A DNA stretch of 64,000 nt from Kappaphycus alvarezii (taxonomy: Eukaryota; Rhodophyta; Florideophyceae; Gigartinales; Solieriaceae), in NCBI GenBank assembly GCA_002205965.3, contig NADL03000679.1:434001-498000 (forward strand). Reading direction: 5' to 3'. Both the position numbers and the translations under genes were made by a program. The notes beneath the pieces were generated by a model. The model saw only the letters and a list, made by a program, of their open reading frames with translations. It was not told where the DNA came from and made no database searches. Below are positions 1 to 64,000 of this stretch, piece after piece. Position 1 is the stretch's first letter. Each line of letters opens with the position of its first letter.

Positions 1-152
1 TGTCAAGCCTCTACCACTTTAGTTCCTAGAACTCTCGAGCTACTACCCGGCAGAGTGAGTAAAGGGAACGCGGCGTCGAACACCGAGTAGTCATTGCTTT
101 ACGCAATAGGGAGCGTTACCTTTCTAGGTCCAGTTCGGTGCATTGCACTACA
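1..152 (+). repeat. 5' LTR, right end only
   Basis: Nearly identical to 12426-12579 and ending in the same TGCACTACA. It is about one fifth of the 768-bp LTR; the rest lies left of the window. A TGG at 158-160 just after it is where a primer-binding site would start, but I could not match the following bases to a tRNA with confidence. Confidence 0.9.
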
Positions 153-290
153 AAATTTGGTCTCCCGACCTAGAATGCTTTTGTTTGTCACAAATAAGTC
201 TTGGTTGTTGACCTTGAAACGGCTTTCATGACCACACTCATTGTTAAGAGGTTTGATACCCACTTTGCATAAGATCGAAAATCTTCGAAA

Positions 291-2640
291 ATGTCGACTC
301 ATAGAGTCACCCGTGCTAGTTCCAATGCCTCAGGTAGAGAAAGGAACCTCCAAGAGCTGGTTCAGCTCGTGCTGCAGGAGAAGTTGAAGTGTCCGTCCCT
401 AAACTTTCTATAATAGAGAGATATCAAGAGATGTACAATACTTTGCGCGAAGAGATAAGAGAAAATATCACTATGGAAGTGAATAGGTTACAAAAAGCAA
501 TAGCCCAAGTTAAGGAAGAAACCTTAGAAAATGTAGATTTAAAGAGAATCGTGTCTAATTGTTGGATGAGGGTAGCTCAGAGACCCAAGCGGTAATCACT
601 TCTCTTGGAGGAGGAGGATGTGTACACCATCCGCACGGACGTTAACCAAGCCCTGGAGGGCATTACAAAAACAAAAAGTCATTATGACAATATGTTTGAA
701 CGTGTAGCCAGGAGGTTAACAAACCTTGAGGCTGTACCCGATCCAAAGGAGAAGGGGTTTCCTCCACAATAGGATTCTTTTCCCATTATTACTGGTGCTG
801 TTCCAGCACAAACTGTAGGAGACGGTCTTCCCGTTCCAGATAATGATTCAGTAGAATCACTTAAAAATTCTCGTAAAGAGACATGGAAAGAAAAGACTGC
901 CAAAAAGTCTCAGAAAAGTTCTAGGAAGAACATGAAAAAGACTTCTAGACAGAGCAAGTACAACGATCCATCGGATCCCAGTTCTAGTTCGTCTTTGGAC
1001 TCAAAGGATTCCTCAGAGGAGGGGGAGGAAGATGATAGCGATTATTCGCCCAGTACAGAAAGTTCCTCTTCGGAACTTTCCATTGATGAGAGAGATGGGG
1101 CCTCTCTGAGTAAAAGATCCAAGGGACCAAAGAAAAGTAAGTCTCGTAAGACTTCATACAAGAGCGCAACCTCCAGGTCGACGAAAAGAGACCGACGTAG
1201 TCCACTGTGGGAAGGGCTTCGTGCGCTTAAGCATCGGAATCACCTTTTTGAAAGGATTGTGTCCTACAGGACTTATCGCTTGGATAATAGATCCCAACGT
1301 TTAACGTCCCGAGAATCGGGAAAGATAAGAGATTATGCAAAGAGTATCAATACAAAACTCCATAAGGAAGATTTAGTCACGGTGAATGATCCCATTACAG
1401 TATTATACTTCTTGCAGAAGCTAGTGCGTGACTTCAACCTTCAAGGTATGTCGGAAGCACAAGCCATTAGGGTATTGCCTGATTTTCTTGAAGGAATTGC
1501 GCGGAGAATGTTCTGATTTGTTTCGGAAACCACGGACCCTGCTCAGGGAGGTATCTCAGCCTGGCTGGAGGCGGTCCAGTGAATTCTTAGAAGCTTTGCA
1601 ACGAATAATGCCATTCACAATGTAACTATGCAATTGCGTGATATAAGAAAAACTCCTAATGAAGATGAAAAGACGTATTATATGCGTCTATCAGACGGTT
1701 CAAACCGTTGTGGTAATATTCACTCTTCACAAGAGTTAATTATAATTACAATTTTTGATGGTCTTGATAAGACTACTACGTCAATTGTCGCGAGATATCG
1801 CGATCTACACAGAAAAATTTCCTTTTTGGAACTCGTAGATTTCGCTTAAGCGGAAGGAGAAGCAGTAAGAGCAAAAACTCAAACACATACCCGTAGGGTT
1901 TCCTTTTATGAGGTGATGAAACCATCAAGTTCAAAGAGGGCGCCTTCACCCCCATCAAAGACACTTCACGCTAAATGGAGCCCCAGAGGTTCTCTTAACC
2001 TCATGCAGTTATCAGCATACTCAGCAGAGTCACAATACATTGGCTATCAAAGCCAAAACCAAGACGGAATTCACCTCTTGCAAGAGGGTATTTCCGAGTC
2101 ACCTTCCTATTCGGAGGAACCAAGTGTCTCCAAAGAGAAAAGTGAACAGTCGGTTCAAGTTGCACCAGCGTTAGCCTTAGAAGGCCCCTCTAGGACCCAA
2201 AGGGCTCCGTACGTTCCTTACCAGGACAGCAGGACTAGGAATAGTAGACCAGGATGGGTCGAGAGACCAATGCTAAAGACCCCTCAACAGGGACAACGAA
2301 GATAAGGCATTATTTGCTATGAATGTTATAAGCATTTACATGTATCAACGGACTGTGTACACACTATGAAGGATATGGAAACAATTCTGAAGAACTATGA
2401 AGCTTTAAATCCAATGGAGAAATCTAATGTGTCCAACACAATTTATGAAAGAGTTCGCCACTTCTTGGCACAACAAGGAACCAGCACACCGGCAACTATG
2501 TCCGTGGCGGACGGTCAAACGGCTCAAGCCAATGTTGGTGAAGAATAGCCGACTCCTCAACAAGGCTCCACGGAGCCAAATCAATCGGTAATGGCGACTA
2601 AGTCGAAAAACCAGATGAGGGAGTTCCCATAGAGGGAAGA
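291..2640 (+). pseudogene. Gag relic of the chromovirus
   Basis: An ATG at 291 opens a short frame. After one frame change near 390 a single frame can be followed to about 2640, interrupted by in-frame stops near 593, 770, 1514, 1580, 1847, 2303, 2546 and 2630. The product has a coiled, charged N-terminal part, a Ser/Asp/Glu-rich stretch (about 970-1090), a basic stretch, then a CX2CX4HX4C zinc knuckle coded at 2315-2356 (key residues C, C, H, C all present). Length and layout fit a gypsy Gag/nucleocapsid. The low number of frameshifts compared with stops is unusual. Confidence 0.75.
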
Positions 2641-2664
2641 CAAGAGGTTACGCCCCACTCTGCG

Positions 2665-3204
2665 GTGTCGCCACCGAGCTCCCATGGTCAGTTGGTGGCA
2701 AAGAATGTTCAAGAGAACGTTGACAAGGCCTTTTTAGAAGGCAAGATTGCAGAAGAATCTAAGAAGATTATGAAGGTCGTAAAAAGGGTAGTAACCCAGA
2801 TGATATTGAAGAGACCGTGTTTCCGCAACAAGAATCCGAAACACCCGGATCGGATTTATGTTCTCGCTAAGAGAAATCACAAAGTCTATGTGGACATTGG
2901 AATGACGTTTGTATTCATGAGGAGAGCTATTGCAGTGTTAGACACTGGCGCAGGACCCAACTTCATAAGAAGGAACGAACTCCAAAAGGAGATGGAACAT
3001 AAAATTCGCTCCGGCCCGTTGCCATATATCTGTGACGCGAATAATAATCCACTCTCTATGAGAGTTTCAATCAAGTTGCCCGTGAGGCTAGGAACACGAC
3101 TATCATTCGTGGAGTTCATAGTCTGCGACAGAATAGCAGCACAGGTAATCCTTGGTGCAGATTATTACGACAGATGTGTCGAAGCAAAATTAGGCCCAGA
3201 CTAA
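2665..3204 (+). pseudogene. Aspartic protease of the chromovirus
   Basis: An open stretch of 179 codons (no reliable start; it is part of a polyprotein). It shows the retropepsin active site AVLDTGAGPNF at about 2935-2967 and the second conserved patch VILGADYYD near 3145-3175. The protease would cut the Gag-Pol polyprotein. It lies in a different frame from gag. The following linker (3174-3825) is split over two further frames and has no recognised domain. Confidence 0.8.
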
Positions 3205-3748
3205 GAAAAGTCGAGCTTGATGACGGTTCATCTGTCCCAATTACGAGAAGGCCTTTACAGAAAGCAGGGTATACATTTACTGTTCCCGAAGAACAGAAGA
3301 TAGGGCCGCAAAAGCGATTTCCAAACAAGGTGCGTAGTGCACAGGCGTTTACGATTCCCCCTGAATCACAAATGTTAATAAAAGTTACCTCTAATAGGTA
3401 TGGATTATTGGTTGTACAACCATTGTCCCACTTGTACTATAAGTTAGTACTGTCTGTGGCCAATGGTGTTGTCCAAGTCGAACAAAATCGATCGTTTAAG
3501 TTGCTTATAGCCAACTTTGGTAAGAATCAAAAAAAGGATATGTAAACATCAAGTGGTTGCTACCACGTTACCACATCCGACCGCTATGGTCCAAAGCCCT
3601 GTAAGGACAGGAGAGGTACAAGGTATAGTGGAAGATTACCCAGCAGAAGATGCTTATGGCGCACTATTATTCGAAGAGCCAAAAGCCCCTTTACCGGATG
3701 CCGTGAAGACAGAAGAAACCACTTCCGTTAAGGAAGACCCAGTGGATA

Positions 3749-5382
3749 ATGATCCCGAATATTCAACAAGTAGAGAAGCTACCAAAGATGTTGCAGATGG
3801 TAAAAAAACTCTTAGGAGTCGATGACCTTGACTTTAGTCATATTCCAGAGGTTCTAAGAGAGCGCTTTCGTGACATGCTGAAGAAGTACTCCTCTATGTG
3901 GGATGGCTCCCTTGGAGATATTAAAGCTACGACTCATCGTATTGAACTAGTCCCAGGGACCCGACCTATTGCTCAAGCACCATATCGAGCAGGCCATAAA
4001 GCCAGAGAAATCGAAGGGATAGAAGTCCAAAAGATGTTGCAAGCTGGAATAACAGAGCCCGCACACTCAGAATGGGCTTCACCAGTATTACTGGTACCCA
4101 AGCCTGATGGTTCCTTTCGCTTTTGCGTTGATTTTAGGAAACTGAATGCAGTTATCATCAAGGATACGTATCTTATTCCTCGTATGGACGAGTGTATAGA
4201 CTCTCTAGGAGAGGCAAACATCTTCACAGCGTTACATACTTATTGGGGATATTGGCAGATCCCAGTTGCGAAAGAGAATCAAGATAAGACGACATTCTCA
4301 AGTCATAGTGAACTGTACCGTTTTAAACGGATGCCAATTGGTTTAACCAATGCACCAGCCACGTTCCAACGTGCGCTTGACATATTATTGTCACAATAAA
4401 AGTTGACATCATGTCTCTAATATCTAGATGATGTCATCATCTTTTCCCGGACAGGGGAGGAACACATTCAACATGTGGATACCATCTTATAGACCCTTCG
4501 AAGGGCAGGAATAACTCTCAAGTTGAGAAAATGTGAATTTTTCACCGAATAGATCAAATATCTTGGTCATGTTATTAAGTCAGGAAGGCTAGAGATAGAT
4601 CAGGTCCTTCTGACGGCTTTGCGAGAGTCAAAGATGCCTAAGACTCAGACTCAGCTACGAAGCCTTTTAGGTTTGTATAACGTCTACAGACGATTTATTA
4701 AGGATTTTACGCGTATAGTGCATCCATTGAACAAACTCCTTAGGAAAGGAGAACCAATTAACTTACGACCTTTTGGTCCCGCAGAGGAATAAGCGTTCCA
4801 AACACTGAAAGATGCGATTCTTTCGCCACCAGTATTGGCTTTGCCGAAGCCAGGATTACAATATTCTGTTGATACAGATGCGCCTAAGTTACAGGTTTCT
4901 TTTCAAGAACACTGCATGATACAGAGACAAGATATTCTGTTACAGAATTAGAATGCCTAGCGGCAGTATGGGAATTAGACCTATTAAGGGCTTACTTGAT
5001 GATGGAGAAGTTCATTGTGAACACCGATCATGCACCCTTAAGATGTCTTCAGAATGTTACGGATCCGTCAGGACGTTTAACTCGATGGCGCCTACGCCTA
5101 AGTGAATATTTTTTCGAATTAAAGTACAAGAAGGGTCGTGCTAACACCCAAGCAGATGCACTCTCAAGTCTTGAGACTTGGGGAGCAACGACTGTTGAAG
5201 TTAACGAAGAGATTCCATGTTTCTTATGTGAAGAAACGACATCATGTATCCTTTGGGAGGAGAATAAACCAGGAAGTCTTCCTGAAGAAGACCTCGATAT
5301 CTACGATGAAGCAGTAGATAAGGTACTCTCTCTTCAGAGCCCGACGGAACTCGATAAGGTTGTGGCCATAACTCCTGAATAG
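3749..5382 (+). pseudogene. Reverse transcriptase and RNase H of the chromovirus
   Basis: Typical Ty3 RT blocks are visible: SPVLLVPKPDGSFRFCVDFR, then GYWQIPV, then the catalytic YLDDVIIFS near 4424-4450 and IKYLGH. RNase H is recognised from TELECLAAVWELD, NTDHAPL and ADALSSL. It is inactive. The first catalytic aspartate of RT (the LDT/LDL motif before GYWQIPV) reads LHT, stops interrupt the frame at 4397, 4418, 4490, 4553 and 4790, and a frame change follows in RNase H near 4890-4930. Most stops sit where family members have Gln or Trp. Confidence 0.88.
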
Positions 5383-5409
5383 CTAGTACGTGAACAGGAT
5401 TCAGATCCA

Positions 5410-6219
5410 TTGTGTAAAGCTCTGAGAGCTAGACTTGATAACGGAGAACAAATAACGATCTCCATGGATGCGAAAGCTTATGAAGGATACTTGTGTAGAA
5501 AATCCTTAAAAGGGATCCAGATGGTCATTCCAAAGTCTTTTCAAGACAGATTATTAAGAATAAGGCATTATGCCCAGACCTCAGGTGACCCAGGAGGGAG
5601 ACGAATGTACAAGTCCCTATCGAAGGATTATTACTAGCCCTCCATGGCCTCGGATGTTATCCCGTAGTGTGGCATTGTACAACAGCGCGTAATCGGGTCA
5701 AGTTACGGAAGAACCGTAAGGAGCTGAAGCTCTTTCCACCAGAAGCTCCGCTGGAATTTGTTGCGATAGATATTCCTGGAGAATTGATCAAGACCAAACG
5801 TGGTCACTGTTACCTTTTGGTAATAACCAATCGTTATTCGAAATTATTTCGAATGGTGACTTTCAAGAGGATAAACGCGGCTTGCATAGCCTATGACTCT
5901 GTGCACCATTGGGTGTTTGTCTATGGGTCAACGGTCAAGTTATTTTCCGACAACGGAAAGCAGTTCACTGCAAAGTTCTTCCAGAACGTATCAAGGATCC
6001 TTGGAATCAGTCAGATTTACAACAACGTACCACGCCGAGGCCACCGGTCAAGTGGAAAGATTCAACAGAACTATCATCGCTGCCTTGATGTACTATGTCG
6101 CTGATCACCCAAAGGATTGGGATTTGTTCTCTGATGTGTTGACATACGCATACAACACTCAGGTCCACAGGACTACTAACTTAGCTTTTTTTGAGTTTTT
6201 ATCATCAAAAGCTCCATAG
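5410..6219 (+). pseudogene. Integrase of the chromovirus
   Basis: The N-terminal HHCC zinc domain is decayed: the second His is Asp in SGDPGG, and the Trp after DYY is TAG. The core keeps its three acidic positions across two frames: FVAIDIPG, LFSDNGKQF and GQVERFNRT. The last part is in the frame starting at 5893. The enzyme would insert element cDNA into chromosomes; this copy cannot be made as one protein. Confidence 0.85.
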
Positions 6220-6297
6220 AGCTAGGCAATACAAGCCCAAACTTCTTTAGAAGACCTTGGAACAGAAAGACAGTGCCACTTAAAGTGGCAATCATGG

Positions 6298-7227
6298 TTG
6301 CAGCACCTTATGCGCACAGCTAGTGCTTTTATACAGAAGGACCAAGCATGTTATAAACGTAACTTGGATGCAAGGCTTCGAAAGCCTAAGTACGACATTC
6401 CAGTAGGATTCTATGTTTTCCTCAGAAAGGAATACTTCGGAGAGCAAGACCGCAAGCGTAACCTAGCATCGATCGCCACAGGACCCTACAGGGTAAAATA
6501 AGTCAATGATGACACCGTCGTTATCCGAGATGGAGGCATGGTGGAGCGAGTCTCAAGACACCGAGTGGAGTTAGATCCCAGTCCCTTGGATAGGGTAAAT
6601 AAACCGCGTATCAACACCCAGATTACAGAAGCCACTGAAGTGACACCACAGCAAGCGACTTTGCAAAGACGAACTGTATCAGTAAGTATTCCAGAAGGGT
6701 ATGCAGAATCGCGTGGTCTTGCGGACCTCCCCCTCGAAGTTTCTATTAAGAAACCCGCAGAGGAAGACCTTCCTCATGTGATACACAAGGTAATAGACCC
6801 GAAGTTAACTGCCAAGGACGCACAAGGTCAAGCGGAAGACTCGAAAAAGTCAGAGGACTCAGAAGACGATGAACAAGAGATTGAGAATCATTTACAAGGA
6901 ATATCACGACGTGATAACGTCGATGTAGATCCAGGAGTGATCGACACTCCACAACAGCAAGAGACTCGGAAGTCTCCACATCAGTCGACTAGTAAGTCAT
7001 CGCGTAGAATGAGTCGAAGTCAAACATGAAAAATTTCAATGAATGAACAGGACAAAGTCAAAAAGCACATAACGGAATACGTTGTTGATCAAATTTTTGA
7101 TCATGGCAAGGCCGAAGACGGCGAGATGTTATACCAAGTCCGATAGTACGATTATCCTGCGGCCGCTGCCACATGGGAACCTATTAGAAGTTTGCCGCGA
7201 TCAAAATTAGTTTCATACTACAAATGA
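6298..7227 (+). pseudogene. Integrase C-terminal region with chromodomain
   Basis: 6298-6501 is the integrase C-terminal domain. 6538-7029 is an acidic, low-complexity linker ending in TGA. The same frame continues to a stop at 7225-7227 and encodes a chromodomain (about 7066-7224) with EYVVDQIFDH, YQVR, the stop TAG, YDYP, then ATWEP and KLVSYY. In chromodomains the residue at the TAG is Trp of the aromatic cage (KW/RW), so this is a TGG to TAG change. Chromodomains on integrases bind histone marks and steer insertion. Confidence 0.85.
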
Positions 7228-8342
7228 AAGAAGTTACCGCTAACGGCACACATTAATGAGGTGGTTAATGGCTAATTCAAATGCAAGTTGTGAATCAACT
7301 GCGCATTTCCCTCTTCAGGAGGGGGAGAAGGATGTTGTTTGTTTGCTTTTGGCACCAGTTAGTTGCTATTACAGCACCAAATATTTCATCCATGAAGGAT
7401 AAGGTCAATGCTCATGGAGTCCAGATCATGTTCCTTCTTGGGATACCAAAAGTGTTTGAACACAATTGCAAAAGTTGTAACGACAACAAGGTGAATAAAA
7501 TCTATGATGGATAGCTGAATTAATAGAATATAGAAGTCTGGAAGAGGTTGTTGCTTGATGAAGCAGAAGTTCCCTCGACTTTCTAGTCGACCGCATCCTT
7601 TATAAACTTTTTAGAAGTATGTTTTCCGTGTATATTGTGTAGCTACCCAATACGGGAAGCGGGATAACTACGTTTTCGAACTATATGGGCGTTGAGAACG
7701 GCATGTTCAAGAGGAACCCACCATGAGTGACACATATCCAAATGGACCAATGTAACCCTCAACCGGGAGCAGCCCAAGGCAAGTTATAATTGAATTGTTT
7801 TATTTTAATTGTTTTATTTGGATTGGATAGAATCAGCCACTATCTAGCTAGAACAGCTATGTGCAAACTCTAGGTGGCGCCAATCCAAAACGAATATTTT
7901 CGTGACTTCATAATGTGCAGTAGCACACAGTAATGGATCATATTGCATGATGAGAAACCAGTACTGTAACAGTACACTGTATGTTGAGCACACAGTGCTC
8001 GCACCCTGACCTGATTGTGGTCACCGCTCCCACGTCAAAAGAGTCTGTAACAGATTCACTTAACTCGAGCGTCAACGCCAACAAAAACCCCCAACGGGAG
8101 CCAACGTCACGCTAGAGATGTCATGTGAAGCCCCAAACGGGAGGATTAGCATGTTCATCGATGAATTATGACGAAAATTCTGTCAAAAGACAACGAAACG
8201 GTTCTAGTCAAAGGAGTTACAGCCATTCCTTTTTGGAATTTTGATATCATTTACCTTTGATAGGTCTCAGGTATGCTCAGGGGAGCGACGTTAGCGGTTC
8301 GACCCACGCTGGATCTTGTAGATCTCGACACCTCCCGATTGA
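7228..8342 (+). other. Internal non-coding part of the chromovirus
   Basis: No coding sequence is recognised. At 7314-7330 there is a purine-rich run (AGGAGGGGGAGAAGGA) followed by TGTTGTTTG. It looks like a polypurine tract placed, as is usual, just after pol, yet no LTR follows. The true 3' LTR begins 4.5 kb later. Confidence 0.5.
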
Positions 8343-9308
8343 GTGAACACTGCGAACCTAACCCTCTCGGGAAGGAAACCACGATCGCCCACCAGGGAAC
8401 AAAGCAGAGACGCTACCGAAGCGATTGAACACAACGCCTTGTGTATGCAGTGCAGTGGAAGCGCTTATGACGTCGAAGGGGCTACAGATCCCTGGGATCA
8501 TCGAAATATGTGCTCCAAGAGGAGTTCTAGGTCAAAGACCAGCACTATATGTCAGTGTCCGTAACAGACTAAACTACGGTCTCACGGAAGAGAGCAAGAT
8601 AGCCTGTGACGGGCTCACGCACCGCTTAATTAATACGCCAGGCTGAAGGTGAACCCTCCCAGAGGATATATGTCTGTAAAAAAACGTCCTTGAATAGGAT
8701 AACGAAAGATTTGGTTGCCAAAACGGAGAAGAGCCGTGTAGCTCAGCGATTCCCTTGCATTCCAAAGCGCTGACTAAATGCAAGACGGCACTCATGGCTA
8801 AACAAATGAAACGAGGTCCTATAGGATTGTTTAAGGGTGAATGCACCCAGTGATTACGCGATTCCTCTGGAATCGAATATGTAGAAACGCAGAGCACGAA
8901 GCTCTATGGTTGCACCACAGTGGTGTCAGTTACGAATAGGTCGTTGACCAATGTCCCAGTCCGGACTGGACAATAGGGAGCGTCGGTAACGCTCACACAG
9001 CCGCCCAACAAGGGCAATGATATTAATGATACCACTGGTATTGCACAACAGGTTTAAAACCTCCAGGAAAAAAGTGAATTTGGAGGTCTGAAACCGCAAG
9101 AACCCTCAGTCTGGGCACTACATTAGCAGAGCTTGACAACCCTGACGGTTCTACAGTACACTCAGTTGTGCTAGTGCAGCACATTGGAAAGATGCTTGAA
9201 ACTTTTACTGCAACCATACCACAGGATGATACTGGCCTGTCACCACTGACACCTACGCTACGCGTTCTACGCAAACGAGCAAAGAGCTACAAGGCTACAA
9301 TACAGTAG
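8343..9308 (+). pseudogene. Sense coding relic behind pol, function unknown
   Basis: Coding-like stretches occur on the element's own strand. The clearest runs to a TAG at 9306-9308 and reads LAELDNPDGSTVHSVVLVQH and onwards to a basic end (RVLRKRAKSYK). Another open piece spans 8425-8646. They are in different frames with stops between. No known domain was recognised. In this position some LTR elements carry env-like or accessory genes, but nothing here supports an envelope (no signal peptide or membrane segment seen). Confidence 0.4.
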
Positions 9309-9409
9309 GAACGTTTGGTTCACATCCAAAAACAAAGTTTAATCAAGACATTAACGACCTACCGTTGCGGTAGAAGTATGGCCTCTAACAGGCAAACTAG
9401 ATCGAATGG

Positions 9410-11643
9410 TCATAATTCGGAGTTGCTCATGAGGAGCACACACAGACAACGCGGAGAGGTTCCCAAGGGGGAACACGAATATTTAGAGCTCTTGGAGCTC
9501 GATTGCGATTTTGAAAGGCCCGATGAACGTGACTGACGAAGGCTCTGCATTGCTTTTTTGAGCTGCGTTTTGAGGTCGGCCAAAGGCTTATCCAACTCTT
9601 CATCAGAGTAACCTGAGACCTTAGGAAAGGCACGAACAACATCAGCCTCAGAAGGCGCAGTGGTTGCAGTAGCTGACGAACCCGCATCGCCTGAGGCGAC
9701 ATTTTTCATTGCGACGTCACCGTCCTTGTTCTTATCGCCTGCATCCCCAGTTTCGTCGACTTCGACATATTCGTCTCCCGTGTTGGTATTATTATTAATA
9801 TCTCCAGATGGAGCCGGTGGAGGGGAATCTCCCTCCAAGCCATGACGGCTGAGATTGGTCCTGCAGAAGGACCCGGAAGAGAATGATGGATGGCCATCGT
9901 GGCCACATATTAAGATGGCGCAATTCGCCCTTCCTTCGCCTCCAAAGGCGTAACGTGCACTCCCTTCCAGGGATTATAGAAGAAGTAATCACCGGCATTC
10001 GGATCGTTCCGCCCCGGCGAGAAATGATGGCGATTACCGCCTTGAGAGAGCGAGTTCCATTGAACTGGATCCTCATTCCACTCGGTCTCTTCGATCCTTG
10101 TCAATAGCCGCTTTAACTCGGCATCATTTTCCATTCCCCAAGGAAAATGCTCAAGTCAAGGTCCATCATGAAGGATATCAATTTCTCGGGTAAGAACCAT
10201 AGTCGCCATGTGTCTTACACATCCCAGAGAAGGAAAGCAGCGTGCTTTACACAACACTCCGCCAAAATCAGATACCATATCCCATGCACGGTATCAGCAA
10301 GATGAGACCCAAAATAGGTCAATGAAGCGCCCAACTCGGACCAGAAAACTTGCCACACATCGATGCGAGGCCAGAAAGCAGGTTTCACCTAATAGCGATG
10401 ACCTCGATGCTGGGGTGCGATAGCTTCTGCCTCACGGCATTGATATGGGGTCAAATATCGCGTCTCGTCGCGAATTCTGCGTTCAAGACGCACTGTGGTC
10501 TTGAAGAACTGCATATGATTGCGCTTTTCTAAGCGAAAGTGCATTGGCAATATCGGTTCTTGCCAGAACATCGCCTCTTGGCGTACCCCGCTCACTCCGT
10601 GCCAACGCTCGTCGATCACCTCGATAGGCGTTAATTTGCCTGTCGTCAGACTCATTCTGCTATCGCCCCAAAGGTTTTCCCGTTGGTTCTGAAAACCCAA
10701 GTATCCGACCCCAGGTCGCGATACACAGGAATGCCACCAGGCAATAATGAAATTCATTCCAAGACTGCACGAATAAAGCGCCTACGCGTACGCATGACTG
10801 GCTCTGTAGGAGAGATTTTGAGCGCCTGCGGAGGCAATGCAATGTGGCATAAGGTCTTACGAGGCAACCTTAACTCCAGATTGGCTACGTTACAGGGTAG
10901 AAGCCCAGACCCGTCACAATAGTCTTGTTGAATACGAGCGCGAATCATAACGCCTCTCGGGCAAAAGTAAGGAGCGAAAACATGCGCATCAATGTCATAG
11001 CGAAAATCACTGTTTGCAAAGCCTGTAACAGACGCATATGGCCAGTCCTCAGGGACATCGTGCGCCAGCTCGTCGTCGAAATCGCGAGAATACATTTTGT
11101 GTTGATCCTTGCAAGGATGTTCGTTGAATACATTATCCTTAAGAGGATTTTTTGAAATGATAAGCGCCCTGTGAGGGTTGTGACAAGATCCTTTCGAAGG
11201 AAGTGGTTGTTGTAGAGATCGATGCGACTGAAGCGGGCAGCCACGCTCAAGTTGAAATACCGAGTTTCTCGGCCGCCCAAATGTGCCTGTTTGCCGAATT
11301 ACAGTAACGTCTCGCCCAGCGAACTTTTTCTGCGCGCCCCCTCCGGGCTGTCCAAATTTTTTTGGCGCCAACTGCCTTGGTCTTTTGACACTTTCTGTGT
11401 TTCCAAAACGGAGGAAAGCTCCTGAGAAATTGGCGACGACGCCCTTGACAAATTTTTCCAGCGACCCGACGGGGGTCCACCGCACAAATTATTACCTTTA
11501 GCAGGTAACGAAGAACTTTTCGAGACTTTCCAAATTTGAATGCCCATCCATGGAGGATGTAGAGTGACATTTCGGGCGGTGGACAGCAGGAACTGATCGT
11601 AAACGATCTTGTTGGACAAAGGCCTAACGCCGCAATTCATCAA
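9410..11643 (-). pseudogene. Long antisense coding relic inside the chromovirus
   Basis: On the strand opposite to gag-pol, several adjoining open frames look like one broken protein of roughly 650-750 residues read from about 11643 down to 9410: 11299-11643, 10754-11485, 10389-10757, 9910-10134 and 9410-9838. The middle part has a well-formed stretch (MYSRDFDDELAHDVPEDWPY) and the C-terminal part is acidic, then Ser/Lys-rich. Frames change at the junctions, for example at 10754-10757. I recognise no domain. Antisense extra ORFs between pol and the 3' LTR are known in some plant Ty3/gypsy elements; whether this one is related is not known. Confidence 0.5.
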
Positions 11644-11800
11644 ATCGGTCTTGCTCGTACTCGTTCATACTCTCGAAAGTTTCGACCCAAAAACACCCGA
11701 CCACGGGTATAACTTTTTTTTGAAACACTTGGCGAAGACGCCACGCTTTGCCTGTCGTAACCCGACGATTGAAAACTTATTCCCGAAGCCTGAGTGCTCA

Positions 11801-11811
11801 GAAGGGGGAGA
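11801..11811 (+). other. Polypurine tract of the chromovirus
   Basis: GAAGGGGGAGA directly precedes the TGTAGTGCA start of the 3' LTR, the usual place for the plus-strand primer. Confidence 0.8.
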
Positions 11812-12579
11812 TGTAGTGCATCAGCACGGCGATTGATTTAATGGTTCTAATAACCTAATTTTGTACTCTTTTTTCGAGCTTCATGTTGGAGGCACGTGCT
11901 CCATCTTGTGTTAGCACCCTAACAGTGACTCTTTACAATAGACTGACTCAATCAGGCCTAGTAGTGGTCCCCTAACTGACCCTGATACTTATTTATTGCT
12001 AAAAAGCTAACAGAGTGACAAGTGTCCTAACTAGGGAGCTCGCATAACGAGCTAACTTCTAACTTAGTATTTATTGTTTGACCTGAGTGCCACTACGAGT
12101 AGATAGGTACCGAAGGTACCTACATCTTCACCGTTGTTCGGTTTGGCTCTATTTGTTGCTCCTACAACGTCATGCCCCTTTTCGCTTAGGCTCCCGTGCC
12201 TGCAGCTATAGTAGCATCTATCCCCTTCGGTACCCGACCGCCAGAATGGCTTAGTAGCCTGTTCATTGTTCAGGTTTGTACCTTTTTGGTGTGTTTGTCA
12301 CTATTGGGAGGACGTGTATCCCTTGTGTCCTGTTGCGCCGAAGACGAGTATCGGTGGCTCTTGCCCTTTGTGTTATCTTACGCAGAAGGCGTATCAACTC
12401 TCTTTTGCCCATTCTTTCCCCTTTCTTGTCAAAGCCTCTACCACTTGAGTTCCTAGAACTCTCGAGCTACTACCCGGCAGAGTGAGTAAAGGGAAAGCGG
12501 CGTCGAACACCGAGTAGTCATTGCTTTACGCAATAGGGAGCGTTACCTTTCTAGGTCCAGTTCGGTGCATTGCACTACA
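11812..12579 (+). repeat. 3' LTR of the chromovirus (768 bp)
   Basis: It starts TGTAGTGCA and ends TGCACTACA, perfect 9-bp inverted ends, and is preceded by a polypurine tract. Its last 154 bases match the LTR fragment at 1-152 with few differences. Confidence 0.9.
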
Positions 12580-12593
12580 AAGAACATTCCCAA

Positions 12594-13950
12594 CTACTCC
12601 TGGACATCTACCAGATGGATCTTGGGCGGGGTGATGTTACCATAAAGTTCATTCAACCTGGAATCAAGGTCACCGACAGCCCTTTGGCGAATGTGCGCTT
12701 TCACAAAGTCTCCAACGTGCCAGCCAATCGTCATCTGAGCGCTATCTTTATCTTTCTCACCATCTGTTCTGTAAATTTGGGGTGTTGAGCGCACAAAAGG
12801 TAATCGATGGTTGAACTGTTGGTTGATGCTTCCGGTAAACAGGCCGGAAAATCAGACCAGGGTTTATATAGAAAAATTACTCAACACCAGCAGAGATAAA
12901 TTGTAACCAAACGGTACTAAATTCAAAGGTATTCTAGAAAAAGGGACCCCAGAGGTATCAAACTACAAGGTTCTGAAGGCTCATGTAGCATCCATCAGTA
13001 TAACCGACAGCAACAAACATCATGGCAAAGTCCCATTGGTTCAATTGGCAAGGAGGCATATAGTGGTTTCTTATTGGTGGGTGTGAAATGTTTCGAGAAC
13101 CACGCGAGATAGCCACGATGGATCCATGTCATTGGCTAGGTTCAAAGAGGTATGATATTATTCTTTTACACTGGTGCGTGGATACAGTGCACAAGTTGGG
13201 CTGATGTCTTTTTACAGTGTAAATCCTTGGTACAGGTTACCGGAGGGATACTGTCAGGGTATTTGGTGATTTATTGGCATAATCGCAACAGAAAATAACG
13301 TCCCTCTTACTGTCAAATGTTTCGTAGTCGACCTCTTTGATTGCAACGCACCCATCGTAGGGATTTATGTTAAAGTCCCACTCGGTTAATTGGGCCGATG
13401 CTTTTTCCCACAAAAGAAGTGCCCGTTTTAGGATTCCTTACAGTCCTTTGTAAGTTTAGCGTATAGAACTTTCTTACCTTTCTCCAAAAAAATGCGCTTG
13501 TTCTACTTTTTTGGGTCGATAAGTTCGAAGAGCTTTGCTATTTTTCCCTCAAACTTTACAAAAACCTCCTCGTCGTCAAGGTCCGTCTGCAAATAAGCGC
13601 CGGGGACATCAACGCTTGTCAATTTTTGGGATTCTTTCGCTGCAATCTTGTCTATCAGTAGAGGTGCTTCTATAGATATTGTAGGGGAGGAGGACGAGTG
13701 TTTTGTCAATAAATGTTCGCTGCTTCCGGCCTTCTGCGCATCCACGCCCTTTGACCGTCTCGTCTTTTTCTATTTGAGAAACATCAATTACTTTAGTGCT
13801 TTGGCCTTGTCCCGCTCGCCCATTTGTCTCGGATCCCTCGGCCTGAGCACTTTACGGTTGTGAATTTGTCGAATTTCCTTTTTTACAGCAGTGATCCCTC
13901 GCTCTCCAAATTCCTTAAGACACTCATTCATACTGTACTGGTTCATCATT
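12594..13950 (-). pseudogene. Reverse transcriptase relic of the copia element
   Basis: Blocks in order are NECLKEFGERGITAVKKEI, SSSSPTISIEA, SVDVPGAYLQTDLDDEE, IDPKK, NPYDGCVAIKEVD (about 13390-13340), then, after about 550 bp that RT does not explain, QMTIGWHVGDFVKAHI. The active site usually reads WHVDD; here the first Asp is Gly. The block DVQE-stop-LGM follows, and the sequence then runs into the chromovirus 3' LTR. Confidence 0.8.
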
Positions 13951-14737
13951 AATCCCGCAAGATAGTTTTTCCATGGGACCCCTGCGTCATCTAAAGCTGC
14001 TATATCGAACTAGGGTGCCACAGTCTCTGTGGGGGCCGAAAATCCTCGAAAACAGCCTACTTTGCACCCCCAACTTCTCCCATCATGAGCAGTGTCGCTA
14101 AATCGTATCTTGGGGCTTGTTTTCCCTGAGATTGTAAAGGTTTGTCGGCGGCAGTACTTTTCCCAACTCTGCCCGGATGGTGTTACGTTCTCTTCCTGCT
14201 GTGCATTTTTGACAGCGGTACCCTTAGTATCCTCTGGCACTCTTGCAATTCCTGCTGAGGCTAGTATAGCATCTTTGTTGGCACTATCTTCGTCAACATC
14301 ATCACAAATTTCCTCTTTTTTTAAGGCTCCAATGTCCTGCTGGTCTTCAGCGTCCACATTACCCTCTTCTTCTGAGGTTTCGTCCATTCCTGCTGTGGAG
14401 TCCATTTGTTCACTTTAACTGTCTTCAATGTCAATCTCGTCGTCTTCGGCGTCAATGTCCTCGCGTTCTTCCTAACCAGCGTTGTAGGGCCACAAGTGGC
14501 CGCGACTTTCGCGGAATTCGATCCCTACTATGTCATTCTTCCGAGCTAGGCGGTGGATCCTGTATACTACATCCTCGTCACTATACACTCCTTCCAATGG
14601 TTTCGACTAATGATTCTTCCGGTATTCAGGCTGAAAAATTAGTACCCTCCTTGACGCGCTCCTGTAGATCGTAGGGCGATGGCACCGATTGTGCGGCTTT
14701 TCATGTCATTACCATGTTCCTCGTGTGTTTGGACATA

Positions 14738-15930
14738 CTATCCACACACAATTGAATAATTACGATTGTAATTGATGCGATTCTGTGTGACAATCTCCCG
14801 TGGTGCGAGGACGCCCGAGATACCGTCGAGGGCGGGTACCGCATTCTTGAAAAACTTTTTTGCGCGACCAAACTCTGTAATGATGCGATCTGGCAACCTT
14901 CTCCTTTTGTCGAAGGGGAGCATCTGATACATACCTCCTAATCCTTCTTTTAAGTGGCGTATATGACGCTCTATGACGGACGCGTTCTCACTGGCGTTCA
15001 CATCTATCTATGCCTCGTCACGAATTCGCTCCAGTTCATTGGCGAAATCGGTGTCGAGGGACACCCCATTTACCTTGAAGTCTCCTTGCTGATATGGAGT
15101 TGCATTTTTTTACTTTTTCATACTAGTACGTCGTCTGTGCGGCTTCCGACCGCTTCTGATGTGCATAACTTGATCTTCTCGGTGATTGAGACAACAAACC
15201 CTATGCTGTTGACGAAACACGCGTCGGCGCGAAGATGGAGGTACTTGGGGCGCCCCTGATGGCGTTTGGTATCTTGACGGGTACCACACTTACTGGGAAG
15301 GGCTTATAATTTGTTGTCTTCCCTTTAAGTGCCTCAATTGATGGTCCAAATATGGCGTTGGCGTTGGCCACATCCTGTAGCGTAACGGGGCAGTTCTTTA
15401 GTACTTAAGTGATTTTCTCGAGGTGAAAATCGCGGAGGTGGGAAGAGCAAAGTAGTTTGGAGGCTTCAGGCACGCTCGGCCTGCCTCACCTCCGGCGTTA
15501 TGAACTTTTTTATTCGCGTCCACAGTCGAAATGACCAGTGCGACCTCCTTGCATTTCCTTTTGAGTCTGAGGAACTGAGTTGCATAGAGGCCCCTTTATG
15601 TTCTCTCGCAACACCTTGTTATCCTCCCGGTTGAATGTATCCCGAACACTTATTTATGTGCGTTGTCAAAAATAACCTTGCAACGCTTTGTGACTCTTCC
15701 TAGGGATGGAAATTTAGCGATTTCTGTTTTATCAAACCATACGTTTTCCTATCCGGCCAGATGCCCCATGCACTTCACTTCCTTATGTCCAGCAGTGCAG
15801 GTTATTTTCATTGGACGAGGTACCCGCCTGATGTTTTTCAGCATGCGAGAATCACAGAATAGGTCGATTGTTGGCATCATATTCAGGCCGATACTTCCCT
15901 CGGGTATTACTTTTCTGTTGCTCTAACCAT
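14738..15930 (-). pseudogene. Protease and integrase relic of the copia element
   Basis: The protease active site (usually D-N-Q-S-T in this lineage) reads N-M-M-P-T before IDLFCDSRMLKN, so the catalytic Asp is lost. The integrase end is the open frame 14738-15001. It contains the catalytic Glu in IERHIRHLKEGL and the following LPFDKRRRLP and NRINYNRNY blocks. The first core aspartates fall in disrupted sequence. Confidence 0.75.
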
Positions 15931-16149
15931 ACGGATTCAAACTCGCTTTTCCTAAATTTTCTCCTTTTACAAGGAAGAATTCTGCTTGCTCCATCTCCTC
16001 TATTGTTCCGCTTTCTCATTTAGCCTAGCAGAGGACTACTCCATCGTTGTATATCCCACCGTCGCCGAACGAATCTTCCTATAGGGGAACCCCTTCTCCG
16101 TTCTGCCCTGTCATCAGTTCTGACGTGTCGTTCCCTTTACTCTACCCAC

Positions 16150-17324
16150 CGTACAGCTTGGGACAATTGCACCTTAAACGGCCCTTTCTCCACATTTATT
16201 ACAAACAACGTCCGATTGATGCCTTCCAGTCTTTTGCTCTCCACCTGTTGCGAGTAGGGCACCCTCACTTGTGCCTGCTCCCACTCCATCGATACCGCCC
16301 GTCATCTTGAATGCCACTCATTGCATTGGGGGCCCTGAATCTTTGGAAAGTGACCACTGCTTCCAATTTGAGATCATACTGTAAGCTATAGTGCTGTCGG
16401 AAAGGTAGTTGTGTTTGATCTTGAGGAAATCGTTTTGTAATTCTCTGCTGGTCTCGCCATTTCTTGCAGGACAAGCCTGTTTGATAAACATAATTGCTAG
16501 AACTGATTTCCGTGCTTTATTCTCTGTCTCTGTAGCCTGTTTGTCTTTTAATACCGCACGTTTGGTATCTTAGTGTGACTCTAGGATGCTGTCAGTCATT
16601 TTCTGGAATATGGCACCGAACGTGATTCCTATGTGTTCGAAAACCTCGGCAGCTGCTGTAAACCTTTTTCAGAAGTCCGCGGTTTCTTCATTTCGCTGCT
16701 GTCGGTTGTTCATCAAGGCCATGAGTGAATCATATGCCTTGAGTCCTGCGTGTCGGTCATTCTGCAGCTGTTTGTGCATTAACGACTTTACAGCTTTCAG
16801 AAGCCTAACGAGGTTTTGATCCTTGTGTACTTCATCCAAGTCTCTCCGAGCTTTCGGCTTCGCTTTAGTAGCTTCAGAGCATTTTACAACAACTACAGTA
16901 TACATTTTTGTGCTGTTCTCCCTGTATGTGCGCTTACGTTTCCGGTATTCTTGAACTACCGCAGCTTCAAAAATTTCATCTGGGTTTTCTGGTGCTTTTG
17001 GGCGCGAAGCATTTCAATTCGGCTCTTCCAGGATGTTCATGCATTTTCCAAACGTCCAAGGGGAAGTTATTGCAGTTATGTTTCGCCCACTCCCAATTTT
17101 CTCCTTATTCTTCCGAATTCTGAAGCTCTGGCGCAGCTACCGTAAGTGTACGCGTACTCTTGGAGGTCCTCATGATTTCCGCGGAATGTTTCTTGCCTTA
17201 GTCCTTTGTGTTGTTGTTGAAGGGGATCCTTTGCCCCATTTTTGTTCCTATGGCGATCCCGGTTGGCCGATGGACCTGTTCCTTCGTCTTCCGGCCCGAC
17301 CGCCCTTTTATCGACCCACGTCAT
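16150..17324 (-). pseudogene. Gag relic of the copia element
   Basis: It opens with an acidic/basic stretch and FRGNHEDLQEYAYTYGS, the N-terminal Gag signature of this lineage. KDQNLVRLLKAVKSLMHKQ follows at 16669-16905. The zinc knuckle is at about 16205-16160 as CNKCGER, then after a one-base shift LRCNCPK. The histidine position reads Arg, so the knuckle is mutated. Several stops and frame changes are present. Confidence 0.7.
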
Positions 17325-17879
17325 TGGAAGGCAGTGTATGCGCTAGCGTTCGTGGTACGCTTCTGACCTTTAGTGAAGTGTTGAAACCACAGATATAACC
17401 TAGGGATATGCGTGTCGATGAGAAAACGGTACTCGAGGCCAAAGCGAACCGGGTAGTCCTTTGATATGATAATCTATCCTTTACTGAAGGTGAGGCGGAA
17501 CATTTGCCACTCAAAGTCGTCCAGATTGCTAAAATACCACCGTCCGACTTCAGTATCAGGACTTCCTCACACCCCGTGCTCGTACACACAGACAATCTCG
17601 TTTCTACCAATCATTCTCACTTCCTTGCTCCTTGGTCGTACCAACACCCATTATCAACCTAACTTGGGTGCGTGGGCCACTAATCATTGGGTCCCCGGGC
17701 CCCCCAACCTGTTCCTTAACTGTATCCCACTAATCGTTCCGAGCTCCATGCAACTCTCTCCTAAATGTGTCTACATGCCCCTCCAAGCCATCTTGCGCAC
17801 ACGTACGCCCCATTATGCTTCCTCTTCCGCTAATCCTTACCTTCTACTATGCACCTGTCAATCCAAATGTTAATCTTCT

Positions 17880-18580
17880 TCATAAAGCTTTATGTATTAA
17901 TCTTCTTGCCCGCAAGAAACTCTTTAACTAAGTCGTCGGCATAACGAAAAATCTAACCCTTCTCTGCGGGATCCCCATTTAAAACTCCCTGCACGATTTA
18001 ATCCCGATTTATATGTGTAAAGGGGCATGCGCAAGGCTCATCAGGCATCTCGTAGAGCATATACAATTGCTCCTTGCTTGACCACTCAAACTTGCTATTT
18101 CTAAGCATTAATTATACGTGTGGCACCCATTGGTCGTTTAGTATGTCCATTTTCACATCCCTCTACCTCATTCCAGTTAGTTCGTCAATCCGTCGCCGGA
18201 GTGTGAAACATAATGATGCTGCAGCCATCGAATATGTATCCTCCCAAGATTCTGACCCAATTTTACGAGCATATTGCGTCATATTATCTTTTTAATTGTA
18301 GCGGAATGGCATCGCACGTTTCTATCCAACGCCTTTCTTGTGTCGATTGTAGTATTTCATACAGCCTTCTAATTCCATTGCAACTATACGATTCCCCTCC
18401 GTCCTCCCCCCAATGAAACTTCTCCATCTTCCCTCCCTTCCAAAGCGACACTTACAAACGCTGACCAACGCTGATCTGATGTTTAAGATCTCCCCTAGAT
18501 AGAATCCTAGCCCCATCACTTTGTAGTGAAAAGTCTGGTATTTTTCCAACAATCGCCTCACTCGACTCTTCATCTCCATC
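17880..18580 (-). pseudogene. Tyrosine-recombinase-like relic (Crypton or DIRS type?)
   Basis: On the minus strand one frame, with a few stops, reads RHKKGVG, then MTQYARKIGSESWEDTYS, then ASLCFTLRRRIDELTGMR followed by a stop and RDVKMDILNDQWVPHV. The patch with Arg-x-x-x-Glu-Leu-x-x-hydrophobic-Arg-(Trp)-x-Asp resembles Box I of tyrosine recombinases, which holds the first catalytic Arg. A Box II (H-x-x-R ... Tyr) was not found further on. The family is therefore a suggestion, not a firm call. Such enzymes occur in Crypton and DIRS elements. Confidence 0.35.
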
Positions 18581-18839
18581 TAGATCAATGATATTGTCCA
18601 TTCCACCCTGTATGCTTTCGTTCAAACAAAAAAAAAGCCATACTGCTACCATGTGAGATCGTAAACAGACTGTCTGGACTCTCGTCCAAACGCCTTAGTT
18701 TTGAGTTCCGCTTCTATGCGACAGCCCTCTGCCGTCATCACTCTACCTCTTTTCTTAGATGTAGCCATTTCAAGAGCACATACACTTGAACAACGACTGA
18801 TCTGTTAGTATGACGGAGTAAGTGCCCTGATGAGATGGA

Positions 18840-19720
18840 TGAACGAGATAATTCAGTAGAAGCCTTGAAGTGGTGGGTGCGGTATCGTGGAAGTATTGGG
18901 TGCTTGAAGGTGGGCATGATGCTGAAGTAGGGGAGGTGATGGGATAGGGAGGGTGTATATATGGGCGCGTTATTCAGGTGGGATCGGATACAGAGTAGAA
19001 ATGAAGACTAGGTGCGTGTTTTGCTTCGTTTTGATGAGAGCTGAGATGTTTTTTGATGCTAAATTGGCCGGAGCGGTGATATAATTGAAGTTAAGGACTA
19101 AGTGGGGATGTATGGTTGGAAATATTATATGCTGAGAGCGGTGATGAAACGAAAGCGGTGACGGGGTGTGGTGGGTACCTGTGATTGTTAGCCGTGATTT
19201 TGCACGGGTAGTAATGATGGAGGCGGTGACAGGGTGGGAAGCTGCGCCGTGATGATGATAGAGCAGAGATGTGATGGGAGCGGCAACAGGGTAAGGAGGT
19301 CAGGGTCAGTGATAGCTTGGGAATGGTGATATGGTGGGAGCTGCGGTGATATGTGATGGTGGGACGCTAATCGGGTGGAAGAAAGAACGGAGTGGGGAGC
19401 AGTACGAAGAGGCCTTGGACGGCTGGGAATGGTGACGGGGTTGGGAGCAGTGCGGAGGTCTGGGCAGTAATAGAATGAGAGACATGAAAATGATTATGTA
19501 GGAGCTGAAATTTCGTGAATTCAGTACAAGGAAGGGGGCGTAATCAAGGGTGATGGTGTGGGATGGCTGACTGGGACGGTGTTCGCAAAGGGACGGTTAT
19601 GACAGAATGCAAACAGGACGAGGTGATGAGTGTCGGGGTGATAGGGTGATCAGGAAGGGATGCTGGGAAAGGGATAATAGGGGTGCAGTCATGGGATGAT
19701 GGGATGATGGCTGCTTTATA
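18840..19720 (+). repeat. G-rich degenerate tandem-repeat tract
   Basis: The plus strand is strongly G- and purine-biased. It repeats imperfect units around GGGAGCGGTGATGGGGTG, with GGTGAT and GGTGAC recurring at irregular spacing. No convincing gene is present. It looks like a decayed minisatellite. Confidence 0.5.
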
Positions 19721-21840
19721 ATGGGCCCTCTGTATTTCAATTATTACTTGCGCGCCTTCTACTTGTGTCGCCATATCGAAACGTATGTAAGTATAGCGAC
19801 ACAATGAGCGATTTGAATTACGCTAGGGTCTCCTATCGTGCCCACAGTACAGTTGTATAGTTTTGTCGGAGGGGCGACACATTTGTACAGTTGGGTCAAA
19901 CCCTCTGGTCGCAGGACCTCTGGGGTACAGTTTTACCATTATATCAGGGGTGCGACATTATTTTATAATTTTGAACCTGCAAAACAACTATATTGTTGCC
20001 TCGCAATGCCCTTGACACATATTTGCACCACCCTTGTTACTTGTTTAGAACATTGATCACAGAAAAACATCAATATTCCATCCCCCGACTAGTGAAATCT
20101 CCGCTCTAATAGAATTACTAGTGCAGAGATTGTACCCGTTGCACAGATAAGCCCAGTCAGCGACGTCGGGTACTGCAATTTCATCATCACATTAAGTGGC
20201 CTGTGCTGCTTTGGAAATTCATTCAGACTACAAAGAACTTATAGTTAGGTATGGTATCCCACAGGTCTCCAAAACTGTAACACTGTTACAACTGGTAGTA
20301 TTTTTACTGCGTTGGAAATCAGCTCCGTTTGAAAAATACTTTATCAGGAAATTTATGTGCTCTTGTCCTTAAACAGTACTTTGATGGTCTGTTAACTGGA
20401 TCGGTAGAGATACTGTAAATCACCTCTTGAATTTCGCTTTTTTTCGCAGCAGTACTTTTACGAGCAGCTAACTGAGTCGGATGGCGACCTGATAGTTTAT
20501 ATAGAACTTAAGGCCTCAGCAATTGACCTCCAGGGCTTGCATGGGTAAGAATAGTCTAAATTATGTCTTTCCTCTACAAATTTTAGTTGCTAAAGACATA
20601 TATTCGAGAACAGCAGTAATAATTTAGGTCTCCAGGACAGTATGCGTTCGACTGTCTTTTCGGGAGCTTTGCTTGCATTATCCTTTTATCATGCTCTCCA
20701 TCTAACAAGAGCCTGGCTTTGAGGACTCAGAACTTTTTCATTTGTTTCTTTGAATGCGTAAAAGTCTAGAAGGAGTGGGTGGTAGGACAGAAAAAAAGTG
20801 TTATTTAACTTCCTTGGCACGGTCTAGTTCTTCCGGGAGTGCATTTGCATTCCTAGTTTATTTTAAAGTGAAGCATGTGCTTATTGGCAGATGGTGGTGA
20901 TATTAAATGCCGCTCTTTAGTAACAAGTAGTTTTTAGTGCGCCGAATGCGGAAAGAAGTATAAAAGATCTACTCAGAAAGAGCATTGACTCATCGGTTAC
21001 CCTACTTACATTAGTGAATTCTGTCCTGTCTAATATTTTTGTTTAAATAATCGGTTTCTGGGAGTTCTGGGCACTCCCAAAAGTATCAGTAAATCGATCG
21101 TTTTCAATTTGAAATATTTCGAGAATGTACCCCCTGACGGTAACGAAAATGCCGCTTCTACATTCGGGCCTTTTACACGACTTACACAGTGACACGATAC
21201 GACCGTGTAAGTTTATATTTCTCAAAAAAGGCTTGCCAGCGTCACGATTTCTGCGGCCGCTGGGCCAACCTAGCGCGAACCCTGTAAACAGTAATGGCGA
21301 ATGTACAAATAGGTAAATAATGAACCGGAGGCGAGCTTGCGAGCTTCCGGCTTATACTTCACCACTTAGTGTGACATGACCTAATATGGTCGTATGTACA
21401 TGAGATGTCATTATTGGCAAAAGTGCTAAATTTCCGAAATTTTCATCGGTTTTGTCGCTTTACAGTGTAATGCTGAGAAGATACTGCAAGTAGAACCTGC
21501 CGTAGGGCCTCCGCACGGTATATAGTGCGCGAAAAAAGAGTATAGAGCGGCAATCCTTATACACAATTTCTAGGGCCCCAATTTGTCGTTTTGAAAGAAA
21601 TCCGACCACAAGTATACTTTTTAAAAATCAAAACTGATGTTCAAAGATCCATTTCAATTCGACTTGTCAGCCTCACGAAAAGAGAGAAAGGGCTACTTCA
21701 GGATACCAAATAGCTACAGGACGGGCTGGATACTAGCCACGAAACTTGAAAATAGTCTACGTTAAAGCTGAATCTCAGGCTTCAAACGCGTCCAAACAGG
21801 CTTCAAACACGTCCAAACAACGACCCAGACAAGTTCAACT
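19721..21840. other. Stretch without recognisable genes
   Basis: Only short frames without family resemblance were seen on either strand. Base composition is more AT-rich than in the gene island. No terminal repeats, tRNA or long hairpin was noticed. Confidence 0.5.
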
Positions 21841-21847
21841 CACCACT

Positions 21848-22564
21848 ATGCCATTCGGTAAGAAATTGAGCTAATGAGAGCAGCAAAAATCTTGCCATGA
21901 CAGCAAGATGGAGTGTCAGCGTGTGAGATGTCCCTCCGGCTTGAACGATTGTGGAAACCGATCCAAAAAATCTTCAAAGATCCCTCAAGATACTATAACA
22001 AGATACAGGGTGGTAGACAGTCAAAATTTTCCGTTCAAAAAAATGATCATCCGCGAGGCCTCTAAACGTGAAGCAAACGCCAGTGGAATACACAATTCAC
22101 TTAATTTGCCGATTACGGCGAAAATAGCCCAGCAGATTCTCTCAGCAGAGCCCAGTCTGGACTATAAGAAGGCTAAGAAAACGGTCTTTCTCGTAGAGAC
22201 GCACAAGCACACTCGTGTGCAATGGGCCCGAGCCCGGGCATCCTGGACCATGTCAAACTTGGGCCGCGTTTTGTTTTCCGATGAGAAAAAAATAAAGCTC
22301 AACGTTTCTGATATCTCAGCATGTTACTGGCACGATCCGCGGAAAGGGGAAAGGATTTTTTCGAGTCACCGGATGAGTAGTGGGTCGATGATTATTTGGG
22401 CCGCATTTTCAGAGAAAGGGAAATCAGAACCCGCCTCTTTAGGTGGCAAAAAGTACGCTTCTGCCTACACAAACAATTTGCAGGAGTTTCTGTTACCATT
22501 TACAGCCGAATATCATCCAAACGGGTGGAAATTTCTGCTAGATAATGCAGCTCTTCACAAATAG
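21848..22564 (+). pseudogene. Tc1/mariner-type transposase relic
   Basis: Open from 21908 to 22564. The features follow Tc1-like transposases: an HTH-type N-terminal part that can be followed back to MPFGKKLS at 21848 over frame changes, VRVQ/VQWARARASW, the first catalytic Asp in VLFSDEKKIKL, YWHDPRKGE, SGSMIIWAAFS, LLPF, and the second catalytic Asp in FLLDNAALHK. A stop follows directly and no SPDLNPIE-like third motif was found downstream, so the C-terminus is missing. Terminal inverted repeats with TA duplication were not identified. Confidence 0.8.
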
Positions 22565-23478
22565 AATATTAAAAATGTGTTACAAGTTGGCTACTTATTG
22601 GAAAACATGGATTGAACCAATATGCTATGCAAATTGGGTCTGCGTTCATATTTGGATTTGACATCGCTGGTTGGAATCTGAACTCGTTGACAACATATGA
22701 AAGAATGTGCAACCTTGCACACATAGCACATCCGGTGCTATTATTGCTGTCTTATGTTTGAGTTGGACTAAGAGTGCTGATGGAAGTGAATTTGGACCGG
22801 TTGGTCATACCGTATTATTTGCTTTGTTGTGGGGTTTAATTATACTCCGACTATACAGTAGATCTTCCACTGATTTTTATATCTATATCAGGTCTATCTA
22901 GGCCACAGAATCTATAGATATTTACGATAGTAGATATTTGTGGATACTTTTGAAAGATTTTTGCACTACTGTAGTAGACACAACTTCTCGCGCATGCCAG
23001 GGCTAGTCGGGGTGCCGGGATTGTGTATAAGTAGTGCGACTGCCCAATCCGGTGAGTAAAGGGAGCAATCAATTTATCGATCTTCAACTCAGAGCCAGCT
23101 TTTAAAAACACTTTTGTTTTTTCAGAATCGCCCGCAAGCGCCACTCTGCTAATTAATTTGGAATTCACGACTATTCCACCCCAACGACCGAGGGCAAGAA
23201 CCCAAGATAGTTTTTGCTGCGTAGAAGTACAGTAACTGTCCGTAGCTCAGCGGTGGTCTTCCATACATGTCCTTCTCTGGAATAAACTACCTTTACCACG
23301 AAAGAAGAGGCTACCGATTCAGTACTTCGATCGCCAAAGTAGTCGTGCAGCAAGGCGGTTCCATGCGACAGGTTTAGCTTACCGTTATTCATGGTCTTCA
23401 TTTTTGTTTTTAACACTGCTGTGTGCGACTCGAGACGTTGAAAATAGATTGCTGTAGGCCTGAATGAGATGACGCAGC
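22565..23478. other. Stretch without recognisable genes
   Basis: Two minus-strand open stretches (22851-23168 and 23171-23518) have no resemblance to a known family that I can name. They may be decayed element sequence. Confidence 0.4.
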
Positions 23479-24100
23479 TCAACATATTGCTGGGAACGAC
23501 ATAAACCAGACGCTGCACACGCGGACCTTATCACGTAGATCTCTTTGTTTCAGCCAAGTCTTCAACCCTCCCTTCCAACATCTGTTGCGATACGCGACGG
23601 CTGAGCATCGTGTGGAATGGTTGCCAATTTCATGACCAGGTCCCTCTTTTTCCGTTTGTCGCGGCGTTGGCAACTGCTCCCGCCTTTCGTGATCCTAGAA
23701 ACCTGTAGCTACTTTGGAGTGGCAACGATACTGTAACATCGTATGCCATGGGAATGGAAGACGTGATGTTTTCGTCATTGGGCCGTGGGTGGACGAGGAT
23801 GTCCGCAGGTCGGAAATTTCCGGGAATTAACTAAATTCTCTTTTCGGACACCAACCCCTGCTCCCCTGAACAGCCCGTTAACAAGGATCTTGGCTGTTGC
23901 TTTGTGTCTGTTTAACAATCCCGTGCCTTTTTGGCATTGGTTGGCGCCGTGATCTCTCAAGTGGATCATAGTTCTGTGGCACTCGGCACATCGCAAAGGC
24001 ACCGTATCGTCAAACACCTGCATTCCGAGTTGGCCCGTAGCATCCCCGTCCACATGTCCACATGTGGTCAACCCCATTTTGTATGTTCCAGAGAACCTCT
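23479..24100 (-). pseudogene. Zinc-knuckle plus restriction-like endonuclease module, decayed copy
   Basis: It is clearly homologous to the cleaner copy at 28876-29855. Shared phrases are VFDDT-PLRCAECHR, RDHGANQC, NRHKA, then in shifted frames PADILVHPRP and MAYDVTVSLP. The CX2CX8HX4C zinc-binding residues are kept. Frame changes and stops break the rest. The RPAD...YDVTV patch resembles the PD-(D/E)XK endonuclease found at the C-terminus of early-branching non-LTR retrotransposons. Confidence 0.65.
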
Positions 24101-25450
24101 GCTCTCAGGGTATTTCGTCGCTACGCAAATCAACCCTCGTCTCCATAATCTCTAGCTCAAACCCACCCACCATTGATCCTTCACTACAAAAAAAATTTGC
24201 CCCAGTTTCCACAGTGCCAATTCGTTCTTAGTCGCAAGGAACAGAATGATAAGCGATCTTTCTTTTTGGCACAGTCAGGAGAAAACGATCCGTTTTCAGC
24301 AAGGTGGCGTTATGGGGCGGAATGGAGGCTGACAATAATGGCATCCAAGGCCACGGTGGAGCTGGCGCAGATGGGATTGTCTACGACGAGGTCGAGTGCA
24401 CCCCGCTCTCTGGGCTCTTGCTGAGATCGGCCGCGAATGCACCCCTTCGTTTGACGGAAAGAGAAATGTTTGGGTGGGAGATTTCGTGGTAGAAATAGGT
24501 TGCGCAGTTGGTTCTGCCGGCGCCCCGATACCACCCTGTTATATAGCCGCTAGATGTCCAAGCTCTTCGGGGAGGGGCGGATCATTAAAATGACCGGAGA
24601 GACAGGTGGGGCAAGATTGCGAGCCGCGAAAGAACGGGGTTCTGAGGCCACCAGGGACCGTCGTGCGCCAGATCTCACTAAGTGTGTTCAAAATATAGTG
24701 GTGTGTGGCAGGTTGGAGGGTTGAGGCGGTGGAAGACTGCATCGAGAAAAGGCGGGAGCAGTGGTATCCATAGAAGTGAGCAGGGAACGAGTAGCGCAGC
24801 TTCAACGACTGGCTATGAAGTCCGAGACCGCCGCGAGCCTCTGTACCCGTGCAGGGAATGTTGATGCCGGTTTCTGTGGGTCGCGAGTTGGACATTCAGA
24901 CAAACGTCTAGCAGAATGTCCGCGGCGTGGTTAACGTAGCCATCCACGGGTTTCTGAGGATGTTTTGTGCCAATGCTGATAAGGGTCTGGCCTGTGTGAG
25001 GCTACAGTTGAAGATAACGTCGAGCGCCCTTGGAGCCTGGTGAATGCGGCGGATGAAGGTGCCATTAACGGCGCACCAATGGTTTAGGTTACCCTAGAAC
25101 ACAATCTGGAGCAGTTTAAAAGAGTTGAACAACTGGGAACAAGCGCATACCAACAGGGTCCGTTCGTTGTTGCCCAGGAACGTGGGAGGAGAGTTTGAGG
25201 TGATGAGGATGCGCTGTTTTCCACATGCAATGCATTGATAAGCGGAGCAAGCTGGACAACCAATGTTGAAATTGGGGCCCATGTGGGAAGCAACTAGAGG
25301 ATTTTGGCTCCAGACGGAAGAAGCGTTTATTGCACCAATGCCTACTGTGCCGTAACTGTCGTTACTCCTTAAGGGCTGCAGAGCGTCCGCTCGCCATGCA
25401 CGATGCCGTCCAGTCCGCAACGGACTCTATGTGCATTTTGGTGAGAGGAG
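24100..25450 (-). pseudogene. Probable reverse-transcriptase relic upstream of the module
   Basis: On the minus strand around 25320-25100 a frame reads CFPHGPQFQHWLSSLLR, HHLKLSS, HVPGQQRTDPVGMRLFPV. The last part resembles the G-x-QQGDPLGPLLF motif of non-LTR reverse transcriptases. It lies immediately upstream of the zinc/endonuclease module, as expected for one non-LTR element. The YADD motif was not located, so the call is tentative. Confidence 0.4.
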
Positions 25451-27638
25451 TGGTAATGTAAGCATTTTAGAATGGACGGTGCGGAGCAGAACCATGGTAA
25501 TTCGGCGGCGGAGTGCCTGGTCGAAAGTTGTTGGTCTCATTTTACCAAGGTAACCCTGTACTACCTGTACTAGCAGGGTGACGTGCGGTATGACGCCCCT
25601 AGCTGGCCGAACGGCAGGGCGAATGGGGAGTAATAGGCCAGTCAACCTTGGCTTGGGGGTAAATGTCGTTGGCGGCTAGAGGCAGTAGCCATCGGGGCTG
25701 CATTCGATCACTTCTTGGAGCATAGTTGACGTGAAAGTCCGAATGGTTCCATGTCTACTTGCGCTTTGGTTTTGGAGAGCATAGCGCGCACTGATTGGCT
25801 CGCCTTGGAGGGCGCCCCATTCGCCAGCGGATGTGCTTGGGAGGAGGAATTTTCGCAGTGCATGAACATGACCGAGCTTTTAGCAAGAGCTGGGCTCTTT
25901 TCGCAGAAAGTGCTGCATTACTGTTGAGATCGTGTGTAAACCGTGAAAGAGAGGTGTGTGTTTCATATGGCCCGCGGATGGCGGAAGCAGTTCGAAGAAC
26001 CTTAATGGCGAATAGCACAGTCTGGCGGATACCGGCTCTAAGGATACATTTCCAGAGGTCGCATCTCTAGTGACCGGAGGACACGAGATCATTCACGGAG
26101 GAGGGTGAGTCTGGGCGAATGCGTGATAGGCTCCACTTGACCGGGTAGTGTACATCAATTCGATATTGGGTGTTAAAGGGGGGCTCCAGAATGTCAGGGA
26201 GGAGCCATTTAGCTAGACGCAGTCAGCGTTTCATGTTGTCCGGTTTGACGTGCTGAGCGGTGCCGTGAGGGAGGCGTACATGAGCGGTTGGCTTGACCAT
26301 CGTATTTAGATTATCGGCCGGTTGTCGCTCGGACGGGGTTTACGCGCAGGGATACTTACAGGGTCGCTCGACGTCGGCCTAGCGACTTTGGTCCTTTGTT
26401 TTGTGTGGCCTTTCGAGTCAGCGGTGCTGTTCTCTCGAGAGGGAAGTAGTTTCATGGGAAGAGAAGGCGAGCCGCCATTAGACATAGCCCGCCAAAGTCG
26501 TTGGCGATGAATTTCGACATAGCGGTGTGGACATCCTCCCAGTCTCGGGGCAGCGGTCTTTAGCGCGACTGCCGGGCCACCCTCCGGGACTCAGCGTGAG
26601 TTCTGGGGGGCCATCGAGGTGGATGGCGATGCGAAGCTACAGTCAGCTGCGCGACTAGAGTGGTCCTTTAGCTCACTCATGGGAGACCGTGATAGGGTGG
26701 TCTTTCGTAAGAATGCTGAGCGGCGTACGGGATCGCGGTTTTGGGGGCGGCGACTTGTGTGGAAGTCTTCTACGCGCTTTTCTGTCGTTTCCTGATCCGG
26801 GCCTGGGCAGCTTCAGCCCAATAGGTGTAGCGCGCAACTAGTGAATCTCGCGTCCTCACGACACCTGGTTTGATAGTCCGCATGCAGCTCAACGTTTTGT
26901 TCTTGGTAAACAAAACGCCTAGCGACGCGAATAGCCGCGTGACGATTCTCTACAGCGGACTTCTGGAGAAAGTGTGTCATTGCCGTGAGGACCAAGGAGA
27001 CTGCGGAAGGGAGACGGGATGGTGACGAGGCGGGGGTAATGATTTTCCTGGACCGTCTCGTAGATTCAGGTGATGTGACGAGGGCGAGGGGCGATAAATT
27101 GCATATCTAGAGCCCCTCTACTTGCGACCCACATCGGAAACCAGTTAACCCTTACTGTGAAGTCAGCTTTACGCACAGGTCAGATGTTCACCAGACTTCG
27201 CTATGCAAGGAACGCTGTTCGGAGTTGTGGATCCGGATACCGTAGAACTGAAAGGCTACTCTATTGAATTGATTAGTGATCTTGTTTTGGTGGTTATTCT
27301 CGCTCTGTCTTCACCGTTTGAACACTCTGATGAGAGTTAAGCCTCTCTATAGCACTCATGTAACCTGAATCCTCTGATTCGTGAAGACCGTCTAAATGCT
27401 GAATTCATTCTCATGACCCACGTCTTGTAACAGATACAATGAGCCGCTGAGACTCCCCTCACAAATGCCACGGTGACTTGCCGGTTATTGTTTTCGTGGT
27501 TGCTCTGTATCAGTATGGTGCTCGACAACCTGCTTTTGGTGCAGGAGCAAGTCAACATGGTTAAAGAGAGTCAGAAAGAGTTAAAATCTGTTGTATCAAC
27601 TAACTTCATCATAGATAGCATCCCCTTTCCGTTACAAA
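25451..27638. other. Stretch without firm gene
   Basis: Minus-strand open stretches (25427-25645, 25755-26018, 26813-26995) may be more of the non-LTR relic, but no motif supports this. From 27000 to 27638 nothing is seen apart from the 3' flank of the next gene. Confidence 0.4.
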
Positions 27639-28811
27639 CTACTTCCCGAACACAGTACCCTCCGCAAACCCCACTTTCTTCTTCTTCACTTTTACATTTC
27701 TCATCCTTGTGCCCGAGTCCAGTGACAACGCTCTCGGGAACCCTGGGCCAACGACGCCTCCATCCCCCTTTCCTCCTTCCAGGACTCTAACATGATCGAC
27801 GCCCATATCGATAGCAAAATTTGTTTGAATTTCACTCATGCTATCCTTTGGACCAGCAACGCCATGTTCCTTCATGGCTGCAACCGCTGCGGCGGCAGCT
27901 ACACGCGCCCTCGCCATTTCTGCTGCAGCCTCTGGTTTCAGTTTGCCAGTTTTCTGGGATATCAATGCCCACAGGGCACTTGCTTCGGGAGGAGCCTTCG
28001 AGCTACCTTTTCTTAGCTTTGAAAGATTGGTTCGTAATTCACGTAAGGCAGATGCGGCACAGGCTTCCTCTTGAGCGGTCCAAAGAACGGGGTCTTGATT
28101 TAAGGAGACACGTGGTTGTCGAGGAAACTTGGGTGGTTTTGCACCGGCGGCCTGTGCCCTTGCCATGGCTTGTTGGGCCTCTGCGAGGTCTGCTGCGGTT
28201 TGTGCGGCGCGATCGGCACGCCATTCATCTGTGAATTGCTTGAGGGTTTGAGAGGAGATGGAATTTTCCCAGGAAAGGGATTGTAACTGGGGTATCGGTT
28301 TATAAGGAGCGGTACGCAGAAGGGAGGCAAAGGATTGAGATTCGGGAGAACAAGTGGGCGAAGGGGGTGGTTGATGTTGAAGTTGATGTGCTAGAAGGGA
28401 TTGGTAGAGGTTTGGATCGGAAGAGGAGAGAGTGTGGGCAATCGCATGACGAAATGCTTTGAGTATGGAGGGGGCGTTGGTAGGGTTGGTGTAGGACGGG
28501 AGTGTGTGAGGAGACATGTAGAGTTCATGGGAAGAGTTTTGGCGAATATAGTTAGATTCGGCGGGAGAAAGACCGGGAAGAGCGGGAGGTGGGGGGGTTG
28601 GATTTGCGTCGGATTCTTTGCATAGACGTGCAAATTGAACGGCAAGGGATTCCGAGGGAGGGGGGAGGTTGGAGTCATGACGAATGGGACCCGGTGGCGA
28701 AAGGAGTTGTGTGGGATGGGTTGGCTTGCTGGTATGTATCTCTACTTTGGTACCGACCCACGGCAGGTTGCACAACTGTTGCCGTGTCCAGCACTTTTCG
28801 ATGAACTTCAC
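27639..28811 (-). CDS. Unknown Ala/Pro-rich protein, 390 residues
   Basis: One uninterrupted frame. The N-terminal third is rich in Pro, Ser, His and Gln. The middle holds an Ala/Gln/Arg helix-prone region (AAQTAADLAEAQQAMARAQA), and another Ala-rich helix with ARARVAAAAAVAAMKEHG follows. The end is basic (RNVKVKKKKVGFAEGTVFGK). No domain is recognised. The first codon used here is not certain: about 180 bases at the 5' end overlap the opposite-strand open frame that leads into the endonuclease module, and the original start may have been lost by that insertion. It could be a host gene; composition and frame length support real coding. Confidence 0.55.
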   Translation of the reverse strand: MKFIEKCWTRQQLCNLPWVGTKVEIHTSKPTHPTQLLSPPGPIRHDSNLPPPSESLAVQFARLCKESDANPTPPPPALPGLSPAESNYIRQNSSHELYMSPHTLPSYTNPTNAPSILKAFRHAIAHTLSSSDPNLYQSLLAHQLQHQPPPSPTCSPESQSFASLLRTAPYKPIPQLQSLSWENSISSQTLKQFTDEWRADRAAQTAADLAEAQQAMARAQAAGAKPPKFPRQPRVSLNQDPVLWTAQEEACAASALRELRTNLSKLRKGSSKAPPEASALWALISQKTGKLKPEAAAEMARARVAAAAAVAAMKEHGVAGPKDSMSEIQTNFAIDMGVDHVRVLEGGKGDGGVVGPGFPRALSLDSGTRMRNVKVKKKKVGFAEGTVFGK

Positions 28812-28875
28812 GGAAACTGTGCCCTTTTCTCCATTCCTGTCTTAATTCACTTTAAAGTGAACGCAGTGGCAGCAA

Positions 28876-29855
28876 TGTCCATTAAATTTCACGATACTGT
28901 GTACATTTGTTACTTGTATGAACAAGCACAGTATAATCCACACAACGTTCTATATCGAGCCTGGTGCGAGTCGGCAGCAAAGTCCTTCTGGAAGGATGAT
29001 GAATGGGCGAGATTCCCCAACCCCGCAACGCACTCGGAAGAAGATATTCGGCGAAGGATTCGCCGCCAAGCATACATGGGGACGACTGCAGCAGCGTTCC
29101 TGACTGCGCATCCGTCTGCGGTCAACCGAACGTACGACGAGATGTGGACAGTAATGCTCCGTCGCCATCTGGGAGTGCCCGTATTTGATGACACTGCTCC
29201 GCTGCGGTGCGCGGAGTGCCACAGGCCCATGGACGCTCTAGGAGACCATGCAGCAGACTTATGCAACAAAGGTCTCGGATGGACCAATCGTCACACAGCG
29301 GTGGTAAAGGTACTTGGCCGAGAGCTGTTCAAGGCAGCAGGAGTCAGCGTTCAATACGAAGTGAAGTACCTACTTCCTGGACTGAACGCGCGACCCGCGG
29401 ACATTCTGGTGTACCCAAGGTCTGATGCAACAAACACCCAGTCCCCTCTCCCAGTGGCGTATGACGTGACTGTATCATCCCCGTTCCAAGAGAGCTATAA
29501 GTCAATGGCAGCACGAGAAGCGCGAGCTGTTGCAAACGCAGCAGGAAAGCGGAAGAAGAGAGACTTAGCTACGAAAGTGGCAGCGATTCCAGGCGAGGCA
29601 ATGCCGGGACGATCAAGGCTAGGATGGGATTTTGTACCACTAGCCTTCGACTCGTTAGGAACACCCTCTTTAGAAACATCCAAGGTTATAGAGACATACG
29701 CGGCAGCAGTAGCGTCTCGTAGCGGATGCTCGACTGGGGGAGTGAAGACCCGCCTGTATCAGAAGCTTAGCTACTCAATCTGGTCAACATGTGCAGCATC
29801 CGTAATTTGTCGCGCACCGCAACACGCAGAGCTTAGTCACCCAATTCCAACTTAA
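28876..29855 (+). CDS. 5'-truncated non-LTR element: zinc knuckle and restriction-like endonuclease
   Basis: The open frame extends upstream to 28635, but the family resemblance begins near 29040, so an ATG at 28876 is given as a minimal start. After MGTTAAAFLTAHPS and LRRHLGVPV comes a CX2CX8HX4C knuckle (CAECHRPMDALGDHAADLC, about residues 113-131), a NRHTAVVK helix, and the endonuclease-like patch RPADILVYPR with AYDVTVSSPF. The end is basic and Ala-rich. The layout matches the C-terminus of R2/CRE-like non-LTR retrotransposons as I know them. No RT precedes it, so it is probably a 5'-truncated insertion. A decayed relative is at 23479-24100. Confidence 0.6.
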
Positions 29856-30094
29856 TTTTAAGTACTTTGCAACGTTGCACATTTAGACTGTACACCAATG
29901 ATAAAAGACGAATAAAAACAAGCACAGTATGATACAGTGTGGCGCTGGCACGATGCCTACTTCCTATACCCAATTGATCGCCCCGGCGTCCATGATCGTC
30001 AAGCTCGCTGCGCATTCAACCAGGACGAGTCCCCAGCCCCTACGCTTGTAGACCTTGACTGTGATTTGTAATCCGCTACGCCTTGATCTTCGCC

Positions 30095-32555
30095 ATGTCC
30101 AACTCCATTCGGACCCTCCCACGCGCTCTATCCATTCGACGCTTCCGCCGTCCAACCACCTCCTCACCAACTGCACCATCCACCTCCGCTCCTACCCCAA
30201 ATTCCTCCTCATTCCCTGCTCATCTTCTCAAAGCTGCCGCCCTTGCCACCCTAGCCCTCTCTCTTCCCAGTCTATCTCACGCTGACGTCGCTGACGTCGC
30301 CGCTCCCCCCTCCCCTCTTTTCACTCCCTCGCAATCCCTCCAATCCCAATCAACGTTTCCCCGGAGTCCTCCCCATCTTATTCTAACACCAATGCTTATG
30401 CTTCGCTGCTTCAATCTGTGTCTACCGCAGATCCATCTGCTGTTCATGCCCTCGCTATTTTGGTCAACGACGCCGATAATCATTCTTCACTTCTAGCCGC
30501 TGGCGCCGTCGACGCCCTGGCTGATGCCTTGAGATTGTTTTCCGGAAGTTCCGACCCAGCCGTCCAGCCTCTGCGTGTCAATCTTATCAGAGTGCTGGCT
30601 GATCTGGCGAAAACCCACGATGCATACCCTTATTTTGACCGTGCAGCCGTTCCAGAATTGCTGTCGGAGCTTATCAAATCGTTTCCACCCGCGTTCTCTC
30701 GAGGTGGCGGTTTTTTTTCATGGATGCTTGGATGGATGGGTCTTGGGGAGAAGCCAGAACCGAAGAAAGAGGAACGCGGGGAAGGCGATGTGTCATCACT
30801 GCCAAGGGGGATATGACCGACATTGTCGACTATCTGGGCAAAGGGTTGCAAGTTGATGACATGCCCATTCCAGATCTAGATGCCGGAATCTCGTATCATG
30901 CAGTGCGTTGCGTATCAAACTTGGCTCGAAATTCTGCTGCACACCATGACTTGCTGAAGGCAGGATTATTGCCCCTCTTGCTATCAACCCTGAGGAATGC
31001 ACGAATCGAGCATATTGGAGAAGGTGCCGATCAGCAATTGGCAGAGGTCGTTAGGTGCACAGTTTTGGCTGTTGCAGCGCTGGGAAAGAGCGCCCCTGAC
31101 GATGTTACCACCTGCGGAGGACATACCCGCCTGATTTATTTTACAAACCAGATGGAGGATGAGGTCACTCAGATGTACGCAGCCGGAGGGATTCGAAATT
31201 TAACTAGGCATCCGACAGGGAGCACTGAGTGGCACGTACATCGAGAGCTTGTCGTAGGAGGGGTTGCAGACGCCTTGCTCACCGGCATGAGGAAGGACGC
31301 CAACGCGCAGACTCAAGTGTTTTCTGCCTTGGCGTTTGGTGATTTGATGACGACAGGTCATCATAAGGCAGATCTCGTGAGAAAAAGATTGGCAAAGGTG
31401 TATCCAGTGTTTGCTAAGTTGATCGAGGAAAAGAATGTCGGTGTGGCGCGAGCAGTGTACAAGGGACTGACGGCGATGTATGGTGACGGCAGCCCGAGGC
31501 CTGACTTGGTTGTTCCGGCGGATCTGAGTAAGTTGCTTGGTGAACATAGTGGGCAGCTGGTTAACGGTCCCGTAGCGAGGGGGGATATATTTGCGCTTAG
31601 AACTGTAAGAGCCATGTGTAGAGATGCCACACTAGCCCAAGAGATGGTGAGTAGAGGGCTTCTGGAGGTGCTAGTTCGAGGTGTGAACAAAGGGAAGGGG
31701 GAGTATTGGGAACAATCCATCGCGGCGCTTGCAGAGGTGTCCAATTTTGAGCAACTTAGGTCGTCAATTGTGTCGAGCGGAGCGTTGCGGGCAGTCTTGA
31801 AGCGTCCATTCCTGGACCATGACGCAAGGTACGCCGCAAAGTTCTTTGCGAATATGGCGCGCAGTGAAGATCATCACGTGGAGGTAGCCCATGCTGGTAC
31901 AAAAGTATTCCTTTCAGCGCTTCTCTCCAAGGATGAAAAGGCGAGAAACGAGGGGGCTCGCGGCCTGTATAATCTTTCGCTAGGTGGAGTAAGCAAAATT
32001 ATGATTGGTCAAGCCGGGACACTCATTCCACTGGTGAAGGCTGCATCTTCTAGCGGTGACACAAGAAGATTTGCAATCGCGGCTCTTGCAAGAGTCTCAG
32101 AGGCTTTTGAACACGGGACTAAACTGGTGGAAGCGGATTTCCTGTCTATTGCGCTTGAAGCTGTCAAGGAAGACCCAAAACTGACAAAAGATGTGGCGCG
32201 TAGCATCTGCAACCTCTCCCAGAATGTTGAAGTCCACGGTTTGCTCGCAAGAAGCGGGGCTGCAGTTTGGCTTGTCGAAATGATGTCGAAAAACGGTGGT
32301 CGCGGGGAAGATGCCCAGGATGTGCTGCATTTTGCGTCGCTAGGTATTTGCAATTTATCCTACTCTGCCGGTATCACGAGAACAGTTTTGAGAGAGTCTG
32401 GGGCTGTTCCACTGCTAACCGCCCTTTCAACCTCCGGAATGACTTCCCCTCTTGTAACTCACAGCGCCAGGCAAGCGCTCAGCAACCTTAGAGGGAGCGA
32501 CAAACCGGCCATGGTTCCAGTAGAGGCATTGCCAAAACCATCTCTTCCGGCATAA
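30095..32555 (+). CDS. Armadillo-repeat protein with two-part N-terminal targeting signal
   Basis: About 820 residues over three frames. ATG at 30095 opens a basic N-terminus (MSNSIRTLPRALSIRRFRRP), then a Ser/Thr/Pro linker and a hydrophobic segment LLKAAALATLALSLPSLSHA before DVADVAAP. This looks like a transit peptide followed by a second sorting signal, as used for the thylakoid lumen or mitochondrial intermembrane space. The rest is a chain of ARM-type helical repeats, e.g. YHAVRCVSNLARNSAAHHDL, EGARGLYNLSLGG, DVARSICNLSQN and ASLGICNLSYS. Frame changes lie near 30340 (C-rich) and at a GGGGG run near 30807. Each would be healed by one added base, so sequence error is possible. No introns were needed. 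Confidence 0.7.
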
Positions 32556-33161
32556 CTTCAACTCTTGTAATCCGTGAGAGAAATAACCTTTGCCGAGGAG
32601 ATTACAGTCTTGTAGAAGATCCCTCAAGGGCGACCTCGGTAGGGTTGGCAAGGAAACACGAAGCAACATGGCCTAGGTTGGCAACAACGTGGGGTAACCC
32701 GTCTTGCTAAAAAGACTTTGGCTCGAGAGAAGCGTTGTGCGGACACTTGTGAAATTTTTGATCAGTTCCTGGCGGATTGCTAGTCACTGAGAACGCACTA
32801 GTTTATGTGCATTATTCTCGGGGAGTTTAGGAACGCTTAGCAATTTTACGCGGCTTTTCATGATGGATGCGAACGATACGAAGAAGAGATTGCTGGGATT
32901 TTACGTAATTATTCGGAACGAACCTCTGCCTGGTCGACTGAGGCTGCTAATTAGGTTTGCCATGGATACCACGAACAAAATAGTGTGCTGTTCGTGCTTT
33001 TCAGGGTGAACAGGCACTGTGGACAAGCAAGTGGCGACAGCGTTATCTTCGGCCTCGGTGGCCTTTGTTACGTCGCGCGGCCCTGCTTGCATGATAACTT
33101 GCTTCTGATGCGGGAGTCGCCAATTCGCGAGGAACTTTCAAGGACCCAAGCACATCCAAAG
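32556..33161. other. Intergenic region between convergent genes
   Basis: The armadillo gene and the coiled-coil gene end toward each other here. No gene, repeat or RNA was recognised. Confidence 0.5.
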
Positions 33162-35534
33162 TCACATGGTCACTGAGGTGTCCAAATATAAACGCATTTT
33201 CGTGAAGGGCCCCTGCGACTGCGGGTTGCTGTTGTCTTTATCTTCGTCCACAGCCTTGCCGTTGATTTGATTCCTCCCGTTACTATGCCGTCCCTCTGTT
33301 GCGCTGTCTGGATTGACCGTATTATCATGATGTTTTTCGACTTTTCCAATTCCTGCTCGATTTGTGCTATTTGGACTCGCAACTTTGCCTCGGACTCTTG
33401 TAAAGTTTGTTCCAGGCGTGGGATATCGGACCTCACGTACTGTTCTAGCTCAGGGTAATTTCCTTGAAATCCTGACGAACAAATCAATCTCATTCTCTCA
33501 TACTTCTCGTCTTCAGACGGTAAGCGCGGTAATGGAGCATTGCGGGGTTCCTGCCTGTCGATATTCACTCTACAACCGGACAGGTTTACGCCAATTAGAT
33601 AAATGAAGTCTTCAAGTACGTCCGATAGTATTTCAAGGGCAAGTGAAGAGGAGTGCGTGTACCCTTCATGCACACAGATAAGAGACACAACAGCCTTGGC
33701 AAGAGCCCGCTCTTTGCTCTCTTTAACATGCGATTTTCTAGAGGATTTTCCATCCTCTCGGTATGCGTCGTTTCGAATCTCATATTCTCGTACCGCTTGA
33801 GGTACCGATTGCTTTCTTTCTGCGTTGATGCTACCTGAACCAATTGATCGACCACTTGTGTGCTTGGGCTGAGGTACTAGAACATCTTCTGCCTTAATCG
33901 AGGTTCCGTTCTGAGTGGGTTTTTGAGCCGCGTTTGGTTTCGATCCAGGCGCACCACGGGGGGTCGTCTTCCTCTTAAGCATGTCGAGATCAGCCACTGC
34001 CTGTTCTCGAAGACGGTGGACCCTCCTCCATGCAATTGCATTTTTCATCACCGGGTTGTCAACACCAAGCATGGCGACAATGTTGTCTTTCGGAGAGTCA
34101 GCTTCATCCTCTTGGTTTGGATAATCCTTATATCTGCCATCATAGAAGGAGGGCACACGGGGTTTTTGAGGCGAAACGTTAGAGATCGAAACTGCAGCAG
34201 GCCAACATCTCAAGTCTTCCTCTGAAAAAGGTATGTGAACTTTCCGTCCCGGCTGCTTGCCCGAGTTGCGTGGTGGGACTATGGTTGCAGCAGCTTCACT
34301 CATCTCAACGTCGCCATCGCCAGAAAGGAACATTGATCGTAATGCTCTCGAATCAACTCCCAACACACCTGTTGCTAGCTCATCCATTTTCGTTATGGCG
34401 TTGATGCGGTCCTTGCTCTCCCGAAATTCCTCTCTCAATACACCAGCTCTTTCTTCAATCTTTGCTACAACATCTTTGAACGTCTCATTCTGATTTCTTA
34501 TGCAAGCAGACACTCTGGAAATGCAGTCCTCCACACGTTCTATTTTCCCGGACCGCACTCTTTGCTCGAACTCTTTGAGTTCTTCAACTACGTTCGCAGC
34601 GGAAACAGCTTTCCTATGAATATTCTTTGGCACATCTTTCCTCTTATCGCTTTCCTCCTGAGCAGCGTCACGATGTGGTTCACACATATCCCGTAGGCCG
34701 CGAATGAATGTCTCCATGTGTTCCGAGAGACCGGAAGACGATGACCTGGGACGTTTCAGGGGCGTACTTTTCGGTCTTTTGAAGACGTGGGTCCAGGCGC
34801 CTCCTCACTGCGGCGAGCTCCTCGTCCTCGTCTGATCCCAGCAGAGTGTAAACCCTCGTAAGCTTTTTTAAACTCTCCCCATCATCTCTTTGAAGCTCCT
34901 CGAAGCTTGCATAACCCCCGTCATCTCCCGTCAACATTCCCACATCGACCTCATACCTTTCATCATCCTCCGGCAAAGCACTGTAAGTGTTATGAAATAG
35001 TTGCTCCTCAACTGATGCAATTGCCAATCGACGGCGCACGAGCGCGCTTAGTGCCCAAATATAAGATGCGCTCAGATCTGTGCGTTCCCCCTGCGCGGCG
35101 TTTTGAAACGAGCGAAGAGGACTGCATGAAGCAGTCAAAATGGGGCTGCTCTGCTTCGACCCCCGTCTTGAAATCAGTTTAGCTCGCAAGTCATTATTTG
35201 CATCATCCATGTCACGCTGCTGAATCAGATTGCCGTCATGCCTGGTGCTGATATTTCCGTTTTCAAGTGCTGGATCTTTCCATGTTCGCTCAGTATTAGC
35301 GCCATCTGCAGCACCCTTCGCATCTTTAATTTGTTGTAACGCCTCTGTGATGGGCAGAACTGTCGGTGGTGTTGGCACATGACTACCAGCCAGGAATGTC
35401 AGCCACGCGTCTTTGTTCTCTGCATTCTTCCTCACAAAGCTAAGGGCACGTGGTGGTAGCGAGTCAACCCATGCGTCCTCCTGGTCTAGTTGTCGGAAAA
35501 GTTGGCGAAATCGTTCCTCAGGACAAAGCTCCAT
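33162..35534 (-). CDS. Unknown coiled-coil protein, about 790 residues
   Basis: Two large frames (34680-35534 and 33170-34717) join. The reading KRPRSSSSGLSEHMETFIRG in the second frame continues naturally from LDPRLQKTE in the first, needing removal of one base at an A run near 34765. Near the end a second shift at an A run (about 33332) leads to a more natural acidic C-terminus ending at 33162 (KMRLYLDTSVTM). Coiled coils are visible at VVEELKEFEQRVRSGKIERV and onward, and at ELEQYVRSDIPRLEQTLQES and onward. The middle is basic and Pro/Ser-rich. No known family is recognised. It is divergent from the gene starting at 35926. Confidence 0.55.
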
Positions 35535-35925
35535 GAAGATAACTACGAAAGGATGACAGCACCCTTTGTAGAGTGGGACGCGGAAAAGGGGTTGCTAGGG
35601 TTGTCATGCCCACAGCAATAATCGTGTAAATTGTTGCGCAAGGCAACCCGATGAAAACAAAAATTTCAAAAATTCGCAACGTCAGCAGGCAGAGTATCAA
35701 GTAGAATTCCAGAATGTGCCTATGCATTATTGACCTGAGGATTTATAACAGCAATATCGGCCGAAAGAAAATGACAGGGTTGCGGTCACATGACCGCACG
35801 ATTGAATGCACCATCGCGCCTTCTCTCAGACCGCTCCGACGAATACGCTGCTTCGTATCAGTTCCCTATCTCTCCATTCGCAGACTATGCCTCTCTCCTA
35901 GCTTGCCGTCGCAACTCTTGACATT
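35535..35925. promoter_or_regulatory. Likely shared promoter region between divergent genes
   Basis: A gap of 391 bases separates two genes transcribed outward (minus strand from 35534, plus strand from 35926). No TATA box or other clear site was picked out. Confidence 0.35.
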
Positions 35926-38900
35926 ATGAATTGCCGCTACTGCGACGGTCCCTTTCGTCACAAAGGCGAGCGTTGCGTTGCACGCGAATGTGCATGTGCC
36001 CAGCAGGGTGCAGGAGAGCCTCCCGTGAAGCGCAGCAAGGCTACACTTGCAGGTCCGGCGTCAGTCGGCGTTTTATCACCTGATGCGCCACAACCTCAAA
36101 GGTTTCGCGGCAGCGAGTTCAACATTGCAACCCCAGGACGAACCGCGCCCAGCGCCAGCGCTCACCGTTCGGTGGTAAGTTCCAACGATCAAGAATCACA
36201 TACAAGTTTTGAATACCGGAAAGCCCGAGACAAGCTGCAATCACTTGGGAATCTCCTTGCGCTTGACCCTAATGACCTGAAACGTTTGCAATACGAATCG
36301 CCCGGGGTCAAATTTGAAGATTCTCCGAACAGTACATCTTTGCAGCTCATGAAAACTGCAATAACGGAAATCGCAAAAGTAATTTACCCGTCCGACCCTG
36401 AGGGTTTGACTGCTCGATTTATTTCGAATGGCCGTACAGCTCCACCGCAGACAATTCAGGGAATGCTTACCCAAAACGTTATCACTGCAATGAGGAAAAC
36501 TCGTAGAGGTACTTTGGCACGGAGGTACATCCGAAGTGTTTTGTGTGGTACGATGACTCGGTCGGACGTTAATGAGTTGTTGGGGTTTGAACCAGAGCAT
36601 GGAGAACACGCGCAGTCGATAGTTACCACTGGACCGAATTACAACTACAGAGCCTCACAGAGAGGTGGTTCTCCTGCGGCGGATGGAGATGATGATGACG
36701 ATGATGACGGTGACGATTGTGTTGAGGGTACAAAGCTGCCGCGAATGAGTGCCAAAACGTTCTCGAGAGCCGGAGGGATTGGGCCGCTCTGCTCGAGACG
36801 GGAGAGCTACAACCAGCAAAGTTTGGTAGGGCTAGAGTTCGCGATGAAGCATTGGAGCATCTTCTCACGTTCTTGTTTCAACCAGATAATGTTTTTTGCT
36901 GTCATGGAGCTGTCAACGGATTGTTGTCAATGGGAAGAAACTGGATTTACCTGCTGTCGTTGGGTCAAAGACCGGGGGGGTTTTGTATGAGGAGTATTGC
37001 AAATTGATGCAAGAAAGAAGCAGGAAACCGTTGTCAAGGGGCTCGTTTTACGCTGTGGCGAAGACCCTAACTAGAAAGGAAGTCAGAAGGGTACTACCAG
37101 TCGATAATATGATGCAACTTTGGTCAGAGATCCTCTCATACTAATCCGTGACATAATACACCGAGCAATGCCAAACCAGCAACGCGAAAAGTTCTTCAGG
37201 CAGGTCGATAAGGTCGAGTGGTTTCTCACTACCTCATTTGTGGACAGTCATCTCGGGAGGGATACCGACGGCTTCCATGACCTCGACTTTGCTCTTCGAA
37301 GTGACGCAATGGAGGATGACTTGAGTTCAGTATCGGACAGGTCTGTGCAGTGCAAAGGATGCCTCTTCCCGTTTCTTTTTCTTGCCGAGATCAAGGCAGT
37401 TGCAAATATTGCAGACGATAGCCCGGATACGGACACCATTGAAATGACCTACATGCAAATGATGCTTTACCTGCGTGTTGCATGTCGGAGGGCAGCGCAG
37501 GATAAGGCAATCGACAATTGTTTCAAAGAGATACTGTCCAAAAAGTTGCACAATAGAGTAGTCGTTCTCGTAAGTCATTTGACTTACGACGATGCAACTC
37601 GAGTCGGAAAATCTCATTTGATGCCTGCGATGCATATCTATCTGTGCATGGGAGCGTAGTGTTTTACTTACGAAAAAATTCACTAGATCCTGCCAGAGAG
37701 AATGACGTTGGGGCTTCTGATATGGAGACTATGTACTACACTCATGTTATTCGCGGCAGCCCGCACTATACGGGCGAAGACCGAGTGATACATGCTCTGG
37801 AAGCGCTTCTGCATCGTGTCAGCACAGATATTCCAATGGCGGATGAGGTCATTTTTGTCAGTGATAACTCGACTTGTTACAAGAATACTATTCTTCCCTG
37901 CCTTCTCCCGCGGCTTAGCATGGCATATGGATTGCGCGCATTGCGATATATCTATTCGTGCTCTCAGATATGTGAGTTCCTCACTGACGCACTGTTCGAG
38001 GTAATCATGTCTGTTGCTCGTGAAAGTTTAGTAGCAGGTCAACAAATTTCTCCAGAGCATATTATTGATTGCGTGAACAAGGAGACAAAGATTTCGGGTT
38101 TGTCTGTTGAGCTATTGGGGGTAGGAGAAGGAGCAAAAGAATACGTTGAGGCAGAAAACGAGCATTCCTCTGTCCTTGGATACCAGAACGACATAGTTTA
38201 TCAAGAAAGACAGGTATACGACCCCGCTAATCCTGAAGAATCAGGAAGCGTGGTCGCTAGGATTCGCGAATTCTCTGGAATTGGAAAGGGTATCTGTTTT
38301 AATATCCCAGACTCGTCTGTAGGGATTTTCAAACGCCTGCTGTCACAACAGGGAAGCGATTTAAGTCAGTCAGGCACAGGGTGGGTAGGGTCCGTCACTG
38401 GGGTTAAGGTGATAATTGGTGGGAAGAGGTTGCACGCAGATTTACGTCGCCAAGCGCCGCTACCAAGCGGTGTTAGCGATGGTCCAATACTTGACGCTAT
38501 TGTTCGGCTAAAGGATTGGAGGCAAGCAGGAGTCATGTTGGATATGTCTAACAAAACAGATAGGGGACCAATTCATCCGAAAACCAAGGCATCTCCTGGT
38601 CGAACCTGCCCAGATTGTCGAAGGAGTTTTAAGAGCGAATCGTTCCAGAAAAGTCACAACTGCAAAGGTTCATCTCTCGAGAAAGACGTGTCGGCACGTG
38701 CTGTTGTAGTGGCGTGTGAAATGCTCCGAGAGGGAAAACTCCCCTTATTTCGTGACCCATCCGAGCAGTTATCGTCCTCGGAATCGAAGCAAATATCAAG
38801 TGTGTGGTTTGGTTGGGCGCAAGAGTCAGTTTCTAAGGACTTTATTGAATCATCTTATCAATTGCAGTATAAAAGGGAAGTGTTTGATATTCTAGGCAAG

Positions 38901-39766
38901 GAGACGTGGGAGAGGAATGATGCAGGACACGTCCAAACTGAACTGAGGAAAAGATATCCACTCAGAGGCGATATTCCCAGCGAGAGGCGTATCAATGGCT
39001 GGATACGGCTTTATGAAGCTACGAAAAGAATCCAACCCTTCTACATTGCTCCAGTGGCAGGTACAGCGATTGTGTCTTTCAGCGATGACCCGAAAAGTGC
39101 AGGAGGAGGGCGAACTAGAATGAATCCCAGGTACACTAAAAAGATCACAGCGATGCACCAAGAACACCTCATGATGCCTGAAGTGAAGCGACCGAAGCCG
39201 CGAAACATGTACAAAGAATTTGAAAATTTTTACCGCGATGATCAAGGTCGGCTGCCGTCCGATTTCCCTGATCAGAGACAAGTAATGAATAAGATCAACG
39301 CATTACGAACAAAAAGCAAGCAAAGGTACACCTAACGGAACTGAAAAAAATGGCATCCATTAGAACTAACTGAGCATTGGATGCGAGCGCGAAGCTGACG
39401 TGGAGAAAGTATCAGCAAGTCTTCGCGCAGTGGCCAAGGCAAGAAGATGGTTTGACAGCGAACCACGTGAGGAAGTCGGGCGTTGGGGATGTCATTGTGG
39501 ATAGTATTTTGCATACCCGTACTCCTGCATCGAAAACCTTAAATGACGAAGCTATCATCGAAAATTCCTTAATCCACGAATTAGGGTCCACAAGAGAGAG
39601 GAGATATTTACTTATTACTTGTGTAGAGTGCGTACCCCTGACCGACTATTCCGAGAGGACCGATAGGACCGATAGGACATGGGTGGACAAATCGGGCCAC
39701 GTGCAGTGGGTCTCTCATTACATTTTTACCCATTATGCTCCATGCGTGATCCCCCCGAAAATCTGA
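35926..39766 (+). pseudogene. Large C2HC-finger protein, possibly transposase-derived, with frame breaks
   Basis: The N-terminus has a Cys-rich patch (MNCRYCDGPFRHKGERC), then a regulatory-looking part and an Asp run. The frames then step 1, 0, 2, 1, 0 and 2 (near 36715, 36910, 37115, 37640 and 39332), each step fitting one missing base. Recognisable blocks are VVNGKKLDLPAVVGSKTGG with PLSRGSFYAV, then DEVIFVSDNSTCYKN (about 37845-37890), a C2HC finger TCPDCRRSFKSESFQKSHNC (38605-38664), and a C-terminal block ending in ERRINGWIRLYEATKRI. This order resembles uncharacterised eukaryotic proteins with an SDNAGCYHN-like motif and a zinc finger that I recall as possibly mobile. The tail (39337-39766) has a Myb-like look and one internal TGA. 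Confidence 0.5.
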
Positions 39767-39826
39767 AATAAAAGGGGGAAAACTCTTTTACTGTACAGCG
39801 GTGGGAATACTGTAGGCAGGCACTCA

Positions 39827-39843
39827 GGGTCGATCTATGACTT
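39827..39843 (+). repeat. Left terminal inverted repeat of Harbinger
   Basis: Seventeen bases with one mismatch to the right end, preceded by TCA. Confidence 0.85.
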
Positions 39844-40052
39844 TTTGGCAGCCGGAAATTGGAAATTGGAAAATATGACATGTGTCATGATTTCCAGAAT
39901 ACTCATTCTATTGTTGTTCTATGACTTGGAAAATGAAACTGGAAACGTTGCTGATGGATTGCCGTGAGTAGCGGCTACCATTGCAGTAGCCCTAACCGTA
40001 GAAAACCACTTCCCTCCCCACCAGCACTTCCACCAACGCACGTCAATACATT

Positions 40053-41313
40053 ATGCGACGGCGCATAGAGCGCATTGCTCGCAGATTGGTTGCCCTCAAG
40101 AAAATACTGTGGAGCAACCACAAGATTAAGGAGCTAAAAACCTTACTCCCCACCGTGCTCCTCACTACAGTGGTATCTGTAACAGCGCGAGATTTACGTA
40201 GAGGCAGGATCGTGATGAAACGCCGTTCGTTTTCCATTGATGAACATATTCTGGAGGTCGATGAAAATCTGTTCAGAAGATTGCGCAGAGTCGATCTTGT
40301 GCAGTTCAGGACTCTTTGTAATCTCCTAAGGCCCGAACTCGACAGGCACCAGACAAGAGAAAATTACCCGGGTGCTACCAAGAATATTGAAACTATGCTC
40401 TACATAACACTGCGAATATTAGCCGGAGAAAGTTATCTCGATGTTGGGTGGCCATATGGTGTCGGACGTTCGACAACGTAAAAAACCATCTTTGACGAGA
40501 CGTTGGAAGCACCCGATGAGGTTCTCCCGTGTATATCGTTTCCTGTATTCGAGGAAGACTGCGCATTTAGAGCTCAACAGTTCAGAGTATTCCGAAGAAG
40601 TCCGTTACGAGGTATTATAGCTGCTCTAGATGGAATTGCTATTCAAATTCAGCAACCGAGGTTTAACGAAACACCTGATATAAGGTAATAATACAATAGA
40701 AAGGGATTATTTGCCTTGTGTGTCCAGGCTGCCGTTGGAGCAGACTACAAATTTCTTTTTGTATCTGATCTTCGTGCTCTGGCAACGCATGACTCAACTG
40801 CATTCCATCCACGCAGTTATATAGTCTCATAGAACAGAATGGATTCCCTTCTTGGACTCGGGTTGCAGTGGACGATGCGTACACAAATGGTATTATATTG
40901 TAACTATGTACGGAGGATTAGGGCTCTATCAAGTCCAGGATGCTTTCAACTACTATCTTTGCTCATGCAGAATTACTGTAGAGCAAGCATTCGGAATGCT
41001 TGTGTCATGGTTCAATATTTTTTGGTCTCCTCTGCAATTTGGATTGGCAAAGGATACACTTATTATCATGGTAGCGTGCAAACTGCATAATTATATTATT
41101 AATTCAGGCGATCTGTCGTATTACAACAATCTTGAGGTCGCAGTATAGAATAAAATAGCTGGAATTCATTTTGTCCAGTCACAAAACTCTGGACACATGG
41201 AACAAGACGGACAAAGAAGTCTTCAAAGGTTTCGGGAGAATTGGAAGAACCGGGACGATACTGCCCAGCGTCTAAGCGATCTCGGGCTTATAAGACCTCG
41301 GCGAAGTCGATGA
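40053..41313 (+). pseudogene. PIF/Harbinger transposase relic
   Basis: A DDE transposase of the DDE_Tnp_4 type. Visible blocks are ILAGESYLDVGWPYGVGRST, IIAALDGIAIQIQQP (first Asp), YNRKGLFALCVQAAVGADYK, ATHDSTAFHPRSY, then in another frame VDDAYTNGII (second Asp) and VEQAFGMLVSWF (Glu), followed by KLHNYIINSG. All three catalytic residues survive, but stops at 40479, 40686-40691 and about 40830 and a frame change near 40870 break the gene. Confidence 0.88.
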
Positions 41314-41673
41314 AGATCAGGTAGAATGCCTTTGGGATATATCCAACATCAGATATTCTACTATCTTAACATAAAATCGCTTCTCTTCCTCGTTGTCTGC
41401 TTCATTCTCCATACATTTGGACTGTGAAATTTCAGAAAAAAATGACTGAATCGACCGCCCTTTAGCCTCAGCAGCTTCAAATCTGGCTTTATCCCTTTCT
41501 GCCTCCCCTGTACCCCGTGCTACGTCTTCCGAACAAGGTTTGAAAGCGGATGAAAACGTTTCCATTCCGACGATGTTGATTTCTTGCTTCGCCCTTTTCC
41601 GCTTCCCTCCAGAACCTGAACCGGGCGAGATGCCACTACCAACGCCCTATTAGCGAAGTGTATTGCTTTGAAG

Positions 41674-41747
41674 TGCCCGAGTGGCAAGCGGTTGCAGTAT
41701 TATACGCGTTTGCCCGAGTGGCAAGCGGTTGCAGTATTATACGCTTT
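41674..41747 (+). repeat. 37-bp tandem duplication
   Basis: Two copies, 41674-41710 and 41711-41747, starting TGCCCGAGTGGCAAGCGG, almost identical. The length is not a multiple of three and disrupts the accessory gene. Confidence 0.9.
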
Positions 41748-41912
41748 TGTAAGAGGCAATACGCGTACATGATATAGGTTTTGCCTTGGGCAAAGTACAC
41801 AAATGCGTCCCGGTTGCCTTGAACAGACGTCTCATACCTAGAAAGGCAAGCACCATACAGCGATTTAAACTCACCGAATTTACTCTTAAGCACAACTCCT
41901 TCACGTTATTAC

Positions 41913-42352
41913 TGTTGGTACAATTACAGCTTACTGACAATGTATGCGGGGACAGCTACTGTACTTTACAGTACTTTACTTTTCAACCTAGATCTTGACC
42001 GTTACGTTTATGCACTGTACTGTGCTGTGAGCTTGAGCTGATCTTTTTCAGATCAGCTCAGATAGGTTTAGGGTTATTCCTTCACCGTCGTCTACATGGC
42101 TTCTGGAAACTTCCACAGGTCGTGCCGAAGCATCAAGCGACTCGCCCTGAAGTCTATATAAGCCATGGTCTCAGCCCGCTCTTGGTCGAAGTAAAGTCTC
42201 TCACCACTTTCCCTTCTCTCAACTCTTCTCCTTGGTCGCTCACTTTCTCTCTCTCTCTCCTCTTGCTCTGTCTCTCTCTCCACTCGCTCTGTCTCCCTCT
42301 TCTCTCTCTCTCTCTCGTCCGCTCGCGCTCTCTCCCTTCTCCTTGTCCAACA
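41913..42352 (+). repeat. Copia-1 5' LTR
   Basis: Contains a hairpin (11-bp arms, 42034-42044 and 42050-42060), a TATA box TATATAAG at 42155-42162, and a CT-rich leader part. The ends are TGTTGG and CCAACA. Confidence 0.95.
42155..42162 (+). promoter_or_regulatory. TATA box in Copia-1 LTR
   Basis: TATATAAG inside GAAGTCTATATAAGCC. The same TATATAAGCC context is kept in the Copia-2 LTRs, although the LTRs differ widely, which supports function. Confidence 0.6.
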
Positions 42353-42366
42353 GGTTATGGGCCCAG
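42353..42366 (+). promoter_or_regulatory. Copia-1 primer-binding site for half initiator tRNA-Met
   Basis: GGTTATGGGCCCAG directly follows the 5' LTR. It is the exact complement of the anticodon stem-loop of eukaryotic initiator tRNA-Met (CTGGGCCCATAACC). Drosophila copia primes with such an internal tRNA fragment. The same 14 bases occur in Copia-2. Confidence 0.85.
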
Positions 42367-42472
42367 AACACTAGCGCTGCTCACGAATCCATCTCGCTTG
42401 CTCGCGCACCCCGGACGCTACCCTACACGGAGTGTAGGGACAGACTGAACAACTTCGCGGAGGCTAGGGAAG

Positions 42473-42504
<32 letters not shown>

Positions 42505-42750
42505 CCCTTAAGGTTTGACCGCACTCTCTTGACGTCTCTGCACTATCTACTGACCTCCTGTCTTGTGGCCTGCTTAGCGTCCGTCGTCCCTGCTCTACCT
42601 ACTCCTGTTGGTTTTGCAGCCCGTCGCCGCTCTTCATCCCCACACCACAGATTCCAGTACATCTTGCGGCCCGTCTTGCTCTCGTTGCTTCTTGTCTCGC
42701 CCCCGTGTTACATACCCCGGTTTGTCTCACGGCCCGTGCCTAGTCGCAAC

Positions 42751-43704
42751 AGTAAGTCCAAACCATCTTGTGCTTTTCTCATACCATCCCGAAGCATTGC
42801 CTTATCCTCCGCCTAACCTCACAAATTTCTGTTACCAGTGGTCATCTCACTATCCGTATTTCGTCGCGGCATCGACATCCCTCCGAACGATCCCGTGATT
42901 CGCCGCCTTACCTTCGACGAATCCTCCGCCAAGCCTCCTGTCCGTCCGAAGTGCCGTTTCATCGACGATTCCGCTATTGAGTCGGACGGCGAAGGTAACG
43001 ACATTCCTTCCACCGCGACTACTCCAGAGGTTGTTCACGTCGAAGTCGTCTCCAAGCCTCCTCCTCCGGAGAAGAAGGACTCCTTCTTAAACCATATCCT
43101 TTCCCTTGCCAACCGTCCGAAACTGCCTGCTCGTCCGAAATCTCTAGCTCCGAAACCTCTACGAAAGAAGTCAAAGCCAACGAACCTTCGCTCCAAGCCG
43201 CTTCCTGCCTCATCGAGCAGAGTATCGAAGCAAAGCAAGAAATCAAAGGGAGGAGAGCCGAAGAAGAAGAAGGATCCGAAACCTCCGACACCTCGACCCA
43301 TTCAAGTGGTTTCTCTCATCTCCCCTTCTCCGGCTTTGACGTCTCCAGCTCCAGCTGCTCCCATCCAATCTCCACTCTCTCCTGCTGCCCCTTCTGTTGC
43401 ATTTGTTCCTTCATCTCCAAGGGTTCCGACTCCTCTTTCAGTCGAACCTCTCTCTCCGGCTCCATTCGTTCCCCTACCTCAAACTCCTGTTCCTCCTATC
43501 TCCAAGCCCAAGTCTTCCCTCCTGGTTTGTGACCTTTGCCAACTCAAAGTCTCGGGTCCAAAGCAGCTCGAGCAGCACAGAGGTGGAAAGAAGTGTCGAA
43601 ACAGAGTCGAGAGGAGATCAGCCATCACTTCGTGTGTTTGCTGCAACCGTCTCTTCCAGACGAGACACGATCGCAACAGGCACATTGATCGTAGAAATAA
43701 GTAA
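42751..43704 (+). CDS. Copia-1 ORF1: Pro-rich protein with C-terminal zinc fingers (spliced)
   Basis: Predicted as 42751 joined to 42839-43704, 288 residues, starting MVISLSVFRRGIDIPP. The middle is Pro/Ser/Lys-rich. The C-terminus has two finger units: CDLCQLKVSGPKQLEQH with a following Cys, and CVCCNRLFQTRHDRNRH (CX2CX12H; the Copia-2 copy continues HIDHKH, giving a full C2H2). The fingers are highly conserved with Copia-2 (LCQLKVSGPKQL, FQTRHDRN), which indicates selection. Standard Ty1/copia elements have no ORF before gag. A DNA- or RNA-binding accessory role is a guess. It ends 69 bases before the Gag-Pol ATG. Confidence 0.75.
42752..42838 (+). other. Predicted 87-bp intron that creates the ORF1 start codon
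   Basis: The donor is GTAAGT at 42752-42757; the acceptor is TTCTGTTACCAG ending at 42838. Joining A42751 to TG at 42839-42840 makes ATG in frame with ORF1. The unspliced genome has no ATG for ORF1. Copia-2 has the same arrangement (intron 55762-55854 on minus, also A + TG), although the intron sequences differ. Splicing has not been shown. Confidence 0.7.
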
Positions 43705-43773
43705 ATTTGTTCTCGACCCCTGTGCTCCCTCTATCTATAAGCACAGTTTTCTCTCACTCCACTGCTTTTCTCC

Positions 43774-46700
43774 ATGGACTCTTCAGGACTTCGACTCGAC
43801 AGCCTCGAGAAGCTCCGTGATGACAACTTCCACATCTGGAAGTCGAGAATTCAACTATTGCTCTCACTGAGGGAAGTTGACGACCACCTTACTGAAGACC
43901 CTCCGGAATCCTCGTCACCTACATACTCCGCATGGAAGAAGGCGGATTGCAAGGCTAGGGCTACCATCGGACTGACTCTATCTGATACCCATCTCGAACA
44001 AGTCCAGCATGCCAATACCGCCAAGGTCATGTGGTCCCTGATTTGTGATATCTTTGAGAAGCATACTCTTCTCAATAAACTGGCTGCCAGACGCCGATTC
44101 TATACCGCCAAGATGAACCCGAACGAGAAAGTGCTCTCGTTCGCCGGCCGTATCCGCCAGCTCGCTGCCACTCTCAAGTCGATGTCCGTCCACATCGAAG
44201 ACAGCGAAATGGCCATGGCGCTACTTAACGGCCTGCCAGATCGCTTTGATACTCTCATCTCGGCCCTTGACGCTGCTCATCTCGATGACGACAAATTCTC
44301 CTTCGAGTTCGTTCAAAGCAGATGCCGCCAAGAGGAGCAGCGCCATGCCCAACGAGATCAGGACGCCTTGAGGGCTTCGGAATCCGCGGCTCTTCTTGGA
44401 AAGCAACGGCCCAAGTTCAAGCGAGACCCTACCGCTGAGATATGCATACACTGTGGAAAGCATCGTGACAGCAGTCGCTGCTTCAAAAAGTACCCACACC
44501 TTGCTCCTGTTGGCCACCCAGCTCGAGCTCACTTGAACAAGGGCCGAGATGGGGGAAAAGGTCTTGTAGCTTCCCAAGCTTCCCTTGAGAAAGAAGAAGA
44601 CAGAGACCTCGTCTGCTTGGTATCCATGCCTAATCATCGCGTCGCTGATTGCAACGCTGCAACTCCGGAATGTGAGAACGAGATCGTTGTAAGCAATGTC
44701 ACCACCGATCACTCGGTTGATGGAAATAATTGTCGAATTGAAGCGAATCCCTTGAACCAAGCCAATGTGGCGCTACAAACTATTGGTAGCTCTGTATCCC
44801 TTGCTAATGAATGGGTTATCGATTCGGGCTGTACCTCCCATGTCACTCACGATCGCTCGGCCTTTGTTTCATACCAAGAGTCCTCGGCTAACTCAACTCT
44901 GGATCTGGGAGCAGATTCTACAGCCTCTATCGAGGGAACAGGTGACGTAGTGCTGACTCTCCGTTATAAAAAGGATACCGTTCAATGCCTACTAAAGAAC
45001 GTACTTCACGTTCCTACCCTTCGATACCAGCTGCTCTCGGTATCCGAAATGGCAAATCGCGGCATTAACTCCCAATTCAATCGCAACGCTGTTCTGCTTA
45101 CAGAAAACACCGATGGATCTCTAGTGGCCACCGGCACTCTTGTCAAAGGCCTTTATATACTAGATACCTGTCAAAGTCCATCAAAGGCTAATGACTCGGA
45201 AGTTTCCTTGCTTACATCTCTGAAGACATGGCACGAGCGACTGGCTCACATTAATACCGCTGAGATCAAGTCGATGGTCAGTCATGGAGCTGTCACAGGT
45301 GTTAAATACGTCAACTCTGGGACCCCTGACTCTTGTGTGGGATGCATTCTTGGAAAATCACACCGTGCACCAATCCCAAAGTCAAGAAAAGGGCGGTCTA
45401 CGAAACCCCTCCAACTGGTTCACTCAGATGTTTTAGGGCCTGTGGAGATTCCATCTCTTGGTGGGGCGCGGAACTTAGTGTCTTTCATTGATGACTGTTC
45501 CAAATGGACAGTCACCTATCCTATCACTCACAAATCTAAGGTTTTAGAGTGCTTCAAGAAGTACAAGGCCTTCGCAGAAAAACACACCAGCCAGTCTCTA
45601 GAAGCTCTTCACGTCCTCGAGTTCCATGACACCAAAATCCCGTTCGAGAACGATCAGCTTCTGGTAAAGGCTTTACGGTCGGACAACGGAGGCGAATATC
45701 TATCTACAGCATTCAAGAACTTCCTGGAGGCACAAGGTATTCAACATCAGCTTACAGTGGCTCATACTCCTCAGCAAAATGGAACAGCTGAAAGAATGAA
45801 CCGAACCCTTCTCAATCTGGTCCGATCAATGCTGCATCACAAGTCCCTTCCAAAGCACTTCTGGGCTGAAGCGCTTTCTACCGCTGTGTATGTACTAAAT
45901 CGGGTTACATCCAGTTCCCTGCCTGACAATACTACTCCTTATGAACTTTGGAATGGAACACCACCAGATATCTCCCATCTTCGAGTGTTCGGTGCGCAAT
46001 GTTGGTACGTTATTCCTAAGAAGGATCTCAAAAAGTTGGATCCCAGGTCTCGTGAGGCACTAATGATGGGGTACTCAACCCAAAGTAAAGGATACAAGCT
46101 GTGGGACATTGCAGCTGAGAAAATGGTTGTTTCCAGGGACGTCACATTTGACGAATCTTCGAATTCTCCGCAAGATCAACACTGTTCAAGCTTTATCGCG
46201 AACAAATAGAAGGGAACACGAATCCAATCGGCAGCAATCGTACTTCCAAGGATCTGCTGATTGACTCTCCTTCTGGTAGCGAACAAGATGAGGGATCACT
46301 TGCCACTAATGAGGATACGAACCCAGTCCAATCCAGCCCGGGTACTCCTAGTATTGCTCCTCGTCGTTCATCCCGGATTGCGAAGAAGCTTGGCAGATGG
46401 TGGCCCTCCGGGTCGTCTGAAGATGTATCGCTCATTGCGGAAACCGCTCTTGTCTCTATTGGAATTCCAGCATCATACGAGGAGGCTACTTCTTCAGAGA
46501 ACGTCGACTTTTGGATGCCTGGAATCAAAAAGGAAGAAGACTCCATACGAGAAAATGGCACGTTCGAGCTTGTCCCGCGAAAGCCAGGGATGCACGTCAT
46601 CCCTTGCCGGTACGTTTTTCGTGTGAAACCAGACGTTGGTCCCAAAGTCCGCATAGTCGCCAAAGGATTTCGACAAGTTCCAGGTCTCGAGTATAATGAA

Positions 46701-48017
46701 ACCTATGCTCCTGTAGTTTCTCTCTCTGCCCTACGATTATTTCTCTGCATCACAAACTTCTTTGACCTGGAATGCGACCAGATGGATGTTGTGACCGCGT
46801 TTCTTAATGGGGAGTTAGAAGAGGAAATATTCATGGAAGTTCCGTCCGGATTTCACGACCCAGCCAGGCCAAATCTCGTATGCCGCCTTCAAAAGGCCCT
46901 GTATGGGCTTAAACAGGCTCCACGTCAGTGGTATGCCAAGATTCATGAGCTATTAACCGCAGAGCTTCATTATATGAGTAATCCTCATGAGCCCTGTCTT
47001 TATGTCTCTCGACAGGGCTCTTCGATCTCCATAATTATTCTGTACGTGGATGACCTTCTTATTGCTGGAAACGATCGAGTAACTCTGGAAAACATCAAGA
47101 CTGAGTTGAAGAGTCGATTCAAGATGAAGGATCTGGGGCCTGTCAAAGAGTTTCTTGGAATCCAAGTTACTCGCAATCGATCAACAAGGACGTTACATCT
47201 CTCTCAGAAATCTTACACTGAGAAAATACTTGAAAGATTCAACATGGCCACCGCGAAGCCTGTTGATACCCCTATGGTTCTTTCAAACGGGGTCTCGGAC
47301 AACAGCTCAGAAGCTGATCTTTCCCCATCGATACCGTATCGCTCCGCAATCGGAAGTCTCATGTATTTAATGGTATGTACTCGCCCGGACATTGGTTTTG
47401 CTGTCGGTAAACTTTCACAACACTGCGAGAAGCCTCTGGAAAGCCATTGGAAAGCCGTAAAGCTAGTTTATCGTTATCTCAAGGGTACAAGCGACCTCGG
47501 AATCTGTTACAGTCCCTCTGCTGCTCCAACTATCATCGGGTACAGCGATTCTGATTGGGCCGGCTGTTGAACAACTCGCAAGTCGACGGAAAGCTATGTT
47601 TTCATGATGTCCGGAGGTCCTATTTCGTGGCGTTCGAAGAAACAAGGATGTGTTGCGCTGTCTTCGTGTGAAGCAGAGTACATTTCCATTTGCACTGCGT
47701 CCAAGGAGGCAATATGGTTGTCTAACGTCTTGTCTGAAATACTGGGCTCAAATCATCCAAATCCGATTTCAATCTTGGTCGATAACTCAGGATCTATCAG
47801 CTCTGCCAAAAACCAGTCCATTAACGAGCGCAACAAACATATTGATATTCGATACCACTTTATTCGTGAGGCCGTGGCAGCAAATCAGGTCCATTTGTCA
47901 CATTGCCGAACCGAAGACCAAATCTCTGACATTCTGACAAAACCTTTGCTTCGAGTGAAATTTGAAAGATTTCGGAATGAGTTGGGCATTGTTTGTTCAC
48001 ATCAAAGTAATGTTTGA
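43774..48017 (+). pseudogene. Copia-1 Gag-Pol polyprotein with one frameshift and one stop
   Basis: ATG at 43774 is the first ATG after the primer site. Gag has a CX2C-type knuckle CIHCGKHRDSSRCF with unusual spacing. Protease: VIDSGCTSH. Integrase: HHCC domain (WHERLAHIN, CVGCILGK), then LVHSDVLG, SDNGGEY and TAERMNRT, the DDE set. RT: DVVTAFLNGELEEEIFME and ILYVDDLLIAG (YVDD at 47043-47054). RNase H: SDSDWAGC, KKQGCVALSSCEAEY, IDIRYHFIRE and DILTKPL. A one-base shift lies between about 46150 and 46210, and TGA at 47568-47570 replaces one codon after WAGC. Copia-2 reads through the shift site in one frame, so the break is a mutation. Confidence 0.95.
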
Positions 48018-48056
48018 TTGTTTTAGGTCGAAGGGGCGTTATCATGGTCAATTCTA

Positions 48057-48069
48057 GTTTGAGGGGGCG
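48057..48069 (+). other. Copia-1 polypurine tract
   Basis: TTTGAGGGGGCG precedes the 3' LTR. Copia-2 has GTTTGAAGGGGTG in the same place. Confidence 0.75.
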
Positions 48070-48507
48070 TGTTGGTACAATTACAGCTTACTGACAATGT
48101 ATGCGGGGACAGCTACTGTACTTTACAGTACTTTACTTTTCAACCTAGATCTTGACCGTTACGTTTATGCACTGTACTGTGCTGTGAGCTTGAGCTGATC
48201 TTTTTCAGATCAGCTCAGATAGGTTTAGGGTTATTCCTTCACCGTCGTCTACATGGCTTCTGGAAACTTCCACAGGTCGTGCCGAAGCATCAAGCGACTC
48301 GCCCTGAAGTCTATATAAGCCATGGTCTCAGCCCGCTCTTGGTCGAAGTAAAGTCTCTCACCACTTTCCCTTCTCTCAACTCTTCTCCTTGGTCGCTCAC
48401 TTTCTCTCTCTCTCTCCTCTTGCTCTGTCTCTCTCTCCACTCGCTCTGTCTCCCTCTTCTCTCTCTCTCTCTCGTCCGCTCGCGCTCTCCCTTCTCCTTG
48501 TCCAACA
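48070..48507 (+). repeat. Copia-1 3' LTR
   Basis: Matches 41913-42352 apart from a 2-bp CT-repeat difference, followed by ATTAC. Confidence 0.95.
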
Positions 48508-49679
48508 ATTACGGCCGAACAGCAGGATTAAGCGAGGATATGTCTGAAAGACTAACACCTCCCGATAAATTTGACACGGTTGCCGGTTTGAAGGACACAT
48601 CGTTGAACAGAGGTTCAATAATGTCTGTCGACGGATCGGTAGACTCTGCATCTAGTTCAGCACGCGTTCTTGGTTCCATTAACTGCGTACGTTCCGTCGT
48701 CATTCGTGTGTCTACCAGTACGTGGAGAATCCGGCAGAATTCGGACGCTTCAAAGTCAGCCTCTCGCACGGGTGTGGGTTCTGAACCAAAATTATCATCA
48801 TTCGATAACACGAACTCCCCTATTTTTACCTCGCAATCACAATCGAATATGGGCTTATCGCCGCGTTGCCAAGTTATTTCTTCACGGACCCAACCACATG
48901 CAGTTGGTTGACCACCCTTCGTCACCTTGACGACGGTTGGTTTCAGACTTGTTAAACGTTGCGCCGTAGATGATATGACGACAGAAGAGTCCTCAGAGTA
49001 TTCGAAGAGTTCAAGAGCATGTTGGAACATCTTAGTACCAATCACCTTAACTTTAGTACCGACTTTAGCGTTAGAGATTCCGGAAACTTTGAGTGCTCTG
49101 AAATATATTTGCAAGTATAGTTGTCCAGCAAAAAAGGCGCAGAGAATGTTTGGATTGCTCAAGATCCTCGGGAATGACCTTGCGCGTGTCAGTGTTCTGG
49201 AGTACAGAGGTCGTGTTGTCTTCGTCTTTCTACAGGTCGAGCACCGTGGGAGCAGCGGGGTAGTTACGAAAGTCGGGAAATTCTGTTCGAGGTGCCTGGA
49301 AATCGTCTGGTCTTGGCGTTATCATTAATATTACCAAAACGGGCGCATCTGGCTGCATCGTTGATGTAGACGGAATGATTGGTGTAGATGTTGTCGAAAC
49401 GTACGGTACTATCGGTGCTGGTGGCGTTGCAGAAGTCTCTGGTTGAACAGGCGGAATAGTCGTCAGTTGTGGAGTGGATGGACTGTTGGTGACGGGTACC
49501 TGACAGGCAGTATTATCGTACTTCATGCTGGTCCGGGAGGGGGAGCTCTTCGTGGAAAACGTGGAGAAGCGGTGCGGACAACCTTGGAAGGGAAGCAAAT
49601 GGCAACCCAAGGTTTATTGGTAACCGCGAGGAACCAAGAAATATCTGTTCTTTCTGTGTTTGTCGTCATACAGTAATTT

Positions 49680-49713
49680 CCATGTCGGGGAAATCTGGAT
49701 TTCCCCGACATGG
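49680..49713. repeat. Perfect hairpin, 16-bp arms
   Basis: CCATGTCGGGGAAATC, then TG, then the exact complement. It lies about 110 bases inside the right Harbinger end. Confidence 0.9.
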
Positions 49714-49808
49714 CAAGAGATTGGAAATCTATGAGCTGTAAATGGTACTATTTCATTGGTCAACGAGATTATGATAAATTTTCATTTTCTATTTTTTAAA
49801 GCCATTTC

Positions 49809-49825
49809 AAGTCATGGATCGACCC
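49809..49825 (-). repeat. Right terminal inverted repeat of Harbinger
   Basis: Complement of the left end with one mismatch, followed by TCA. Confidence 0.85.
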
Positions 49826-50012
49826 TCAGAGCCGCCGAGGAACAGTAGTCGGAAAGACGCCGGGATCTACAGTACAGTGGATAAAGGTCTTTTTCCCATT
49901 CGGAAACTGCTTTTGGACTGTCTTGTCCAGCTCGTACACGTAAGCTTGCGTTTCTAGATTCGCGACTGGACTCGTACAGTACAGCTCCGAGAATGCGTGA
50001 AGTAACAGAAAA

Positions 50013-50220
50013 TGTCGCGCAATGTACACGAATGTTAGTCCGATAATGTTAACAGTGCGCTTGAATGAAACGCTCGCTGACTATGGCTGCTAGAGTAGAT
50101 GATTAAAGTATGTCCTGTAAGTGATGAAAGATAGAGGAATCGCGAGATCAATCTATAAGACATCTCATCACACCCGCGGGTCCCGTTCTGATTCGAGGGG
50201 CACCGATCATCTACCATTGC
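50013..50220 (+). repeat. Copia-3 5' LTR, left part
   Basis: Matches 62959-63168 with moderate divergence. Cut by Copia-2 after ATTGC. Confidence 0.9.
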
Positions 50221-50657
50221 TGATGGATAGAACGAGAGAGATGGAGTGAGGGAGCCAGGCAGGAGTGTGGAAGAGAGCGGGAGAGCAGGAGAGAGGGAGA
50301 AGGGAAGAAAGAGTGAGGGACCGAGAAGGAGAGATGAGAGAGGAGAAGGTGGTGAGGAACTTTACTCAGGTGGAAGATGGAGAGAGACTGGGGCTTATAT
50401 AGACTTCAAGGCGAGTCGACTGATGGTTTCTGTTGATCGAAGGAAGTTGCCAGAGGACATGTAGACGACGGTGAGTGTCTAACCCTAAACTTGCTTGAGC
50501 TGATCTAAAGTAGATCAGCTCAAGCTTACAGCACTGTACAGTGCATAAACATAACGGTCAAGTTCTAGGTTGAACAGTAAAGTACAATAATAACTGCAAG
50601 CCTCTTTGCGAGTTGTAAGCTGTTAGAAAAAGGCAAAGAAGTGAAATTACACTAACA
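50221..50657 (-). repeat. Copia-2 3' LTR
   Basis: Carries the perfect 15-bp-arm hairpin at 50493-50525 and a TATATAAG promoter on the minus strand near 50397. The polypurine tract lies just right of 50657 in plus coordinates. Confidence 0.92.
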
Positions 50658-50717
50658 CACCCCTTCAAACTAGAACTGACCTCAGCAGCGCCCCCTCGAT
50701 CTGAAAACAATAAAATA

Positions 50718-53700
50718 CTAACTTGAAATACCAGGAGGAAAAATGCCCAACTCACTTCGAAACTTCACATACTTGACTCGCAGCAAAGTTTTCGTTAGAA
50801 GGTCAGAGACTTGGTCTTCGGTTCGACAGGGAGGAGCAGAGATCTGTTTGGACTGCACAGCTTCACGAACGAAATTATACCGAATACCAATGTGCTTGTT
50901 CCGTTCATTGATTGATTCGTTCTGGGACGAGCTAATTGCGCCTGAGTTGTCAACTGATATCCTAATAGGAGTAGGGCATTTCTCATTCATCAAACTGCAG
51001 AGAAGGTTTGGCAACCAAATAGCTTCTTTAGAGGCAGTGCACAGAAATATGTACTCTGCTTCGCAGGAAGACAGCGCGACACATCCTTGCTTCTTGGAGC
51101 GCCATGAGATAGGTCCACCAGACATCATGAACACGAAGCTTTAGGTAGACTTGCGAGTAGAGTGGCAGCCAGCCCCGTCAGAGTCACTGAATCCGGTGAT
51201 GGTGCGAGATGAAGACGGACCGTAACGAATTCCGAGAGTTTTAGATCCGTTCAAGTGGCGATACACACGTTTGATAGCCCTCCAGTGAGTGACCATCGGC
51301 TTTTCGCAGAACTGCGACAGCTTGCCTACAGCAAATCCAATGTCTGGACGAGTGCAGATCATCAAATACATGAGACTGCCTGTTACAGAGCGATATGGTA
51401 TTGATGAAGGAAGTTCTTGATCATTAGTTACGTCCTTGTTGGAATTGCTTTGGACCATTGGAGTATCGACAGGTTTTGAGTCCGCCATTTGGAACCTTTC
51501 TAAGATCTTGTCTCTGTATATCGATTGCGAAAGATGCAGCGTTCTCTCCGAGCGGTTTCGCTGCACTTGAATACCAAGGAATTCCTGGACAGGACCTAAA
51601 TCTTTCATCTTGAACCTCTTCTTCAGTTCTGCCCTGATATTGTTGAGCATATCTCGACTGCTGCCTGAAATGAGGAGATCATCAAGATATAGTATTATCA
51701 TGCAGAACATAGTCTCCTTCCGATAGACATAAAGATATGGCTCGTGCGGGTTGCTGACAAAGTTGAGTTGCAAAGTCGGAAATGCATCTATTTTTGCATA
51801 CCATTGGCGAGGAGCCTGCTTCAATCCATACAGGGCCTTCAGAAGTCGACAGAAGAGGTTGGATTTGTTTGGATCTCGGAAACCAGCTGGAGTCTCCATG
51901 AATATTTCTTCGTCCAAGTCACCGTTCAGAAACGCGGTTACTACGTCCATCTAATCGCATTCCAGATCTAACAGATTTGTCAAGCGGAGGAACATTCGTA
52001 CAACAGCAATAGAAACGACAGGATCATACATGTCTGTGTACTCTAGTCCGGGAACTTGTCTGAATCCTTTAGCGCGATACGAACCTTAGGACCGACGTCG
52101 GGTTTGATACGAAAAACGTAGCGACATGGAATCACCTGCATTCCTGGTTTTCTTGGAACGAGATCGAAGGTTCTGTTCTCACTGATATAGTCTTCTTCCT
52201 TTTTGATCCCTGGCATCCAAAAATCAATGTTTTCTGCAGAAGTAGCTTCTTCGTATGTTGCAGGAACATCTGTTGAGAGCAGTGCACTTTCTGCGACAAG
52301 TGACACATTTGAGGAAGAGCTATAATTACACCAGCGGATGTGATTCTTCGAGAGCCGAGAGGAACGACGAGGAGCTACTGAATGGGCTTCTTCAGGTGAG
52401 AGTAAATTTTCTTCACCGGCAGTGGACTCTTCAGAATCTTCGTCTTCGTCAGCGGAATTCTGTACTTCGAAAAACTCTTCAGAAGGAGATTTATCTTCAT
52501 CAGAGGAAATTTTTTGGCCGTGATCTCCATTCGGTAGCTCACAGGTGACTTCAGGCTGTGTAAAAGTTGCAGTTTCATTGAAAATTACATCTCTGGATAT
52601 TACCATTCTTTCTGAGCCAATATAAAACAGCTTATATCCCTTGCTCTGAAAAGGGTTCCACATCATAAAGGCTTCAAGAGATCTGGGATCCAACTTCTTG
52701 AGTTTTTCTTTGGCACAACCTTCCAGCACTGTGCAACAAATACCTGCATGTGAGATATGTCAGGGGTAATGCCGTTCCAGCGGTGGTAAGGAGTGGTGCT
52801 CTCTGGCAAAGAGCTTAAAGTAACGCGATTCAGAACATAGGCAGCCGTGGAAAGTGTTTCAGCCCAGAAATACTTTGGAAGACCCTTGTGGTGTAACATC
52901 GAACGGACCAGATTGAGAAGGGTTCGATTCATCCGTTCTGCAGTCCCGTTTTGCTGGGGAGTGTGAGCCACAGTGAGCTGATGTTGTATGCCGTTCTCCT
53001 TTAGGAAGTTCTTGAACTCGGTTGAGAGGTACTCTCCGCCATTTTCAGACCGTAAAGCCTTAATGAGAAGCTTATCTTCATGCAATGCAGTTTTCATTTC
53101 AGAAAACTCATGGACTTGGAGATATTTCAGAGACTGGCTAGTGTGTTTCTCCGCAAAGGCTTTGTAGTTTTCAAAGAAATCTATCACATTTGACTTGTGG
53201 CTCATAGGATACACAACTGTCCACTTGGAGTAGTCGTCGATGAATGATACAAAATACCTGGCCCCTCCCAGAGAAGGAGTTTCAACCGGTCCCAAGACAT
53301 CAGAATGAACCAGTTCTAGAGATTTTGCCGAATGGCTTTGCCTTTTCTTCGGGATTGGGGCACGATGGGATTTACCAAGTATGCAGCCGATGCAAGAATC
53401 ATCTTCTTCGTTTCCTTCGTGAAAGTTTTACACCTTTCACGGTACTGCTTCTGATCATTGACTTGATTTCGGGAGCATTTACGTGCGCCAATCTCAGATG
53501 ACGGATTGAAATTGGGCGTATCAAGGAAACTTGAGATCTTGTTGGTGGCTTTAGTGCAGGCTTGGTGAAATCCAAGGAATATAGTAAATTAGTGAGCGTA
53601 CCCATCGCCACAAGAGTAGAGTACAAATGACGAACAAGGGTGAATGTATCGATATTTAAGCGCGTATCAATTCCAATATTTTCAATGAAAGATACGGAGA

Positions 53701-54843
53701 GCAGTTGGTAGCGAAGGTTTGGAACGTGTAATACGTTTTTCATTACAAACTTAACAGTTTCTCCCTTCCGTCGTAACGTGAGATCAACCTCACCGGAGCC
53801 AATAATCATAGCCGTATAATCTGCCCCAAGGTTTAGAATTGAAGGGGACCCGAGAAGGTGATAACTTGTGAAAGCTAAGTGGTCGTAAGTGACCTGCAAG
53901 GTACATCCTGAATCGATGATCCATTGCATAGATGAGAGAGGAGGGCCTCCGGTAGATTGAAGTGCTACTTGTTGTGCAGGGGAAGTCGACGCAGAGAGAC
54001 AAACGACATCTGGGTGTTCGGTATTTTCAGCAACCTCCGTGGCATTGAGGGATTTCCTCAACTTCCTCTAGCCTTATCGAGATGAGCTCTAGCAGGATGA
54101 ACTCTGGGAGCGAGATGAGGGAACTTCTTGTAGCATCGTTTGCTATCCCGATGCATGCCGCAGTGTATGCACATTTCTGCGGAAGTTCGTGTTCGAGGCT
54201 TGGAAGACTGGGTTCCCAGGAGTGCAGCCGTCTCAGCGACTTTGAATGCGTCTCGATCTCGCTGAGCATGGTGCTGCTCTTCTTATAGACATCTACTCTG
54301 TACAAATTCGAACGAAAGCTTGCCATCTTCGATATTCGAAGCACCAAGGGCTGATATGAGGCTGTCAAAGCGATCGGGCAAGCCATTGAGGAAGGCCATG
54401 GCCATTTCGCTGTCCTCAAAATACACAGACATGGATTTTAGAGTGACCGCAAGTTGACGAATACGGGCAGCAAATAGCAGAACTTTCTCATTTGGGTGCA
54501 TCTGCACGGTATAGGAGCTACGTCTTGCGGAGAGCTTGTTTAGCAGAGTATGCTTTTCGAAAATATCACAAATGAGTTTCCACATTTGCTTGGCTGTGGT
54601 GGCATGTTGAACCTGCTCAAGGTGAGCATCTTAAAGTGTGAGTCCAATGATGGCTCTTGCCTTGGCATCTGCCTTTTGCCATGCGGAGTGATTTGAAGGA
54701 GATGCTTCCGGTGGATCAAGTGTAAGATGATTGTCAACCTCCCTGAGAGATAGGAAGAGTTGAATTCGAGCTTTCCAAATGTGAAAGTTATCATCATGGA
54801 GCTTCTCTAGATTATCAATACGAGGTCCGGCAGAGGAGTCCAT
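50718..54843 (-). pseudogene. Copia-2 Gag-Pol, decayed
   Basis: It starts MDSSAGPRIDNLEKLHDDNF, like Copia-1. Protease: IIDSGCTLQVT. Integrase: the second Asp is changed (SENGGEY instead of SDNGGEY); TAERMNRT is kept. RT: ILYLDDLLIS. RNase H: KKQGCVALSSCEAEY. Several frame changes and stops separate the pieces (54631-54843, 54283-54585, 53399-54061, 52663-53295, 52043-52729, 51141-51950, 50718-51134). It cannot yield active enzymes. Confidence 0.9.
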
Positions 54844-54875
54844 GATGAGTATAATGGGACCAAGTGAATCAAGAT

Positions 54876-55855
54876 TTAATTTTTGTGTTTATGGTCGATG
54901 TGTTTGTTGCGGTCGTGTCTAGTTTGGAAGACGCGGTTACAGTGGGCACAAGGAGTAATAGCCGACTTCCGCTCAGATCTGTTGCGGCACTTCCTACCAC
55001 ATCTGTACTGAGCAAGCTGCTTCGGACCCGATACTTTGAGCTGACATAGATAACAGGTGAGGAAGGAAGACTTGGGTTCCGAAAGAAAGGGTATTATAGG
55101 TGCCACAGGAGGTGAAGGAGAAGGTACAGTGGACGAAAGAAGTGGAGCTGTAGAGAGGGGTTCGACAGCAAGCGGAGTCGGTATTTTTAACACTGGAGGG
55201 TCAACAGGAAGAGGCGACACCCAAGCGATAAAGGGGACTGGGTGAGAGTGACTAGAGCAGGAGCTGGAGGTGTCGGAGGTGCTGGAGTAGGAGAGATCGA
55301 GTTAATAACTTGAACTGGGGCAGCTACGTTTGGAACTGGTTTCTTCTGACCCTTTGGTTTCGACAAACGACTTGCAAAGACGAGTATAGGCTTTGAGCGG
55401 AGCTTGACTGGATTATTGGAGTTGTTCCCGATTGCAGGGCTTTTTTTTGTACCCAATGCCAAGATGTGTTGAAGAAAATCCTTCTTCTTGGGAAAGAAAA
55501 TCTTCTCGTGAGAGTGAGAAGGAAGTGAAACGACGTCCCAAGTGGTTGCAGTGGAGGTTATATCACCGCCTTCACCGTCAGACTCAACAGCGGAGTCGTC
55601 GATGAAACGGCACTTCGGGCGAAATTACGGCTTCTCGGATCGGGGCGGGGCTTGGACAGGGTCTAATGAGTCGTCGTCGGAAGTGCGATTGATACGCTGG
55701 ACGACAGAGTCGTCTGGAGAGATCTTGATTCCTCGAAGGAAGACGGAGCGGCGGATGACCACTGGAGGCAGGACGTTGGGAGGTTAGGCGAAGGCTGAGG
55801 AAGAAGCGTGAAAGATATAAGGAAGCAAGAGGTTTAGAGGAGATTTGGACTTACT
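54876..55855 (-). pseudogene. Copia-2 ORF1, zinc-finger protein, broken
   Basis: After the splice-made ATG it reads MVIRRSVFLRGIKISPDD. A TAA interrupts near 55625 and a frame change precedes the C-terminal open part 54876-55220. That part has CYLCQLKVSGPKQLAQY and CAHCNRVFQTRHDRNKHIDH, with one finger His changed to Tyr. The C-terminus is close to Copia-1 ORF1 while the Pro-rich middle has diverged. Confidence 0.8.
55762..55854 (-). other. Predicted 93-bp intron in Copia-2 leader
   Basis: The minus strand has GTAAGT at 55854-55849 and an acceptor ending CTCCAG at 55762. Joining A55855 to TG at 55761-55760 creates ATG followed by GTC ATC, as in Copia-1. Confidence 0.65.
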
Positions 55856-56218
55856 GTTGAAACTAGACACGGGCTGTGAGACAAACCGAGGTATGTGACA
55901 CAGAGACGAGGCGAGTAGCAACGAGGAGTCGGGCCGCAAAATGGACTTTGTTCTGTGGTGCGGGGATGAAGAAAGACGATGGGCAGCAAAACCAACCAAA
56001 GTAGGTAGTGCAGAGACGACTCGCGTTAGACAGGCCACAGGGCAGAAGGTCAGTAGATAGTGCAGAGACGACAAAGAAGTCAGATCAAACCTTAGGTGCT
56101 TTTTTTTTGGAGCTTCTGTGTTTTCCTCCCTACACGGAGTGAATGTAGGGTAGCCTCGAGGTGGTTCGCGTCGAACAGAGAGCGCGAAAGAGATAAGTCT
56201 GTGTGCAGCGGTAGCGGC

Positions 56219-56232
56219 CTGGGCCCATAACC
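56219..56232 (-). promoter_or_regulatory. Copia-2 primer-binding site for half initiator tRNA-Met
   Basis: On the minus strand it reads GGTTATGGGCCCAG, the same 14 bases as in Copia-1, directly after the 5' LTR. Confidence 0.85.
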
Positions 56233-56669
56233 CGATGGATAGAACGAGAGAAAGGGAGCGAGGGAGCCAGACAGGAGTGAGGGAGAGAGCGGGAGAGCAG
56301 GAGAGAGTGAGAAGGGAAGAAAGAGTGAGGGACCGAGAAGGAGAGATGAGAGAGGAGAAGGTGGTGAGAAGCTTTACTCAGGTGGAAGATGGAGAGAGAC
56401 TGGGGCTTATATGGACTTCAAGGCGAGTCGACTGATGGTTTCTGTTGATCGAAGGAAGTTGCCAGAAGACATGTAGACGACGGTGAGTGTCTAACCCTAA
56501 ACTTGCTTGAGCTGATCTAAAGTAGATCAGCTCAAGCTTACAGCACTGTACAGTGCATAAACATAACGGTCAAGTTCTAGGTTGAACAGTAAAGTACAAT
56601 AATAACTGCAAGCCTCTTTGCGAGTTGTAAGCTGTTAGAAAAAGGCAAAGAAGTGCAATTAGACTAACA
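56233..56669 (-). repeat. Copia-2 5' LTR
   Basis: Same length and ends as the other LTR, with the terminal A of CCATCA changed to G (CCATCG). Confidence 0.92.
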
Positions 56670-56885
56670 ATTGCAACTCTGAGTAAACTCACGTTCTGGA
56701 TTTGCAGTGGATTCTGCTTGTTGGAAGGGAGTTCTAACAACTCGAGGCCATTAGGGAGAAGGCTTCGAGGTTACCGGAAAAGTTGGAAGGGACGTGGTTC
56801 TAGGATCGGACAGAAAGACACCACAAATCAAGGGTTTCATCGCCCTACCCCTTTATTCTCTTTATTTCATTTTGGCTATCAGACA
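56670..56885 (+). repeat. Copia-3 5' LTR, right part
   Basis: Matches 63164-63380 and resumes with the duplicated ATTGC. Ends GACA. Confidence 0.9.
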
Positions 56886-56905
56886 CTTATAAGTCATTCG
56901 GACTT
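56886..56905 (+). promoter_or_regulatory. Candidate Copia-3 primer-binding site
   Basis: CTTATAAGTCATTCGGAC follows the 5' LTR. Its complement contains CTTATAA, which matches an anticodon loop with U33 and UAU, i.e. tRNA-Ile(UAU). This would again be priming from an internal tRNA site, but the stem could not be verified. Confidence 0.35.
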
Positions 56906-56941
56906 CGGCCTAGTAGATTTCGCACGTGCGACGGTGTCAAG

Positions 56942-59060
56942 ATGGAGAAAATGAGAGGAACAAAACGTGGTGCAGAACGCCAGGTTCGCAGTTCGAGCGA
57001 GAGCAGAGGGGAGGAAATGGAGGTCGTATTTCGTCAAGAGCACAGTCCGTAACAAAGAGATCTCAAATTCGAAATAACGCACCAAAGACGAAGTCCAATG
57101 TCGCGGAAACCAAGAATTGGGTACTCGGAAGGCCAGTAGAGAGAATGATGGAAACGATGTGCCGGGTTCTGAAGATGTTGTCATATTGCAAGGTGCAGTT
57201 AGAGCTGGCCCGAGCACTATTCAGGACGTTAAAGAAACTGCTAGAGGAGATTCAAAGCTGCCGTCCCATGTTTCAACCCTTAGGACAGGATCAACTACAT
57301 CCACACTTCGTGTGATGCCCAAGGATCCAATCCGTGCCGAGCCGTTTTATGAGGAATTGAACAAACTACTGGCCGAAATGCAGGCTTGAATTAAGGAGGC
57401 AAATGGGAACGGTAATGTGAGAGATTATAGAACGCTTGTACTTCAATTGTTCACTGAGTCGCCTTTTTCAATGAAGGGAGTATTTGCACTATGAAATACC
57501 TTTATTCGATCATGTTTTGCAAAGCTCTCGAGATTTCAGGATGTATCCCAACGAAAAATAATTTGACTCCAATCACTGATCATTTAATGAGTGCATATAG
57601 TATCATATTTACGGAAATGAGGGATAGACAAGATCTGCTAATATCTCAAGAGCTCCAGAGATCACTATACGCCAGGGAACAGGGGCAAGAAGAGAAACAA
57701 GAAGTTTCTCCTGCTGGTGGTGCTATATAGTTTGTGAAAGAGCTTGCACCAATCGATGCATTGCAGGATAAAGATGAGGGATTTACCGTTGTTAAATCGT
57801 CACATCACGTGATGAGAGATGTTACTGCATCACGTGGTGTCACGGCGTCTCATGGGCAGTTAGTTGACATTCCAACAGGAAATAAGGACCATAGAGGATT
57901 GAAAATAATGCATCATGGTGTTTCGTCAGCAACACATGGTAAATTTGCCCCTAATATGACCGTTACAAGCCCCCCCAAGGAATCCTTTGTCAATGATGTC
58001 AATGAAAGTAAACGATATAATCAAGAAAACAATGAAAATGCTGAAAACCTCAAGACTGGAGGAGGAGATAACGATACAGAGTCTTCCAGCTGATCGAGCA
58101 GTGAGGATGTACCCGAGGTAGCAACCGTATGACTAATTCTCCTAGACCCCCAAACAGCTCCGCAAGTGGCAGTTCAAGCAGTTTAGGCGAAGATAACAGT
58201 AATAAATCGCTCGCGAGTGCCTCATCTGATTCCTCAAAGAGGATCCGACGTCGACGGGTTAAGAAAGAATTGCGCCGTGCAAGGCGCTTACAGAAATCAG
58301 AGCGCCGGATGAATGGAGACATGCAGAGAGCATGCGATGGCCTTGAGAATGTATCTGGAGCCAAGGAACTCCTTGGGTATTTTAACAAAGCAGATAAATG
58401 TTGGTCCGGCCCCAGAGACCCACGCCACACCACGACAAATTTTATCGAGCGGTACGACCTGCTGTACATTTTCGGCATATCTAGGGCAGTCGGGATTGCC
58501 TGTCTACAGTTTGCGTTACGGGGAGATGCACTCGGTGAGTATACATCAAATTTTGCCGACGACGCGGACGCAGGGTGATGCTGAAATGCTTCATCGTTTA
58601 TTGACCGCACCGGTAGTGCTCTAACGACAGTGGAGATGGTGACTTCATTTAAGGAAGACTGAAATGCGATTACCATAAGCGATGTTAGGGATGATGGCAA
58701 TTGTATGGAAAGGGAATTCACCCGGATTGTCAGGAAAGGGCGACGCTTACAAGCAAGTCTTGGTAAGGACTACTCATCTGACGCCCAGCTTGCCGATTTC
58801 TACAGACGTGCAGTAAACGAGAGATTTTGGATGTATATCAACGACAGTGATCCCTCACTGAGTGCTCGTGCGTTGCAGGGTAAAATCGAGAACTCAATCA
58901 AGCGTTACAGGCGGACGGACAAAAGCGGGCGGCAATAATCAACGTACAAAAGAGCATATGGGCATGGACACTCGGCGATTCGGCAAGCATAATTCTAAAC
59001 GACGAACCAGCTTTAGGACACTGAACCGTAAAGGATCCACGTCGAGACTGAAGAATCCTA
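56942..59060 (+). pseudogene. Copia-3 Gag relic
   Basis: ATG at 56942, then several frames with stops: 57117-57389 (DPIRAEPFYEELNKLLAEMQ), 57491-57730, 57734-58093, 58129-58578 (Ser-rich then very basic, then PRDPRHTTTNFIERYDLLY) and 58705-58938. It is recognised as Gag mainly by its position before the zinc knuckle and protease, and by its charged, low-complexity make-up. Confidence 0.6.
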
Positions 59061-59998
59061 CTTTTCGTGATGGGTCGGTGATGACATGTACGGGATGTGG
59101 ATCCGAGAATCATTTCTATAAGGACTGCACGAGCCCGGATAAGGAAGCCTACCGCGAGAGAAGGCTGACTAAAATTGCGGAGGTGAACCTTCACCAGCAT
59201 GTGCGATCGTTGCGTTCCTATTATCTGCAACTGCATGAATGTGAGAGCGATGCTGACGCCAACGAAAATTCCGGTATGGACACAAGCTCCCATACGGATC
59301 TTGATGAGGCGCACAGTATCGTCACCACTCTAGACGGAAACTTAGATGAAAGTATGTTTCTGGAGCTGACTTGTGACATTTACACTGACGTGAAGATTGT
59401 ATTCGACAATTGCAACAATCTTCGAACGCAAAATGCGTTCTTTGGGGCAAGCTCTTACAGACGTCCGAGTTCTCGCGCAAAGGGAATCAGGAATAGGTCC
59501 AAAATGGGTGAGATGTTACGCTATCCTGAAACTATGTTACCAGACATTATGGTGGATAACGGGTCTACTGGCTCATTGTGCAGTGTTGCAGAGCTAGAAG
59601 CATATCTCAATTTTAATGGACACAAGGCTCCCATGAAACCGTTGAAAGGGCGCTTTGCATCGACAGGCCATGGTGAGTCCGCATGTATTGGTGTGGCAAC
59701 ATTTAGTTTCCCATGTGGTGATGGTGTTTTGAATTTTGATGCCCAGATTGTCGAGAATGCTGATCCATCCTTAATCCTCGGCCTCAGGGAAATGAACAAA
59801 CTTGATTCTAGAGGTGTTGACCAAGTTTGTAACGATATCACATTCCATGACGGGCCGCCGCTTGGAATCGTTCGCGATAATGCACACCTATGGACCGATG
59901 GGACTATGGCACGGAATTTTTATTCACCGAGCAGGAGCTTACTAAGCTCCACTACCGATTTGCACATCCAGGAATCGAACGCATGCATAACTTTCTGA
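59061..59998 (+). pseudogene. Copia-3 zinc knuckle and protease
   Basis: A CX2CX4HX4C knuckle (CTGCGSENHFYKDC, near 59090-59130) is followed by a retropepsin-like unit with MVDNGSTGSLCS near 59550 and SLILGLREMNKL near 59770. The active site reads DNGS rather than D-S/T-G. The frame is open for over 370 codons (58862-59998). Confidence 0.7.
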
Positions 59999-60800
59999 AG
60001 CGCGCCAAACCAGGTGGTATTGACAAAGACACTCGCAGGATGTTAACTGACGTCCATTCTGAGTGTAAGGAATGTCAGCTACTCGCACCAAAGCCATACG
60101 TTGTCCAAGTTTCCGTCCCAAGGGACGACCTCATATTCAATAGTAAAGTCGTGGTAGACATCATGTTTATAGGTGGACGCCCAGTCCTACACGTTGTGGA
60201 CAAGGCTACCCACTTTCAATCTGCAAGGTTCCTACCGAACGATTCAACAGACACGATCTGGAGAACGTTTATGGGATGTGGGTGTTGGTATAATATTGTG
60301 CTCCTGAAAACTTACAGCATGACCAGGGAACGCAATTTGTTTCCACTCGGCTACAAGCGATGGCAGCCGAAGTTGGCATAACTTTTCCCCCTGTGGGTGT
60401 TGAAGCACCGAACGCGATGTCGGTGGGTGAAAGATATCATGGTCCGTTACGTAAGGTCTTCCAAAAGCTGAAGGAAACTTACGCGAAGCCTCATGTTAGG
60501 CATGATTCAGAGCAAGGTACACGTCGGGGGCATACCAAGAAGTCTACGATAGAAAAGAAGTCTGTAAGCGATGAGTAGTTGCTTGCTGTCGCTATCAAGT
60601 GTGTTAACAGTACAGTGGGACCTGAAGGAATCTGCCCGTGCCTATTGGTGTTTGGAGCTATGCCAAAACTATCGCTGCCGGGATCCGCCCCTAGCGCCGT
60701 ACCACAGGCCGAAAGGATGAAAATGAAGGAGACTACAATGGAAGAATATATTGCACTCGTTGCCAAGATGCGCCTTAAACAAGCTGAAAAAGAGTTATAA
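59890..60800 (+). pseudogene. Copia-3 integrase
   Basis: HHCC domain: LHYRFAHPGIERMHNF with CKECQLL. Core: VVVDIMFIGGRPVLHVVD (first Asp), HDQGTQFVS in another frame near 60320 (second Asp), and VGERYHGPLRKVFQKLKETY (Glu) at 60426-60485. Frame changes near 60300 and 60375 separate the parts. Confidence 0.8.
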
Positions 60801-61364
60801 TGCGCAAACCCCCTTCTACGCTACAGTACGGTGATAAGGTCCTGGTCTACAGGGATACTACTGGTCGCTGGGAACCACGAACATTCGTTTTACAGAATGA
60901 CTACAACATCTTTGTCAGGGAACCCAACGGGGACGTACAATCGTATGGATTATCTAGAGTGAGGGAGCTACGTGAAGGAATTTGTTTGGCTGGACCTGAT
61001 ATTTATGACATAGGGCTCAACGATGCCGATGATGATGGTCAACCCAGCAATTCGTCATCAATGAAGACAACGCCGCACCATCGCCGACTTCCGATCCAGT
61101 CGTTCATAATCTTTAATGGCGCACTGATGTAGAATATGATAACATTGATCGTTACTTACCCGACCGTATGAAGTCAGTCAAAGATCAGCCTACAACTGCT
61201 GACACAGGTAACTTCCGGATCGGAACGGCTTTGACGACGTTTTTTATCTTGATGTGAGTTCTGAGTGCGTATTTTACGCATGCGGAGGATAACTACGTGA
61301 TTACGAATCAATTATACACATTATCGAGGGTGTATCGACAGCTGAATCGTTAGCGACTGCCATA

Positions 61365-62190
61365 GTGCATAGTGCAGATCCGCGCAGCGCACTGCTCGAA
61401 GACGCTATTCAACGTGAACTAAGTGGACTTGAAGAAAGAGGTGTTTTCAAGGAAGCCCGACGGTCAGACTTTACGGAGGAAGAACGTCAAGACCTAACTA
61501 TTATCGGCTCACGCCTTGTGTTGACGATAAAAGAGGAGGGTACTCCGGACGAAGTTTACAAGGCCAGACTAGTGGCGCAGGCTGTCGGTAGTCGCGATAA
61601 GGACAAACGAATGTCACAGACGTACTCAATTACAGTGCACAAATCATCTATTCGCACTTCATTTTCATTGTCTGCCTCGTTGAAGCGCTCCCTGTTCTTC
61701 AGGGACATAAGCCAGGCTTATGTATCTACAGAATCATCACTTTTGCGGGATGTATACATTATTCCGCCGAAGAGACTTAACCTGGACAGGGACATATTAT
61801 GGAAGGTGTGAAAGCCTCTATATGGCCTTCCGGAGAGTGTTTTTTTGTGTTTTGAAACGTAAATCGGACACAACTATAAGAAGCTTGGTATACAGAGCAC
61901 TGAGACCGACCCCTGCTCCCTCTATCGGCATGAACACAGCGGTCAGCCCGACGGTATAGTATGTTTACAGGTTAACGACTCTGCTGGGATTGGGTCGGCC
62001 GCCTTCTTAGATGAAGAGGAACGAGAGTCATCGCGGTTTGCCAATAAGGGCCGACAAATATTGTCAGCTACGAACCCAATTAAGTTCAATTGTATGCACC
62101 TCGAGCTGCATGGTTCGGATACAAATGTCCATGAACGGCCTTACATACAACGGATGCCCTCGGAGTACATTGAAAGGTCTGCTCAATCGT
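61365..62190 (+). pseudogene. Copia-3 reverse transcriptase
   Basis: RT blocks are EVYKARLVAQAVGSRDKD, FRDISQAYVSTESSLLRDVY, KPLYGLPES and then, in another frame near 61890-62010, a CSLYRHEHSGQPDGIVCLQV patch. There the catalytic DD reads ND. A stop at 61809 and frame changes break the domain. Confidence 0.75.
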
Positions 62191-62191
62191 T

Positions 62192-62895
62192 ATGTCTAAT
62201 AGAATGCAAATATCAAAAGTGAGCACGTGCACAAGACTTGACTTGACATGCGCTATCATCCAACTCCCTCAATTGGATCCGACCAAAACTACAGAGGCTG
62301 ATTTCAAGCGTCTAGAACAAGTATATAAGAGATTTTGCAATTTTGATTACTCACTCTGTTACAGTGAGCTAGACCTCAACAGATTAGAGCTTCACGTTTT
62401 TGGTGACGCATCTTTCGCCACAAATAGAGACCTTTCCTCCCAACTAGGGCATTTTATCGTGGTGGTGAATTGTACCAAACGTTGCTCAGTCCTAAGTTGG
62501 TCTTCGACCAAATGTAAGCGAGTCACTGGGTCCCTTTTGGCAGCAGAGATTTACGCCGTTTTAAATGCATATGATGCTGGTTATGCTATAAGGCATAACT
62601 TGGCGTCTATTTTACGACAGGAAATACCTATTCGTCTGTTTACGGATTCCCGGACACAGTCAGATAGCATCTTTGCATTGTGTAACATGACCGAGAAACG
62701 ACTGTTAATAGACATCGCTGGCCTTTGAGAGGCGTTTCGCTCTAGTGAGTTGGATAATATCGCATGGATCCGTTCCAGTTCTTATCTTGCGGATGACCTT
62801 ACGAAGGATGTTGTGACAGGGTCTCTGCACGATGCACTGCGGACGCATCGCATTGATACTCAGATTGGACAGTGGATCGCCGACGGTCACTTGTA
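62192..62895 (+). pseudogene. Copia-3 RNase H
   Basis: Copia-type RNase H with LHVFGDASFATNRDLSSQ (catalytic Asp), VLSWSSTKCKRVTGSLLAAE (Glu), RLFTDSRTQ (Asp), and after an in-frame TGA at 62726-62728 the tail YLADDLTKDV and IGQWIADGHL, ending in TAG at 62893-62895. Confidence 0.85.
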
Positions 62896-62958
62896 GGCGA
62901 GTTACGGCCTTCTGTCAGTGTCAGAGTGTAAGTTGCCAGTCACTCGCATTAGGGCAAG

Positions 62959-63380
62959 TGTCGCGCACAGTACACGAATGTTAGTCCGATAATTTTAACA
63001 GTGCGCTTGAATGAAACGCTCGCTGACTACGGCTGCTAGAGTAGATGATTACGGTATGTTCTGTAAGCGATGAAAGATAGATGGAATCTCGAGATCACTC
63101 TATAAGACACCTCATCACACCCGCGGGGTCCCGTTCTGGTTCGAGGGGAACCGATCATCTACCATTGCAACTCCGAGTAAACTCACGTTCTGGATTCTAC
63201 AGGGGATTCTACTTGTTAGACGGGAGATCTAAAAACTCGAGGCCATTCGGGAGAAGGTTTAGAGGCGCCCGGAAGGGTTGAAAGAGACGTGGTTCCAAGA
63301 TCGGGCAGAAAAACACCACAAATCAAGGGTTTTCTCACTCTAACCCTTTTTCCTCTTTATTTCATTTTGGCCATCCGGCA
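62959..63380 (+). repeat. Copia-3 3' LTR (422 bp)
   Basis: Uninterrupted; ATTGC occurs once at 63164-63168, the empty site corresponding to the Copia-2 insertion. Followed by the target duplication GAAAA. Confidence 0.92.
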
Positions 63381-64000
63381 GAAAACGACGATTTGACAAA
63401 AATAAAACAAGTACTTACAGTAGAGAAGCCAATATTTGCATTAAGGAAGTTTAAAATGGTAGGAAAAAGGAAAGAAACCCAAGTACTCCAAAAATAAAAG
63501 AGAAGAAAAGTAACGCAGACGTGAAAATTGGCACAGTTGCCACTCTCCAAAGTTACGCAGATAGGACGTAAAATTACAGTAGTGGTTTCTGCCTCCGGGC
63601 ACCTGCGCACCGTTGCCTTTCTGTAAGGAGGCCAGCCTGTTGTACAGTGCATAATGTACAATCGTACAGTGCATACTGTCCAAACGGTCGTGTCCAATCG
63701 CGGGCCACGACTACAGTGATTTGGCGACTGTGATGACTTGCGCCATATTTGACAGGTGGTAGTACTGGTGCATATTGCTACCGGTAATACAGTACAGTAC
63801 TTATCGAGCTGTTACCACTCCTATACTGCCATGCGAAGGGCTGCATAAGGCAGAGCTCTCCTTCCGATCGGGGCGATAGGAGAGACAACATAAGTAGAGG
63901 AAAAAACGGTCAATCGGACTATCTACCAACCTGTGTGTCAATTATCTACGGCAATCGGCCTAAATAAACACACACCAAATACGGGACTGCAACGGCATCC
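63381..64000. other. Flank right of Copia-3, no gene recognised
   Basis: No gene or element was recognised. Short repeated words such as GTACAGTGCATA occur near 63640-63680. Confidence 0.5.

Follow-up and report, generated by a model that had tools for sequence, protein, structure and literature searches.

A zinc-finger ORF with a predicted splice-made start codon in the ATG-free leader of red-algal Copia retrotransposons

How could an accessory zinc-finger gene be expressed if it sits in the leader of a retrotransposon, ahead of Gag-Pol, and appears to have no start codon in the DNA? The question is raised by Copia-1, an element on the forward strand of a 64,000-nt stretch of the Kappaphycus alvarezii genome (contig NADL03000679.1, positions 434,001 to 498,000; hereafter the window). 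A first-pass annotation had proposed that splicing creates the missing ATG and so switches between this ORF1 and Gag-Pol, an interpretation that the DNA comparisons below support.

The Copia-1 element and its predicted splice junction

Repeat search and LTR comparison place the 5′ LTR at 41913..42352 (440 bp, TG...CA), and LTR comparison places the 3′ LTR at about 48070-48507 on the same strand, with 0 differences in 438 between the two; flank comparison gave a 5-bp target duplication, ATTAC. Gag-Pol (43774..47570; Retrotran_gag_2, gag_pre-integrs, rve, SH3, RVT_2) is interrupted in this copy and split across two overlapping frames, the first matching PF14223 (E 6.5e-32), PF13976, PF00665 and PF25597 and the second PF07727 (E 3.2e-66). 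With its Copia-type Gag, an integrase ahead of the reverse transcriptase (RVT_2), paired LTRs and target duplication, Copia-1 is a Ty1/Copia LTR retrotransposon. Its RNA is expected to start about 25-30 nt 3′ of a TATA-like box read from the sequence at 42155..42162. The primer-binding site GGTTATGGGCCCAG (42353..42366) presumably fits the initiator-tRNA-Met anticodon arm (GGTTATGGGCCC); a scan of the 64-kb window with the bacterial code found no host tRNA genes.

The ATG of the primer site opens a uORF of 5 codons (MGPEH*, 42357-42374), which is followed by an ATG-free exon 1 with a poly(A) tract (42375..42751), a predicted ATG-free intron of 87 nt (GTAAGT...CTAAC...CAG, 42752..42838) recognized by its conserved donor, branch-like motif and acceptor, and the ORF1 body, ATG-free in all frames (42839..43704). 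The junction A42751|GTAAGT...CAG42838|TG42839 is present as first annotated, the last base of exon 1 being the A of the future ORF1 ATG, and in the DNA the codon at the join reads GTG. On the reverse strand, the relative Copia-2 follows the same logic (A55855 + TG55761-55760), as had also been claimed: a primer site and ATG-free leader through the A of the join (55855..56232, primer-site ATG at 56228), a predicted 93-nt intron (55762..55854), an ORF1 decayed by stop codons and frameshifts (54876..55761) and the Gag ATG (54841..54843). Exactly two ATGs, at 55047 and 55002, lie between its primer-site and Gag ATGs, the number given earlier. Both window copies have A at −3 and G at +4 of the joined ATG, a strong context (AACATGG).

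The first-pass annotation had called for an alignment of the family, and this was carried out on 55 sequences, 21 of Copia-1 (the copies examined being the 20 most similar of 39) and 34 of Copia-2 and Copia-3. Both donor and A|TG join occur in 21/21 Copia-1 copies and the acceptor is CAG in 20 and TAG in the other; being young and similar to one another, these copies do not count as independent evidence. The join is also found in 31/34 Copia-2/3 sequences, and the GTAAGT donor, a CTAAC/CTGAC branch-like motif, the CAG acceptor and the join are kept across all three subfamilies around an intron interior that has diverged between them. Genome-wide, the exact donor-acceptor pair was found at 107 places and its reversed control at 0. 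The refuting observations named in the first-pass annotation, intact copies with an ordinary ORF1 ATG or with many leader ATGs, were looked for, and as far as the DNA tells the outcome favours its reading; among the copies examined a genomic ATG at the ORF1 start occurs in a single decayed one, where the acceptor AG reads AA.

With a 120-base joined query no intron-lost copy was found among the 40 scored places of 103 candidates, the two halves always lying apart, and a 13-base junction search of the genome gave three matches, read as unrelated DNA, and eight for the reversed control. The absence of intron-lost DNA fits exclusion of the spliced RNA from packaging and also fits a lack of splicing. 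A second splice skipping ORF1 to a pre-Gag acceptor was rejected, since in the window Copia-2 copy, read by eye, the sequence from the ORF1 stop to the Gag ATG contains no AG.

Avoidance of ATG in the leader

Within 42100-43800 the only ATGs are at 42165, 42357 and 43774. The first begins 3 nt past the TATA-like box and therefore lies probably upstream of the RNA start, and the 1,414 nt between the other two, the primer-site and Gag-Pol ATGs, contain none, exactly as first reported. The accompanying estimate that 15-20 would be expected holds for base composition (15.1) and is too high when dinucleotides are preserved (8.4). The Copia-1 leader is the longest ATG-free run on the forward strand of the window (1,417 nt; the next is 558), and the Copia-2 leader is the longest on the reverse strand (1,181 nt) and the second longest overall. 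The intron alone would be expected to hold 0.75 ATGs, and having none says little by itself.

An extra leader ATG is absent in 18/21 Copia-1 copies. The leaders of 21 Copia-2 copies hold 0-6 extra ATGs each, at 42 sites, of which 36 are private to one copy and none is present in more than 3/21. As these copies decayed, 36 private ATGs arose per 851 singleton changes, about 1 per 24. Copia-1 and another copy, L032, are both ATG-free and differ at 391 of 1,273 sites, over which 16.5 ATGs would be expected (P about 7e-8); a conservative simulation restricted to noncoding and synonymous changes expects 5.2 (P 0.004). Synonymous shuffling of ORF1 expects 2.9 ATGs (P 0.023), or 4.8 with Gag codon usage (P 0.0014). 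Chance or composition as the cause was rejected on the composition expectations, the ORF1 shuffles and the decay calibration, and judged from these comparisons ATG avoidance in the leader is under selection. Some leader ATGs are shared, that at 42445 by 2/21 Copia-1 copies, six sites by 2-3/21 Copia-2 copies and one by 2/3 Copia-3 copies, and these may have been passed on, which counts against the model.

Coding constraint on ORF1 and the choice of protein

The spliced ORF1 frame encodes 288 aa including the splice-made ATG, with C-terminal zinc fingers, one C2H2 finger at Pfam level (zf-met, E 2.2e-4) and a second finger-like Cys/His pattern, and a FIDDSAIESDGEG motif. In the 44-protein ORF1 family internal Met makes up 11/8,747 residues, versus 3,362/139,876 (2.4%) in Gag-Pol. 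For relatives elsewhere in-frame Met was scored from predicted proteins alone, and some may have ordinary genomic ATGs; tblastn found no relatives with DNA in IMG/VR. Differences between Copia-1 and Copia-2 at the three codon positions number 14/17/18 in exon 1, 13/11/34 at the ORF1 start (P 7e-5) and 11/10/29 in the zinc fingers, and within-family ORF1 singletons number 198/200/203. By this pattern of substitution, protein-coding constraint on ORF1 sets in immediately behind the splice-made ATG, and none is seen ahead of that ATG. In the window Copia-1 the frame upstream of ORF1 is open and in frame with it; an N-terminal extension through exon 1 was nevertheless rejected, since the upstream frame is stopped in 19/21 copies, so that it is not conserved, and has no codon-position signal.

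We consider it likely that the unspliced RNA yields Gag-Pol by scanning and that the spliced RNA yields ORF1 from the splice-made AUG. The full-length RNA would offer one short primer-site uORF and then 1.4 kb without AUG, so that scanning or reinitiating ribosomes would traverse both intron and ORF1 before initiating at Gag-Pol. Removal of the 87-93 nt intron would join A to TG (AACAUGG) and the spliced RNA would make ORF1; the ORF1 AUG existing only there, splicing would choose the protein made from each transcript. Splicing itself, delivery of Gag-Pol by scanning and regulation of the choice are what we infer from the DNA. A point against is the strong context of the primer-site ATG, owing to which Gag-Pol would need reinitiation.

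ORF1 might instead start at a non-AUG codon on unspliced RNA, at CTG or the acceptor-spanning GTG, with Gag-Pol reached by leaky scanning and the intron unused. There is precedent in RTBV, where ORF I is initiated from an AUU and neither it nor ORF II contains an internal AUG (PMC5902531), and both window copies have an in-frame CTG 9 nt before the GTG; the three Copia-3 copies, however, read GTG at the place of this CTG, the conservation of donor, branch-like motif and acceptor while the interior between them diverged is left unexplained, and the strong joined ATG with coding constraint from there onward speaks against it, making such a start unlikely. Constitutive splicing, with both proteins made from spliced RNA and Gag-Pol reached by leaky scanning or reinitiation, has in its favour that in Copia-1 the ORF1 stop and the Gag-Pol ATG are 69 nt apart and that an ATG-free ORF1 would aid leaky scanning too. 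The strong context of the ORF1 ATG in both window copies disfavours leakage, however, and the genomic RNA must be unspliced since the exon halves lie apart at all 40 scored places, so that we regard it as quite improbable. Internal entry to Gag-Pol, for instance at the leader A run (9-33 in 21/21 Copia-1 copies, shorter in the window Copia-2), with the lack of ATGs a by-product of composition, is very improbable, since composition predicts 8-15 ATGs, decaying copies gain them readily, and a tract that precedes ORF1 would still require scanning through it.

Known parallels and significance

Splice-made initiation and AUG-free upstream ORFs are each known singly, so that the novelty first suggested does not extend to either; their combination looks new, and no published retrotransposon of such design was found among the titles and abstract starts listed from the open-licence PMC literature. 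For EBV EBNA-LP, PMC12451641 describes a junction (C2 or W0 to W1′) that creates the AUG of the upstream protein, other junctions without AUG permitting translation of downstream proteins. The likeness is an AUG split across a junction, here conserved in Copia-1/2/3 and read from DNA sequence alone; in contrast to the alternative donors and acceptors of the herpesvirus, the alternative in Copia would be to keep the intron in the genomic RNA of a retroelement, and the coding region that follows is ATG-free. In RTBV and badnaviruses, according to PMC5902531, ribosomes scan about 900 nt through upstream ORFs without internal AUGs to the polyprotein ORF III. Freedom from internal ATGs is shared by Copia-1 and Copia-2 DNA. 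The upstream ORFs of the viruses use weak or non-AUG start codons carried by one and the same RNA, whereas the ORF1 start, provided that translation begins at the joined ATG, has a strong context and is absent from unspliced RNA. RTBV P4, as the same paper describes, is an accessory protein from a spliced pararetroviral RNA with its start taken from upstream, as predicted for ORF1, but there splicing links ORF IV to a uORF that already exists in the leader, and the AUG is not junction-built. Copia-type BARE1 (and Drosophila copia as described there) has a spliced mRNA beside the unspliced one; splicing there yields a Gag-only RNA, and neither a splice-made start nor an upstream zinc-finger gene was found described in the part available (PMC3735527).

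We propose tentatively, as a serious possibility, that a red-algal Copia clade hides a near-Met-free zinc-finger gene from scanning, that splicing builds its only AUG, and that retention or removal of the intron picks Gag-Pol or ORF1. That ORF1 regulates the RNA of the element is a guess from its nucleic-acid-type fingers and acidic motif. If true, an LTR retrotransposon would here possess a compact device for choosing between proteins, in which a single intron activates a gene by supplying its AUG and the coding sequence of that gene, purged of AUGs in all frames, is silent while the intron stays; how one RNA is spliced, translated and packaged would thus be linked. The GTG at the join suggests that gene callers would misplace or miss such genes, and methionine-poor upstream ORFs would be a searchable mark in other retroelements and viruses.

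Leader of the window elements and the predicted joined ATG

The forward-strand element Copia-1 (41913-48507) is a Copia-type LTR retrotransposon by its Gag, integrase and RVT_2 domains, with LTRs of 440 bp, 0/438 differences between 5′ and 3′ LTR and a target duplication of 5 bp, and it is a young element. Its Gag-Pol is divided between two frames, and 1 of 21 Copia-1 copies examined has it in one uninterrupted frame. Since interruptions in the other copies lie elsewhere or are absent, the frame change at 46152-46209 (+) appears to reflect decay rather than programmed frameshifting. More transposon-like open frames were judged by eye at 773-7029, 21878-22564 and 58862-62728, the kinds among them being protease/RT, transposase-like and another Copia-like.

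The first-pass annotation had described a leader without ATG up to the Gag-Pol ATG (43774), in which removal of a predicted intron (42752-42838) would join A42751 to TG42839 as the start of the zinc-finger gene ORF1, with a parallel in the diverged reverse-strand Copia-2 (A55855 and TG55761-55760), and all of this matched our analysis. Over the Copia-1 leader, 15.1 ATGs are expected from base composition and 8.4 with dinucleotides kept. The sole exception is the primer-site ATG, which may be imposed by the primer and opens an upstream ORF of 5 codons in Copia-1 and 32 codons in Copia-2, both ending upstream of ORF1. The leader also holds a poly(A) tract (42473-42503, +), with a longest A run of 9-33 in 21/21 Copia-1 copies and a shorter one in the window's Copia-2; the tract could attract poly(A)-binding protein, or its length may just vary through slippage. 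A hairpin, CCCTACAC/GTGTAGGG (42421-42439), which is similar with another loop in Copia-2 (56150-56128), is a candidate packaging or dimer signal.

The main rival explanation is a near-cognate start of ORF1 on unspliced RNA. At the acceptor the genomic codon reads GTG (42838-42840, +), and a gene caller accepting GTG could place the ORF1 start exactly there. Shortly 5′ of the acceptor, the ORF1 frame meets a stop supplied by a branch-like motif (TAA in each of the two window copies), so that upstream extension of ORF1 on unspliced RNA is limited.

Splice signals and ATGs in genomic copies

The 336-Mb assembly was searched, and 40 of 428 candidate Copia-1 leaders were scored, of which the window copy and the 20 next best were examined; the remaining 19 are on the whole less similar. 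The GTAAGT donor and the A|TG join are kept in all 21 copies, the acceptor is CAG in 20 and TAG in one, and the full ORF1 frame of 287-288 codons is present in 12. Extra leader ATGs are absent in 18/21; copies L015 and L024 have one in common at 42445, L020 has one at 43761, and L022 has lost the primer-site ATG. For Copia-2, 40 of 368 candidates were scored and 20 fetched, and with further loci added, and six duplicates and L068 left out, the Copia-2/3 alignment comprised 34 sequences. Here the donor is GT in 31 (exact GTAAGT in 27), the acceptor AG in 30, and the joined codon reads ATG in 31. In L040, a decayed Copia-2 copy, the acceptor AG has become AA, so the join position reads ATG in the genome. 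The third subfamily, Copia-3 (L054, L062 and L067), is in its aligned parts about 80% identical to Copia-2 and 71-77% to Copia-1, and all three copies have the same donor, CTGAC motif and CAG|TG. All three are decayed and have 1, 1 and 6 additional ATGs, of which one is common to two copies, though the third lacks the primer site and part of its six may be of foreign origin. The few leader ATGs common to two or three copies of an element may have been passed on.

Genome-wide, the exact donor-acceptor pair CAACAGTAAGTC...AGTGGTCATC was found at 107 places, against 0 for the reversed control. A point against splicing is that no intron-lost Copia copies were found among the genomic places scored, although occasional copying of a spliced RNA that retains primer site and LTR ends might have been expected.

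Selection against ATG and the beginning of coding

Within Copia-2, singletons in ORF1 are even over codon positions (198/200/203), per-site rates differ little between exon 1 (0.75), intron (0.72) and ORF1 (0.68), and the copies are, judging by their sequences, decaying. In 21 Copia-2 copies, 851 singleton changes gave rise to 36 ATGs private to one copy. Six of the 42 ATG sites recur in two or three copies and no site in more than three, so the common ancestor was probably without leader ATG. The genomic copy L032, ATG-free and with only 3 singletons, was picked for comparison with Copia-1: 391 of 1,273 aligned sites differ, and 16.5 new ATGs are expected and 0 seen (P about 7e-8), or 7.8 expected in the well-aligned parts only (184/742 differing, P 4e-4). 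Against the window's Copia-2, 429/1,286 differ, with 18.1 ATGs expected and 2 seen. Because protein constraint would also remove some ATGs, a simulation was limited to 124 noncoding and 124 synonymous changes; this conservative value, 5.2 expected with P(0) 0.004, is the figure to quote.

Between Copia-1 and Copia-2, exon 1 from poly(A) to donor (42504-42751) is 80% identical, its 49 differences falling 14/17/18 by codon position without codon rhythm. From the first codon past the joined ATG the differences are 13/11/34, a clear rhythm (P 7e-5), and in the zinc fingers 11/10/29. Because rhythm is absent before the join and clear after it, the substitution pattern indicates that exon 1 is kept at the level of noncoding RNA and not of protein, and that protein conservation sets in at the join, with ORF1.

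Precedents and relatives in other genomes

Passages in the literature describe parts of this arrangement. In EBV, the EBNA-LP AUG arises when C2 or W0 is spliced to W1′, other junctions allowing downstream translation (PMC12451641); RTBV and badnaviruses have upstream ORFs without internal AUGs, for scanning (PMC5902531); and BARE1 makes Gag from spliced mRNA (PMC3735527). No description of a splice-made AUG combined with an AUG-free upstream ORF in an LTR retrotransposon was found among titles and abstract beginnings of the open-licence PMC literature.

Searches with ORF1 and then its profile gave 45 proteins, and with a fish zinc-finger protein (P0045) set aside the ORF1 family has 44. Eight aligned sequences have FIDD.A.ESDGEG and C-terminal fingers in common, with motif variants in others. 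Internal Met makes up 11 of 8,747 residues in the 44 proteins, 33 having none, and Met 3,362 of 139,876 in the 120 Gag-Pol proteins listed of 158 matches. Trp is also low (0.16%), so the scarcity of Met is partly compositional, but Ile, Leu and Val stand at 4.9-7.0%. Seven of the 11 are located 10-23 residues before the called C-terminus, a position in which a short upstream ORF would do the least harm; six of these seven come from a single group of close relatives. Several relatives (e.g. P0003, P0014, P0039) have their called start at or near the joined-ATG position, as would follow if the gene caller accepts GTG, since AG|TG reads GTG in DNA; other groups, with longer N-termini, may start differently. 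Among the 120 Gag-Pol matches listed of 158, all bearing an organism name are from Chondrus crispus, and two more are EukProt entries that carry bare identifiers; a red alga is thus the probable host. Four ORF1/Gag-Pol pairs (P0010/P0054, P0007/P0074, P0030/P0071 and P0032/P0113) come from the same source and equally long contigs, which suggests that ORF1 travels with Copia-type elements elsewhere.
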